A stretch of DNA of 64,000 bases from Diplonema papillatum. Taxonomy: Eukaryota; Euglenozoa; Diplonemea; Diplonemida; Diplonemidae. The notes beneath the pieces were generated by a model, which made no database searches, was not told where the DNA came from, and saw only the letters and a program-made list of their open reading frames with translations. The translations under genes and the position numbers were made by a program. Shown piece after piece: positions 1 through 64,000 of this stretch (positions within the stretch are counted from its first letter, which is position 1; every line of letters begins with the position of its first letter). Where the stretch lies: contig JAPJBO010000856.1 of NCBI GenBank assembly GCA_030068145.1, forward strand, positions 1 through 64,000. The letters run 5' to 3'.

Positions 1-3000
1 CACTATCGGCAGCCGCACGCCCGTTGACTTCGAAGTCTATGGCCAACTCCAAGAAAGTCACTGCGTGTTCCGATCCAACGTGCGCCCATCGAAGTCTGTT
101 TAGCCACCAGTGCATGGCGTTCCACAATTCGCCGCCGTGCTTCCACTGCTGCGTGATTGTTTCGGCCTCAATCTTTGGAATGCAGACCCGCCTTGGACTC
201 GTTGTTCTCCACCCCCACGGGTATTGGGTCAGTCGATGGTGGCGACTTGTCTCCTGCTCTCTCTCATCCCTTATCTGCCTTGCACGCAGTACAGCCAGGT
301 AGTATCGCTGTAGCCTGCTTACAAATTGGCAGGCTTCACCATGGTCGAGTGGTACTGGCTGCAGGGCGGGGTCCGTGCCGTGTCTGTGCATGGGTGCGAC
401 TCCGCACATGCTCAGGCAATTCGGCCATGTTGTCCTGTCCACGGTGCCCATGCCGTGCTCCTGCCGTATACCCCTCCAAGCCTCACACTCCCACCACAAG
501 TGCGCCACAGTTTCCCTTTCGTCCTGGTTGCAATATGGGCAAGTCTCGTTTTTCCCCGTTCTGCCTGTAGTTGCCACGGCCCCAGCTATTATTGATCGTA
601 ACATCCCCTGTTGGTATCCTGTCAATCCATTATCGAGAGCTTCGAGGAGATGTCGGGTTACGCTTCCATCCACCCCGTGCGCACATCCTCGCAAGTCTTC
701 CCTTCTGTTGCACATCTTTGCCAATTGTTGGCGTCGTAGCGCCTGGCGCAAGTCGTGCAGCATGATTGTCGTTTGCTTCTCGTTCGCATCGTCCGTGTTA
801 AAAACGACCTGCTCTCCGATCTCATTGGTATACCCGATGGTGTCAGGGGTTGTCCACGCCCACTCCGCCTGGCTTAGAGCATCCCACATCAACCTGTGCG
901 GAGAACCATCCGGTAACGTCTCTTTGTGCGCCCAAGCCACACCCGCCAGTGTCCTGATGTGCCGCCACTTCCGCATTTGTCGCACCCATGTCCGGATCCG
1001 TATGTAAGCCGGGGCAGTGTAAGGGTCCAGCCGGTGCCCGTGGTGAAGCACCTGCATCACCACTTCAACTGCACGTCTGCTGGGACCGGTCCATAGGGCT
1101 GTCATGACGGCCTGGCGCATGGTGTTCGACGTCCTGTTGTCTAACGGCATGACCGATATGCCGTAGTACATTTTTGCGCACGCGGTCATTGAAACCAGCG
1201 TCTCACGTGCCGTTGCCGGTACTGGTATTCTTTTTATTCGTTGCAAATTTAGTACTGCTCCTTCTCTGCGTTGTCGGATCCTGCTCGACAGCTGGCGTCC
1301 ATGCCCACGTGCGTGCACCATGACCCCAAGGCAATCGAAGCTGTCCGTCCGTTTGTAGAATCGCGGGGGGTCTTCCGAGACGAAAACATCAGTGTCTTCT
1401 TGCCAGCTCATGATTTCGACCGCTGGTTGGCGCAACGTCGTTCCAAACGAGTGGGATTTCGCTAGGCAAATCCATAAGCCGGTCATTTCTTCGAATTGTA
1501 CCGTCTTGTTCGCTATCGTCTGCAGGTGACTTGCTTCTCTGGCCGTGGCTGTTATGTCATCCACGTATGATCGTGGACGTCCTTCTTGCGCTACGTGCCT
1601 CATCCACACGCTGATCAACAGCCCAATCAGTATCACACTGATTGCGCAGCCCTGCATGATCCCGTTTGTTGGGATAAACCCACCTCCGACCGTCCCGTTT
1701 ACCTTGAAATGCCGTTGCATTTGTCGGTATGCGGCTTCTAATGCCCGAAGTACCTTTCGGTTGAATCCCAGCTTCTTTGCGAGTTGCAGGGTGACGTTGA
1801 TGGGCACCGAATCGAAGCACTTTTTAAAGTCGAACGCGATGCCATACAGCGGGCGCCCCATGAGGTGCGCCTCTTCGATCTCGGCTGCCAGATGCCAGAA
1901 AAGGTCTTCCGTGCTGTGCTTAGGCCGGCAGCCGTGGAGCCCCTCTGGAGCCAGTTCGTCCATCCAGCGTTGCGCGTCTTTAGCCCTGACAGCAGCCCAT
2001 ATCCTGTACAGCACCGGTGCCACTGAGATCGGTCGTTGGGACAAGGGATCTCCTGTGCTCTTCGGTTTCGGTATCAGCGAGACGAGAGCGTGCATCAGTT
2101 CTTCCGGCCATTCTCCGCTTTCCTCCACCTCATTTAGTACTCGTGCGAACCCTTCCAGAAGCGAGTTCGGCAGCTGTTGCAGCTCGTGGATCCTCCACCC
2201 GTGCATCCCAGCTGAGGCTGACTTCTTCATCTTCGCAAGCGCTGCTTTCACGTCACCCACCGTTATCGCCTCGCACTCCATTTCGGCCCTGTCTGGCAGG
2301 ACGGGGCTGTACATCCGCAGAAACCGCCCCCAGCACGGTTCCTCCCGCGTCGTGTATCGCTGAAAGATTCCACCCCACGCCTTCTCGCCCCTCAAGATCT
2401 CGTCAATTTCCGCCGCGTTCGCCGTCAGGGTTCCGTCGTCCCGTCGCAGGAACGTCAACGGCGAGGCATATTTATCGGCGATGAAATTGAACACTAAGCC
2501 CCTTCCATGCGCCCATGCTTCCTGCATCTTATGCGTCCACTGCGCCTTTCTGTGCCGTCTGAGCGCGGAGAATGCTGCCCTCTGGGATCCCTCCAGGCTC
2601 GTCAAGGCGCTTTGAAGCGCTTGTAACTCGGAGAGATCGCCTGACATCACGATGTTGGCGACTGCCTCCGGGATGTGGCCTCTTCCTACCCTCTTCCGTG
2701 CGGCTTCTCTCGCTTTTTCCTCTCGTCTTGTAAGCGGATACGGTATGTCAGATCTCAGTCGCTCCCGGGCTGCTTGTACCAATGTCCGCAGGTGCCCCAA
2801 CAGCTCGTCTCGTGCTCGAGTTTGCTTCGTGGAGGCACCCCTTGTTGACGAGTGCTGGAATTTGGTGGCTAGTCGCGAGTCGCTGACCACTTGGTTCCCG
2901 CGTCCCTTGTACGCCCTGGACGGCAATGCGAGCTCGCGCCTGTGCAACATGAGCAGATAGCTTTCTGCGTGTTGCGATAGCTGTTTCAGACTCATAGCTC

Positions 3001-4534
3001 CCGTCATGGCCTCTTTTGCCTCGTTGGCGAACACTTCTAAAAGACTCTTCTCACTCAGGTTGAGCAACGGATATGCCCGAGGAAATGCTGTCGGGAGTAT
3101 TGCGCGCCTGTGGCGCTCTCGGAACACTTGCTGGCGCATCGTCACGTACATTGGTGCATGCGTGTGGAACTCGCTGTTTTTCCTTTCCACTGTGCAGACC
3201 TTGCTGATGGCTGGTGCCGCACAGGCATTGGCGAGGCACAAGTCTATCCTGCTCCCTCCTGTCGCATTCGGCGCCCAGCACGTGCACGGTGGTTCTTCGC
3301 CTTGGCCTACCGCGTAAGCGGCTGCCGCATCTGCCCATCTTCCCGACCGGCATGCTGCGGCTAGTACTGAACTGGTCTCTGTCGAACAATTGAAGTCACC
3401 CACTACAAGGGTCGGCACTTGCCCCAGGCCTGCCGCTATACCCAACACCTCTGTTATCAACTGCTCCCTTTCCCCCTGCACCTGCACGCTGTTCCCGCTC
3501 TGCCCGTACAACGAGAATATGTGTAATGCTGTTCTGCCGTCCCCCAGGGCTACGACAACATGCACAACGCGCGTCGATGCCACCACTCTCTTCTCTGAGT
3601 CTTCAACCGCTGCCACTAGTTGCGCTGTGAGGTGCTGACGGGTTAGCACTGCCACTCCACCAGGTCTTCTTTGGCTTCTCCCGTCTCCACCTTCCACCAT
3701 CGTTACGTCGTCGCCCCAGTGCACGTTCCATCCGTACGCCGCGAGAAATGAACCCATGTACGCCTTTTCTGCCTTGGTTACCCGGGTCTCTTGCAGTACG
3801 ACTATATCTGCTTTGAGCAGGGCCACCACCAACAGCTTCTCCGTGTCCAAGGATGTCACGTTTATGGTGACGATCACTATATCGTCGTCGTGCGGGCTCC
3901 ATGATCGATCCTGCTTCGCCTCGGCGATGCTGGGTAACCTTGGTTCGGGCGCGCGGGGGCGCGTGTTCCGTTGCCGGGTCCGCGCAGCGGCGGGCACGCC
4001 GGTTGGTAGGTGGTGGGTCGGTGCGTCTGTGCCAGCAACCGGGCCAGCATTAATCAGAGCGAGCCGCGCCAAGGGTACCGTGTCGCCTGTCGTCGCCTCC
4101 AGCAGGCGCTGGCTCGGCAGCGGTAGAATCACGGTGTCGTAGTGTTCCGGCCGGTACGTAAGAACAATGGTCGCGGTCGGCGACGGTTGTCTGCATCCAC
4201 GTAGGGCCTCCCGGCTCGTCGCGTTCAGCACCCAGATGTCGCAGCGCAGCACTCGCGACGCTGCCCGTAGTGTCAGCTCATCGCCGTACGTGGCGTTCCT
4301 CCGCATGGCCGCCAGGTAAGCCTGCCACTTGGCCAACTCTTCCGCCACCGTGAGCCCTCGACTGTCCGGCCCCGGTTCCATCACCATGTACGGACGGTAG
4401 TCAGCCGGGCGCGCCCCCATCTCATCAACTACCATTTGTCGCAGTCGCTCTGCATCCACTGTCCCGTGCCGTTGTGCGATGGCTGAGAACTGGCAGTTCC
4501 CGTCTCCCGGCACCGGGCATGCGCGGCCAAGCAT
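1..4534 (-). CDS. LINE ORF2: OTU protease - AP endonuclease - reverse transcriptase (partial)
   Basis: I read this frame by hand. It is open from just after the ORF1 stop (4,670) to base 1, about 1,550 codons. The first in-frame ATG is at 4,534, nine codons before an OTU-type signature: GDGNCQFSAIAQ (Cys codon 4,495-4,493), with the matching histidine motif PEHYDTV (His codon 4,144-4,142), the usual spacing for an OTU cysteine protease. An AP-endonuclease domain follows, with LQETR (about 3,796-3,782), GDFNC (3,400-3,386) and SRIDL (about 3,253-3,239). The reverse transcriptase has FDFKKCFD (about 1,834-1,811), GIMQGCAIS (about 1,665-1,639) and SYVDD (1,570-1,556). A C-terminal CPYC...H....C finger lies at about 541-483, and the frame leaves the window after TFLELAIDFE. 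The role is reverse transcription primed at a nicked target. The OTU part would cleave ubiquitin-like conjugates or the polyprotein (inference). An RNase H domain may lie beyond the edge. Confidence 0.9.
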   Translation of the reverse strand, partial: MLGRACPVPGDGNCQFSAIAQRHGTVDAERLRQMVVDEMGARPADYRPYMVMEPGPDSRGLTVAEELAKWQAYLAAMRRNATYGDELTLRAASRVLRCDIWVLNATSREALRGCRQPSPTATIVLTYRPEHYDTVILPLPSQRLLEATTGDTVPLARLALINAGPVAGTDAPTHHLPTGVPAAARTRQRNTRPRAPEPRLPSIAEAKQDRSWSPHDDDIVIVTINVTSLDTEKLLVVALLKADIVVLQETRVTKAEKAYMGSFLAAYGWNVHWGDDVTMVEGGDGRSQRRPGGVAVLTRQHLTAQLVAAVEDSEKRVVASTRVVHVVVALGDGRTALHIFSLYGQSGNSVQVQGEREQLITEVLGIAAGLGQVPTLVVGDFNCSTETSSVLAAACRSGRWADAAAAYAVGQGEEPPCTCWAPNATGGSRIDLCLANACAAPAISKVCTVERKNSEFHTHAPMYVTMRQQVFRERHRRAILPTAFPRAYPLLNLSEKSLLEVFANEAKEAMTGAMSLKQLSQHAESYLLMLHRRELALPSRAYKGRGNQVVSDSRLATKFQHSSTRGASTKQTRARDELLGHLRTLVQAARERLRSDIPYPLTRREEKAREAARKRVGRGHIPEAVANIVMSGDLSELQALQSALTSLEGSQRAAFSALRRHRKAQWTHKMQEAWAHGRGLVFNFIADKYASPLTFLRRDDGTLTANAAEIDEILRGEKAWGGIFQRYTTREEPCWGRFLRMYSPVLPDRAEMECEAITVGDVKAALAKMKKSASAGMHGWRIHELQQLPNSLLEGFARVLNEVEESGEWPEELMHALVSLIPKPKSTGDPLSQRPISVAPVLYRIWAAVRAKDAQRWMDELAPEGLHGCRPKHSTEDLFWHLAAEIEEAHLMGRPLYGIAFDFKKCFDSVPINVTLQLAKKLGFNRKVLRALEAAYRQMQRHFKVNGTVGGGFIPTNGIMQGCAISVILIGLLISVWMRHVAQEGRPRSYVDDITATAREASHLQTIANKTVQFEEMTGLWICLAKSHSFGTTLRQPAVEIMSWQEDTDVFVSEDPPRFYKRTDSFDCLGVMVHARGHGRQLSSRIRQRREGAVLNLQRIKRIPVPATARETLVSMTACAKMYYGISVMPLDNRTSNTMRQAVMTALWTGPSRRAVEVVMQVLHHGHRLDPYTAPAYIRIRTWVRQMRKWRHIRTLAGVAWAHKETLPDGSPHRLMWDALSQAEWAWTTPDTIGYTNEIGEQVVFNTDDANEKQTTIMLHDLRQALRRQQLAKMCNRREDLRGCAHGVDGSVTRHLLEALDNGLTGYQQGMLRSIIAGAVATTGRTGKNETCPYCNQDERETVAHLWWECEAWRGIRQEHGMGTVDRTTWPNCLSMCGVAPMHRHGTDPALQPVPLDHGEACQFVSRLQRYYLAVLRARQIRDEREQETSRHHRLTQYPWGWRTTSPRRVCIPKIEAETITQQWKHGGELWNAMHWWLNRLRWAHVGSEHAVTFLELAIDFEVNGRAAADS

Positions 4535-4669
4535 CTCGCGGGTCGCAGCTCGTACCCACCGCTCGTCGGCGAGGATAGTTACAGGTCCCCCCCCAACGAG
4601 CTTCCTTCCCGTCGTGTCGTAGCCGGCATGTCCGTGTTCCTCCCCCGCCCCGCCAAGGGGGCTCTGCCT

Positions 4670-6481
4670 TCATTTACGGGCCGGCGCCGTGCTCCCGAAG
4701 CCCATCTGCTTCAGGGTCCTCGTCGCCTTTGACGGTGGCTGCTTCGGGGGCTCCGGTGACCGCGACTTGGACTTGGTCAGCGACCTCGGCCGCTTCTTGA
4801 CCTTGTCCGGCTCCGCCAGCGACTGCCGCTTCGGCGAGGGTGACGTCGTCTTCTGGGGGTCGCCTGTCCGTGCCTGGAGCTGCGCACGCAAGGCCTGCAC
4901 CAGCGTCCCCAGCTCCTCCATCTTCCGACACATGTCAGCGTTCTGGGCGCGCAGCTCGGACACCTCCCTCTCGAGCTTTGCCCTCACCTCGTCGGGTCGC
5001 TGCGCGTCCTGTTCGGCTGGCTGCGGCTGGTGCTTTCCTGCTTTCCCCCCTTTCTTTCCTTTCTTGCCCCCCTTTCCGGCGTTCGGCGGTGGTGCGTCCG
5101 AGGTTTGCGGGATGTCGGCGCCGGGGTTCCCCGGGGGCCCGCTCTGCTGTCCTGTTTCTGCTGGCGCCGCTTGGGTCGTCTGCGGTCTGCCGTCACTCCA
5201 GGCCTTCAAGCCCTGCTTCCTTCCGTACAGGCCGATGAAAGCGGCCTTGGCGTAGGTCATTCCCTGACGCTCTGTTCCGTCTTCGGCCGGGTCTGTCCGG
5301 GTCTCTTCCGTCCCCTTTGTCTGCACCCATCTCGGTTGCGCCTCGTCCTTCTCCCTGACCGTCGACACGGTGACCAGTTCCCCAGTCGTCTCGACCTGGA
5401 AAATCCAGGCCGGTGGCTCCGGGCCGCGGACGACGGCGAGGCGCTTGCTGCGCTTCGGGATCACGCGGATCACCTCGACGCCCGTCCATCCGGCCGCGTG
5501 GAGAAACGCTGCCACCTGCACCGGCGAGATCGTCCGCGGAAACCCGGCTACGTCCCAGATCTGGCCCGGCTGTCCCGGCTGCTCCTCCTCCTGCGCAGCC
5601 GCCGTCCCCAGCAACGCTCTCATAGCCGCCTCGGCCTGTTCCCCCTCCCCTTTTAGTACGCCCATGCCGCGCACACTGACGATGAGGCTCGTCTTCGCGC
5701 GCGCAGCGGCTTTCCTCGCTTCGTCCAGGGTAAGGTCGTCCCTCAGCCATAGCGCGCCTCTTCCGTCCCCTTTCAGCGTTGTGAAGACGCCCCCTTTCCC
5801 CGAAGCCGCCAAGGCGCCCTCCTTGCTGCGTCCAGCGACTCGCAGTAGTGCGCGGATCTGGGCCGTGGGGCCGGGGGTGCCGCGCGTCTCGATCCCCGTA
5901 AGCGACTTGATGTCCTCCCGGGGTACGCCCTCCCCCACGAAATGGCCCGTAAGCCAGGCCCTGGCGTCCGCCCCACAGCCCGTCCACCCTTCCACCGTCG
6001 CGTACCGGCGCGCGACTACCACGGACACCCTGTGTTCGTCCGCGGGCGGCAGGGGTGCGCTTGTCCTTCGGAGCAGCGTCCCAACCAGCTCGTCGCCAAG
6101 CTGCAGCAGGACGGCCGGGCGGACTTCAGTTCGCGGACCTCTGCGCGTCACCACCGTCGTCTCCACCCCCTCGCCTTCCCGCCTTTTGGCCCCGAGGACG
6201 ACCACGGCCAGTCGTCCCTTCCGGCTCTTCTTCGCCAACTCAGTGGCGTCCGCCCATGTGACCAGGGCTACGCCCTGTGTCGTCTCCGGCTTCCTGATGT
6301 CGTTGGCCGTTACGACCGCTACGGGCCAGTCCTCTGGCCTGAGCTGTGCCAGCTGGCCTCGCCGTTTTCCCGCCAGCACCCAGCCAGTGCCAGGTGCTTT
6401 CGCGTCGTTGGCCTGCGTCGGCCGCGGCGGCCCAGCAGAGTCGCCGCGTTGCCCGGGGCCACCACGTGGAGGTGCAGGCAT
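4670..6481 (-). CDS. LINE ORF1, RNA-binding-type protein
   Basis: 603 residues, ATG at 6,481, TGA at 4,672-4,670. I see no recognisable catalytic motif. The central part (about residues 235-390) is mixed alpha/beta with repeated hydrophobic strands and could hold RRM-like folds. The tail is built for nucleic acid binding: a Lys/Gly-rich stretch near 475-495, a heptad segment near residues 505-545 (REVSELRAQNADMCRKMEEL), then a Ser/Lys/Arg-rich end. This is the layout expected of a LINE ORF1 chaperone that coats the element RNA. It sits immediately 5' of ORF2 in the same reading frame, separated by one TGA. The TGA overlaps an ATG in another frame, but that frame closes after 82 codons. The role is inferred from position and composition, not from homology. 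Confidence 0.8.
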   Translation of the reverse strand: MPAPPRGGPGQRGDSAGPPRPTQANDAKAPGTGWVLAGKRRGQLAQLRPEDWPVAVVTANDIRKPETTQGVALVTWADATELAKKSRKGRLAVVVLGAKRREGEGVETTVVTRRGPRTEVRPAVLLQLGDELVGTLLRRTSAPLPPADEHRVSVVVARRYATVEGWTGCGADARAWLTGHFVGEGVPREDIKSLTGIETRGTPGPTAQIRALLRVAGRSKEGALAASGKGGVFTTLKGDGRGALWLRDDLTLDEARKAAARAKTSLIVSVRGMGVLKGEGEQAEAAMRALLGTAAAQEEEQPGQPGQIWDVAGFPRTISPVQVAAFLHAAGWTGVEVIRVIPKRSKRLAVVRGPEPPAWIFQVETTGELVTVSTVREKDEAQPRWVQTKGTEETRTDPAEDGTERQGMTYAKAAFIGLYGRKQGLKAWSDGRPQTTQAAPAETGQQSGPPGNPGADIPQTSDAPPPNAGKGGKKGKKGGKAGKHQPQPAEQDAQRPDEVRAKLEREVSELRAQNADMCRKMEELGTLVQALRAQLQARTGDPQKTTSPSPKRQSLAEPDKVKKRPRSLTKSKSRSPEPPKQPPSKATRTLKQMGFGSTAPARK

Positions 6482-6521
6482 GATGTTTTGTATATTTTAA
6501 TAATTTGATCTTCTTCCAGCC

Positions 6522-6885
<364 letters not shown>

Positions 6886-7414
6886 GCGGACCCGTTTTAA
6901 CGTGGTGCCTCCCTTCACGAAAGTACGACCACGCTCATTTATGGCTAGGTAACGGCCGATGCACCCCCGGGCTGGGAGTGGGGGTCTCTGTTCGCTCTTC
7001 TGTTTGCATGGTGCTTCGGGCAGCAGCTGGCTAATGCTTCGTTTGCTACTACGCGATCGCCGCAGCGTCCTAGTCTGTGAGCTGTGCAAAAGTGCATCCG
7101 CGGCCTTAGACCATCCGATCCGTGATGATGCTGCTTGAGGCGACAGCAGGTCTCCGCCGGCAGGCGCTTTTTGACGCATCGCGGCTTTCTGTGATGCGAG
7201 CAAACCACTCCGGGGCGGGAGGTATTCACCGCACCTTCTGTCGAACGGGGGGGCTCCTCCGGGCTTGAGCTTCTTCCTGCCGCTTCAGCCTTCGCCTTCC
7301 AGTCCGGCTTTCCCTGCGTCCACCCTGCCGGATAGGCCTCCTCTGGCAAAAAGGTTGCGGCCCATTCCAGGTGCGGAGGGAACGGGCTGTTTTCTTGTTG
7401 GTCTGGCCGATTTT

Positions 7415-7417
<3 letters not shown>

Positions 7418-7445
<28 letters not shown>
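7418..7445. repeat. Short (TG)n tract
   Basis: Fourteen TG units. It lies about 250 bp downstream, in minus-strand sense, of the RNase H remnant, where a LINE 3' tail could be expected. The rest of 6,885-7,640 shows no convincing gene on either strand. Confidence 0.9.
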
Positions 7446-7689
7446 TCGCGTATCTTCATGATCACTTCGTCGGTCGCTGTCGACAACTGCGCACGCCTCG
7501 AAACACCCCGCACAACCGTTCCTCCCACAGATGTCAAAACGGTCGCGGAGTATTCATGGCCGCAGAACCACGGCTGTGCAACCACCTTCCTATACGCCTT
7601 CCCCATTTCGATGAGGCTGAGCGCTTTTCCTAGACCGGACCGGCGGAAGTTTGCCAGCATGGTCTCTTGTTGCTGCCGGGTGGGCCTTT

Positions 7690-7905
7690 GGCGTTGCACC
7701 AGGTCCATGGCGGCGTTGCTCAGCGCGTCCGCGTCTGTGTTCAGCTCCCGCGCAACGTGCTCAATGTGCAGTGTCAGCCGTCTCTGCAGGGACGACACCT
7801 TCAAGGCCGCGCGCGTCAGATACGGCTTCACTTCCATGCGTCGTGCGAGGTGCCCGACAACTAGCGCCGAGTCGCCTCGCACCGTGCATTCCTCTCCTTC
7901 CGCTT
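7690..7905 (-). pseudogene. RNase H domain remnant of a retrotransposon
   Basis: The minus strand encodes the C-terminal half of an RNase HI-like domain. It reads RGDSALVVGHLARRM, which carries the third catalytic Asp in GDS, then about 30 residues of helix, then HVARELNTDADALSNAAMD, which carries the final Asp in the AD motif. The first half of the domain, with the first Asp and the Glu, is absent. The match stops where the degenerate GAACTT array begins (about 7,930). This is typical of the 3' end of a 5'-truncated LINE copy. It may belong to the same family as the LINE to its left, whose own RNase H would lie outside the window, but that is inference. The frame continues to about 7,450 without a recognisable domain. 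Confidence 0.65.
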
Positions 7906-7929
7906 CGCCTGCATCCCCCAGCAGGTAAC

Positions 7930-8360
7930 TTAGCTTCACCAGAACTTTGCTTTGCTTCGCCGAACTTAGCTTCACCAGAACTTAGCTTCACCCGAACTTT
8001 GCTTTGCTTCGTCCGAACTGTGCTTTCACCAGAACTTTGCTTCACCAGAACTTCCCCGGAACTTAGCTTCACCCGAACTTTGTTTCGCCCGAACTTTGCT
8101 TCACCGGAACTTAGCCTCACCCGAACTTTGCCTTGCTTCGCCGAACTTAGCTCCACCAGAACTTAGGTTCGCCCGAACTTTGCTTTGCTTCGCCGGAACT
8201 TTGCTTTCACCAGAACTTAGCCTCCCCAGAACTTAGCTTCACCCGAACTTTGCTTTGCTTCGCCGAACTTAGTGCATCGCCTGAACTTCGCTTTGCCCGA
8301 ACTTTGCTTTCGCCCGAACTTAGCTTCGCCCGAACTTTACTGTTTCCCGAACTTTAACTG
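7930..8360. repeat. Degenerate short tandem repeat (GAACTTNGCTTCACC-like)
   Basis: About 25-30 imperfect units of 14-20 bp built on GAACTTAGCTTCACC / GAACTTTGCTTCGCC. Unit length and sequence vary. It looks old and is probably non-coding, although fragments are open in several frames. Confidence 0.85.
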
Positions 8361-8432
8361 CTGCCTCTAGTCTCGCTGCGCGCCGGTCTTTACCGGCGCA
8401 AATGTACTTACTACTACTAAAGTCTCATCATC

Positions 8433-8587
8433 CCGACGCGCTATGGTGGTAAAACCCTAAACGGGCCAGGGCCCGCTGGGCTTGGGGGTTTTCGCTTTGG
8501 GGTCGGATCACCAAATCTTCTGGTGAATACCTATCCCGACCGTGTTCGATGCGGATTGTCCTCGGAATGAACTTGAAGGGCGGACAA
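8433..8587 (+). repeat. Direct repeat D1, copy 1
   Basis: About 155 bp repeated nearly identically at 9,007-9,167, including the run TGGTGGTAAAACCCTAAACG and the downstream CTATCCCGACCGTGTTCGA. No coding function is seen. The unit ends at GGGCGGACAAG in both copies. Confidence 0.9.
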
Positions 8588-8595
8588 GTAGTAGT

Positions 8596-8826
8596 AGTAT
8601 GTGTCGTCTGCCGAAGCAGCCGGGGACAGCAGGCGCAGGGGGCAGTTCTTACTTTACTTTTCTCTTCTTCATGGAGACCCGCCCCCAGCAATCCCGACTG
8701 TCAAATCACTGTCGAGAACGGTTGCGCCTATTGTGATGAGGTGGTTGACCAGGCCCCCACGAAGCCTTATACACAACACGGCTACAACACGAGGATGCAG
8801 CCCTGCTTAGGTGTGCACTCAGCCAC
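8596..8826 (+). repeat. Dispersed repeat D3, copy 1
   Basis: About 230 bp that recurs at 60,921-61,154 with roughly 90% identity by eye. It runs from AGTATGTGTCGTCTGCCG to GGTGTGCACTCAGCCA. The two copies share no flanks, so this is an interspersed element of unknown type. No open frame is conserved between them. Confidence 0.85.
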
Positions 8827-9006
8827 CAGGCCATTGGCTGCTAAGCACCCCCCGACCGGTCGATTTGCCACTTTTGTGGACCTCTATTCGCCGGGCGGTG
8901 CTGGCAGCACTTGTTCCGCGTCGCATCAAGTACATGATGCTGGCGGTTGGGGGATCGGCGACCGCGACTCAATTAAGGTGCGGTCACGTGAAGCCGCCAT
9001 GTCAAC

Positions 9007-9167
9007 CCGACGCGATATGGTGGTAAAACCCTAAACGGGCCAGGGCCCGCTGGGCTTGGGGTTTTTCGCTTTGGGATCGTATCACCAAATTTTCGGGTTG
9101 GTGAATACCTATCCCGACCGTGTTCGACGCGGATTGATCCTCGGAATGAACTTGAAGGGCGGACAAG
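9007..9167 (+). repeat. Direct repeat D1, copy 2
   Basis: Second copy of the 8,433-8,587 unit, with a small insertion near its middle. It starts at CCGACGCGATATGG and ends at GGGCGGACAAG. Confidence 0.9.
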
Positions 9168-10148
9168 AAGAAAAGAAAATGCGTAGGGTTGGTTCATTCT
9201 AAAAAGGAAAAAAAGCGAAAAGCAAGGAACGCGCTGCCCGCTCACCGGCCCGGGATGGGAGGGGGTTGGGATGGGGGTCCGGTGACTGGGTTAAAGAAGA
9301 CGGGCGCGCGTGTCGCTTTCAAAGGGAAGGTAACAACGTTATCTTTGCGAAGGGGGACGTGCGCGTTCTGGCTGGCGGCACTTCTGCCCGACGAAGAAAG
9401 CTTTCGTCGCCGACCCTGTTTCCTGAGAGCTCCGCGAGGAAAACAGTGGAAGAGGAAGGAAGAACAATAAGGGCCCCAGCCGGTGCAACGTCTGCAGATC
9501 CCGTGTGGAAGGAAACTCTCTCTGCACACGCGGGTTCGTAAACCCGGAGAGAGTATGCGACTGCGAGGCTGCAGATGCTGTAGCAGAAGACACGGACCAA
9601 CGCCCGGCAGCTGATTGTGTGCTGATGCAGTGCGGCATCTACACGAGAAGTGGTGTCAGACGCCGATGTAAATTTGGCCGCCTCCCCTCTTGAGACCGCG
9701 GGGCGGCTGTCGGAGGACGCTCGCTCCCGAAGAGCGGTATTGGTCCACCCACATGCGAAGCTGGAGTCGGTGCTGCACCACGCTCCACACACCGTCCACT
9801 CAGGTGCTGTACATGTGGCGCAAGCGCCAAAGTCTCAAGGTTGCGCACCACGCCGGACAGCGGTTGTGACGCTGTTTTCCCGGTCCTCGGAACCGAAGCA
9901 GTTCATTGGTTGAGGGAGGGAGGAGCGCGATCGATCGACTCTTCCTTTGCTTACCTGAATCGCCTCGACGTGGAGGTGGCGCGGGACGTAAACCCCGCTT
10001 TCCAACGCAACGCTTTTGCACAGAGTGCGCGGCCAAGACTCAGCAACCTTCCTGGCACTGGGCACAAACAATCGGATAGGAACTGAGGAAGAAACGAGAC
10101 ATCACGTTTGCCGAACAGGCGCGGCTGCTTTCATCTGCAGCTCGAACT
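9168..10148. other. No gene recognised
   Basis: I see no domain, tRNA-like fold or clear repeat here. Short frames exist on both strands but have neither recognisable motifs nor the G/C-ending codon bias of the host genes in this window. Confidence 0.6.
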
Positions 10149-10737
10149 GGGGGGCGCATTTCTTGTGTCCCAAATGTGCACCACCAAGTTTTCCTGGTGT
10201 TCTACACCGGGACACCAGGTGTTTAAAGGCCCCTGGGTGCATCCTCTGTAGAGCATTTCTTGCTTGAACCGAGGGGGGGCGCATTTCTTGTGTCACAAAT
10301 GTGCACCACCAAGTTTTCCTGGTGTTTTACAGCATTTCTTGCTTGAACCGAGGGGGGGCGCATTTCTTGTGTCACAAATGTGCACCACCAAGTTTTCCTG
10401 GTGTTTTATTACACCGGGACGCCAGGTGTTAAAGGCCCCTGGGTGCATACTCTGTTGAGCATTTCTTGCTTGAACCGAGGGGGGGGCGCATTTCTTGTGT
10501 CTACAAATGTGCACCACCAAGTTTTCCTGGTGTTTTACAACGGGACGCCAGGTGTTTAAAGGCCCCTGGGTGCATCCTCTGTAGAGCATTTCTTGCTTGA
10601 ACCGAGGGGGGCGCATTTTTTATGTCACAAATGTGCACCACCAAGTTTTCCTGGTGTTTTACACCGGGACGCCAGGTGTTTAAAGGTCCCTGGGTGCATC
10701 TTCTGTGGAGGACTTCTTCGTTGAACCCGGGGGGGCA
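10149..10737. repeat. Tandem repeat, ~125-bp unit, about 5 copies
   Basis: Units begin with a G run followed by GCGCATTTCTTGTGTCACAA, at about 10,149, 10,273, 10,353, 10,480, 10,604 and 10,727. The second unit is shortened to about 80 bp. Each unit carries short inverted repeats (ACCAAGTTTTCCTGGT and ACACC...GGTGT) that could form hairpins in RNA. The array runs into the 3' end of the lipase maturation factor gene, whose last codons lie in repeat sequence. Confidence 0.92.
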
Positions 10738-12787
10738 CGACCGATCACGTTGCCTTTCTTCTGAGGAGGTTGGGGCCTCGTGCGGAGCGAAGCAGTGAAA
10801 GCAGCCAACCTGCGGCAGCCGGCCCCCGGCAGCCGCGAAGTGCAGCAGCAGGTAGCGGCGGCGGGCGCGAGCAGGACCGCGAAGAAGAGCCACGCCGCGC
10901 CGGCCGCGCGCAGGGGCGCCATCGCCTCGCGCACTTCCCGCACCGTCTCGCACAGCGGGGCCCACGCGGGCGGGCACTCCGGGCGCCGCGGCGGCCGGCG
11001 GCCCAGCGACAGCCCCCTGCGCGCCAGCAGCGGCGCGAACTCCGGCGCGTGCTCCGCCACCGGCGGCAGCCAGGACCCCACTTTTTTCCGCCTCCACCAC
11101 GCCTTCGACCCTGCCTCCGCGAAGCTGTAGTGGTACAAGCTCCCACGGACCCGGGCCGGGCGGCCCGTCCTCCGCAGGAGGTCTACCGTACCGCTCGAGA
11201 CGAGGTGCATGATCGCACTCTCGTTCCGCATGAACTTCACCGCGAAGCTGACCACCCACGGGTCACTCTGCACACTCCCGAGAGCAGCAAACCAGAGGCG
11301 CCAGTCCACCCGTGGCTGGAACGGTGCCACCCACGGCGGAGGCCGGTCGACGGGGCCGACTGCGTACCGCAGTGCGATCGGGTGCCACGTCTTCGGGTCG
11401 GCGGCGGTGCTGTACTCGAGGACTAGTACCGGGACTGCAACCTCGCCGTGTTTGCCGACGCCTGTCATCCGCCGGAACAGCCCGTACGAGCCGAAGAGGT
11501 GCGCTTCTGTGAACGGCGCGCCCACGTCGAGGCATCCCTGGATGGCGGGCTGCAGCGGGGGCCCCAACGCGCCGCGCAGGACGCCGGCCATGGGCGGGTA
11601 GTCGGCGGAGAATTGCGCGAACGAGTTGGTCACGACGAAGAACGAGCACGCGAGGGCGCACAGCTCCTTCGCGGCCTGCCACGCCCGCCCGGCGAAGCCG
11701 GCTATGGAGTCCGGCACGGTCACGCAGAGCGGCGCGACGCGGCGGACGGTGACGAGGATGATTGTGTACAGCACGTACGGGACTACCACGGGCAGTGTGT
11801 AGTCCAGCAGCGCTGTCACATCCTCCGGCGCGAGGTTGTTCCGCAAGGCGCCGCCGGTGGCGAAGCTCTTGTAGAACGCCGCGGCGGACAGCCCGACGAC
11901 GGCGAAAAAGTGCAAGACCCGGACAACCTGCGGGCAGATAAGCACATTCGCGGCCGCCCACGCGAGCGCAGTGCCCCGCGTGTTCTTGGTCGTGAGCGAG
12001 TCGAAGCAACCGGTCGCCAGTGCGAGCCCGCCGATCGCCACCAGCACCGCGACATCCACCCCGGCCGTCCCGTCGACGTTGGTCACGCCCTTCACCGCCG
12101 GTTCCTTCCTCGCACGCGTCGGCTTCGGGCGCCAGCTCAGCCAGCTTTCCGGCCGCGGCCTCCTCGAAAAATGCGAGGCTTCCGGATACACGTCAGCCGC
12201 CAGGGCGAGCACGCACACCAGCGCGCCGTTGATGTTGAACCAGTTGTAGTTCCCCGTCACCTGGATGGCGGCCATCGACGCGATCTGAAGCACCCCGGCG
12301 AGCTTCCTGCCAAGGGGGAAGGGGCTGAGGAGGCCGAAGGAGCAGAAGAGCTGGATGAACAGAATCCCAGCGACGGACAGCTTCCCGACGAACTCGGGGA
12401 GCATGTCGGCGTAGTATGCGAGGGGCGTCGGTATGCACTGCGACGCGTAGTGGTACTTCATCGCGGTCAGGTTCTTCCACGTCGGACACCCCAAGAGGAT
12501 CTTGCCCGCACCGCTCAGCAGGAAAAGCTTGAAGCCCAGCACGCGGGCGGCCCACCGGAGCTGGTGGCTGTCGTCGGCCTGCTTCGCCTTCGCCTTCCCG
12601 CCGAAGAACGGCAGTCCGACGTCGGCGTACAGCACGCAGATCAACCCGCATTCGAGGACGAAGATGTCCCACTGGAACCCGGACATCGACTGGGCAAGCC
12701 CCAGCATCGTGTGGTTCACCGCCAGACAGACAGCGAACGGCAGGAAGTGGTGGAACCCGCACGTGATCAGAACCGCCGACGCGAGAC
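10680..12787 (-). CDS. Lipase maturation factor family protein, exon 2 of 2
   Basis: A multi-pass ER membrane protein of the LMF1/LMF2 family, which in animals is needed for folding of secreted lipases; here the substrate is unknown. Family landmarks appear in order: SGFQWDIFVLECG, GAGKILLGCPTWKNLTAMKY, HYASQCIPTPLAYYADMLPE, NYNWFN, and in the C-terminal part VDWRLWFAALG, DPWVVSFAVKFM, YHYSFAE and WWRRKKVGSWLPP. At least eight hydrophobic segments are present. The exon starts at 12,787 after an acceptor ending TTTTCGCAG. It joins exon 1 (ends 15,099) in phase 1 to read ALCLIGLASAVL and gives a 795-residue product from the ATG at 15,378. The last ~25 residues come from the adjoining tandem repeat and may not be ancestral. 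The exon encodes the bulk of the family; the missing first membrane segment is supplied by exon 1. Confidence 0.88.
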
Positions 12788-12890
12788 CTGCGAAAACGGG
12801 TGGTTGTTTCGGCGCGGGATGGCGGGGGAAAAGGTTGATTGTATTCTCTTTGAAGCAGCGCCGTCGCAAAAAGAATTACCCCGCGGTATA

Positions 12891-14375
12891 CTGGTAGCTA
12901 GCAGGTAGCGGTGGATCGCCAGACTGGTAGCCAACAGGTAGCGGTAGATCGCCAGACTGGTAGCTAACAGGTAGCGGTAGATCGCCAGACTGGTAGCCAA
13001 CAGGTAGCGGTAGATCGCCAGACTGGTAGCTAACAGGTAGCGGTAGATCGCCAGACTGGTAGCTAACAGGTAGCGGTAGATCGCCAGACTGGTAGCTAAC
13101 AGGTAGCGGTAGATCGCCAGACTGGTAGCTAACAGGTAGCGGTAGATCGCCAGACTGGTAGCTAACAGGTAGCGGTAGATCGCCAGACTGGTAGCTAACA
13201 GGTAGCGGTAGATCGCCAGACTGGTAGCTAACAGGTAGCGGTAGATCGCCAGACTGGTAGCTAACAGGTAGCGGTAGATCGCCAGACTGGTAGCTAACAG
13301 GTAGCGGTAGATCGCCAGACTGGTAGCTAACAGGTAGCGGTAGATCGCCAGACTGGTAGCTAACAGGTAGCGGTAGATCGCCAGACTGGTAGCTAACAGG
13401 TAGCGGTAGATCGCCAGACTGGTAGCTAACAGGTAGCGGTAGATCGCCAGACTGGTAGCTAACAGGTAGCGGTAGATCGCCAGACTGGTAGCTAACAGGT
13501 AGCGGTAGATCGCCAGACTGGTAGCTAACAGGTAGCGGTAGATCGCCAGACTGGTAGCTAACAGGTAGCGGTAGATCGCCAGACTGGTAGCTAACAGGTA
13601 GCGGTAGATCGCCAGACTGGTAGCTAACAGGTAGCGGTAGATCGCCAGACTGGTAGCTAACAGGTAGCGGTAGATCGCCAGACTGGTAGCTAACAGGTAG
13701 CGGTAGATCGCCAGACTGGTAGCTAACAGGTAGCGGTAGATCGCCAGACTGGTAGCTAACAGGTAGCGGTAGATCGCCAGACTGGTAGCTAACAGGTAGC
13801 GGTAGATCGCCAGACTGGTAGCTAACAGGTAGCGGTAGATCGCCAGACTGGTAGCTAACAGGTAGCGGTAGATCGCCAGACTGGTAGCTAACAGGTAGCG
13901 GTAGATCGCCAGACTGGTAGCTAACAGGTAGCGGTAGATCGCCAGACTGGTAGCTAACAGGTAGCGGTAGATCGCCAGACTGGTAGCTAACAGGTAGCGG
14001 TAGATCGCCAGACTGGTAGCTAACAGGTAGCGGTAGATCGCCAGACTGGTAGCTAACAGGTAGCGGTAGATCGCCAGACTGGTAGCTAACAGGTAGCGGT
14101 AGATCGCCAGACTGGTAGCTAACAGGTAGCGGTAGATCGCCAGACTGGTAGCTAACAGGTAGCGGTAGATCGCCAGACTGGTAGCTAACAGGTAGCGGTA
14201 GATCGCCAGACTGGTAGCTAACAGGTAGCGGTAGATCGCCAGACTGGTAGCTAACAGGTAGCGGTAGATCGCCAGACTGGTAGCTAACAGGTAGCGGTAG
14301 ATCGCCAGACTGGTAGCTAACAGGTAGCGGTAGATCGCCAGACTGGTAGCTAACAGCTAGTGATAGATCGCCATA
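12891..14375. repeat. 33-bp minisatellite, about 45 copies
   Basis: Exact 33-bp periodicity from 12,891 (44 full units to 14,342, then a divergent unit). The core is CTGGTAGCTAACAGGTAGCG followed by GTAGATCGCCAGA. The first few units (GCTAGC, GCCAAC) and the last differ slightly; the interior is nearly identical, which points to recent homogenisation. It lies inside the lipase maturation factor intron. Confidence 0.98.
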
Positions 14376-14410
14376 AATATCTGACGGGAGAAATGGCTCA
14401 ATAGATCGCC

Positions 14411-14935
14411 AAGTGATCCTGGCGGTTAACTGATAGCGATCAACCGCTAGTGATCAATGCTGGCGGTAAACTGGTGGCGATAAATCGCTAGTGATCAATG
14501 CTGGCGGTAAACTGGTGGCGATAAATCGCTAGTGATCAATGCTGGCGGTAAACTGGTGGCGATAAATCGCTAGTGATCAATGCTGGCGGTAAACTGGTAG
14601 CGATAAATCGCTAGTGATCAACGCTGACGGTAAACTGGTGGCGATAAATCGCTAGTGATCAATGCTGGCGGTAAACTGGTGGCGATAAATCGCTAGTGAT
14701 CAATGCTGGCGGTAAACTGGTAGCGATAAATCGCTAGTGATCAATGCTGACGGTAAACTGGTGGCGATAAATCGCTAGTGATCAATGCTGGCGGTAAACT
14801 GGTGGCGATAAATCGCTAGTGATCAATGCTGGCGGTAAACTGGTAGTGATAAATCGCTAGTGATCAATGCTGACGGTAAACTGGTAGCGATAAATCGCTA
14901 GTGAGCAATGCTGGCGGTAAACTGGTAGTAAACAG
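14411..14935. repeat. 41-bp minisatellite, about 12 copies
   Basis: Units start at CTAGTGATCAATGCTGGCGG, followed by TAAACTGGTGGCGATAAATCG, from 14,447 to 14,898 at exact 41-bp steps, with a degenerate unit before. The words CTGGTAGCGATAAATCGCTA resemble the adjacent 33-bp unit (CTGGTAGC, GATCGCCA), so one array may have seeded the other. Confidence 0.95.
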
Positions 14936-15098
14936 TTAGCAAGCGGTAGATCGCTTGTGGCTGTAAGATGGGTTCTGTGTGAAGCCGTTCAATGGCCAGA
15001 AACGTGCGCAAGTATAGAGGGAGATTTATGTTCATCGAAGTCCCTGGGGCAAGGCACGTATTCTGAGGCAGCGGCACAGATTGACGAGTGGCACACAC

Positions 15099-15378
15099 CG
15101 ATGAGGCAAAGGGCTTCCATGGCGATGTCCACGTCCAAGCCGTAGTCGAACACGGCGGGCCAGATGGCCAGGGGATACCGCTGCATGGCCGTAGCCGTCG
15201 ACTGCAGATCGAAATGCGACTTAATGGCGTTGACATACACGTCGGCAGGCTCCAGGCCGTCGTACCCGTGAACCCACGGGTACTGCAAATAGTAGCTGCC
15301 GATGGAAAACACGTAAACCGCGCCCATCCCGCTCAGGAACACAGTTCGGGCTTCCGGAATTTTGCCGGAGGCCGCCAT
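15099..15378 (-). CDS. Lipase maturation factor family protein, exon 1 of 2
   Basis: The N-terminal exon starts at ATG 15,378 in a good context (GAGAGCATGGCGG). The frame is open upstream to at least 15,465, but with no other ATG. It reads MAASGKIPEARTVFLSGMGA and then the first membrane segment, VYVFSIGSYYLQYPWVHGYD, followed by GLEPADVYVNAI. This matches the LMF family pattern of a first helix followed by a G..GL.PA motif. The exon ends with MEALCLI and one base of the next codon at 15,099. Joined to exon 2 it restores the complete family architecture, and the combined length (2,388 bases with stop) is a multiple of three. A dispersed repeat (15,489-15,640) lies about 110 bp upstream of the ATG. 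Confidence 0.8.
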
Positions 15379-15488
15379 GCTCTCTTTTTTAAGCCTAGCG
15401 TCGAGTTGTTTTGTGACTTGTGGGTGTGTGCGGGTGTATGTGGCCGACGATCCCGTAGGGCGCACAGATCCGTGCCTTACGACCTGAT

Positions 15489-15640
15489 AGCGTGTTTTTA
15501 GAGTGCAAGTTCACTTTTTAGAGTGAAAGTTCGCTTGAAACTCCGGGGTTTTAAAGCCTCCGGGTGACCTTCGTCGTTATGGGAAGATATCCTTTGTGCT
15601 CTGAGTGTCGTAAGAGTAGTGGTTACACGTTTATCTGCAA
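15489..15640. repeat. Dispersed repeat F, copy upstream of LMF-type gene
   Basis: Contains AGAGTGAAAGTTCGCTTGAA, then TTTTAAAGCCTCCGGGTGAC, then TCGTAAGAGTAGTGGTTACACG. The best match is at 63,266-63,418. Other partial copies lie at 19,403, 23,738, 50,441, 52,861, 59,991, 60,160 and 60,251. The unit is about 115-155 bp and has no conserved long frame. It may be a SINE-like or retroelement 3'-tail sequence, or a shared 5' regulatory element. Confidence 0.8.
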
Positions 15641-16616
15641 GAGCTGTGACTCGACTACTCGGTGGGCGGGTGTGTGGTGTGTGTTTCCGGCTGCCGCCTT
15701 CGTGTGTACTGCTGACCCATGGCCTTGCCTGCAGAAAGGAAGAGGGCATTCATTGAAAGACATCCGTGTGGTGGAGCAGAACCCGGAAGAAAGGGTACAA
15801 GTACATTAAAGGGGGAGGTCGAATAATAACAGTTATTTGACACGCGTGGTTTTCTACAAACCCTACCACTGTTTGATCCTGCTGCTGTTCGGCTGTCCGG
15901 AGCTTTTTTTTAGTATTCGACAAATCGAATAATAACACAGGTGTTATTTTTCGACCCCCCCCCCCCTTTACGAGTTGGCGACGCTTGGTCCGACAAGACG
16001 GAGGAAGGAAGGAAGTACAAAAATGGGTGGCCGATGACCGCGCCACGACTCACAAGGCAGGTGTTCCAAGAAGGAAACAACATCGATCCCACACCTTCGC
16101 GACACGACGATACTCACGAACGCAGAGGACAACTCTGGATGCGAGATACTGGAAGGGGGCCCAGGGCGATACGGAACCCTCTCATACTCTTTACTTTGCT
16201 CTTTCTTTCTATTTTGATTGGGTCTGGAACAACAAGTTATGGAGATTAATACGTTGCCGGCAGCACGGCCGGGCGGCATGCAGGAAGGCTGCAGGGTGGC
16301 GCTGACTTGGCCGATGCACGGATTCCTCGCCCTTCAGACAACCCGGGGTGATATCCGGATCGAGTCAGCAACTCGACAAGTGTCGCTTTTCTTTTGTGCC
16401 GACATGTTTCGCCACCAGCTCTGCTGGTGTCACTTTTTTTGATACGCAGCCCGACTCTTCCTGCAATGCACTTCTGTGGTGCTGGGTGCGATTCGTTACA
16501 TCAGAGCATGGCATGTTTCTCGGCGGTGGTTGATCGACTGCGGGGTGGGGTGGACAACTAACGGGTGGGAGTGTCGGCAGAAGGAGAAGCTGGTTCGCAG
16601 TGGCCGTGTGTGCGCA
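15641..16616. other. No gene recognised
   Basis: Mixed-composition DNA with a poly-C tract near 15,955 and no supported gene, repeat or RNA on either strand. Confidence 0.55.
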
Positions 16617-17470
16617 AAGTAACCCGTGGGTGTAGTGCTGCGGCAGAACTTGCTTCTAACGGTACGTCTTGCGAGGCATTGGAGAGGGGCATCTTTCCCG
16701 ACTCTCGACGACGTGGCGACTACAGCTGTTTTGAGACAGTGCACACCCGTCTGCGCGCGTCTACTGCGGCAGGACCTGGTCATAACGGTACTTGCAAGGC
16801 GCATCTGAAGGGAGGCAAAAAATTTCCCGACTCTCGACGACGTGGCGACTACAGCTGTTTTGAGACAGTGCACACCCGTCTGCGCACGTCTACTGCGGCA
16901 GGATCTGGTCATAACGGCACTTGCAAGGCGCATCTGAAGGGAGGCAAAAGTTTTCCCGACTCCCGACGACGTGGCGAATACAGCTGTTTTGAGGCCGTGC
17001 ACTCCGTCTGCGTGCGCTCTGCTGCGGCGGGACCTGAACGGAACGGTACTTCTTGCAAGCCTCGTTTGAAGGGGGGACAACTTTTCCCGACTCCCGACGA
17101 CGCGGCGAATACAGCTGTTTTGAGACGGTGGTGCACACGCGTCTGCGTGCGCCGCTCTACTGCAACGGGACCTGCCCGTAACGGTATTTCTTGCAAAGCG
17201 CATTTGAAGGGGGGCATCTTCCCAACTCCCGACGACGCGGCGACAAACCAGCAGCCAGCGGCGGGTAGCTGTTTTGAGACGGTGCACACGCGTCTGCGTA
17301 CGCTCTTCTGCGGCGGGACCTGCGCGCACAACGGTACTTCTCGCAAGGCGCATTTGAAGGGGGCAACTTTCCCGACTCGGCAACAGCTGCTTTGAGACGG
17401 TGGTGCGCACGCGTCTGCGTGCGCCGCTCTACTGCGGCGGGACCTGCCCGTAGCGGTAGTCCTTGTAAGG
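16617..17470. repeat. Tandem repeat, ~130-bp unit, about 6.5 copies
   Basis: The marker TTTCCCGACTCNCGACGACG recurs at about 16,694, 16,822, 16,951, 17,084, 17,217 and 17,369 (steps 128-152 bp), each followed by GCTGTTTTGAGACNGTGCAC and a CTGCGGC-GGACCTG-C block. The right-hand unit overlaps the 3' end of the gene at 17,429, so the array seems to be built from that gene's terminal sequence. Confidence 0.92.
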
Positions 17471-18382
17471 CGCGGTCTGCGGGGCGATGCCGAGCTGGAC
17501 TTCGATGTGCGGGTGGTTGGAAGGACGGGTGCGGATGGGCGATGTGTCGGTCTCCCACTCGCGGCAGTCGAGGCGAACACGCCTCCGGTGTGTGTCGACG
17601 TTGAGGCCGTGCCGAAGGTACTCACACGACCGCTCCTGTCCGATGATGCTCGAGATGTCAGCGGGGCCCAGCCAGCCGGTGCCAGAGTGCCCGTACCCCA
17701 AGGCCATGGCCTTCCCGCTGCCCACCCGGTACCGATGCCACACGGACTTCGCTTCGACGTCTTCGACCTCCCGCATACTCTGCTCCAGCCCGGGTGCCTC
17801 GCTGGCCGCCCGCGCCCAGACGTCGCCATCGGCCCATTCAATCCTGTCGTGTGTAGTGCTGCTTGGCCGCACCGCAACACCCATCAGCATGACCAGGTTC
17901 CCCGTCGGCCGTTCGAACCTGCTGCTGACCCTGGTCCGCTCGTTCGTGACGAGGTCCCCCTGCACGCGGTGCGTCAGGCCGCCGCCGGTCGCCCAGCGGC
18001 CCTGGATCAGCGCGATCAGAGCCTCGGACGCCATCGGCACAGTCGGCGGGAAGTCACCTCCGAAGTCCTGCTGCGCCATCACCATCCGCCCCTGCGGCGA
18101 CGCCTCGCCTGTCCGGCCTGTTAGCGACCTGCCGGCCATCCCCCCGCCGGTCATTCCCATACCTCCCATCGGCACCACACCTCCCATCGGCATCATGCCG
18201 CCCATCGGCACCATACCAGCGCCGCCCGCGTCCGGGTATACATAGGGAGCCTCGGTGCCGGACCTGCCCGCCCTCTTGACCCTGCGGTCTGGGTTCTGGT
18301 GCGCGATGAGGTCCGAGTGCGCGTACGGGTACGTAAGCGTGTGCGTGTGGCGGTGCGAGTGCGACATGCCCGGCGCCGGCAT
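17429..18382 (-). CDS. Unrecognised Gly/Met-rich protein with a W...WxDGDVW segment
   Basis: Starting at ATG 18,382 gives 317 residues. The frame is open further upstream, but there it is repeat sequence. A His-rich start (MSHSHRHTHT) is followed by a low-complexity block of MVPMGG/MMPMGG/VVPMGG repeats near residues 55-85, then a compact segment from about residue 120: QGRWATGGG, THRVQGD, and about 55 residues later EWADGDVWAR. The spacing of two Trp-containing strands resembles small beta-domain repeats found in many protist proteins that read W...VQG...W-DGDVW; I know that family only by pattern. The rest (YRVGSGKAMALGYGHSGTGW) has no family I recognise. The final residues (YRYGQVPPQ) come from the first unit of the downstream tandem array. 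Most codons end in G or C, unlike the flanking repeats. Confidence 0.6.
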   Translation of the reverse strand: MPAPGMSHSHRHTHTLTYPYAHSDLIAHQNPDRRVKRAGRSGTEAPYVYPDAGGAGMVPMGGMMPMGGVVPMGGMGMTGGGMAGRSLTGRTGEASPQGRMVMAQQDFGGDFPPTVPMASEALIALIQGRWATGGGLTHRVQGDLVTNERTRVSSRFERPTGNLVMLMGVAVRPSSTTHDRIEWADGDVWARAASEAPGLEQSMREVEDVEAKSVWHRYRVGSGKAMALGYGHSGTGWLGPADISSIIGQERSCEYLRHGLNVDTHRRRVRLDCREWETDTSPIRTRPSNHPHIEVQLGIAPQTAPYKDYRYGQVPPQ

Positions 18383-18734
18383 TTGTTTTCTTTCGTTCGT
18401 CAACCGGTGGTTGACGCGCAAGCCTGCTGTCTGCTTCGACTTCCTTTCGTTTTCCTGCCTTAAGCTACGATCTTGCGGGTTGCTCTGCAACGTAATGTGC
18501 AGGCTTAACGACGTAAGCTGCGTGTGTTGGTGGTTGATAAGAATCTCCAACCTTGAAACTTGAAAATAGGGCAGGGTAGAAGTCGAAACCTGGAGCGGCA
18601 GCTGCTTGGACACCAGAGGGGGGGCGCCATCGCATCCATGGTTCCCAATGCTGGTTGCACTGCTGCCTGCGGGAAGGGGTGCTTCGACACCGCTGCATGA
18701 GCTTCGACGTCCGTAGCCAGAAATTACTACTGCA

Positions 18735-18860
18735 ACCAGCATGGCTCGTCGAGGAAACACGGGACTCTCACCCTCTGTGGACACCCAATTCCAGGAGACT
18801 CGCCCCGACGCCAGTTGTGTCCCCAGCGGCTTGCGCCACATTCCGGATGTCCGTAGAACA
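18735..18860 (+). repeat. Solitary copy of the ~155-bp repeat found at 28.2-29.0 kb
   Basis: Reads GCATGGCTCGTCGAGGAAAC, then GGGACTCTCACCCTC, then TGTGTCCCCAGCGGCTTGCG, in the same order and spacing as each unit of the array at 28,230-29,010. Confidence 0.8.
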
Positions 18861-19716
18861 CCGGTTCAGGCTTGGGCTCTGCACTGTTCACTCGCCGGTA
18901 CTAGGAGCATCGCCGTTGCTTTCTTTTCCTGATCTGAGTGACGTGCTTATGGCTAGCGCGCAGATCTTCAATAGCTGAGGTCGGGTGCTGGTTTGGTTGC
19001 TTCTGCAGTTGCCACGGACGGTCCACTCCATTCCAGTGACTATAAACAGGGGGCCGACGCAGAACGAGGAGGAACGGCGAAGAAATGGAGCACAAGAAGC
19101 AAAAGGCAGGTGCTGAACTCACACAAAAAAGACGGAACGGACGGGTGCGACGGACAGGGTCTAATCGGGCCCTCTCAGGGGGCAAAGGGAAGCCTGCGGC
19201 AGCGAAGGAACACGCACACACATACAGTCGAATCGGGGGTAGCTCGGTTTTCTCTTTTTCCTTTACTTCTTGGATTGCTTTCTTTGTTCTCTTCATGGGT
19301 TCTTTCTTTTTCTTACGGCACTGATGGGGAGGGGGGGTGGGACGCCGTTTGCGCTCCATACTCTCTCTGTGGGGACTTCCTCTCACCAAACCCGTGGTTC
19401 TTTAGAGTTATAGTACGCTTGAGAATCCGGATTTTAGAGTCTCCGAGTGACGTTCGTCATCTTTTTCCGGGTTTCGTTATTTTTCTTCCGCAAGGACAAG
19501 CAAGTGACAAACTCACCGACTCCCCTCCGCCCGGTGGGAAGAGTGATGTTGTAACAGTTCTGGTTCTTCTCTTTTCTGCCGACGGAAGTTGCTCGGGCTG
19601 GCCCTCGTTCGTCCTGTGTTTTGTCGGCGATGACCGCTTTGGTGGCCCGGGTGGACACCTTTCCGTTGCTTTTTTTTTTCCTTACGCTTCCTTTTTTATC
19701 TATTTTATATATGAGT
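18861..19716. other. No gene recognised; one dispersed repeat F fragment
   Basis: 19,403-19,460 holds a diverged F copy (AGAGTTATAGTACGCTTGAG, then TTTTAGAGTCTCCGAGTGAC). A following stretch (about 19,575-19,680) shares TTCTCTGCCGRCGGAAGTTG with the sequence upstream of the IQ-protein gene. No gene was found. Confidence 0.6.
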
Positions 19717-21318
19717 CGATGCCAAAAGGGGGGGGGGGGGGGGTTTGGGCGGAAAAATCCCCGCATAGTTCACCAGGGTCTGACGGGTACTGAGGCCCCA
19801 TACCCTTCCTAAAACATCATTCTGCGTTCAAATACGCCCTCAGAAGCCTCCGGAGAGCCTTCTATGATGTCCCAAATGCAATTTTTGTGGGTTTTTAGGG
19901 GGTCCCCCCGTCTGCTGGCCGTAAACCGCCATAGAAGACACATATGCAACCTGATGCTGGGTCGCTCCTCGGAGCAAAATCTCGGCCTAAACACACGTTT
20001 TCGGCGTTCTCTATCATTCTCCAGGTGCATTCGACCCTCGGACTTCATAAATTATCTCGCTTACAGGTGTTCCGGGGTGTGCAAAAACAAGGCGAATGGA
20101 CCCTACAGACCGTACCACGCCCTGCCTGTCTATACAGGCTTTGGGGTCGAATTGCGCCGCCTTGGCGCCATGTGCACCGTTTTGGTCTCGTTTGTGCTGC
20201 TTTGGGATCCACTAAGAACTCTGGTCTGATTTGCGGGACGCTTTGCTCGGTTTTGGTGCCCACTTTCACCGTTCAAAGTGCATCCAGTGGTGAAGACTTT
20301 GCGCCGAAGCTGGAGAGGAAGCGACCCAGTAGGCGCCACTTCACCGTGAGCGGGTCTCGGAACAGGACTCAAACTGTGGCCCAGGTGATACTGCCGACCA
20401 TGGCGGGTGTGTGCGCCACACAGTTTGTCTGACCAAGCTCACTGCACAGGAGCTTGCCACACATCCCTCGGGTCATGTGCCGCCTGTGCAAAGACATCCA
20501 GCGAGAAGCACTTTGCAGCCATGGGTGAGAAAGATGCCAGAAGGGAAGACATTGCCAGGAAAGCTCTGAAAGCCTGCCCTGAAAGCGGTGAAGCCTGCTT
20601 CAAAATCATGAAGTGAACGCGTCGTAGTCAACCGCTTGAGAACGGCTGATGATCGCCTGTTACTTAACGCTTGTCCTACTTCGTTCACCAAGCCTTGCAG
20701 AATCACCAGAATAGCATAACATGATGCAGGTAGAAGCCTGAACAGGCCTTAGAACAGTGAAAGTGGGCGCCAAAACCGAGGAAAGCGTCCCGCAAATCAG
20801 ACCAGAGTTCTTAATGGACTCCAAAGCAGCACAAACGAAGCCCGAAACGGTGGATGTGGCGCCAAAGCCAGTGCAGGTTGACCCCAAAGCCTGTATAGAC
20901 AGGCAGGGCGTAGTTCGGTCTGTCCCCAATGCAGGGGGCCATTCTCCTTATCTTTGCACGTCCCGGAACACCTGTGAGTGAAAGAAACCACGAAGCCCGA
21001 GGGTCGAATGCACCTGGAGAGTGCTAGAGAACGCCGAAAACGTGTGTTTGGGCTGGGATCTTGCACAGAGAAGCGACCCAGCATCAGGTTGCGTATGTGT
21101 CTTCTATGGTGGTTTACGGCCAGCAGGCGGGGGGACCCCCTAAAAACCCACAAAATCGCATTTGGGACATCATAGAAGGCTCTCCGGAGGCTTCTGAGGG
21201 CGTATTTGAACGCAGAATGATGTTTTAGGAAGGGTATGGGGCCTCAGTACCCGTCAGACCCTGGTGAACTATGCGGGGATTTTTCCGCCCAAACCCCCCC
21301 CCCCCCCTTTTGGCATCG
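19717..21318. mobile_element. 1.6-kb inverted-repeat (foldback) element
   Basis: Two arms of about 560 bp are inverted copies of each other: 19,717-~20,275 and ~20,751-21,318, with a ~475-bp unique centre. The termini are CGATGCCAAAAGG followed by a G run on the left, and its complement (C run, CCTTTTGGCATCG) on the right. Arms match through landmarks such as CTGACGGGTACTGAGGCC, CCAGACGGGGGGACC-like blocks and GCATTCGACCCTCGG. No transposase motif is visible, so it is probably non-autonomous. I see no clear target duplication outside CGATGCC/GGCATCG. Confidence 0.88.
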
Positions 21319-21438
21319 TACCATATGTGTACTGCTGTGCCACCTGCAGGATGGGTACGCCGCCTGGGTGTAGGCCAGGACCTAGGGGGCATGCCGGCTG
21401 GCGCTCCGGATGATCGTCCTCCCTCTGCAGGGAGTTAA

Positions 21439-21655
21439 CATGCAGGGTCAGAACCTTGTGTCTTTTTGGAAATGGCCAAAATTTTATTTCCAGAAAAAAA
21501 ATGGGTTTTTTGAATTTTAAAATTTTGGAACAAAAACTGCGGTAATTTTTGCGGAAGTTGAGCAATTTTTTTTTTTTTTGCCAAAATTTTTTTTTTGGGG
21601 TCCATCGGCCCCCGCGGGAGCGTTTTAAAAAGACACAAGGTTTTGACCCTGCATG
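21439..21655. mobile_element. MITE-like element, copy 1 (TSD TTAA)
   Basis: 217 bp with 29-bp terminal inverted repeats (CATGCAGGGTCAGAACCTTG then TGTCTTTTT; one mismatch), flanked on both sides by TTAA (21,435-21,438 and 21,656-21,659). The interior is AT-rich with long T and A runs and no coding. The second copy is at 27,061. Confidence 0.9.
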
Positions 21656-21659
21656 TTAA

Positions 21660-22499
21660 ACGCGTTCGCTAGGTCCACCTAGAGGACGCCCTTGCCCCTG
21701 CAGTACAAGGCGGCCACCCGCCGGACGGCCAGGACGGGTTTTGTACAGCCTTCAGACCCCCGACAGTGGTGGCGCGATGGCAGTAGAAAAAGTGGTCAGA
21801 CGCTCGTTTAGGCTGAAATAATGGCTGCAGAATGCGAAAACAAGGCCAAATCACCCCCACAAGCCAATTCCTAGGCAATTCCTTAAGGAAAATCATCAAA
21901 AACCCAAACTGCAGCCACAAAAAGCAGCCCGACCAGGACACAACCGCAAACGGAACCCAAAAACAATCGGAAACCCCAGGCTGGCTGCTGATTTGGGGGT
22001 CGTCCACGCTGTGGATGCAGCTCTGGTTGGCGACCCCGCCGTGGCGAATACGAGGGGGCAGATGTCTTCAGAATGTTAAGCATAAATACTATTATACACT
22101 GCAACGGTAAGGTAGTGAAGCGCCGACACCTTGACCGTACTCCAAGATCCAGGATTCGTAACAGCGGCATGCTGAGAGCTTGGTACGAGTGCGTGCTTTT
22201 CTTACGGAGCGGCGTGCGCTTGATATCGGTGCTCGAGCGCTACGTGGACCAGCGGGAAAATGTTACCAACCAGGGGATCGATTCCTGTAGTAGGCAGTTT
22301 CTTCCCCACTAAACCCTGGTGGCTTCCCCGGTGTCCTGCAGTATGCAAATACCCACGAACCAAGCCCGTAGTTGTTGGTCCCCAGGTCTATTTTGCGCCG
22401 TTCTCTTCATCGGAGCTGATCTCGAGCAAAAATTCGTCGAAAAAGGTCTCTTCCTTGCTCGGCAGAATGAGCCCCGAAGTGACGTCTGGGTGAAGAAGA
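21660..22499. other. No gene recognised
   Basis: No supported feature. Around 21,940-22,000 there is weak similarity to the ~0.8-kb dispersed element A/B (a TTCTGGGTTCC-like run on the minus strand). Confidence 0.5.
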
Positions 22500-23160
22500 A
22501 GTGAGAGAAAAAGAGAGAGAGAAAGAGAGAACACAAAACAAAAAAGATTCTGTGTCGGGGGGCTGGCTAGACTTGGACCGGATTTCCTGGGGGGGGGGGA
22601 CAGAGGCACGCCTTAGCAGCACAAGGGCCCGGTCCCACCCTCCTGTCATTTTTTTGTGTACTCGTTGTCATCGCTATCGCGCTGACTTTCCGAGAGAGAA
22701 CACACGACAAAAAGATTCTGCGTCCGCCTTAGCAGTCCCAGGGCCCGGTCCCACCCTCCTGTCATTTTGTGTTCTCGTTGTCGTCGCTATCGCGCTGACT
22801 TCACGAGAGAAGAGTTGAAGTGCCGGGACCATCTCTCCGAAGAGCTGAAGTGCCGGGACCATCTCTCCGAAGAGCTGAAGTGCCGGGACCATCTCCCCGA
22901 AGAGTTGAAGTGCCGGGACCATCTCTCCGAAGAAGTGCCGGGACCATCTCCCCGAAGAGCTGAAGTGCCGGGACCATCTCTCCGAAGAGCTGAAGTGCCG
23001 GGACCATCTCTCCGAAGAAGTGCCGGCCATCTCTCCGAAGAGCTGAAGTGCCGGGACCATCTCTCCGAAGAGTTGAAGTGCCGGGACGACGTGCCGGGAC
23101 CATCTCCCCGAAGAGTTGAAGTGCCGGGACTATCTCTCCGAAGAGTTTCCGTCGCCTCAC
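22500..23160. repeat. 30-bp tandem repeat (22,807-23,150) preceded by a local duplication
   Basis: About 12 units of GAAGAGCTGAAGTGCCGGGA plus CCATCTCTCC, some shortened. The plus frame reads EELKCRDHLS per unit and the minus frame GEMVPALQLF; because 30 is a multiple of three, several frames stay open, so coding cannot be concluded. Upstream, about 22,620-22,690 and 22,725-22,800 are a direct duplication (GGGCCCGGTCCCACCCTCCT, then CGCTATCGCGCTGACTT). A stray unit-like word occurs at 26,244-26,275. Confidence 0.88.
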
Positions 23161-23174
23161 TACTACCACGTACT

Positions 23175-23275
23175 TAGCAACAACCAGGAACACACTGGTA
23201 GGTGAGCAGCGACACCTCCCGAAAGTGAGCCAAGGGCGAAGGACGTGTCTGCGGCTACTGCGGCAGTTGCCGGTA
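23175..23275 (+). repeat. Dispersed ~100-bp repeat, copy 1
   Basis: Matches 59,172-59,265: GCAACAACCAGGAACNCACT, then GGTAGGTGAGCAGCGACACC, then TCCCGAAAGTGAGCCAAGGG. Possibly an insertion remnant. Confidence 0.8.
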
Positions 23276-25800
23276 AGATCTGAGTGCAATGTCCGAATAC
23301 TTAAGCCGACAGGGAGCTAGCTATAAATTCCCGATGGTCATTTGTAGTTACAGGCTGAATAGCACACTGTGCCGAAGTAACTTGCCAGGGAGTGATACAG
23401 GCCCTTAGAGATCCGCAAACCTGTGTCAATATTTTCACGTGCGACTGTTGCGGAAATGTTCCCTTCAATACAAATGTATCTGTAACTAACAAACAAAGAA
23501 ATGAGAGGCGGAAAATAAACCCCTCCTCGTTTATAGACTTTTTGGCAGGGCAGGATCCCCTGTTTTTTTGTGTGACCGTTCATGAATGGGTTCTCTTAGA
23601 GCAAGAAAGGGCTGTCGCGTTGTATATATGGTGCACGCTTTCGTTATGCATGTCCGACTGTTTTTGACCGACACCTTTTTGTTGGATGCAGCGAACAGCA
23701 GATGCAGCGAACAGCAATTTACCCCAAGATCCTTTCTCCAGAGTGAAAGTTCGCTTGAAACTTCGGGGGTGTTCTAGGGAAAGGAACTGTGCGATTGGAA
23801 ATCTCTCGGACTAATCACAGGTTGGAATTTTACCTTTTGCCGCTACTTTTTTGAGGGGATGTGGTGTTGTTGTTGGCGGCGTTGTTGTTGTTGGTGTTGT
23901 TGTTGTTGTTGTAGTTGTTGTGTTACTCTTTACAAAGGTTCTTTTTACTCTAAAATCCCCCACCGCCACGCGAGCTTAAGAGGTTCGTTTGGGTTTCTTC
24001 TGAGTGTTCTTCCTGTTCTTTTGGGAGCATCGTATGGCTGACGGGAAACGCTGATCCCGAACCAAGGGGGGCGGCAGCTGGACGCCTTCGAGACGGATAA
24101 GGGCAGCTGGCGACTGATTCCTTTCTTGCACGCGTTTAGGTTGTAGCACACCCGCTTTTTCGGGTTCGGGGGGTGACTCGGGCGGTGGAAACAGATGCGT
24201 TGACTTGGACTGTGGGGCGTACACGGAGGCGTGTCCGTGCACAAACAGGGATAAATGCTTCTGGAAGAAAGGAATGCCGGCGCAGTGCACGTTCGCAAGG
24301 TACGGGTGGCGGCTGCCCCGTCGGTTCGTCGTCGGGTAGCGCCATACTGCACGTGAGGTCCAGCCTCAGAAGCTGGAGTCAAAGAGGGTGTGGCGGACCA
24401 CACGCAGTCTGGATTCTACCCGCACGCCGGCTGTTGTTCGATGCTGTAGCACATTTTCAACTGGCACCTACCTTAGCCTCCGCCTACGTTCCCAGTACCA
24501 GGTCCCAATGCGACGACACCGGTGCTTCTCTCGAAGGACGCCAGAAGGGGGAAGACCACGACTATTTGTTTTAGCCACATGCAATGTGTGAGGAAACTGA
24601 ACCGCCAACAAGTAGAACCTTCTGATCATGATCATTTGCCGAATTTGCCACCTGAAACCACGTCCAGGAATAGGGCTCAGGGTAGTGCGGTCAACGAAAA
24701 CTCTAGTTTCCCTTTCTACTTTCTCCTACTCTCGCGGTGTACGGTTTTCGTGTGGCGGTACTGCACCCACAACCTTCCCACAACATTTACCCACAATACA
24801 TCGTGGCTATGGTGGTTGGAATCGTTTTTCTCCCACCAACCAACCAATGATGAATGACCAAGGGTAATTCGGGTCCAATGTCGCATGATACGCGGGAAAA
24901 GGTTCGTGTCGACGGAATTGATTTCAACCCTGGGCATTGATTTTGCCCATTTACAATGGGCCACAAAGGAGAAAGATGCCAGCCACGATGGCCACGTTGC
25001 ATTGTGGGTAACATGCTGTGGCTATTCTGACCACATTGTGGGAAAGTTGCGAGTGCAGAACTGCGTGCGGGCGAAGCGCATTTTACTGCCGGGCAACTAA
25101 CTTTTCTGCATCACCATCATGCTTTTCTTACACTCCAAGCAGAACTGGTTTCCGGTGGTAATTAGCCTGTCGTACTGACATCTGTAATTAGCCTGTCGTA
25201 CTGACATCATTTTCCTCCATTTCTTCGTGAATTTAGCCCTCAAGGTGTTTCCTACACAAGCAGGTGCTCATGCAATGAAAAGAAGGAAGCACTTGATTGT
25301 GTTGCGGGTCCTGTTTTTTTTGAATTTTTTGACGTCTCGCTCCATATGAAGAAGAGAGTGGAAAAAGTCGCGACCGTGGAAGGGGGGGCATGTTGGTCGG
25401 AATAGTGGGTGTGTGCTTCATATGAGACCCCTCGGGTGGGGTAAAGTGTCTCAGCAGCAGGGCTTTTCGTTCACTCCTCTTTCATCTTGTGGCGGTCCAA
25501 AGGGGTTTCTCTAGGGCTCTCCGTTTCAAATAAGGAGAATTGTGACCACTTTTTGGTTCCACAGGGGCAACTCTGTTTTATATCAGTAGTACCGTGCTTC
25601 GTTTCGTTCCTTTTAAGCCACAGTTGAGCAGGTGTTGGGCTCCTTAGTCCGTGTTCAAAGGTGGGTAGTATAAGAACGCTGTCTGGCATGAGCCTTCGAG
25701 CGTATAACCACGTCTGGCCGAAGAAGGGGTTTTTTCCAAGAATGGTTAAAGATAAGCCAAGACTAAATTTAGTTTCAATTCAACGCGAGTTTCTTGTGTC
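23276..25800. other. No gene recognised
   Basis: About 2.5 kb without a supportable gene. A truncated F repeat lies at 23,738-23,780 (AGAGTGAAAGTTCGCTTGAA) and a GTT-rich microsatellite near 23,865-23,925. The block TAGCACACCCGCTTT...CGGG (24,143-24,175) recurs at 29,390-29,425. Confidence 0.5.
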
Positions 25801-25905
25801 GGTCGCAACACTTACAGACTTGGCTAGCCGTAGTTAAAGTGTACACCCGCCTCACAGCCCCAATGGTCAACCGGAGACCCTAAAACACCGAACGCTCGAT
25901 AAACA
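25801..25905 (+). repeat. Dispersed tail-like repeat T, opposite orientation
   Basis: Contains GGTCAACCGGAGACCCTAAA then ACACCGAACG, preceded by GGCTAGCCGTAGTTAAAGTG. It is the reverse complement of 48,067-48,206. Its core GGTCAACCGGAGAC is shared with the 3' end of the Penelope-like element at 42,063. Confidence 0.75.
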
Positions 25906-26895
25906 GTGGTATCACCTGAGGGGGATAATCTCAAGACCGCCGACGTGATGAAGCCGTTAAGTAGCGGCTGTCGGCTTACCCCGGACACCTGCTTTGCGGC
26001 CAGCCAGCGCCCAAACGGGGCACTATTTTCAGTTTCCTGACCGTTTTGGGCCCACACCACTTCATTTTCACGACCTTCACCAAAATGACCAAAAAAACAC
26101 GAAACTTTCACCCGGGTTCCTACCTGGGGCACTGGTATTTGCGGACGCGGACGCCCGTCCGCACCAAAAAAGTGCGGACGGCCTACACTCCATCGAAAGA
26201 GGGCAGATGCACTCAATTTAAAGAAGAGGGAGAGAGAGACGAGTTAGAGTGCAGGGACCATCTCCGAGGAGTATCCGGTCGCCCCACTACTATCCCGTAC
26301 TACTACGGCGGCGCAAGTCGTTGCGCCGTGGGCGCGGAGCGAGCCGTGGCCTTGTCAAAGATGATTGTTGCACCGATGGTGGCGCAGCCGGGGGCGTTCT
26401 GACTGGCGTACGAGACCGCCTGGCAGGCGTGTGTTGACACGTTGTTTCGCGGGCTCTCCTCCTTTTGGCAATAGCCCGCCCTATGGCGGCGGCTAGCATC
26501 TTGACGGGGAATCTCAACTCCCACTGAACAAAGGGTACGTCGTGCGGATATTCAGGCACGGCATCGTTCCAGCTGAAGAAGACAGAGTGTAGCCCGGACA
26601 ACCACGGCCGGTTCAAGAAACCCGGGCCCCAACACGACCGAGAAGCCGGCAACCACTTCCCTCCCGCGTAGTTGGGTTTTTCCCTTTTCCAAGGGACAGA
26701 CGACCGCGGCTTTGTTGAAGCTTTCCTTACCCGAATATCTTTTGACCCCTGCGTGGATGGGAGGAGGTGGGGTTTTTTTCCTGGTGTGAAGAAAGAGCAG
26801 CCGAGGGAACGTGTCAGTTAGACTTTGGCGGACACTTGCCGGCATAGCGGAGGTCCCCCCCTCTTCCCCACCTCTATATTTTTTTGACGGACAGA
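25906..26895. other. No gene recognised
   Basis: Open frames on both strands lack motifs and host-gene codon bias; nothing supportable. Confidence 0.5.
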
Positions 26896-27345
26896 TGACG
26901 GCATGCAAACCATGGCTTTGTCCTACAGGCTACTGTGGCCGACGCCCCTCGCCCCTCCCCCGGTGGCGGACACATGGCGGCATGGCAAACCATGGCTTGT
27001 CCTATAGGCTACTGTGGCCGACGCCCCTCGCCCCCCTTTTTATCCCGGTGGCGGACATATCATGCAGGGTCGTCTTTTTGGAAATGGCCAAAATTTTATT
27101 TCCAGAAAAAAAATGGGTTTTTTGAATTTTAAAATTTTGGAACAAACCCTGCGGTAATTTTTGCAGAAGTTGAGCAAATTTTTTTTTGCCAAAATTTTTT
27201 TTTGAGGTCCATCGGCCCCGCGGGAGCGTTTTAAAAAGACACAAGGTTCTGACCCTGCATGATATGGCGGCATGGCAAACCATGGCTTGTCCTATAGGCT
27301 ACTGTGGCCGACGCCCCTCGCCCCCCCCCCCCCCCCCCCCCAACT
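26896..27345. repeat. Three copies of a ~75-bp unit, interrupted by a MITE
   Basis: The unit CAAACCATGGCTTGTCCTAT, then AGGCTACTGTGGCCGACGCC, occurs at about 26,907, 26,987 and 27,277. The MITE copy 2 (27,061-27,261) sits between the second and third, right after GGCGGACATAT. A C homopolymer (27,321-27,340) ends the block. Confidence 0.85.
27061..27261. mobile_element. MITE-like element, copy 2 (TSD ATAT)
   Basis: 201 bp, same interior as 21,439-21,655, ending CACAAGGTTCTGACCCTGCATG. The left terminal repeat has lost about 11 bases (CATGCAGGGTCGTCTTTTT). It is flanked by ATAT on both sides (27,057-27,060 and 27,262-27,265). Confidence 0.9.
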
Positions 27346-28229
27346 GACACGTTCCCCGAGTGACTAAAACCCTTCCCACTCCAGATGCGGCCTGCACTCA
27401 CAGGAGAGCTTTCTTCCCGTGGGACAGCGGGGACGGCAATGCTGCCCTTGTATGCGAAGGCATTCAGCTGCTGCGGCGGGCTGAAACCCCCAGGCAGCTA
27501 ACACCGCAAGATGAGGGCAGAAGTCTTGAGCTGAATGGAGAAGCTGTTAACCTCCTACGCTCTATCCGTCCCCCAAAAAATCCCGCTGCCTTCACCCTTT
27601 GGCGAGGAGCCACAGGACCCAAAAAGCACGTGTAGCGCTTCGGACGTTATCCACTTCAAGAACTTTGACACACACACACATACACGCACGTGACGTAGTG
27701 GCAGTAGTTGTGAACATAGTACACCACTTTGTGATTCTGCAACGGGCGGCCTTCTCGAGCACTTCCGACGAGGCAGGTGCGTATTGAAGAAAAAAGTACA
27801 GGTCACTACGCGCACAAACAAACAACAGAAGGCGGTTCGCGCTTATTTCGGGTCACCACTTCGTCTCGTATTCCCGTGAATGAATAATCAGCATCACTTG
27901 GACGATCGAAGAACCCAACCAGCGGTCAGGTAACAGAGTCAGAGGCACGCACACAGAATTTCTTCTAACAATGGGTGCTGCTACCCATCCTGCTGTATTG
28001 GAGGGCATTGATGTGTATGTTTCAGACGATCATGGACGTACTTTGATTGACGGATTGTTCTTTTCAACGGCGTTTTTCCCCCCACCCACCACACCCACTT
28101 TCTTTTGATAAACGGCGACACTCGTTCGTACTTCGTTCACTCAAGGGCTGGAGGTGCCTTTTTGTCTTGCAGGGCTGTGGCACTGTGCTAACTCCGACCC
28201 GAGCTTCGATTGACCGTGAAAACAACAAA
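27346..28229. other. No gene recognised
   Basis: Nothing supportable apart from a short (CA)n near 27,669. Confidence 0.5.
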
Positions 28230-29010
28230 TGGTGCCAGGAAGGAGTTAACCAACATGGCTCATCGAGAAGGTGTACGGGGGACGCTCACCGGGTATACCC
28301 CGTTGTGGGAGACTTCTTACTTGTGTCCCAAAAGGTGGTTGCGCCACAACCAGAGGAGACGGTTTCGTGATTAGCTTAGCATTCCCAAACTGAGTGATTC
28401 GTGCTGGCAAGGAGTTAACCAACATGGCTCGTCGAGGAAATACGGGACTCTCACCCTCAGTGGATACCCCGTCATAGGAGACTTCCCTCGGCGCCACTTG
28501 TGTCCCCAAGCAGCTTGCGCCACAGCCAGGATACGGTTTACTGATTCGCTCAGCATCACCAAACTGAGCGATCCGTGCTAGCAAGGAGTTAACCAACATC
28601 GCTCGTCGAGAGGTTCCCATTGTGGGAGACTTCTTACTTGTGTCCCCAAAAAGAAAGTTGCGCCACAACCAGAAGACGGTTTCGTGATTAGCTCAGCATT
28701 CCCAAACTGAGCGGCTCCTGAACTAAGCAGCATGGCTCGTCGAGGAAATACGGAACGCTACAACCTCTGCGGATACCCAGACTTCCCTTGGCCACTTGTG
28801 TCCCCAAGCAGCTTGCGCCACAGCCAGGATACGGTTTACTGATTAGCTCAGCATCCCCAAACTGAGCGACTCGTGCTAGCAAGGAGTTAATCAACATGGC
28901 TCGTCGAGGAAATATGGGAATCTCACCTCGCTGTGGACAACCATCCCAGAAGACTTACCTCGACGCCACCAAGTGTGTCTCCAAGCAGCTGCGCCACAAT
29001 CCGTGTATCC
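28230..29010. repeat. Tandem repeat, ~155-170-bp unit, 5 copies
   Basis: Each unit reads AAGGAGTTAACCAACATGGC, then TCGTCGAGGAAATACGG, then CTTGTGTCCCCAAGCAGCTT, then GCGCCACA, and ends near TTAGCTCAGCATTCCCAAAC. Starts fall near 28,239, 28,407, 28,581, 28,720 and 28,880. The final unit is diverged. A solitary copy lies at 18,735. Confidence 0.9.
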
Positions 29011-29838
29011 TGTAGAAGACGCCTGTGTCGCTCTGTCCGCGGGGACGAGTGTAAAGCCGGGGAAAATTCGTGCTCGCCTTGCTCCGGCAAAAGTAACCGT
29101 CACTACCTAGCGAAAGCCAAGCCAGCTTAGCTCCCGGACACGTCATCAGTGTGGCACGCAAACTTTTTCTTCGAACCAACCACACGCCCTGAAGGCTGTG
29201 TGAAGTTATTATCGACAGTCGTGGTGCCTCACCTCCCTCAGTGAAACTGTGAGAGGTCTCCCACAGACCCCCGGCGGATTACCTGTACGGCTGGTTCAAT
29301 CAGAGCCGGAACCACACGGGTGGAGTCCAGCCCAGAAGCTGTAGCAAGTGTCGCACTCGCGTTTCGGGTCTCCATTCTCACGCGTGCTGGCTGTAGCACA
29401 CCCGCTTTCGTTTTCGGGGGAGACGCGGGCACACCCTTTTTACCCCAGCTTCTGAAGCTGGGCTTCACCGAGTGTTCTTCTTCTGCATCGCGGACTACCA
29501 AGATTGCACTGCCTTGCGTCGGTCGGCGGCCCGCTTTGGGGCTGCTCTTCGACGATCAGCCCGCGCTTCGCCTTCGCGTCAAGCTCCAGCTTCTGAAGCT
29601 GGACTCCACCATGTAGTAGTACGGCCTCTGGGAGGTTCCTGCACACGGGGTACTATCCATAATGGTGTGGTCAGATTCAGGTTTGCGGCGGGTTCACCGT
29701 TATTGTGCCGAGTACTTACCGGTTCTATGAAACGGATGAAACGGAGCGGATCACTCCACCATTTAGTGTCTACACGGAACACTGTCCGATGCGAGCATTA
29801 CGTGTTCTTCGTCTGCACCCAGGGGGGTATGAGTGCGA
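29011..29838. other. Intergenic, with a rearranged partial copy of the IQ gene 3' end
   Basis: 29,498-29,535 copies the IQ gene end (GACTACCAAG, CTGCCTTGCGTCGG), and 29,526-29,573 then copies sequence near 30,059-30,118 (GGGCTGCTCTTCGACG, CAGCCCGCGCTTCGCC), omitting about 190 bp between. Two perfect 17-bp inverted repeats CCAGCTTCTGAAGCTGG lie at 29,445 and 29,586. No gene is seen. Confidence 0.7.
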
Positions 29839-31603
29839 CTACCAAGCTTGCTCTGCCTTGCGTCGGGCGGCGTTTAAGGCCGGGCCGGACACCTTCCTCT
29901 GCGCGGAGTGCTGCCGGCGGGACGAGGCGATGGTGCTGTCGTTGGCGGTCGCGGCGCACACGTCGTCGAGGGAGACCAGGTGCAGGGGCACTTTTTTGTC
30001 GACGTCGGTCACCGGCTGGTACAGGACCAGGCTCGCGCCCGGGTCCGCGCACACGGCGTCGGCGGCCCGCCGGCGGGAAGCAAGGTTCGGGCTGCTCTTC
30101 GACGCGACCAGCCCGCGCTTCGCCATCGAGCTGACGACCGCGTCCGCCAGCAGCGCCATGGCCTCGTCGTTCTTCTTCCCGTACAGCAGCGCCGCCAGCT
30201 TCCGCTCGATGTCGATCCGGCCCCGCCGCTCGTCGCCGCTCCGTGCCGAGTTCAGCCGCCCCGACTCGGGACTCATGTTCGGGTTGTACGCGAACGGCGA
30301 CGTCGACTGGGGCTGCGCCGGCTGCTTTCGCAGGGGAAACAGCGGGTCTGGCGACGTCGGGGTGTATCCGTCTCGTGCGGTGTACGGCGGGGAGTGGGAC
30401 GCAGCCTGGTTCCGGGTGAGGAAGCTCTGGGGGAGACGGAGGGTCGGTGAAGGGTGGGGGTGAGGCGCGGCCGTGGGTGTGTCGAACTGCGGCGAACAAA
30501 CGGCGTGCGAGGACGCGTGGGGCACCAGCGGTTGAGGGACAGCGCGCGTCTTTGCCGGCGGGTGCAACGACTGAGCTGAGGCGGGCCGCGGCTCCCGCGG
30601 GCTCGTGTTCACCTCCGACGCCGCCGCCGACGACACGACCGGAAACGCCTTGTACCGGACCCCCGTCGCGGGGTCCAGCAGCACCAGCTCCGCCCAGCTG
30701 CTGGCGCCGCGGGCGGCGGACGCCGAAAAACGGACGTCTTCGCCGCCGGCGCGGGGCTCCGGCGCGGGCGGCGGGCCGCGCCCCTTCGCGGCTGCCGGCT
30801 GCCGCCGCTTCCCGGGCGGCGGCGAGCGGCGCGTGGGCTGCGGAGAGCCGCGGTGCCCCCGCTTCTTCCGCTTGAAGGACTCTGTTTCCGCGGAGTACAC
30901 GCGGATCGACCGCATGGCCGACGACTCGGGCTGGCGCTTCCGGCGCGCAGACGGCGTCGCGTCTCGGTCCGCCGGGTCCTGCTGCTGCGGGTGGTGGTTT
31001 TGATGGTGTTGATGTTGATGTTCAAGGGTCGCGCTGTGGGATATGTTCCCGCCGTATGGCAGGGCGCCGAGCGAGGACCCCCTGGGGAGTTCGAGGTTCG
31101 GCGCGCCGCGGAACTGCGAGTTGTACGCAGGGTCCGGGCTTTCGGTGACGTCCCGGTGAGCCGGCTGCTGCTGCTGCTGCTGGTGGTGGTGGTGGTGCTG
31201 GTGGTTCGCATCGGCGTACCCGTCGCCGGTGTGCAGGGCGCCGAGGGAGGACCCCCTGGGGAGTTCGCGGTTCGGCGCGCCGCGGAACTGCGCCGCCGCC
31301 GCGGCGGGCGAGTTGTACGCAGGGTCCGGGCTTTCGGTGACGTCCCGGTAAGCCGGCTGCTGCTGCTGCTGCTGGTGCTGCTGCTGCTGGTGGTGCTGCT
31401 GCTGGTGCTGGTGGTACGTGTAGGGGTTGTAAGGGTCGTTGCCGCCGGGCCCCGGTTGCAACGCGCCGAGCGAGGAACCCCTCGGGAGCCCCCGGCCCGG
31501 CCGCGCCGCCGCCCCAGGCGAGACCGGGTCTTCCCCCGCGGTGAAGAACTGGCGCAACTCCTCACCCCCCCGCTGCTGCTGCTGCTGCTGCTGCTGTTGC
31601 TGC

Positions 31604-31644
<41 letters not shown>

Positions 31645-31656
31645 CTGCTGCTGTTG

Positions 31657-31711
<55 letters not shown>

Positions 31712-34700
31712 CCACGCGGGAGCACTTTCGGGCCCTTTTGACCCGACGTCCGCGGGGTGCGCACCTCGCCCGGGTCCGTGTCGTCGCAGCCGTCGGCGTC
31801 GAAGCGCGGACCGTGGCCCGGTGCCGCCCTGTCCTGCGAGAACTCGCGCTTGAGCCGCCGCAGCCGGTCACCGAGCGCCTCATGCCGGCGGTCGTTCTCG
31901 ACCCGCCGCAGCTCCGCCGCCCGCGCCCGCGCGCAGTGCGCCCGGAACGCCCGCTGGATGACGCGTGCACCGCCGTCGGCGGCCGACGACCGAACGACGG
32001 CTCCCCGCCCCGCGTAAGCGGCGCGCGGCGTGGCCTGCTTTTCGGCCCGCGTCTGGTTGTTGACGGACAGGTCGCCGGGGAACGGGGCGGGCGGTGGCGA
32101 GCTTCGCCGTTGCCCCACCGCCGGAACGCCAGCTTCGCGCCCCGCGTAAACGGCGCGTGGCGAGGCTGGTTTTCCGACCCGCGCCCGGTTGCCGACGGAT
32201 GGGTCGCCGGGGAAACGGTCGGGGGGTGGCGAGCTCCGCCTCCGGAAGCTGGTCCAGGCGCGCTGCACGGCGGCCGCCGCGGCGCCAGCCGCCTCGTCGG
32301 AGTCGCGGGCGGCGGCGGCGGCTAGCCGGCGCGCGCGGAGGAAACTCGCGACTCTGCGCGCCCGGCGGCAGCGGAAGCACCGCTGGAGGGTCGCCGCCGC
32401 GGCGTGCTGGGGGCCGAAGAGCAGGCCCCACGGGAGGCGCGAGCGGGCGAATGCTTGCACGACCTTGGCCATGCGCAGCCGCGCCGCGTGCACCTCCCGC
32501 CGGGCCGTGTATCCCAGGACGGCATCCCGGAGGGATCGGAAGGACGCACGGGAGAACTCCGCCTCCTCCTCGTCGTCGTGGACGGCGTTGAACAGCGCGA
32601 GGGCCCGCCAGGCTCGGTCGACCCGCTTTCGGGCGAGCCAGCCGCGGACCCACTTCTGGATGGCCAGCGCGGCGCGCTCTTCGAGGGCGCCGAACTCCCT
32701 GGAGTAGTACGCGGGGGACTTCTTCCGCGCAGCGGCGGCGTGGGCCTGCTCCTGCTCCGGGTACTTGGGCAGCTGGATGTAGGCCTCGGTACCCCGGCGG
32801 GCGCCGTGCCGCGACGGCAGCGGTGCGTCTTCATCGAACTCGTCGGAAGACGTCGACGCCTGCCGCAGGCGTGGTGACTCCGGGCCGCGCAGCGGTGCCG
32901 GCACCGCGCGCTGGACTCGCGGCGACTGCCGTGGCGTCTCGGCCGCGAAGCCGACGGTCGGCGCGCCGTCCCGCGTCGGGTGGCTCCTGGCCACCGCCGC
33001 CGGCGGGGCGCCTGTCCCCGGCTGCTGCTGCTGCTGCTGCCGGTCGGGTGCTGCCGCGGGGTCGCTGCGGCTCTCGTTTTCCGGGGGGTGCTGCTGCAGG
33101 TCTCCCTGGCCGGTCGTGCGCTCTTGCTGCCGCGCCAGCGTGCGGTCGCCCGCGCTTGCGGCTTGAGCCGCCGCCGGGCGGGCCTCGTCGGGGGCTGAAC
33201 TTTTCGGTTCGCCGTGGGCTTCCGTCCGCAAAGTGTGCAGATCGGGGGGGGCTGAACCTTTCGGTTCACTGTGAGCTTCCATCCGCGAAGTGCGCCCATC
33301 GGGGATCGAACCTTTCGGCTCTCCGTGGGCACCCATCCGCGAAATGTGCTGATCGGGGGGGACTGAACCTTTCGGCTCTCCGTGGGCTTCCATCCGCGAA
33401 GTGTGTTGATCGGGGGGGGCTGAACCTTTCGGTTCACCGTGGGCTTCCCGGGCTTCCGTCGGCGAAGTGTGCTCCGCGGGCCGAGCAGCACCTTTCGGCG
33501 CGCCGCGGGCGTCTGCGCGCAGCCGAATTGCTGTGCGGACCGCAGCAAGCCGGCGCCACCACGTCTGCAGGCGCACGGCCGCGGCCCGCCGCGCCGATAC
33601 CACGCGCAGCGCCCGCCGCGCCCCGGCGGCGCGGCCCGCTTTTTGGAGCACCACCGCGACGCCGCCGGCCTCCCTCGGGATCCCCCGGACCCTCCCACAC
33701 GCCTCGCCCCGCGCCGCCCTGCACTGCTGCCCGCCCGGCAGCGCCAGCTTCACGCCACGGTGGGCGGCCGCCGCACGCGCCCGGGAGGCAAGCCACGGGG
33801 ACACCCGCGGGGCCCCCCGGTCCCTGATCCATCCGGGAGCGCACGGCTTCAACAGCAGGACGGCGGCGGGGGAGAAGGCTGGGGGTGCTGGTGGGCCGGT
33901 CGGCGGGGGGGTGTCCCCGGTGGACCAGTGCCAGTGGAGGTCGAACGGGTTGCGGAGCTGCGTGGCGAGCGAGATGCGGGCGGCCTGCTCGCTGGTGAGC
34001 ACGGCGCCGCGGCCGCGGAGCTCGTCGGCCGCCGCCCGGCGGAGGGCGAGGTACCACCGGTACTGCGCGGCGACCCGAGCGCGGCCGAAGGCTTGGACGA
34101 CCAGGGCGAAGTAGACGCTCTTCCGCCGCTTCTTCTCGGCCCGCGCCGACGCGCCTTTCCAGGCGCTCTGCACCTTCGACGCGGCGGTCGCGGCGCTCGG
34201 GTCGTCCCACCCCTTCGGCTCCCACGCGCCGGGCGACGGGAACACAGGGGTGGTAGTCTCCCTACTTGCATCCTGCTGCTGCTGCTGCTGCTGTTGATGC
34301 GGTTGCTGCTGCTGCTGCTGTTGATGGGGTTGCTGCTGCTGCTGCTGCTGCTGTTGATGTGGTTGCTGCTGCTGCTGCTGCTGCTGCTGTTGTTGATGTG
34401 GCTCTTGTTGTCGCTCTTGCTGTTGGTGGTGGTGGCCTTCTTTTTCGGGCGGGTCCTGGTCCGTGCCCGGGTCGTCGCCCGGCCGCTTTTTGCGGGCGGA
34501 CCCCCGGCCGCGCTCCCTGTTGAGCTCCTCGCGCACGAGGCTCGTCAGCAGGTCGAGGCGGGCCATCTTGAGCACCCTCACGTTGTCCGCCGCGATGTAC
34601 CGCCGCCACGCCGCCTGGATCCGGCACGCGGCGCCGTCCCGGGCGCAAGGCAGCGCTTCCCGCGAGATAGACCGAGAAACGCTGATCTCCGGCACGGGCG

Positions 34701-37700
34701 GTTCCTCCCGAGGCATCCGGAGGATGTGGAGGCGGGCTCTGTACGCGAGTGCGGCGGACTGCAGGGTGCCGCGGGCCCGGGCGCGCCGCAGGCGCGCGGC
34801 GGCCAACCGGGCCCGGCAGCCCTGCGCCGCGGCCGCCAGCACGCGCTCCGCGACGATGCGGTGCAGCTGGTGCAGCTCCGCCTCGACGCAGAAGCTGTCC
34901 TCGGTCGCCAGCAGCGGGCGCTCGTCGACGGGCGAACCGCGCAGGCCGGCCGCTGCGGCGGCGGTCTCCGGGGGGGTGCCCGCGTGACCCACTTCCGGCG
35001 TCGCCGAGCCTGCCGCAGCGGTACCCTCCGTAGTGTCCGCACGGGCCGCTCCCGGCATTCCGGAGTCCGTGCCTGCTCCAGCTGCAGGTGCATTGTTCTC
35101 CGTAGTAGTATCCACATGGCCCGCTCCCTGCGTTTCCGAGCCCAGGCCAGCCGCTGCAGTTGCACTCTCCGTAGTGTCCGCACGGGCCGCTCCCGGCTTT
35201 CCGGAGTCCGTGCCTGCTCCACCTGCAGGTGCATTGTTCTCCGTAGTAGTATCCACATGGCACGCTCCCTGCGTTTCCGAGCCCAGGCCAGCCGCTGCAG
35301 TTGCATTCTGCGTTGTGTCTGCACGGGCCGCTCCCGGCTTTCCGGAGTCCGTGCCTGCTCCAGCTGCAGGTACATTGTTCTTCTCCATAGTGCTGTCCAC
35401 ACGGCCCGCTCCCGGCGGTGCAGAGTCTCGGGTTGCCGTGTGTTCGGCTTGTGGGCCCGCCTGCGGCTGTTGGCTCCCCAACGTCTCCGCGGGCGGGGTT
35501 TCCCCCTCGGGGGCCACTTCCACAGACGACACCCGGCTCACCCCGGCTATCGTGCCGAAGCTGGGCGCGTCGGTATGTGGCCTCGCCTGCAGCTGCTTGT
35601 TCCCAGGCCAAACTGCGGATGAGACCGCCTCTTCGGGTGTCACTTCCACCGACACCACCCGGCGTACGCCTGCAATCGCGCCGATCCCGTGCGCCGCGTG
35701 GTATGGCCTCACCCGAGGTTCGACGGCGGGGGCCGGCTTCTGCTCGGGCGCTCCGCTGGCCCCGAAAAGGCTGGTTCCAGCTTTTTCGGGCTTCTCGGCG
35801 GCGCCGTGCGTCTCCTCCTGGTGTGGGTGCCCCGAAAAAGCTCCGCCGGCCCCGAAAAGGCTGGCTCCAGCTTTTTCGGGCTTCGCGGCGGCGCCGTGCG
35901 TCTCCTCCCGGTGCGGCCGACGGCCGTGCCCCGAAGGATCTCCCGCGGAGCCCGCGGCCTTCTGCTTCTCGGTCGCCCCGCTTTCGGCGGCCGCCTCCCA
36001 CGCGCCGAAGCCGCTGCCGCCGCCCAACGACCCCCTGCGGCCGGCGTCGGACTCCGCGTGCGGCGAGAGCGAGTTGCCGGCCGCCGCCGGCCCCGCCGCA
36101 GGCGGGGGCGGCGGGTTGTCGAGGAGCCCGCGCTTGGCCGAGCTCTTCCGCGACGACTGCTCCGGCGAGTCGCCGGTCTCGCACACGACGATGGTCAGCG
36201 GGCGGCGGCGCCCGGCACGCGGGTCGAGCGAGAAGTCCGTCAGCGCCGCGGCCACGTCGATGATCGCCTCCGCGGGCGATTTTATGACGGACACGCTGTT
36301 CACCAGCCCGGCGTCCTCGTCGGTCGCCTCGTCCCCGTACGACGGCTCGCGGTCAACGGTCAACAGCCGCGAAGCCGAATCCGGAGTGCGCAGCAGCGAG
36401 TTTTTATGGCTGAACGACCCTGCCCAGGAGGTTGCCCGCGCAACGTGGAAGTCGGGTTGGGTGACGGTGATGGTGTGCTCCATCGTGTCGTGCAGGTTGC
36501 GCACCGCCGTCCGGGCGGCGTACCCCGCGAAGCAGCGGGAGACGGTGCCGGCGGCTGCGAGCGACCGCAGCGAGCACAGCCGCCGGCGCGCCGCGAAGCC
36601 GGCGCCGACCACGTGGAGCTCTGCCGCGGCCCGCCGCCGCCGGGCCAGCAACACCCGGGCTGCGTGCGCAGCCCCGCACGCCCGAAGCACCGCCCGCGCG
36701 GCGTGCGCCTTCGCGAGGTCCCGCCGTGCCGCCCAGCCGGCGCACGCCGCAGCGAGCGTCCTGCCGCAGGCCGCGCTCCGCGCGGCGGCCGCGTGCGCGC
36801 CGGCCGCAGCGCGGCCGTTCCATGCGGGGCGACTCGCCCGACGGACTGCCAGGGGGCGCTGGTTGGCGATCGACTCCGGCTTCGGCGTGTCGACCAGCCG
36901 GTCCGATCCGGCGTCCGACAGCTTCGACTCCGACGATCGGTGGCTCGACAGCGGCGGCGTGGGGGGCGTTTGCACTGCGTTCGACGAGCGAGGGAAGGCC
37001 AGAATATTCGCGGCGGTCTCAGCTTGCGCTGCCTCCGCCCTTTTGCCCTCGTTTTCTCCTTTTGCGGCTGCCGTCGGCGCTGCGTTCGATGAGCGAGGGA
37101 AGTCATGAATATTTGCGGCGGCCTCAGCCTGCGCGGCCTCCGACGACGACTCCTTGCCCTGGGAGTCCGAAGCAAGGCCAGCTTCCTCGGTCGGAGGCAG
37201 TGGATCTCCACTCTTGCAGGCAGACTGGGAGCCTTGCCGGGCTCCGTCCTCCGAGGTGCTGGGTAACACGCGACCTGAATCGCCTGCTGGCACCGCATGC
37301 TGCGCCGGCGCGTGGCCGTGTGCGGGATCACCGACGGCGTCCCACGACGAGTCCTTGCCCCACCGGGGGTCCGAAGCGAGGCCGGCGTCGGCGGAAGCCG
37401 AGGTGGCCTCTTCCGTTGCGGCTTGGGAGGTCGTGTTGACGCTGCCCGCTTGCTCCCGCGCCTCGTGCGGCTGGCGGGCGGCCGGCGCTGCTTCCGCCGT
37501 CGACGCACGGCTTCCGCTGCGGACGCTGTCGGCCCGTTGCCGCGCCGCTGGTGCTTCGGAGTTGAGGCAGCCGTTCGGTGCCGTGTTCGCGGACGAGGAG
37601 GCCGAGCCGCGCCGCGGCGGGCCGCCGCCGGCAGGACCGGTCGACGACTTTCGGGCCTGCGGGGCTGCTTCGGCGCTGTTGGATGGGAGGCGAGCGGCGG

Positions 37701-39516
37701 CAACCGGTGCGTTCGCGTCTTTGGACGATGCTGATGAGTTGCACCGCTGGGGAGCACCTGCAGAGCCGGAGGATGACTTTCGGGACACAGGGACACCTTC
37801 GGCGCTGGTGGACGGAACGCGAGCGGCAGCAACAGGTGGTGCATTCGCGTCTTTAGACGATGCTGAGTTGCCCCGCAGAAGAGCACCTGCAGAACCCGAG
37901 GATGACTTTCGGGACATAGGGGCGCTGGTGGATGCAACGCGGGCGGCAGCAACAGGTGTATTCGCGTCTTTAGACGATGCTGAGTTGCGCCGCGGGAGGG
38001 CACTCGCAGAACCCGAGGATGACTTTCGGGACACAGGGGCTCCTTTGGCGCTGGTGGATGGAACGCGGGCGGCAGCAACAGGTGTATTCGCGCCTTTGGA
38101 CGACACTGCTGAGTTGCGCCGCCCCGCAGAGCCCGAGGATGACTTTCGGGACACAGGGGCTCCTTCGGCGCTGGTGGACGGAACGCGAGCGGCAGCAACA
38201 GGTGTATTCGCGTCTTTAGACGATGCTGAGTTGCGCCGCAGAAGAGCACCTGCAGAGCCTGAGGATGACTTTCGGGACACAGGGGCTCCTTCGGCGCTGT
38301 TGGATGGAACGCGAGCGGCAGCAACAGGTGTATTCGCGCCTTTAGACGACACTACTGAGTCACGCCGCAGAAGGGCGCCTGCAGGACCGGAGGATGACTT
38401 TCGGGACACAGGGGCTCCTTCGGCGCTGTTGGATGGAACGCGAGCGGCAGCAACAGGTGTATTCGCGCCTTTAGACGACACTACTGAGTCACGCCGCAGA
38501 AGGGCGCCTGCAGGACCGGAGGATGACTTTCGGGACACAGGGGCTCCTTCGGCGCTGTTGGATGGAACGCGAGCGGCAGCAACAGGTGTATTCGCGCCTT
38601 TAGACGACACTACTGAGTTGCGCCGCAGAAGGGCACCTGCAGGACCGGAGGATGACTTTCGGGACACAGGGGCTCCTTCGGCGCTATTGGATGGAACGCG
38701 AGCGGCAGCAACAGGTGTATTCGCGCCTTTAGACGACACTACTGAATCACGCCGCAGAAGGGCGCCTGCAGGACCGGAGGATGACTTTCGGGCTTCTTCG
38801 GCGCTGCTGGATGCGGCAACAACAGGTGGCTTCGCATCTTTCGACGACACTGAGTCGCGCCGCAGAAGGGCACCTGCAGAACCCGAAGATGACTTTCCGG
38901 CCGCAGGGGCACCTTCGGCGCTGCTGGATGGGGCGCGAGAATGGGACGGATCCGCGGGGTTTTCAGCCACCGCGCCGCCCTCGGGGAGCACCGTTTCGGG
39001 GCTGGCGGCCTCTGCCTCCGACTCGGATCGCACGACGCCGGGGAAGCTGGGGATGCGCGGGATTTGCGGCGGGTGGTGGCCGTGAGGCTCCGGCGGAGCC
39101 GATGCTGTGCCTTCCTCCGAACAGCTTTCGACCCGGCGGATCTCGACGGAGCCGGCGCTAGAGCGGCGGCGGTGGAGGAGCGACTTGGCCGCGGCCGGCG
39201 CCTGCGCGCCGGCGCCGAGCAAAAAGCTGCTTTTCCGCGGGTTCGACAGGCCCGACACCCGCCGGACCACCGGCTCGGCGCCTTCGGCGGCCGCGGGCTC
39301 CCGGTCGGTCTCTCCGTCGGCGGAAGACCCGGTTGAATCGTCGAGCTTCGCCTCCGTGTCCGTAGAGTCGTCGGCGATCTCGAACGTCAGCGATTCATCG
39401 TCGTCACCATCCCCGCCGTTCTCCGCGTTCCCCGCGGCCCCTTCGCTCTCACCGGATCCCGTCGAGTCCAGGAAGAACAGCGGCAGACTCTCCCTGCTGT
39501 CATCGTCCTCCGTCAT
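29839..39516 (-). CDS. Giant IQ-motif (calmodulin-binding-type) protein with polyglutamine, 3,225 aa
   Basis: A single uninterrupted frame of 3,225 codons from ATG 39,516 to TAG 29,839. The acidic N-terminus (MTEDDDSRESLPLFFLD) is followed by a tandem array of about ten 43-residue repeats (about residues 205-620; core AEGAPVSRKSSSGPAGALLR). The RKSSSG core would be a basophilic kinase site by motif. Scattered IQ-like helices follow, among them AACRIQAAWRRYIAADNVR (~1630), VQSAWKGASARAEKKRR (~1780), AVRLQTWWRRLAAVRTA (~1985), ALAIQKWVRGWLARKRV (~2290), AAVQRAWTSFRRR (~2415) and VIQRAFRAHCARARA (~2520). Between them are three 47-residue repeats (~1370-1490), five ~20-residue EPKGS repeats (~2020-2110), Q/H tracts (~1705-1748), a ~46-residue polyglutamine (~2602-2648) and three LPRGSSLGAL repeats. 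I do not recognise an enzymatic or motor domain. A calmodulin-binding scaffold or cytoskeletal role is inference. Confidence 0.85.
31571..31710 (-). repeat. CAG/CTG trinucleotide run encoding polyglutamine
   Basis: About 46 consecutive Gln codons, mostly CAG with some CAA, inside the IQ protein. A second Q/H-rich set lies at 34,268-34,400. The CAA interruptions would limit slippage. Confidence 0.95.
37650..38910 (-). repeat. 129-bp coding minisatellite (43-aa repeat)
   Basis: Exact 129-bp steps are seen between 38,282, 38,411 and 38,540; other units are shortened by multiples of three so the frame is kept. It encodes the RKSSSG repeats of the IQ protein. Interior units are nearly identical at the DNA level. 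Confidence 0.95.
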
Positions 39517-40415
39517 CCCCAGCGGCAGGACAGCCCGGGGGGTCGGCGCGCACCGTCCGGGCGGGGCGCTACCCTGCTTCCTCGCCGGCTGCTCGGAATA
39601 TTTAGCGTGTTTTCCGTTTCTTTTTTTTGGTGTTTGTCCAATCCGACAGCAAGCGCGTGTCAGACGAGCCCGCCCGAAGGCAGTTGTGGTTTTCTTCAGG
39701 CGGGTCTTCTCTGCCGGCGGAAGTTGTTTGGGCCAGATCTCTTTTGTGGTTCCGACGATTCCGAAAGGGCGTACAGATTGTGTCTTTCGACTTTTTTGTC
39801 AACGTTTTCTTTATTTTTTCCCCTCTGTCTTTGTTTTTTTTTTTCCCCTGCAGAAGGATGTCGGATTGGAGCTATTGCGACTTGCGATACCGAAAATAGA
39901 ACCTCGTGTGAGAACAAGACCACAAAGAGAGCCTCGTCGTCGTCGTCACCATCCCCGCCGTTCTCCGCGTTCCCCGCGGCCCCTTCGCTCTCACCGGATC
40001 CCGTCGAGTCCAGGAAGAACAGCGGCAGACTCTCCCTGCTGTCGTCGTCCTCCGTCATCCCCAGCGGGAGGGCGGCCCGGGGGGGTCGGCGCGCACCGTC
40101 CGGGCGGGGCGCTCCCCTGCTTCCTCGCCGGCTGCTCGGAATATTTCGCGTGTTTTCCGTTTCTTTTTTTTGGTGTTTGTCCGATCCGACGACAGCAAGC
40201 GCGTGTCAGACTAGCCCACCCGAAGGCAGTTGTGGTTTTCTTCAGGCGGGTCTTCTCTGCCGGCGGAAGTTGTTTGGGCCAGATCTCTTTTGTGGTTCCG
40301 ACGATTCCGAATGGGCGTACAGATTGTGTCTTTCAACTTTTTTGCCAACGTCTTCTTTATTTTTCCCCCTCTGTCTCTTTTTTTTTTTTTTTTTTTTTTT
40401 TTCCCTGCAGAAGAA
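39400..40415. repeat. Tandem duplication of the 5' end of the IQ gene
   Basis: 39,400-39,857 and 39,941-40,415 are direct copies (about 540 bp apart), each holding the first ~35 codons, the ATG (39,516; duplicate at 40,058) and ~340 bp of upstream DNA up to a CTGCAGAAG. In the outer copy the frame from the duplicate ATG reads the same MTEDDDSRESLPLFF start, then diverges and does not join the gene. Confidence 0.92.
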
Positions 40416-41539
40416 CAGGGGTCTTTAAAAGTTTGGGGGTTGGAGCGGAAAACCCGGTGTCAGCCAAAAACCCGGTGTGAGGTCAAATTTTTTTTTTCCA
40501 ACACTTGGGCAGCAGCAGGGGACTTTAGCTCTTTGTCTGACGAGCAAAAAAGCCGGTTTCAGCCAAAAACCCGGTTTTGGGGCTCTGCGGTGCCTGTGGG
40601 TGTCTGAGTGCCTGGAACCGTCGCCCCGCGCACGTAAACAAAGGGACGGAGGGGGGTGGTGAGATAAGCTTGCGGTGGTGGTGGTGTGCACGTCTATCAA
40701 ACTACGGAGTGGTAAGTGAAAAGCTTCGAATTGCAGTGACACACCGTGACGCGCCATGTATCTGCAGTCACTGTACAGTACAGTACAGTACAGGGGCCAC
40801 TTGAAATCATAATTTATAAATTATTTTTATTTTTTTGAAAAACCGAAACCGGAAAAACCCGGTTCCTGAAACCGGGAAACCGGGTTTCCAAAGTCCCCTG
40901 GGCAGCAGGGATGCCTTGGGACGAAAATCCCTACGCTCTAAACCGGGGTTTTGGGGAATCACACGGCATTCAGCGGTGACCCTACTGTAGCCCCGACCCG
41001 CACAGTAGGCTGTGTTGACGCTTCGGGTGGGGGGAGACCTGCCCGCGCAGCGATATTTTTTGTGGTAGTGAGCCTCCTTTTGGCTTCTGCATGCGTGTGC
41101 CGCCTCTGGTGCACGATTGAACCAGCGTTAAACTCCGGAACACCGATCCAGCAACTCTTCTTATGGCGGTTTTGTGTTTCTTAAGGAGCCCTGCGCCGCA
41201 GGCGCGGAAACTTTTAAACGGTCGCACTTACGGATCAAAGCAGATGGGCACTAGGGTGGCTCGTCACAACTAGGTTGGCTGACATGTCAATTAAACCTGC
41301 GCCGCAGGCGCGGAAATTTTGACGGTCGCACTTACAGTTAAACAGATGGACGGAAACACGTTGGTTTGTCCCCGGCTGCAGCAGGTTTTCGTCCTGCACA
41401 ACGCCCCTGCATTGCCTGCCACGGTGGAACACTGTGAACAGAATGAGCAAATAATGCGGTAGCCCCATGACGGAAAACACCTGCGCCGCAGGCGCGGAAA
41501 ACTTTTGGCGCCTTTCTGGCCAGCCAGCTAAGTACGAAG
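40416..41539. other. Non-coding with short interspersed motifs
   Basis: Repeats of AAACCCGGT (40,445-40,580 and 40,840-40,890), with the word TTGGGCAGCAG near a CAGGGGACTT/AAGTCCCCTG pair in inverted order (40,504 and 40,893). The motif CCTGCGCCGCAGGCGCGGAA occurs three times (41,190, 41,297, 41,480), twice followed by GACGGTCGCACTTAC-like sequence; its GCGCCGCAGGCGC core can form a hairpin. No gene. Confidence 0.65.
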
Positions 41540-42062
41540 ATCGCAAAACAGTTTTCCGTGAAAGAAATTTCCGCCGGTGGTTTCTGCTATGAGAAGATTT
41601 TTTCCATCAGGTTTCTGCCACGAGAAATTTCCACCGATGGGTTCCGTTCGAAAACATTTCCACCAACAATTTCTGTTAGAAAAGTTTTCCGCCAAGCTTC
41701 CCGTGAAAGAAATTTCCGCCGGTGGTTTCTGCCATGCGAAAATTTCCATCAGTTTTCTGTCGTGAGAAAATTTCCACCACCAGTTTCCCACGAAAGAAAT
41801 TTCCGCCAGTAGTTTTCACGAGAACATTTCCATCATCGGTTTCCGCCACGACAAAATTTCCATCAGTTTTCTGTCGTGAGAAAAATTTCCACCAACAGTC
41901 GTTTCCACGAGAACATTTCCATCAGGTTTCCGCCACGAGAGAAATTTCCGCCAGATTTCCGCCACGAGAAAATTCCCATCATTTTTCTGTCGCAGAGAAA
42001 ATTTCCACCAACAGTATTCCACAAAGGAAATTTCCGCCAGTAGTTTCCACGAGAAAATTTCC
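41540..42062. repeat. Degenerate ~30-36-bp tandem array, left part
   Basis: Repeats of GAAATTTCCGCCGGTGGTTT / GAGAAAATTTCCATCAGTTT / TTCTGTCGTGAGAAAATTTCC. The same array resumes at 47,503, so it was split by insertion of the Penelope-like element. Confidence 0.88.
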
Positions 42063-45000
42063 AACGTTATTTGTGGATTAGAAGGTCGGTATTTTAAAGT
42101 CTCCGGTTGACCGTAGAAAGAGTGCGACTCGTTTCGGGTGTTGTGTCACTCCGTTGTGAAACCTTGTGAAGTCCCCTAACGCGTTTAGAGGGTGCTTGGG
42201 TTTGGGTAGGGTGTGGTCGTTCTGCTGCGGCGTGAAAAGCCAGGAAGTTTCGACGCTAATCTTCGACTCTTGATTAAGTTCACCGGGTTGCGTGCTCGTC
42301 AGGAAGATCCCGGTGCCTGGCTTTTCTTCTGGGTGGTTTCGTGTTGATCGGCGGCTGTGTGTTACGAGGCACGGATTAGGGGATGAAAAAAGGAAAAAGA
42401 AATGGGGGAGAAAAAGAAGGGGGGGAGAGGGGGAGAGGGGAAGTTGGGGTTTTGAGGGTTGTCCTCGGGGTACGGGGGGGGGTGGTTGGAGGGTTTGAGT
42501 GACAGAGGTTACGCTTGCGCTGTTCGCATGAAGGCTCGTTGGCTCGAAGAAGTGGAAGTAGCGTAGGTTATTGTTCGATGTTATTCTTACAGTCGTAAGA
42601 TGTGATAAAAAAATTTATTTTAAAAAAACCTTATTTGACTGTTTGTTGTCCTCCACAGTCGGGGTTCTCTAGCTGCACGAGGCAGCCGTGGATGATGAAA
42701 TTAAGTTCCTCGCTTACTTTGCTTATTCTTTTTCGTAGCCTTGAGCGTGTGCGATACCGCTGGGTTTCTCTTGCATTTTGAGATATGGTGGCGTAGACTT
42801 TTGAAGCGCGCTTTCCCTGCGGTCCGTCCGTCGTTGTTGCAGTATGGGCATTTGCGTTTTCCGAGGGCTTTCTGTGCCGCCTTTCGTACTGGGCTTGTTG
42901 CTAGAGTCATCTCTTTGCAGTGAAGCATGTGTGTACGGAGGCCTTTGGCGCCTTTGAACTTGTTGCCTGCGTCCGTGGTAGTTGCTTTGCAGGCTGGGCA
43001 TGCCCAAATCAGCGTTCCTTCATGCTGTGTTGTTTCTTCGGATGAGGTCTCGTCGTCTGAGGTAGGGGTGTCCCCTCGCAATTCTTCGAGCAGTTCGAGT
43101 GTTTGTGTAGGGTCTGTGTCGGTGGTGTCTTCTTTCGTGTACAGGAACATGTACGTGGCGTTGTCTGTGTACGTAGGTTCCCGGGAGTGTGAGGTGGTTT
43201 CGTTGTTGTAATGTGTCCAGTTTTGGTCTGTGAAAGGGGTGCGGTTACGTTTGTGGATGGTGTAGTGGCCGGCGTTCTCTCTTCCTGTGTGTGTTATAAC
43301 GGCTTGGAGTTCGTATTTGTGTTCGTGGTCCGGAATGTTGAGGGTGGGATCAGCTGCCACCGGGGTTCGATTTTCGTTTGCGAACTCGTTCCGTCTAAGA
43401 CACAGTAGTAATGTGTCTTGTGCTGCTCGGATACTGGTTTGCGTTTCTGCTGTCTTTGTCTTTTTGCACTTGTCACATCTGTAATCTTTGGGGGTGCTTT
43501 TCTTGCAGAAACTGTCCAGACATCCTTGAGCGGTGCTGGCCTGTATTGCGAGGATTGTCATGCTGTAGGGTTGATCTTCTGTTTTGATGTAGCCGCAGTT
43601 GTTGCAATGGATTGTTGTCGTCTGTAGGTGTAATAATTCGTTGAAGGCGTCGCTGCAGTTTGGTTGGCACGTGCGGTGTTCTTCGTTTTCGTTCGCTATC
43701 GCAGCGAGTAGTTGAAGTAAGGCTTCTTCTAGGTCGTGTTGTTCTCCGTCGCCGAGGTGTGTGTCCATGTGCTCGAAGAGCCTTTGGACGACGTTTTGGG
43801 TTTTCCTGCCGCTTATCCATTCGTTCACGTCTTGTGTGCATGGGCCTGTTTGGTGTTGTGGACAGTCGGTGTACTTGCGTATTTGATTTGACAAGTGTGT
43901 CGCTGCTATGAGGTTTAGCGACGCTTGCAGGAAGCAAGAGTTTCTTGTCGTGTATTTGCGAAGTTGCTGTGGGTGTTTCCGCTTCGTTTTGGCTGCTACT
44001 GCTGCGGCGATGGTGATGGTTGCAACGAGGCTGGCTACTCGTTCCGTGACGGTTAATTCGGGTGTGGGTTGTGATGGAGAGTCAACGGAGGATGGTGATT
44101 CGCTCGGTAAGTGGGCTGGGAAGAAGTTGGTTGGCCTGTGTTTGCCGGCGTACTCCGGTTCGTTGATGCGTGGTTGGCGTTTTTTGTGCCGGGCTACGCA
44201 GAATCCAAGGAACGGCTTGAGCTGGCTGTGGAGTCGTGGCAGGTTGCCGAATTCCTCTGTGAGCCATGCGTTCCAGGGTGCGTATAGTACCCGTGGGTTG
44301 TGACCTCTGTCGATCATGGCATATACGCTCCTCTGTATTTCTACACGCAGGTCTTGTAGGTGGTTCGTTTGTCGGATTGCTCGTATCAGCGAGCCCTTGA
44401 AAATCCCGCTCGCTTGCGCCTTGGGAGCCGTTGTTAAATGGTGGGTATAGCGGGTCCCGTAGTTTTTCGGTTGTATTGTGAGGCGGATGTGCGGTGCGTG
44501 GGGAGGATCCGGACGTTCGACGCGTATCCGGACTCCGAGAAATACTACGTCGTCGTGTGCTGTAGTTGTGTTTTTGTACCGCATGTTGTAAAGGTGCTGC
44601 GGTGGTGGTGTGGTCCCGAAGTTGAGGAAGTCGTCGATGAAGCGGTAGGTGTGTGCGTGTGCCTTCGCTTCTTCGATCTTTCCTTCATCTACGAGGCTGT
44701 CTACGTATGCTTTCTCGATCCGATAGCAGAAAAGGTTTGCTATATCCGAGCTAGCATTACCGCCCATAGGTATGCCGTCGGTCTGCCTGAGTACTTGATC
44801 GCCTTGTGCTATGTAGCTGTTACCGATAATGATTGCAAGTAGTTCTTTGACTGCTTCTCTGGAGTATGCGCGCTTCGTGTCGTTCGTCTGCCGGCTGAAG
44901 GTGAAGGTTTTCTTGCCTTTCTGTTTCGCTCCACGTGTTAGGTTAGGGTTGCCGTTCTGTTCTTCGAATTCGAAAGCTTCTTCGATCGCTTCGCATACTT

Positions 45001-47502
45001 CTTCCACTATCTTGTCCTGAGGTAGCCTTGTGTACATGTCCTCGAAGTCGTGTGTAGTTGGGATTTTGTATCGGAGGCGGGTGAGGTTCTGCTTTATGTG
45101 CAGGGTGATGTCGTCTGGTCCTTCTGTAAACCATACACGTTTGATTCCTGTACGGCGGAAGTTGAGTTCGTCTTTTCGTTTGAGGGCTTTCATCACGCTT
45201 TTCAATAGGCCTGATAGTTCGAGGTGGGCATTTGTGAGGGTTGCTTTGGGTGCCTCGCGTTTTGTGTTGCGGTGCTTTTTGTTTTTTTCTGCGGCGACAC
45301 CGGCTATCCAACGGAAAGATGGTTCTGCTTTGTGTAATTTTATGGAGCCGTAGAGGTGTGGTAGTCCCTTGTGGAACGGTAGGTCGAGCTCTGCCATTAT
45401 ACGTTTGTGGTTGCTCTCTACTTCTGTTTTTGTGATCGTTTGTTTCTCGTATGTTTCGTTTGCGTCGAGTTGTTGCCGTAGCGCGTGTGTGTATTGGGCT
45501 TTGCAACAGTATCCAAAATCGTGCGTTGTTTTGTCTACTGGTAAGATGACCAGGTGTTGTTTAATGACAGCTAGTTCGGCTGTGGCCTTTGTATTCAATT
45601 TCTCGTCGTCTGAAGGTGGTAGAGCCGCCATTCTTCGTGATATTTCGGCTTTGAGCTCCGTTTCGAATGAGGTTGTGTCACTGCCTGCGGGGTAGTATGT
45701 CTGTACGTACTCCTCTATTGCCTCGTGTAGCGTTTCGGTCAGAGCGTGGTGGCTCTGGTAGCATCTGTACTTTCTGCCTCTGCTGACGATTTCCGAAAGC
45801 CCGTTTTCTTTCGTAATTGCTGAGAGGAAGCCTATGGCGTGGCCGTTGATCGTTTTTCCGGAGTTGTATCTGTGACATGCGCAGTGCTCTGGTTTAGGGA
45901 GTGGTATGTCAGGCAGTTCCTTGCTGATCTGTGTTACGTTTTGTAGCCTAAGATAGAGTGGGGGGTTCAGTCGGAAAGAGATTTTGGTGCGCTGTAGTAT
46001 CTCTTCTTTTGGGCAAGCGCGTTTAATCGCCGGTTGTTGTAGGATGTCGTGTAAACGTAGTGAGTTGATGTGTTCACTGCCGTGTGTGATTATGAGCCTT
46101 GCTGGTGCTCCGTCGTCTTTTATTACTTTGTTGAGTGTTATCTCCCCGAGTCGATCTTTTAGGCTTTTTTCGAGTGCTGTGACGGTAGGTGGCAAATTGG
46201 TGCGAGGTGCGTGTGCGATTAGCCAGTTAAGAAGCCGCTTGATCCGTGTGCGTCCCATAAGGTCGAAGTTGTAGCCGGTGAGGTCTTTGTCGCTGAGGTT
46301 TACCAGGTGGTGTAGTTGGCTCCTGATTGAGAATGCTCGTGCTTCGGTAGTGAGGTTGATCCGCAGTTTTCCGTCTTCCAACCATGCCCACTTTTCGACT
46401 TTTGGTGCGTTTTTCGTTCGTTCGTGGCGTTGATTGGAACGTTTTCTGCTTTTCCTGGGGCGTGTAGTGGCGTTTCTGATATGTCGTTGGACGTTGTATG
46501 TGGGTTGGAAGTGTGAAATCCACCAGTTCTCTCTCGGAAGTGCCTGTCTCCGGAATTCGTCGTTTGTGGCGTGCTCGTTGATTGGAACTTTCTCGAGCGG
46601 TGTCGCGTAGAGGGGAAAGTCCCGTTTCAGAAGAGCTTTGGCGATGGGTGTGTTGTTGCGGCGTTGATACCAGTGGGATTTCAGACGATCCTCAGCGGTA
46701 CCTTTGGTTTGCCCGACGTATTTGACGTTTCCGCGTTCGTCTATAAGGGCGTAGACTACTCCTTGGTCGGAGTGTGCTGGTTTGTCGGTCTGCTGGTTCT
46801 TCCATCCCTTGTGTAGCTGCTTGTGTTGTTTGGTGAAGAACACGACCTGCGCTTCTCGTCGTTTGGTGTCATACGCGGCCCAGAACTGTTTCCCGTAATT
46901 GTATTTCGCTTTAGTGCGAAAGCATGTGAGGAACGGGTTTCGCTTAAATTCTGGACGGTCTGCTTCTTTTGGGTCGATGGCGTTCTGTTTGAGCTTGTAC
47001 TTCAAGTGTGTGTCGTTGAGGTGGGTGACTGGTCGGGGGTTCTCTTGTGTTGGTGTGCTGTGTTGTGTGGTCCGTACGTCTTGTGGTGGTTTGAATGTGA
47101 GGTTTTGGTGTAGTTTGTTCGGTTGTGATGTATAAGGTTGGTGTGAAGGGAGTACGAGTGTATTCAGTGTTGGTGGTGGATGTCGGAGACCGTATTGTGT
47201 GGGTGGGAGTAGGAATGTCGTAGTGGGTCGTGTGTTAGTTAGTTTCGGAGGTGTGTGGAGGGTTGGGGGAGGTATAGTTCGGAGTGTGATGGTCGGCACT
47301 GCTGGAGGGAGTGCGGATTGTTGTGGGTAGCGTCGATGGATGTCGGGTGTTGGGTAGTCGATGTGTGGTTGGTGTCGTGGCTTGTACGTTTCGTTGAGGA
47401 TGGAGGTGGGACGTCTCATCGTGGCAGGGGTGGGAGACCCGTAGTACGGCATGTGTGGCCGTGGGATGTTTGGGATGCGTTCGGTGTATGAGACGTCTTT
47501 CC
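42063..47502 (-). mobile_element. Penelope-like retroelement with N-terminal GIY-YIG and a USP domain
   Basis: About 5.44 kb inserted in a repeat array. The right (5') and left (3') boundaries are set by where the array stops and resumes; AAAATTTCC flanks both sides (42,054-42,062 and 47,503-47,511) and may be a target duplication, although the array itself contains that word. The minus-strand 3' end reads AATCCACAAATAACG; a truncated copy of the same 3' end is at 59,779-59,986. One long ORF occupies most of the element. The N-terminal position of GIY-YIG is, from memory, the order reported for the Naiad/Chlamys branch of Penelope-like elements. Confidence 0.85.
42701..47452 (-). CDS. GIY-YIG nuclease - reverse transcriptase - USP deubiquitinase polyprotein
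   Basis: 1,583 residues, ATG 47,452. Residues 1-150 are Pro/Thr-rich. GIY-YIG nuclease: GVVYALI (231-237), KYVGQT (244-249), Arg256, Glu308 in ENWWISHF, Asn319. A CxCH motif (524-527) with GHAIG precedes the RT. RT: LPHLYGSIKLHKAEPSFRW (697-715), HDFEDMYTRLP with Asp802, QTDGIPMGGNASSDIANLFC (890-909), YRFIDDFLNFG with Asp940/941, VVFLGVRI. USP: Cys box NSCFLQASLN (Cys1173), zinc ribbon CNNC (1283/1286) and CDKC (1326/1329), His box GRENAGHYTIHKR (His1396), then NWTHYNNET supplying the acidic/amide residue (Asn1416 or 1417). C-terminal fingers: CPAC...H..HC (1485-1512) and CPYC...HH...C (1535-1560). All catalytic residues I can check are present. The fusion to a USP is unusual; ubiquitin cleavage is inferred from motifs. 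Confidence 0.9.
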   Translation of the reverse strand: MPYYGSPTPATMRRPTSILNETYKPRHQPHIDYPTPDIHRRYPQQSALPPAVPTITLRTIPPPTLHTPPKLTNTRPTTTFLLPPTQYGLRHPPPTLNTLVLPSHQPYTSQPNKLHQNLTFKPPQDVRTTQHSTPTQENPRPVTHLNDTHLKYKLKQNAIDPKEADRPEFKRNPFLTCFRTKAKYNYGKQFWAAYDTKRREAQVVFFTKQHKQLHKGWKNQQTDKPAHSDQGVVYALIDERGNVKYVGQTKGTAEDRLKSHWYQRRNNTPIAKALLKRDFPLYATPLEKVPINEHATNDEFRRQALPRENWWISHFQPTYNVQRHIRNATTRPRKSRKRSNQRHERTKNAPKVEKWAWLEDGKLRINLTTEARAFSIRSQLHHLVNLSDKDLTGYNFDLMGRTRIKRLLNWLIAHAPRTNLPPTVTALEKSLKDRLGEITLNKVIKDDGAPARLIITHGSEHINSLRLHDILQQPAIKRACPKEEILQRTKISFRLNPPLYLRLQNVTQISKELPDIPLPKPEHCACHRYNSGKTINGHAIGFLSAITKENGLSEIVSRGRKYRCYQSHHALTETLHEAIEEYVQTYYPAGSDTTSFETELKAEISRRMAALPPSDDEKLNTKATAELAVIKQHLVILPVDKTTHDFGYCCKAQYTHALRQQLDANETYEKQTITKTEVESNHKRIMAELDLPFHKGLPHLYGSIKLHKAEPSFRWIAGVAAEKNKKHRNTKREAPKATLTNAHLELSGLLKSVMKALKRKDELNFRRTGIKRVWFTEGPDDITLHIKQNLTRLRYKIPTTHDFEDMYTRLPQDKIVEEVCEAIEEAFEFEEQNGNPNLTRGAKQKGKKTFTFSRQTNDTKRAYSREAVKELLAIIIGNSYIAQGDQVLRQTDGIPMGGNASSDIANLFCYRIEKAYVDSLVDEGKIEEAKAHAHTYRFIDDFLNFGTTPPPQHLYNMRYKNTTTAHDDVVFLGVRIRVERPDPPHAPHIRLTIQPKNYGTRYTHHLTTAPKAQASGIFKGSLIRAIRQTNHLQDLRVEIQRSVYAMIDRGHNPRVLYAPWNAWLTEEFGNLPRLHSQLKPFLGFCVARHKKRQPRINEPEYAGKHRPTNFFPAHLPSESPSSVDSPSQPTPELTVTERVASLVATITIAAAVAAKTKRKHPQQLRKYTTRNSCFLQASLNLIAATHLSNQIRKYTDCPQHQTGPCTQDVNEWISGRKTQNVVQRLFEHMDTHLGDGEQHDLEEALLQLLAAIANENEEHRTCQPNCSDAFNELLHLQTTTIHCNNCGYIKTEDQPYSMTILAIQASTAQGCLDSFCKKSTPKDYRCDKCKKTKTAETQTSIRAAQDTLLLCLRRNEFANENRTPVAADPTLNIPDHEHKYELQAVITHTGRENAGHYTIHKRNRTPFTDQNWTHYNNETTSHSREPTYTDNATYMFLYTKEDTTDTDPTQTLELLEELRGDTPTSDDETSSEETTQHEGTLIWACPACKATTTDAGNKFKGAKGLRTHMLHCKEMTLATSPVRKAAQKALGKRKCPYCNNDGRTAGKARFKSLRHHISKCKRNPAVSHTLKATKKNKQSKRGT

Positions 47503-47610
47503 AAAATTTCCATCAGTTTTCTGTCGTGAGAAATTTTTCCACCACCAGTTTCCCTTCCCACGAAAGAAATTTCCGCCGGTAGTTTCCATGAGAAAATTTC
47601 CAGCCTACAC
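47503..47610. repeat. Degenerate ~30-36-bp tandem array, right part
   Basis: Resumes with AAAATTTCCATCAGTTTTCT and ends near GAGAAAATTTCCAGCC. It continues the array at 41,540-42,062. Confidence 0.88.
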
Positions 47611-47752
47611 AGTGACAAAACAGAAATCTGGAGAAAAAAAAAATCCCAGCAATTTTCTGACTTTTTTTTGTTTTCCTCTTTTTTTGACACACCGGGGTTT
47701 CCCGGTGTCTGACACCGGGACACCGGGTTTTTAAAGTCCCCTGCAGAAGAAT

Positions 47753-48547
47753 CAGGGTATTAGTTTGAAGGCTTCCGGGGTTTGCAGATTTAGACCGTTA
47801 CTATGGGGTGGTTTTGGGCGGTGTTTCGGTGCCGTTTTCGCCGATGTACACGGTCTTTTCGGGGGTTTCCGAATGTTTCTGGGTTCCCTGTAGGGTTGAG
47901 TGCCATATGGGGACGCGCTCCACAAACAGTCAAAATCATAAACAGACAGTCTCGTCAGGCAGCTGAAGGGGGTGGACCTGGGGACCTATTTTCCTATGAT
48001 TCCTATGACAATAGGTCCACGGTTTTGGTGTGCACCGCCGTGCTTACAACAATATTTTTAGCGTTTATTGTGGTTTAGAGGTTCGGTGTTTTAGGGTCTC
48101 CGGTTGACGATTGAGGCTGTGAGGCGGGTGGTATGAGGGTAGTAGGTATGCTTATACACTTTAACTACGGCTAGCCATGTTTGTAAGTGTTGCGTGTAAG
48201 TATTTTTAGCAACATCGCGCCGAAGGCGCGGCGGAAAATTTGGGCAAAAATAACTCCGCCCCCCTTTATCATGTGTGGGCAACTCTTAGCTCGTGTGGGA
48301 TACTCAACTGTCAAACAGGACCTTGGCCCGGTAATGAAGCACAGTGGCAGCTGCAACCTGCCGAACTGGGTCTCAGCAGGGGAGGCTCAGCAGCCTTCCA
48401 GCACCTTCGGCACACTGCTACAAACACCACACCCCCCTCTAGATTTACTTTGAACACCGTTTTTTGAACTTTTTTTTTTTTCCGGCCAAGTCCGGTTTGC
48501 AGATTTAGACCGTCGGTATAAATCTGCAACGGAAACTAATCCCCTGG
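47753..48547 (+). repeat. ~0.8-kb dispersed element, copy A
   Basis: Matches 52,131-52,983 from GGGTATTAGTTTGAAGGCTT to GCAACGGAAACTAATCCCCT. It lacks ~120 bp present in copy B near 52,230-52,350 and contains an extra ~140-bp insertion (48,067-48,206, repeat T). Both copies carry the hairpin-like CGCGCCGAAGGCGCG and the block TCATGTGTGGGCAACTCTTA. No conserved long ORF. Confidence 0.9.
48067..48206 (-). mobile_element. Repeat T insertion in copy A
   Basis: About 140 bp absent from the corresponding site of copy B (which reads TAGCGTTATTTTTAGCAAC). On the minus strand it ends GTCAACCGGAGACCCTAAAA then CACCGAACCTCTAAACCACA, very like the 3' end of the Penelope-like element. A short direct TTA/TA may flank it. 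Confidence 0.7.
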
Positions 48548-50424
48548 AAGAATGTCGGATTGGAGCTCTTCGAAAATCTACAATCTAAGGGGTGTTCACC
48601 ATGTTTTCCTATTCGGGCTGAGAACCTTCTTAGCCCGTGACAATCAGGGCACTGGGCAGAAGGCGCATTCCACTCGCCACCGCTGTGATGAAGCGAAATG
48701 CTGTGGTTTAAATAACCAGTTGGATCCTCGTTGCTCGTAACAATTCCAAGCTGACACTTTATGCGGGCACAACATGCAAGAAGGCCTGGAACCTGAGAGC
48801 GCCTTCAATCTGAGCCCAGACCTAAACCCGCGGTTTGCAATCACGGACAAGAGAGAGGGAAAGAGAACGAATGAGTGACCTACGGTGGCCCCTCTACAGG
48901 TGCAGAACACCGACGCGTCTGTCGAGAACCAATGGTTCGCCTTGGCCAAACAGAGAGACGCTGAGTTTCGCTCACACGCTCGCCCGGGCGATGATCTCGC
49001 CATTGCGAATCCAAGGTGGAATACACTGAACAACAAGTAGCAGCGAGGCCGGGCCCGACACAGGCGATGGCACGGCCACGTCGAACTTTGAGTGCGCAGG
49101 CCGGCTTGTCCAGACTCGTCGGGAGGCTCGTGGCGCAGTCGCTTCGACGATCTTCTCTGCCTTTGAGACTGCCTCCTGCCCTGCGGTGCTACGTCCAGCT
49201 TCAAACGCGCAGGCCCAGTTGATAAAGCGCCTGAAAAGACTTGGCCGTTTGTGATCAGATCCTTGGCGACGGCAGCGGCACAGAAGACTTTCGCTGAACG
49301 GGCGGTTGTTTGCGGCCAGTGCCGGCGTCCTCGCAAAGGCAGTAGCTTGAAGCATCTGGCTTCAGGTGGCTGAGTGGGCTCGGAAGCGGTGTCAACAACA
49401 CATTGTCCCAATAAACCGCGTTGTCTTCGATCACCGGCTCCACAAAATGAGAGCTTGACTCTAATGGTTCACCGACACCTCAAAAATTGCTGCTCGCATC
49501 TCAGATCATCAGCGGCAGTCTTGTCGTAGAAGACGGACCCGTCTGAGTATAGATGTCCGTGTGGTCGAGGTCAGAGCCGTCAATGTGGGCTCTGGGGACG
49601 CGGGCGGACTTACCGAGAGCGAGAATACGCTGGTAACTGCGTGCCTTGGCAACCCATCTGTCAGCCGGCCAGGCACGATACACGTTCTTCCTTTTCACTT
49701 CATCACAAGCGCGGAACCTGAGTGTCTGTGCAGACAGCGGTGTGGGGCTGGTTCGTCAGGCGGCTGTTTGAAGCTTGCCAGAGGATGTAGCAACGCCTGC
49801 TCGGGCTCCGTCCTTTACCAACGTTCCCAACCTACCCCTAGACAAGCATCGCTAGGCGGCTGTTTGAAGCTCGCCGCGTGGGGAGAGGATGTAGCAACGC
49901 GTGCTCGGGTTCCGTCCTTTACTACGAAGCGCGGAATCTGCGTGTCTAGGACAGCGATGTGAGGCTGGTTCGTCAGGCGGCTGTTTGAAGCTCGCCGCGT
50001 GGGGAGAGGATGTAGCAACGCGTGCACGGGTTCCGTCCTTTACTACGGACAATCGGTTCCCAACGTTCCCAACCCGGACAAGCAGAACTGGCTAAGGGTC
50101 GGACTGCCCCCCACTATCCCCACTATCGGGGGAAGGAACCATAGTGGGTGTCAGCAGGCAGGCCAACGGGGGCTGAGCGTGACCTGGCCCGGGCAGCCTC
50201 GGTTGGCTATGCGCTTCGTGCACGAAACGCGGCGGACCGGCTGGCGCTATCACGCCTGAGGCGGCGGCTGGTACCTGCGGCCTTGCGCATCGAGGAGTGG
50301 TCGGATCATCTGCGAGGGGGTGGTGTCAGTGCATACGGTAGCTGGGAGCAACGTTTGATCAACAAAATACTCGAGAGAGGCCGCATCGTGCTTATTTCGA
50401 ATTTGGCTTGAGGGGGAGAACCAG
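48548..50424. other. No gene recognised; local tandem duplication 49,720-50,045
   Basis: GCGGCTGTTTGAAGCTCGCC then GGATGTAGCAACGCGTGC recurs three times in 49,750-50,045. The plus strand is open for about 70 codons at 49,030-49,251 (reading TREARGAVASTIFSAFETA) and then, in another frame, to about 49,373 (KTWPFVIRSLATAAAQKTFA). This could be a decayed or intron-split coding relic, but I cannot assign it. Confidence 0.45.
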
Positions 50425-52130
50425 TAAAAGCCCACTTAGAGATCCGGGGTTTATAGTCCCCGGGTGATCTTTGTCGTAAGGATTCCTTTGAGGTATCGAA
50501 TATTAATTGCTGCGGTAGTGGCGCTACGTGTGTTTGTGCGTGTGGATTTGTTGTCTGTTGCCGACTATTCGACTTATTTTAGAGCGCGCTCGGGATACCT
50601 GACTGGAAGCGACATTGCAATACGTTCCAGCCTGAGTTTTTGAGCCCGCGCCACCCCCCGACAAAGCGGGTACGCCACACAATAACGCGTGCGAATGTCA
50701 ACCCAAAAAAAAAGAAGCGGGCTTGTATTCCGGGTTTGGTGCCAGCTTCTCTCAGGCTTGGCTTCCAGCCTAGGACATTTAGGAGCATCACAGACCTGCT
50801 ATTGGTTCGCTCTTCCGCGCGCTATAAGTCGCGCGCAGTCCCCTTAAGAAGTAGTGCGCGTCTCGGGTAAGCAGCAAGCCGCCGATGCCAAAAGACACCC
50901 CCTACAACGACACGCCCACCTATTTAAGGGTCGAGATCTCGTTCGTTAACGGAATCTACCCGACAAATCACTCCACCAACCAGGAGCGGCCATGCACCAC
51001 CACACAATTCATCGAGAAAGAGCTGTGGGGCCATGTTCACTGCAGCAACCCCACGGCTACTAAGGTGGTCTCCAGAGGAAGCCAGTGGAAAAGAAATGTT
51101 TTTTTCAAGTGCCAGAATGACCTGGAATCCGCACTTTCGTAAAGGTTTTGTCCCACAGTTTTTTCAGGGCGATTTTGACCCTTCCCAGAGCCCGTGGCGA
51201 TTCTCGACGTAGTTACGATGGACGGCCGGCAATGGGAGCGCCTGGCTTGCTCCGCCTCCGACGACAGAGTCCGAGTGTTTTTCGGCGCCTCCCTATTTTT
51301 TTTACCCCAGGTTATTAGCTTCGTTTTTGCCTTGGTTTCCCGACCAACTTTCTTTTGCCGCTCTGAGATCGAGAAAGCTTTTCTTCAGGGGGGGCCGGGG
51401 GGGCTTTGCCCCCCGGCGAACGGTACGGTACAGGTGGAGAAAGTTTGCACTTCTTAATCTGTTTGTCACAATAAACACTGCACATTCCTGGCAACAGCCC
51501 ATTTCACGTTCAACCACCACTCGACACTACGAGTAGACGCAGACCAGAGATCACATGGAACAAGGCACTTGTGTCGACTCGGAGAGAATCTGCCAAGAAA
51601 TCCGGGGCTGCTTCTGATCCTCGACTCTCCTTCTCGGCTCCAGCCCCCGTGGCAGCCCCAGACTTCTGCCCGCCAGCCCACTAGACCGTGATGCAGTGCT
51701 TTGGCTACACGATACCACCAACGGGAAAAAGGTGAGGAATTCCTCATGAGGAATTCCTCACCCTCTTTTTCGAGCCTCTTTTTTTTGAGGAATTCCTCGC
51801 ACTTTTTAGCTAGCGGGAGCACTGTGACCAGCCTGGCCCAGGGCCTTATATATATAAAGTCCTCCCACGTAACTGTCCGTAAGTTGCTCGGAGTTACTAA
51901 AAATCCCAGTTGCGGCACGTGCAGGTGGGTTTTGCTCATGGTGGCGCCAAACTGCAAGAATTGCCATAGCCGCTTTGTAGTCCACCGAGACTGTAGGAAA
52001 TTTGATGCGAGTCAACTGTATTTGTGTAACCGGTACTGCAGTACTGCTCGTGTGGTACATTGTAGTAATGTAGTACTACTGGCCCCTCATCAAGTTGTGC
52101 CTTTTTTTTTTTTTTTTTCCTTGCTCGGAG
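50425..52130. other. No gene recognised; perfect 32-bp palindrome at 51,731-51,762
   Basis: A diverged repeat F piece lies at 50,441-50,480. At 51,731 two TGAGGAATTCCTCA words abut to make a perfect palindrome, with a third GAGGAATTCCTC at 51,787. A plus frame at 50,885-51,142 (85 codons from ATG) has no recognisable motif. A TATATATAAAG word lies at about 51,848. Confidence 0.5.
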
Positions 52131-52983
52131 CAGGGTATTAGTTTGAAGGCTTCCGGGGTTTGCAGATTTAGACCGTTACTATGGGGTGGTTTTGGGCGAT
52201 GTTTCGGTGCCGTTTTCGCCGATGTACGGCGGTGCCGACACATCTCCACAACTTCGTTCGGCAAAAGAGGGGTCTTCATGGGTCCTTTATAGGTCAATTA
52301 TGGTCACCCCGTCGGTTTGGCGACACATTTTGCGGGCGTTTTTTCAACGTACACCAGCCTGGATCAAGCTTTTCGAGGTTTTCCGAATGCTTCTGGGTTC
52401 CCTGTGGGGTTGGGTGCCAAATGGGGACGCGCTTCAAAAACAGTCAAAATCGTAAACAGACGTCTCGTCAGGCAGCTGAAGGGGGGCGACCTGGGGACCT
52501 ATTTTCCTATGATTCCTATGATAATAGGTCCACGGTTTTGGTGTACACCGCCGTGCTTACAACAACATTTCTAGCGTTATTTTTAGCAACATCGCGCCGA
52601 AGGCGCGACGGCAAATTTGGGCAAAAATAACTCCGCCCCCCCTTTATCATGTGTGGGCAACTCTTAGCTCGTGTGGGATACTCAACTGTCAAACAGGACC
52701 TTGGCCCGGTAATGAAGCACAGTGGCTGCCGACCCGAAGCTGAACACAATTGAACGGCAGCGGCTGGGTCTCAGCAGCGGAGGCTCAGCAGCCTTCCAGC
52801 ACCTTCAGCACACTGCTAAAACACCACACCCCCCGCCTATATTTACTTTGACCACCGTTTTCTAGAGTTATAGTTCGCTTGAGAATCCTTTTTGAACTTT
52901 TTTTTTTTTTTTTTTTTCCCGGCCAAGTCCGGTTTGCAGATTTAGACCGTCGGTCTAAATCTGCAACGGAAACTAATCCCCTG
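52131..52983 (+). repeat. ~0.8-kb dispersed element, copy B
   Basis: Second copy of 47,753-48,547, without the T insertion but with an extra segment that includes GCCGACACATCTCCACAACT. A short F-type fragment (AGAGTTATAGTTCGCTTGAG) interrupts it at 52,861-52,888. Its right end runs directly into the 52-bp satellite. Confidence 0.9.
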
Positions 52984-55900
52984 GCTCGGAGTCATGACTT
53001 GAGGTGCGCAAAAGACCCCCCTGTATTATCCTATGGCTCGGAGTCATGACTTGAGCTGCGCAAAAGAACCCCCTGTATTATCCTATGGCTCGGAGTCATG
53101 ACTTGAGGTGCGCAAAAGACCCCCCTGTATTATCCTATGGCTCGGAGTCATGACTTGAGGTGCGCAAAAGACCCCCCTGTATTATCCTATGGCTCGGAGT
53201 CATGACTTGAGGTGCGCAAAAGACCCCCCTGTATTATCCTATGGCTCGGAGTCATGACTTGAGGTGCGCAAAAGACCCCCCTGTATTATCCTATGGCTCG
53301 GAGTCATGACTTGAGGTGCGCAAAAGACCCCCCTGTATTATCCTATGGCTCGGAGTCATGACTTGAGGTGCGCAAAAGACCCCCCTGTATTATCCTATGG
53401 CTCGGAGTCATGACTTGAGGTGCGCAAAAGACCCCCCTGTATTATCCTATGGCTCGGAGTCATGACTTGAGGTGCGCAAAAGACCCCCCTGTATTATCCT
53501 ATGGCTCGGAGTCATGACTTGAGGTGCGCAAAAGACCCCCTGTATTATCCTATGGCTCGGAGTCATGACTTGAGGTGCGCAAAAGACCCCCCTGTATTAT
53601 CCTATGGCTCGGAGTCATGACTTGAGGTGCGCAAAAGACCCCCCTGTATTATCCTATGGCTCGGAGTCATGACTTGAGGTGCGCAAAAGACCCCCCTGTA
53701 TTATCCTATGGCTCGGAGTCATGACTTGAGGTGCGCAAAAGACCCCCCTGTATTATCCTATGGCTCGGAGTCATGACTTGAGGTGCGCAAAAGACCCCCC
53801 TGTATTATCCTATGGCTCGGAGTCATGACTTGAGGTGCGCAAAAGACCCCCCTGTATTATCCTATGGCTCGGAGTCATGACTTGAGGTGCGCAAAAGACC
53901 CCCCTGTATTATCCTATGGCTCGGAGTCATGACTTGAGGTGCGCAAAAGACCCCCCTGTATTATCCTATGGCTCGGAGTCATGACTTGAGGTGCGCAAAA
54001 GACCCCCCTGTATTATCCTATGGCTCGGAGTCATGACTTGAGGTGCGCAAAAGACCCCCCTGTATTATCCTATGGCTCGGAGTCATGACTTGAGGTGCGC
54101 AAAAGACCCCCCTGTATTATCCTATGGCTCGGAGTCATGACTTGAGGTGCGCAAAAGACCCCCCTGTATTATCCTATGGCTCGGAGTCATGACTTGAGGT
54201 GCGCAAAAGACCCCCCTGTATTATCCTATGGCTCGGAGTCATGACTTGAGGTGCGCAAAAGACCCCCCTGTATTATCCTATGGCTCGGAGTCATGACTTG
54301 AGGTGCGCAAAAGACCCCCCTGTATTATCCTATGGCTCGGAGTCATGACTTGAGGTGCGCAAAAGACCCCCCTGTATTATCCTATGGCTCGGAGTCATGA
54401 CTTGAGGTGCGCAAAAGACCCCCCTGTATTATCCTATGGCTCGGAGTCATGACTTGAGGTGCGCAAAAGACCCCCCTGTATTATCCTATGGCTCGGAGTC
54501 ATGACTTGAGGTGCGCAAAAGACCCCCCTGTATTATCCTATGGCTCGGAGTCATGACTTGAGGTGCGCAAAAGACCCCCCTGTATTATCCTATGGCTCGG
54601 AGTCATGACTTGAGGTGCGCAAAAGACCCCCCTGTATTATCCTATGGCTCGGAGTCATGACTTGAGGTGCGCAAAAGACCCCCCTGTATTATCCTATGGC
54701 TCGGAGTCATGACTTGAGGTGCGCAAAAGACCCCCCTGTATTATCCTATGGCTCGGAGTCATGACTTGAGGTGCGCAAAAGACCCCCCTGTATTATCCTA
54801 TGGCTCGGAGTCATGACTTGAGGTGCGCAAAAGACCCCCCTGTATTATCCTATGGCTCGGAGTCATGACTTGAGGTGCGCAAAAGACCCCCCTGTATTAT
54901 CCTATGGCTCGGAGTCATGACTTGAGGTGCGCAAAAGACCCCCCTGTATTATCCTATGGCTCGGAGTCATGACTTGAGGTGCGCAAAAGACCCCCCTGTA
55001 TTATCCTATGGCTCGGAGTCATGACTTGAGGTGCGCAAAAGACCCCCCTGTATTATCCTATGGCTCGGAGTCATGACTTGAGGTGCGCAAAAGACCCCCC
55101 TGTATTATCCTATGGCTCGGAGTCATGACTTGAGGTGCGCAAAAGACCCCCCTGTATTATCCTATGGCTCGGAGTCATGACTTGAGGTGCGCAAAAGACC
55201 CCCCTGTATTATCCTATGGCTCGGAGTCATGACTTGAGGTGCGCAAAAGACCCCCCTGTATTATCCTATGGCTCGGAGTCATGACTTGAGGTGCGCAAAA
55301 GACCCCCCTGTATTATCCTATGGCTCGGAGTCATGACTTGAGGTGCGCAAAAGACCCCCCTGTATTATCCTATGGCTCGGAGTCATGACTTGAGGTGCGC
55401 AAAAGACCCCCCTGTATTATCCTATGGCTCGGAGTCATGACTTGAGGTGCGCAAAAGACCCCCCTGTATTATCCTATGGCTCGGAGTCATGACTTGAGGT
55501 GCGCAAAAGACCCCCCTGTATTATCCTATGGCTCGGAGTCATGACTTGAGGTGCGCAAAAGACCCCCCTGTATTATCCTATGGCTCGGAGTCATGACTTG
55601 AGGTGCGCAAAAGACCCCCCTGTATTATCCTATGGCTCGGAGTCATGACTTGAGGTGCGCAAAAGACCCCCCTGTATTATCCTATGGCTCGGAGTCATGA
55701 CTTGAGGTGCGCAAAAGACCCCCCTGTATTATCCTATGGCTCGGAGTCATGACTTGAGGTGCGCAAAAGACCCCCCTGTATTATCCTATGGCTCGGAGTC
55801 ATGACTTGAGGTGCGCAAAAGACCCCCCTGTATTATCCTATGGCTCGGAGTCATGACTTGAGGTGCGCAAAAGACCCCCCTGTATTATCCTATGGCTCGG

Positions 55901-58346
55901 AGTCATGACTTGAGGTGCGCAAAAGACCCCCCTGTATTATCCTATGGCTCGGAGTCATGACTTGAGGTGCGCAAAAGACCCCCCTGTATTATCCTATGGC
56001 TCGGAGTCATGACTTGAGGTGCGCAAAAGACCCCCCTGTATTATCCTATGGCTCGGAGTCATGACTTGAGGTGCGCAAAAGACCCCCCTGTATTATCCTA
56101 TGGCTCGGAGTCATGACTTGAGGTGCGCAAAAGACCCCCCTGTATTATCCTATGGCTCGGAGTCATGACTTGAGGTGCGCAAAAGACCCCCCTGTATTAT
56201 CCTATGGCTCGGAGTCATGACTTGAGGTGCGCAAAAGACCCCCCTGTATTATCCTATGGCTCGGAGTCATGACTTGAGGTGCGCAAAAGACCCCCCTGTA
56301 TTATCCTATGGCTCGGAGTCATGACTTGAGGTGCGCAAAAGACCCCCCTGTATTATCCTATGGCTCGGAGTCATGACTTGAGGTGCGCAAAAGACCCCCC
56401 TGTATTATCCTATGGCTCGGAGTCATGACTTGAGGTGCGCAAAAGACCCCCCTGTATTATCCTATGGCTCGGAGTCATGACTTGAGGTGCGCAAAAGACC
56501 CCCCTGTATTATCCTATGGCTCGGAGTCATGACTTGAGGTGCGCAAAAGACCCCCCTGTATTATCCTATGGCTCGGAGTCATGACTTGAGGTGCGCAAAA
56601 GACCCCCCTGTATTATCCTATGGCTCGGAGTCATGACTTGAGGTGCGCAAAAGACCCCCCTGTATTATCCTATGGCTCGGAGTCATGACTTGAGGTGCGC
56701 AAAAGACCCCCCTGTATTATCCTATGGCTCGGAGTCATGACTTGAGGTGCGCAAAAGACCCCCCTGTATTATCCTATGGCTCGGAGTCATGACTTGAGGT
56801 GCGCAAAAGACCCCCCTGTATTATCCTATGGCTCGGAGTCATGACTTGAGGTGCGCAAAAGACCCCCCTGTATTATCCTATGGCTCGGAGTCATGACTTG
56901 AGGTGCGCAAAAGACCCCCCTGTATTATCCTATGGCTCGGAGTCATGACTTGAGGTGCGCAAAAGACCCCCCTGTATTATCCTATGGCTCGGAGTCATGA
57001 CTTGAGGTGCGCAAAAGACCCCCCTGTATTATCCTATGGCTCGGAGTCATGACTTGAGGTGCGCAAAAGACCCCCCTGTATTATCCTATGGCTCGGAGTC
57101 ATGACTTGAGGTGCGCAAAAGACCCCCCTGTATTATCCTATGGCTCGGAGTCATGACTTGAGGTGCGCAAAAGACCCCCCTGTATTATCCTATGGCTCGG
57201 AGTCATGACTTGAGGTGCGCAAAAGACCCCCCTGTATTATCCTATGGCTCGGAGTCATGACTTGAGGTGCGCAAAAGACCCCCCTGTATTATCCTATGGC
57301 TCGGAGTCATGACTTGAGGTGCGCAAAAGACCCCCCTGTATTATCCTATGGCTCGGAGTCATGACTTGAGGTGCGCAAAAGACCCCCCTGTATTATCCTA
57401 TGGCTCGGAGTCATGACTTGAGGTGCGCAAAAGACCCCCCTGTATTATCCTATGGCTCGGAGTCATGACTTGAGGTGCGCAAAAGACCCCCCTGTATTAT
57501 CCTATGGCTCGGAGTCATGACTTGAGGTGCGCAAAAGACCCCCCTGTATTATCCTATGGCTCGGAGTCATGACTTGAGGTGCGCAAAAGACCCCCCTGTA
57601 TTATCCTATGGCTCGGAGTCATGACTTGAGGTGCGCAAAAGACCCCCCTGTATTATCCTATGGCTCGGAGTCATGACTTGAGGTGCGCAAAAGACCCCCC
57701 TGTATTATCCTATGGCTCGGAGTCATGACTTGAGGTGCGCAAAAGACCCCCCTGTATTATCCTATGGCTCGGAGTCATGACTTGAGGTGCGCAAAAGACC
57801 CCCCTGTATTATCCTATGGCTCGGAGTCATGACTTGAGGTGCGCAAAAGACCCCCCTGTATTATCCTATGGCTCGGAGTCATGACTTGAGGTGCGCAAAA
57901 GACCCCCCTGTATTATCCTATGGCTCGGAGTCATGACTTGAGGTGCGCAAAAGACCCCCCTGTATTATCCTATGGCTCGGAGTCATGACTTGAGGTGCGC
58001 AAAAGACCCCCCTGTATTATCCTATGGCTCGGAGTCATGACTTGAGGTGCGCAAAAGACCCCCCTGTATTATCCTATGGCTCGGAGTCATGACTTGAGGT
58101 GCGCAAAAGACCCCCCTGTATTATCCTATGGCTCGGAGTCATGACTTGAGGTGCGCAAAAGACCCCCCTGTATTATCCTATGGCTCGGAGTCATGACTTG
58201 AGGTGCGCAAAAGACCCCCCTGTATTATCCTATGGCTCGGAGTCATGACTTGAGGTGCGCAAAAGACCCCCCTGTATTATCCTATGGCTCGGAGTCATGA
58301 CTTGAGGTGCGCAAAAGACCCCCCTGTATTATCCTATGGCTCGGAC
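52981..58346. repeat. 52-bp satellite, about 103 copies
   Basis: Strict 52-bp period. Unit: CTATGGCTCGGAGTCATGAC, then TTGAGGTGCGCAAAAGACCC, then CCCTGTATTATC. Only the second unit (GAGCTGCGC, extra A) and one near 53,534 (one C missing) differ by eye. Each unit has the perfect 10-bp palindrome AGTCATGACT. No ATG-initiated long frame crosses it. The last unit breaks off at CTCGGACTTGGTCCGAG, itself a 7-bp inverted repeat. Confidence 0.98.
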
Positions 58347-59778
58347 TTGGTCCGAGCACCAGACCCATATATAAGCCACTGGCCTGGCCCCCTCCCTTGT
58401 TTCGCTTGTGCGCGTAATGCTTGCGATGCGCCGTTGATTCCTGAAGGTGGGCTTCCTCCTTGAGCAGGCCGATCAACTCCACCCGCCTTCTGCGCCGGCT
58501 CGGGCATCTTTTGGCCTGCCCCACGCAGCAGCCGACTTGCCCGTTACAGGAGGGTCGTCCTCGTTGCAAATCGATAGGAAAAGACTGACTGCACAGATAC
58601 AAAAAGGAAGAAACGCATCGGTAATCCTCAAGCCGGCAAGACCGGGTTGAAAAATGGATACTTCCCTCGCCCGCGCCCCGAGGGAACTGCAGACCTGGTA
58701 CTGTTCGAGATACAGACAGCCGCCGAGGAAGTGCAGGCCTTGCTGCGCGACGGTGTAGTCCAGCACGTTGGCGTGCCAGTGCTCTATTTGCTTGTGCGAC
58801 TCGGTGTCAAGGTGCGGAAGCTGCATGTGTGGAGAAGGTCGTACGCAAATGCTTCGCGCATTGCAGTTCACTGAGAAACTGGCACATCGGATTGTGCAAC
58901 TTGCTTGATTTCAATTCGGTTCGGATTGTGCAACTTGCTTGATTTCAATTCGGTTCCTTGTACATTGGTATGCTTGTTTTAGGGTATGCTAGTCGCACTG
59001 CATGCTCGCGTGTTGTTTGTTGCCGACGATTTGCCTTTTCTAGAAGGCGCTCTCACAATCGGAAGAATATATGCGGGTTTGCTACGTTCGCACACTTGTA
59101 CGGACACTCGTTGCACTGACACTACTCATACGACCAGATGGTGAGGTTGCACACCGCAACAAAGACTATGGGCAACAACCAGGAACCCACTGGTAGGTGA
59201 GCAGCGACACCTCCCGAAAGTGAGCCAAGGGCAAAGGACGTATCTGCGGCTGCTGCGGCAGCTGCCCGGTGGCAACCCCACACGCAGAACGCGGGGAAGG
59301 GGAACGTGTTTTTTCCCAACGACGTTGAAGCCCCTTCCCGACCGTAGCATCCGAGGAAGGTGCAAACATGGAGGGTGCTACGGTACCCATGCACGGGTCT
59401 TGGGCGCGTGCCTCGTGCAGGGCGGGTGCTTTGTGATCCGCCGCGAAGTTCTCTCCTGGTGCAATCCGGAGAGACCGGCGTCGAGTTTCGGCTCACAGCC
59501 GGTTCCCTCGGGCGGCAACCCTAAGGGCGAGAGAGCGCCAGACACAATCCATCTTAAGAAGGACCACACACACACACACACACACACCGCATCAAAGACT
59601 AGGCGCGCTTCAGACAGCGCATTGTACACGTCCGTTTTCGCCATCTTTTCGCTGATGTTCGTGATCTTTGTCGTGATGGCGGCGGGCAAGCCGAGTTCCT
59701 CCTTCTTAAGGTTTCCGGCGATGCCGTCCCACGACTGCTGCAGCTCCATCAAGCGAGGGGCACCTGCGGATGTGGTTT
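58347..59778. other. Mostly no gene recognised; dispersed repeat at 59,172-59,265
   Basis: Just right of the satellite is CATATATAAGCC (58,367), TATA-box-like. A 33-bp direct duplication (CGGATTGTGCAACTTGCTTG...) lies at 58,887-58,952. 59,172-59,265 is the second copy of the 23,175 repeat. A (CA)n tract is at 59,567-59,587. See the separate entry for a possible exon at 58,761-58,871. Confidence 0.5.
58761..58871 (-). CDS. Possible internal exon, unrecognised
   Basis: On the minus strand CCAGTTTCTCAG at 58,883-58,872 is a good acceptor, and the following open frame uses mainly G/C-ending codons: HLDTESHKQIEHWHANVLDY then TVAQQGLHFLGG. A CAG|GTCTGC donor-like site follows near 58,700, so the exon may extend that far. 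I do not recognise the family. It could belong to the gene at 61.4-63.2 kb or be chance. Confidence 0.25.
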
Positions 59779-59986
59779 TTAGCGTTATTTGTGGATTAGA
59801 AGGTCGGTATTTTAAAGTCTCCGGTTGACCGTAGAGGCTTGAGTATGGCGGGGGGTTGAGAAAAGTGAGAGAGTGCAGCTCGTTTCGGGTGTTGTGTCAC
59901 TCCGTTGTGAAACCTTGTGAAGTCCCCTAATGCGTTTAGGGGGTGCTTGGGATTGGGTAGGGTGTGGTCGTTCTGCTACGGCGTGA
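59779..59986 (-). mobile_element. 5'-truncated copy of the Penelope-like element 3' end
   Basis: Same orientation and sequence as 42,065-42,237, from the terminal CGTTATTTGTGGATTAGAAG (plus strand) through TTGTGTCACTCCGTTGTGAA to GTTCTGCTACGGCGTGAAA, with about 30 extra bases near 59,835. It lacks everything upstream, as expected for an incomplete reverse-transcription insertion. Confidence 0.8.
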
Positions 59987-60300
59987 AAGTTCTTTAGAGT
60001 GAAAGTTCGGGGGTTTAAAGTCTCCGGGTGACCTTCGTTCATTTGCGTTTCATTTGCAACACTAACAGTTCGTCTGCTTAGGAGCACTTGATTCCAGTGT
60101 ATGGAAGGCCCATTTCAGTGTGTTCATGTTTCGTTTGCAACACTAAACAGCCGTCTCGTCGCTATGGGAAGATATCCTTTGTGCTGAGCGTCGTAAGAGT
60201 GGTGGTTACACGAGGTAAGAGGATTGGTGGGTACCTTGGTTGTTGGTCATTTTTTAGAGTGACAGTTTGCTTGAGAATTCGGGGTTCTGAAGCCTCCAGA
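59987..60300. repeat. Cluster of repeat F fragments
   Basis: Three adjoining pieces: 59,991-60,040 (AGAGTGAAAGTTC, TTTAAAGTCTCCGGGTGACC), 60,160-60,250 (GGGAAGATATCCTTTGTGCT, GGTGGTTACACGAGGTAAGA) and 60,251-60,296 (AGAGTGACAGTTTGCTTGAG). Together they resemble nested or rearranged copies of the 63,266 unit. Confidence 0.75.
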
Positions 60301-60848
60301 CGGCTTCACTCTTGCAGCCGGCTCTCATGCAGAAGGGGGTGGATTGAATGAGGGTCTCGGTAGGTGAATATCAGGTGGCCTTTGTTGGTCGGTTCTGCCA
60401 GCTCCCATGCAGAAGGGGGATGGGTTTGGGAATCCCAGTAGTGGATTTCAGGTGGCTTTTCCGGTCACGGCTTCTTCCCTTGCTGTCATCGAAAGGGTTC
60501 GTTGGCGGCACAGGTTTATGAATACGTGCACGTCTCGAAAATACCTCGTAAAAATGTGCCAAAGACGTTGCTACGCGGGGGGTCCCCCTACCGTTCCTCG
60601 GCGAACGGTTTTGAGCTCGGGTTGGCCACTGGATGACTTTGGTGCGGCTTCTATGTCTTCCGGAATTCAATTTTATGGGGGGGTCGTGCCCTTTGAATAT
60701 GTTTCAGCACGAGCGCCCAAGTCGTGTAGGGGTAGACCCGCATAAATTCACGTCCGTTCAACACGTGGTTCGGTAGTTACAGCACTTGAGACCCCTTTGG
60801 TTCTCTGTCTGGCAGCCTCGTCGAGCATTTTCCTTCCAAGCTGGCGCT
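60301..60848. other. No gene recognised
   Basis: Contains a short duplicated word (CATGCAGAAGGGGGNTGG at 60,328 and 60,406) and no supported gene. Confidence 0.5.
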
Positions 60849-61154
60849 TATGGTAGTAGTAGTAGTAGTGCAGTGGTAGTGTAGTAGTAGTGCAGTGGTA
60901 GTGTAGTAGTAGAAGTAGCAGCAGTATGTGTCGTCTGCCGAAGCAGCCGGAGACAGCAGGCGCAGGGGGCAGGTCTTGCGTTACAATTCTCTTCTTCATG
61001 GAGACCCGCCCCCGGCAATCCCGACTGTCCAATCTCTGTCGCGAAAGGTTTGTGCCCTATAGTGATGAGGTGGTTGACCAGGCCCTCACGAAACCTTGTA
61101 CACAACACGGCTACAACACGAGGATGCAGCCCTGCTTAGGTGTGCACTCAGCCA
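60849..61154 (+). repeat. (AGT)n-rich tract and dispersed repeat D3 copy 2
   Basis: 60,849-60,920 is an imperfect AGT/GTAGTG microsatellite. 60,921-61,154 matches 8,596-8,826. The same word GTAGTAGTAGTATG precedes the first copy, so the microsatellite may be part of the element. Confidence 0.85.
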
Positions 61155-61401
61155 TCACAGGGCCTCAGATCTCGCTACTTGACCTGACACAGCTGCCACC
61201 CAGAAGGCCGCAGCAGTAACCTTCGCAATGAAGGCACGCGCGGCTGAGTGTATGTAGGCGATCCATACAACAGCTGCATCAGACGCAGCTTGGTCCGAGA
61301 GCTCGCTAGGGGAGGTGACGCTGCTCACCTGCCAGTTTCACAACTGACTGCTGCCCCTGGCGCTTATGTAAAAAAGAAAAACAGCTGTTATTGGGGCACA
61401 C

Positions 61402-61589
61402 CGGTGGTCGCGACTGTGCGCAAGCTCGTTTCGACGAGCTTGAACGGTTCGTCGTCGAGAATCGGGAGCCGGGACAGCGCAGCCAACTCGTGGGGGAAAG
61501 GGAAGCCGGAGTTGACCTTCTCCGACAGCGACGAAAAGACGAGGTTCGCCGCGTGCAAGTTGCGGCTCTTCGCGGCGTAGAGGTTGTTC
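61402..61589 (-). CDS. Mic60/mitofilin-like protein, C-terminal exon
   Basis: An acceptor (CCCTCCTTGCGTCACAG) at 61,590 is followed by a frame with nearly all G/C-ending codons: NNLYAAKSRNLHAANLVFSS, LSEKVNSGFPFPHELAALSR, LPILDDEPFKLVETSLRTVA. The pattern R..H.A.L.F..L...V.SG.PF..ELAAL fits the C-terminal domain of Mic60, the inner-membrane MICOS subunit that shapes cristae junctions. The frame continues to TAA at 61,388 (GVPQ), but a donor-like CACCG|GTGTGC at 61,401 suggests a further exon completing the usual GVPT end. It joins the upstream coiled-coil exon (ending 62,871) in frame, reading FIKHRNNLYAAK. The assignment rests on pattern memory. Confidence 0.5.
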
Positions 61590-61604
61590 CTGTGACGCAA
61601 GGAG

Positions 61605-62850
61605 GGTGGTGAGTAGATGGACGCAGGTGGGGGGTTCTGCTATGCGCAGGGGGGATTATGTTTCTTGGGTTTGAAGAGCGCGTGGTGCTTGCACCACTGA
61701 GGCCAGGTTATTTAACCGCGGATTTAGTGAAGGATTGTTGAGGAAACGGTCGTGAGCGAAACCCGACCAGGTAACGACCATTTCACTGTCTTCTTTGTTT
61801 TGTGATGCGAACATCACGAGGTGCTGTCCAAAGACACCGCCCACGTGAGCACCTATTCACGGGTTTGCAGGGGTAAAAAGGAAGCCCGGGTTGGGGAGGG
61901 TGGGGAAGTCTTATTTTGATGTTTACACGGCCATCGAGCGAGCACTATCTTCCCACACGGACCTAGAATGGTTTTTCTGGAAAAGCGGGGGTAGCTCGAG
62001 AGAGCGAAAGTTGAGCATTTCATATTTGCCGAACCTCAAGACTCGGAAGATGAATGTTTCGTTTGGTTGTGCGTGCCGGTTGATCGTTCAGACAGAACAC
62101 TGCCGCTCATGCATTATTGATGCTAGCACCAACGTCTTCTTCGAAGAAGATGTTGCATACGACCATGACCACGACCATGGAACCATGACCTCCGAAAAAC
62201 TGAATTTCGGCTACCCTACCCCGGCCCTAGACATTATGCCACGACGCATGGCAGTTTAGCAAGAAGCACGTGGGTTTGCTGGCGTAACTCCTGATTTGAT
62301 ACTAGCTATGCCGCGGAAAACTTAGGGGTGAACCGGCTACTACTAGCTGGTTCGATGGGTCGTTCGCCCCTAGCTTCGACGAGCAAATTGCACGCCAACA
62401 CCGCAACGGACCTTCGCCAGGGCTTTCCCCGGCGTCGTCCTATCCAGGCATACTTTAGGGTCCCAACAAATGTACTTGACGTCGAACGGTACTGGGTTTC
62501 CCCGTTGGCCCAGCTCTTTCAGCCCGCAAGTCCGCACAGTGGTCCCCACCTTTGCGGCCCGCGTCGCAGGTGGCACAAACCGAAGGAGCCCGTGCGGCAG
62601 GGAGCGGAGACGAGGTGATGCAAGACGAAGGGGAAGCGCGAAGCTATATCAGCCCGGACGCAAGACCAGGCGACCAAGAGAAGGAGGGGGACGCGACCCA
62701 GAGACCCGGGCTAAGAAGCCTGGGACTAGTGTGATGAACCTTTCTTCGGAGGGGTTCGCGCACAGTGGTCCCCACCTTTGAGCCGCGATTCTGTGCACCT
62801 TTGACCCCCGCATCGTTCTTTTTGGGCCGTTTCCGTTGGGCCCGAGAGTA
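61605..62850. other. Probable intron sequence; nothing else recognised
   Basis: Would lie within the proposed Mic60 intron. A plus frame at 61,891-62,259 (122 codons) has no recognised motif. The phrase GCACAGTGGTCCCCACCTTTG is duplicated (62,534 and 62,760). Confidence 0.4.
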
Positions 62851-62870
62851 ACTAAGAAATGGAAACGAAC

Positions 62871-63199
62871 CGGTGTTTGATGAACTCTTCGACTTCGAGC
62901 AGATGGTCGCGTACGACGTCCTGCGCGGCGTTGAGGGCGAAGGTCTGCGAGAGCTTCTCGTTGTAGATGTGCAGCAGCGGCATGTACTCCTTCTCGAACA
63001 TCTCCCGCTGCGCGAGAATCTTGTTCTTCGTCGGCTTGATGCGCCGCTCAGCGTCTTTGATCTGCTGCTCGCTGTGGCGGCGGTGTGCGTTGACCTGCTG
63101 GGTCAGCGTCGCTTTCTCCTTCTCGAGCTTCTCCACTTCGCACGCTTTCTCCGGTGCGGCCAGCACGCCGACACTCCGGAGAAACGATAGCATCAACAT
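62871..63199 (-). CDS. Mic60/mitofilin-like protein, coiled-coil exon
   Basis: From ATG 63,199 the minus strand reads MLMLSFLRSVGVLAAPEKAC, then a heptad-rich helix (VEKLEKEKATLTQQVNAHRR, REMFEKEYMPLLHIYNEKLS) and QDVVRDHLLEVEEFIKH. Codons are strongly G/C-ending. It can stop at TAG 62,852 (115 residues) or, preferred here, splice at CACCG|GTTCGT (62,870) to the exon at 61,589, leaving a 1,281-bp intron with a TCACAG acceptor. The donor is weaker than the other two seen in this window. The N-terminus may be incomplete, since Mic60 normally has a presequence and membrane anchor. A repeat F copy lies 70 bp upstream of the ATG, as for the LMF-type gene. Confidence 0.5.
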
Positions 63200-63265
63200 T
63201 CTCCCCCCGCCCCAGCTGTGCCCTCACCGGGCTGCGCCCCCTTGCCCACTTTCCTGCCGGCGGCT

Positions 63266-63418
63266 TTTTAGAGTGAAAGTTCGCTTGAAACTCCGGGGTT
63301 TTAAAGTCTCCGGGTGACCTTCGTCGTTAAGGGAAGATGTTCTTTGTGCTCTGAGTGTCGTAAGAGTGGTGGTTACACGAGGTAAGAGGATCGGTGGGTA
63401 CCTTGGTCGTTGGTCATT
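63266..63418. repeat. Dispersed repeat F, longest copy
   Basis: Reads AGAGTGAAAGTTCGCTTGAA, then TTTTAAAGTCTCCGGGTGAC, then CTCTGAGTGTCGTAAGAGTG, then GAGGTAAGAGGATCGGTGGG and GTTGGTCATTGG. It is the best full-length representative of the family in this window. Confidence 0.85.
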
Positions 63419-63855
63419 GGTGGTTTCGGCCATTGTCCACATACCTTACTTACGGTAGGCCCTCCTCAGTATGGTGCCGCAGTAGGTGACTGTCTGTCTT
63501 CTTGGTACCGTCTGACCGTCGCTTTTTTTGTGTGCTCCGATGACCCACATGGGCGTACAGATTGGCGGTGCCTTTCGACCTTCTGTTTTTTTTTTTTTGT
63601 TTGTGAAGCTCCGCTTCGTGTGCTTGTGGCGAATGGTGGGTTTGTTCATCGTATTTCTTCGAGCTAGACTCTTGATCTCGTGCATTAGCCGACTGGCTCA
63701 CTCTGTTGCCTTTCCACTGGGCTCTTGGTAGAAACCGAACCGAAAACGCAGCACAATAAACAGCACCCAACCCCACACAGGGAGCCTAGAACCATTCGGA
63801 AGCTCCCGAAAAACTTGTTCCAACTCGAAGCCGAAATGCTCCTCAATCAACTCAC
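63419..63855 (-). other. Probable intron of the gene entering from the right
   Basis: A donor CATCG|GTGAGT lies at 63,855. Inside, 63,745-63,825 on the minus strand resembles element A/B (TTCCGAATGGTTCT, CCCTGTGTGGGGTTGGGTGC). 63,525-63,600 resembles sequence upstream of the IQ gene (GGGCGTACAGATTG). Confidence 0.45.
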
Positions 63856-64000
63856 CGATGGACACCCCGAGTGCAACAACCTGCGCAAACTGCGTCCTCA
63901 GACAGGCCATGACTGCCGACAGCCCCGCGTACATGCCGACCGAGAAGGACTTGCAGTCGTTCGGGTTCACTGTGCGCAGGACCATATTCGCGTTTTTCGC
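63856..64000 (-). CDS. Partial exon of an unrecognised membrane-type protein
   Basis: The minus frame from the window edge reads AKNANMVLRTVNPNDCKSFS, then VGMYAGLSAVMACLRTQFAQ and VVALGVSIG, and ends at a perfect donor, CATCG|GTGAGT. Codons are mostly G/C-ending. The alternating small and hydrophobic residues suggest a membrane helix or a nucleotide-fold strand-turn-helix. I cannot name the family from 48 residues, and the start lies outside or at the internal Met. Confidence 0.5.

Follow-up and report, generated by a model that had tools for sequence, protein, structure and literature searches.

The 64,000-nucleotide stretch analysed here (the window), from the genome of the marine protist Diplonema papillatum, carries, at positions 42701-47452 of its minus strand, a single reading frame that encodes a GIY-YIG endonuclease, a CxC motif, a Penelope-type reverse transcriptase (RT), a USP deubiquitinase domain and two CCHC zinc fingers. 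The initial annotation had proposed a retroelement polyprotein in which a GIY-YIG nuclease, an RT and a USP are fused; the frame, Pfam matches, motifs and relatives all bear this out, and the reading as a retroelement-USP fusion is supported. The element is probably a Penelope-like element (PLE) with an N-terminal endonuclease that gained a deubiquitinase, which would serve to remove ubiquitin from its own RNP or from host factors. A USP deubiquitinase thereby joins the parts that a retrotransposon can carry, here in the diplonemid lineage, and the fusion suggests that such elements may control their own tagging or destruction by the cell.

Reading frame and domains of the window copy

The frame is 1583 aa long, with its ATG at 47452 and its stop at 42701 (1603 aa from stop to stop), compared with a longest frame of 365 aa on either strand in 500 dinucleotide shuffles of 42701-47452. 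The features of the window copy are as follows.

42065-47497, minus strand: Penelope-like element copy, 5'-truncated; junctions placed by comparison with other copies
42701-47452, minus strand: ORF of 1583 aa (stop-to-stop reaches 47512), the C-terminal 72% of the 2210-aa frame of complete copies
46493-46762, minus strand: GIY-YIG endonuclease, residues 231-320 (GVVYALID...KYVGQT); Pfam PF01541, E 3.4e-6
45875-45883, minus strand: CxC motif C524-A-C526 in the endonuclease-RT interval; both Cys invariant in a six-protein alignment that includes the window protein
44249-45655, minus strand: Penelope/telomerase-type reverse transcriptase, about residues 600-1068; homology to P0003, P0004, P0005, P0009 and P0011, and a model that matches telomerase
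44630-44635, minus strand: RT catalytic Asp-Asp (IDD, residues 940-941), by motif
43139-43948, minus strand: USP (peptidase C19) domain, residues 1169-1438; Pfam PF00443, E 3.2e-14, and PDB USP matches
43934-43936, minus strand: predicted catalytic Cys1173, invariant across the window family and families A and B
43466-43606, minus strand: two CxxC pairs in the USP fingers region, by motif
43265-43267, minus strand: predicted catalytic His1396, by alignment with families A and B
43205-43207, minus strand: predicted third catalytic residue Asn1416; Asp at the aligned place in families A and B
42773-43000, minus strand: two CCHC-type zinc fingers, residues 1485-1512 and 1535-1560, by motif
41601-42062, plus strand: minisatellite of AAATTTCCACCAG-like units, the insertion site of the window copy

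The window copy is 5'-truncated, since the frame of complete copies has 2210 aa and its own 5' junction lies at 47497; towards the 3' side, it is also missing the final bases and an internal segment that other copies have. The minisatellite motif is found on both sides of it, past the 5' junction at 47497 and again after the 3' end at 42065. The same 64 kb also holds a LINE-type element with an OTU domain, such that two unrelated retroelements in the window each carry a deubiquitinase-type domain.

The GIY-YIG match exceeds its curated Pfam cut-off, and the domain lies N-terminal to the RT in one frame in the window protein as well as in families A and B (described below). The RT is matched by RVT_1 only at E 0.064, under the cut-off, and its identification rests on PLE-type motifs, relatives and a partly confident structure model. 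The CxC cysteines, a GIPMG motif and the Asp-Asp pair are invariant in all six aligned proteins, the window protein included; CxC was not found in P0017 of Chara with the pattern tried. A model of the endonuclease-RT part built from six sequences has a mean pLDDT of 44, with 70-90 in the best RT blocks, and its eight best Foldseek matches in the PDB are all telomerases (best E 3.3e-5, five at 0.001 or below, with a TM score of only 0.26). A sequence profile of the same part run against the PDB gave no telomerase, the sole match being without meaning at E 0.24.

A homologue search with the window endonuclease-RT part gave no match at E 0.001, and a profile search added just fragments of proteins already found and two distant matches, P0017 and P0018. 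No match was seen when viral contigs were scanned with P0004. P0018 (Paratrimastix) has the appearance of a second protease-PLE fusion, with a Josephin match of only E 0.087.

PLEs with an N-terminal endonuclease have a CxC motif between endonuclease and RT, are not known to carry a canonical hammerhead ribozyme and show a bias towards insertion into microsatellites. Craig et al. 2021 reportedly described two clades of this type, Naiad and Chlamys, in which further extra domains are said to occur. Consistent with this type, no Rfam family, hammerhead ribozymes included, was matched at gathering thresholds in L017, L033 and L041, three loci of a single copy. The assignment of the element as an N-terminal-endonuclease PLE with pseudo-LTRs, made from features of the clade, is supported, and the Penelope-like identity proposed at first finds backing in those N-terminal-endonuclease features, in the pseudo-LTRs and in the telomerase-like RT model.

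Complete copies and their insertion sites

We searched the D. papillatum assembly (271 Mb, 2910 contigs) with the full window protein, which matches at least 31 places (30 of 2625 candidates scored). Of these at least 31 places, 18 match over all 1583 residues, uninterrupted by a stop and with an identity that rounds to 100%, and 13 lie within a 2210-aa open frame. Among 30 loci fetched, 24 share a common 3' end, an identical 14 nt located 674-677 nt past the stop; this end is absent from the other six as fetched, namely the window copy and five more. Beyond the shared end the 24 loci have 21 different flanks, and three pairs of loci have the same first 14 nt of flank; these pairs may represent haplotypes, duplications or insertions into a repeat. 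Positions 2-4 of the flank are A in 16, 19 and 18 of the 21 flanks, respectively. These flanks are A-rich; the window copy lies in a minisatellite.

Nine copies were extended upstream, and in five of these a pseudo-LTR, a repeat of the 3' end, precedes the body of the element, the other four being 5'-truncated short of it. The element in L017, 9,529 bp long, has two pseudo-LTR repeats that do not differ over 585 nt. The start of the pseudo-LTR can be aligned to within a few bases in L016, L017, L018 and L006, although L018 runs further, and L012 is shortened. Pseudo-LTR arrangements of this kind are known in PLEs, as described in the accessible parts of PMC3846280 and PMC11167929. Complete copies are thus about 9.5 kb long; their pseudo-LTRs measure 585 bp, and 627 residues of their 2210-aa open frame precede the ATG of the window copy. 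This extension is rich in T, P, S and Y from the frame's own first ATG and contains imperfect repeats such as TYEPQPY; it is followed by the GIY-YIG domain, the CxC region, the RT, a linker, the USP and the two CCHC fingers. No clear target-site duplication was seen by eye in the nine copies or the window copy; in L017 and in the window copy a short sequence on one side does match one on the other, but within repeats.

With its common 3' end and differing flanks, its pseudo-LTRs and its telomerase-like RT model, the element is a retrotransposon. A chimeric assembly, which had been named at the outset as one way in which the fusion could be spurious, is rejected by the many full-length copies on different contigs with different flanks and by the presence of the fusion in further families; it is also contradicted by the matches of the window USP at 85% identity or more in at least 75 places and, in the window family, by a USP match downstream of the RT at 50 of 51 places.

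The USP domain and the families that carry it

The UCH profile (PF00443) matches residues 1169-1438 of the window protein with 53.6 bits against a cut-off of 23.9, and is matched as well by families A (E 5.7e-23) and B (E 1.3e-20). A profile made from three element USPs matches solved structures of USP36 (E 4.5e-23) and of USP12, 14, 46 and others, and the profile comparison with the C19 family that had been proposed as a check is therefore significant by both routes. The USP motifs first noted from the sequence, NSCFLQASLN (Cys1173), two CxxC pairs (1283/1286 and 1326/1329), AGHYTIHKR (His1396) and HYNNE (Asn1416), are all present in one frame, and families A and B have Cys, His and Asp at the places aligned to Cys1173, His1396 and Asn1416. 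Family D, in which only the USP was read, has an intact Cys box, an intact His box and FDD. In the four families read (window, A, B and D) the domain is thus, judged on sequence, a USP with Cys, His and Asn/Asp as predicted catalytic residues. The Cys box reads GLPNLGNTC in A, B and D and RKYTTRNSC in the window family; five residues before the Cys, at what we take from USP7 to be the position of the oxyanion-hole Asn, there is Asn in A, B and D and Thr in the window family. Since the canonical Asn is replaced, activity may be lower in the window family, and we hold that this difference would bear on activity and not on membership of the USP family. An AlphaFold model of the window USP (pLDDT 36) was too poor for use.

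Family A (P0002/P0003) has the same order of domains as the window protein and shares 31% identity with it across 1013 alignment columns (22-26% in the USP), and family B (P0004) is 67-68% identical to family A. Both P0003 and P0004 are annotated as 'ubiquitin carboxyl-terminal hydrolase 16', as if they were host genes, and the protein named 'putative ubiquitin carboxyl-terminal hydrolase 16 [Diplonema papillatum]' in the database is 100% identical to family A (L053) over the queried residues; the deposited proteins of these two clusters are retroelement proteins. A single CCHC finger of the type seen in the window protein is present in P0003, in P0004 and in the USP-less relative P0009.

The fusion recurs throughout the genome. 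With the window USP as query and 130 of 833 candidates scored, there are at least 75 places at 85% identity or more (among them at least 57 that match the query over its full length at 95% or more, free of stops), at least three at 58-73%, and at least 52 at 37-41% in further families. When the Pfam USP profile was searched against the genome, 113 of the 149 candidates scored, out of 935, had the 774-801-nt spans typical of the element families, judged by length only; the eight best resemble ordinary USP genes, and 28 of the 149 were left unclassified. A DNA pattern for the Cys box occurs at 185 places genome-wide, some of them outside these elements, compared with four for a reversed control.

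Retention of the USP was examined with a 131-aa piece of the RT, for which 150 of 487 candidates were scored, and a scored USP match was sought within 1,500 nt downstream. In the window family (RT identity of 95% or more) such a match follows 50 of 51 places, and in a sister family (84-89%) 10 of 11, at a distance of 384-1122 nt in the scored places of both. The proportion is 3/5 at an RT identity of 64-65%, 23/42 at 61-63% and 0/41 at 52-56%, and at 52-65% the misses may mean that the USP is truly lacking, or may be due to limits of scoring. When P0009 was the query (42 of 10058 candidates scored), 29 of 42 RT places have a scored USP at 283, 331 or 343 nt downstream, and three of the 13 others (C4, C94 and C257) have the Cys-box pattern at 286 nt. 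One of these, C94, which represents family D, has a USP that is intact on reading although absent from the scored matches; scoring limits evidently hide some USPs. Taken together, the fusion is old and has been retained.

A tree of USP domains had also been proposed. Ours took in genome loci that include the eight best-scoring USP genes, together with pieces of P0012 (animal USP35) and P0013 (plant). It joins the three element USPs, on long branches, with support of only 78/83; 74% of bootstrap trees show this group. The eight USP genes of the genome that score best are distant from them. For a single origin of the USP, the common place of the domain, behind the RT and ahead of the finger, is a better argument than the tree.

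Substitution ratios (Nei-Gojobori) suggest that the domain is maintained. Between two close members of family B (B and C17), dN/dS in the USP is 0.24 at a dS of 0.08; it is 0.115 for A against B and 0.124 for A against C17, both comparisons being saturated (dS 2.6 for A against B), and 0.32 for the pair A/C598, from only four differences. By these ratios the USP of families A and B is under purifying selection. Families A and B are 78.9% identical in the RT, 59.6% in the USP and 27.6% in the linker, and these identities, with the A against B ratio, indicate that the USP is constrained, but less so than the RT. Among the 18 copies with a complete ORF, residues 1160-1450 show four differences from L011, all of them amino-acid changes and none synonymous (H1165R, N1195T and G1230D in several copies, T1443P in one), which are tiny numbers; Cys1173, His1396 and Asn1416 are invariant.

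Related elements also exist without the domain. P0005, which stands for seven clustered D. papillatum sequences and is the one that was read, keeps the endonuclease, the RT and the end of the finger and has lost almost all of the USP, in a deletion that runs from just after the Cys box to the zinc-finger end. P0009, a relative taken from an ENA record, has RT and finger and no USP, although its gene model may be incomplete. From these two it follows that related elements either acquired the USP or lost it, and USP-less copies may spread, perhaps helped in trans.

Possible roles of the USP and comparison with known systems

Our preferred reading, which we put at a little short of an even chance, is that the USP acts in cis and strips ubiquitin from the element's RNP or protein, or from nearby host proteins, such that the RNP survives to insert. 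Inferring from relatives (PMC11167929, in its accessible part), the GIY-YIG domain would nick AT-rich DNA, here A-rich, and the RT would copy the element RNA at the nick. The USP, being part of the same polypeptide, would remove ubiquitin from the element's own protein or RNP, or alternatively from host proteins that the RNP meets, whether restriction factors or histones or repair proteins at the break; the deubiquitylated RNP would then last long enough for insertion. The USP-deleted derivative P0005 and the missing oxyanion Asn in the window family both count against a necessary role for the USP. A ubiquitin-dependent limit on retrotransposition, and the counter-measures of an element, could be tested here in one protein by a single Cys change.

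The window family and its sister family are 84-89% identical in the RT piece and only 40-41% in the USP, and the window-family USP has the longest end branch in the tree (3.51, with a stem of 2.66 to A plus B). This pattern would be explained by faster change or by relaxed constraint, and equally if the module had been exchanged. One possible interpretation, about which we are more doubtful than hopeful, is that the USP is a fast-changing, host-facing module in a deubiquitinase arms race, which diverges or is exchanged far faster than the copying machinery. If true, a eukaryotic retrotransposon would be seen to be fought by, and to answer, ubiquitin-dependent restriction.

It is unlikely, in our estimate, that the USP, as the same enzyme with another substrate, instead acts on chromatin or repair and takes ubiquitin off histones or off repair factors where the GIY-YIG domain has cut, so as to open the site or steer repair. 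The USP does remain in a nuclease-bearing polyprotein, and the accessible part of PMC2836005 (Bao et al. 2010) both proposes, for Ginger1 transposases, that their OTU and Ulp1 domains serve to activate repair and reports a transposase fused to peptidase C19 in Trichomonas; however, no nucleosome-binding module was matched by Pfam in the element proteins searched. We also think it rather unlikely that the window-family USP is a non-catalytic or weakly active module that binds ubiquitin and is kept for tethering. The loss of the canonical oxyanion Asn, the very long branch, the low USP identity to the sister family despite the similar RT and the lack of synonymous changes among the 18 complete ORFs would all fit a binding module, but the three predicted catalytic residues do not vary in these copies, and the whole stretch remains free of stops at the at least 57 places given above.

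We consider it improbable that the USP rides along as a neutral passenger, or that the fusion arose by misassembly or through capture of a host gene in a single copy: P0005 demonstrates that the domain can be lost, and the deposited names of P0003 and P0004 would suit a captured host gene, but the many copies on different contigs and flanks, the several diverged families and the purifying selection speak against this, and assembly error is largely refuted. Least probable is a self-processing protease that cuts the polyprotein in the manner of the aspartic proteases of LTR elements; the USP does sit within one long polyprotein with the RT on one side and zinc fingers on the other, but USPs need folded ubiquitin as substrate, Pfam found no ubiquitin-like domain (the first 627 residues of the 2210-aa frame lying outside both searches), and cleavage at a ubiquitin-like C-terminus is rejected as P0001, P0003 and P0004 have no LRGG- or RGG-like site.

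The preferred reading, an N-terminal-endonuclease PLE with a USP that works in cis, can be set beside known elements. The diplonemid element resembles the N-terminal-endonuclease PLEs (Naiad, Chlamys) in the GIY-YIG domain before the RT, the CxC between the two, the telomerase-like RT, the pseudo-LTRs and partial tandems, and the lack of a hammerhead ribozyme above the Rfam threshold. It is unlike them in the USP after the RT, the C-terminal CCHC fingers, the very long T/P/S/Y-rich N-terminal extension and the diplonemid host. Canonical Penelope/Poseidon elements, in the accessible parts of PMC3846280 and PMC11167929, likewise have a single ORF with RT and GIY-YIG, pseudo-LTRs, 5' truncation and an AT-rich target, but their nuclease is C-terminal whereas that of the diplonemid element is N-terminal, and those parts mention no protease domain (the word 'protease' is absent from the main text of PMC3846280 as available).

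The initial annotation stated that no PLE with a USP had been described, and this agrees with the open-licence literature, in which we found none, most subscription papers being outside its scope. The main text of the D. papillatum genome paper (PMC10161547), in the part available, contains neither 'Penelope' nor 'ubiquitin'. The nearest parallels are mobile-element enzymes fused to cysteine proteases that remove ubiquitin or SUMO, as in Ginger1, Helitrons, Utopia/NeSL and the Trichomonas transposase. According to the accessible parts of PMC2836005, PMC4640811 and PMC6431247, OTU or Ulp1 occurs in Ginger1, OTU/Ulp1 also in Helitron and Mutator transposons, and Ulp1 in NeSL/Utopia LINEs; these differ from the diplonemid element in having OTU/Ulp1 folds or a DNA transposase, and none in those parts is Penelope-like. 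With host USPs (USP36, USP12, USP15) the element domain shares the USP motifs and the PDB matches, and unlike them it is part of a retroelement.

An OTU-bearing element and other features of the window

Besides the Penelope-like element (PLE) with its USP domain, the window contains the following features:

2-4669 with 4670-6496, (-): LINE-type element, ORF2 domains including OTU
12890-14373: tandem array, 33 nt x 45, highly uniform
19730-21307: inverted repeat, imperfect, about 1.6 kb, with 88-95% complementarity between the arms
29839-39798, (-): IQ-motif protein, 3319-aa frame without interruption
50776-51056 and 62337-62462, (-): 18S and 28S rRNA gene fragments
52982-58345: tandem array, 52 nt x 103, highly uniform

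The LINE-type element carries an OTU cysteine-protease domain at the start of ORF2 (PF02338, E 1.7e-9); an AP-type endonuclease and then the RT come after it. It is the window's second retroelement to bear a deubiquitinase-type domain. The inverted repeat is perhaps a foldback element, and the IQ-motif frame contains long Gln runs together with a 129-nt tandem repeat. About 3600 scattered 28S pieces are described in the D. papillatum genome paper (PMC10161547).

Further Penelope-like families in the genome

Matches to the RT of the window PLE at 52-56% identity in the D. papillatum contigs represent further PLE families, whose open frames reach 1417-1513 aa. Among the scored USP matches (130 of 833 candidates), none lies beside any of these 41 RT places (up to 1,500 nt downstream), and the families could provide the USP-less outgroup required for dating USP acquisition. 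Three RT matches on one contig (C510) are spaced by exactly 5,726 nt, perhaps reflecting a head-to-tail array.

Possibly chimeric relatives of the polyprotein

P0008, a homologue deposited as 'Ribosomal RNA-processing protein 12 [Diplonema papillatum]', consists in its first half of USP-PLE polyprotein sequence (the GIY-YIG endonuclease and part of the RT) and in its second half of RRP12-like sequence. Either the gene model was joined in error or the element has inserted into the gene. The homologue P0018, the PAPYR_7907 gene model of Paratrimastix pyriformis, has a stretch resembling Josephin, which Pfam scores at only E 0.087, then what appear to be a GIY-YIG domain and the beginning of a PLE-like RT, and is possibly another protease-PLE fusion.
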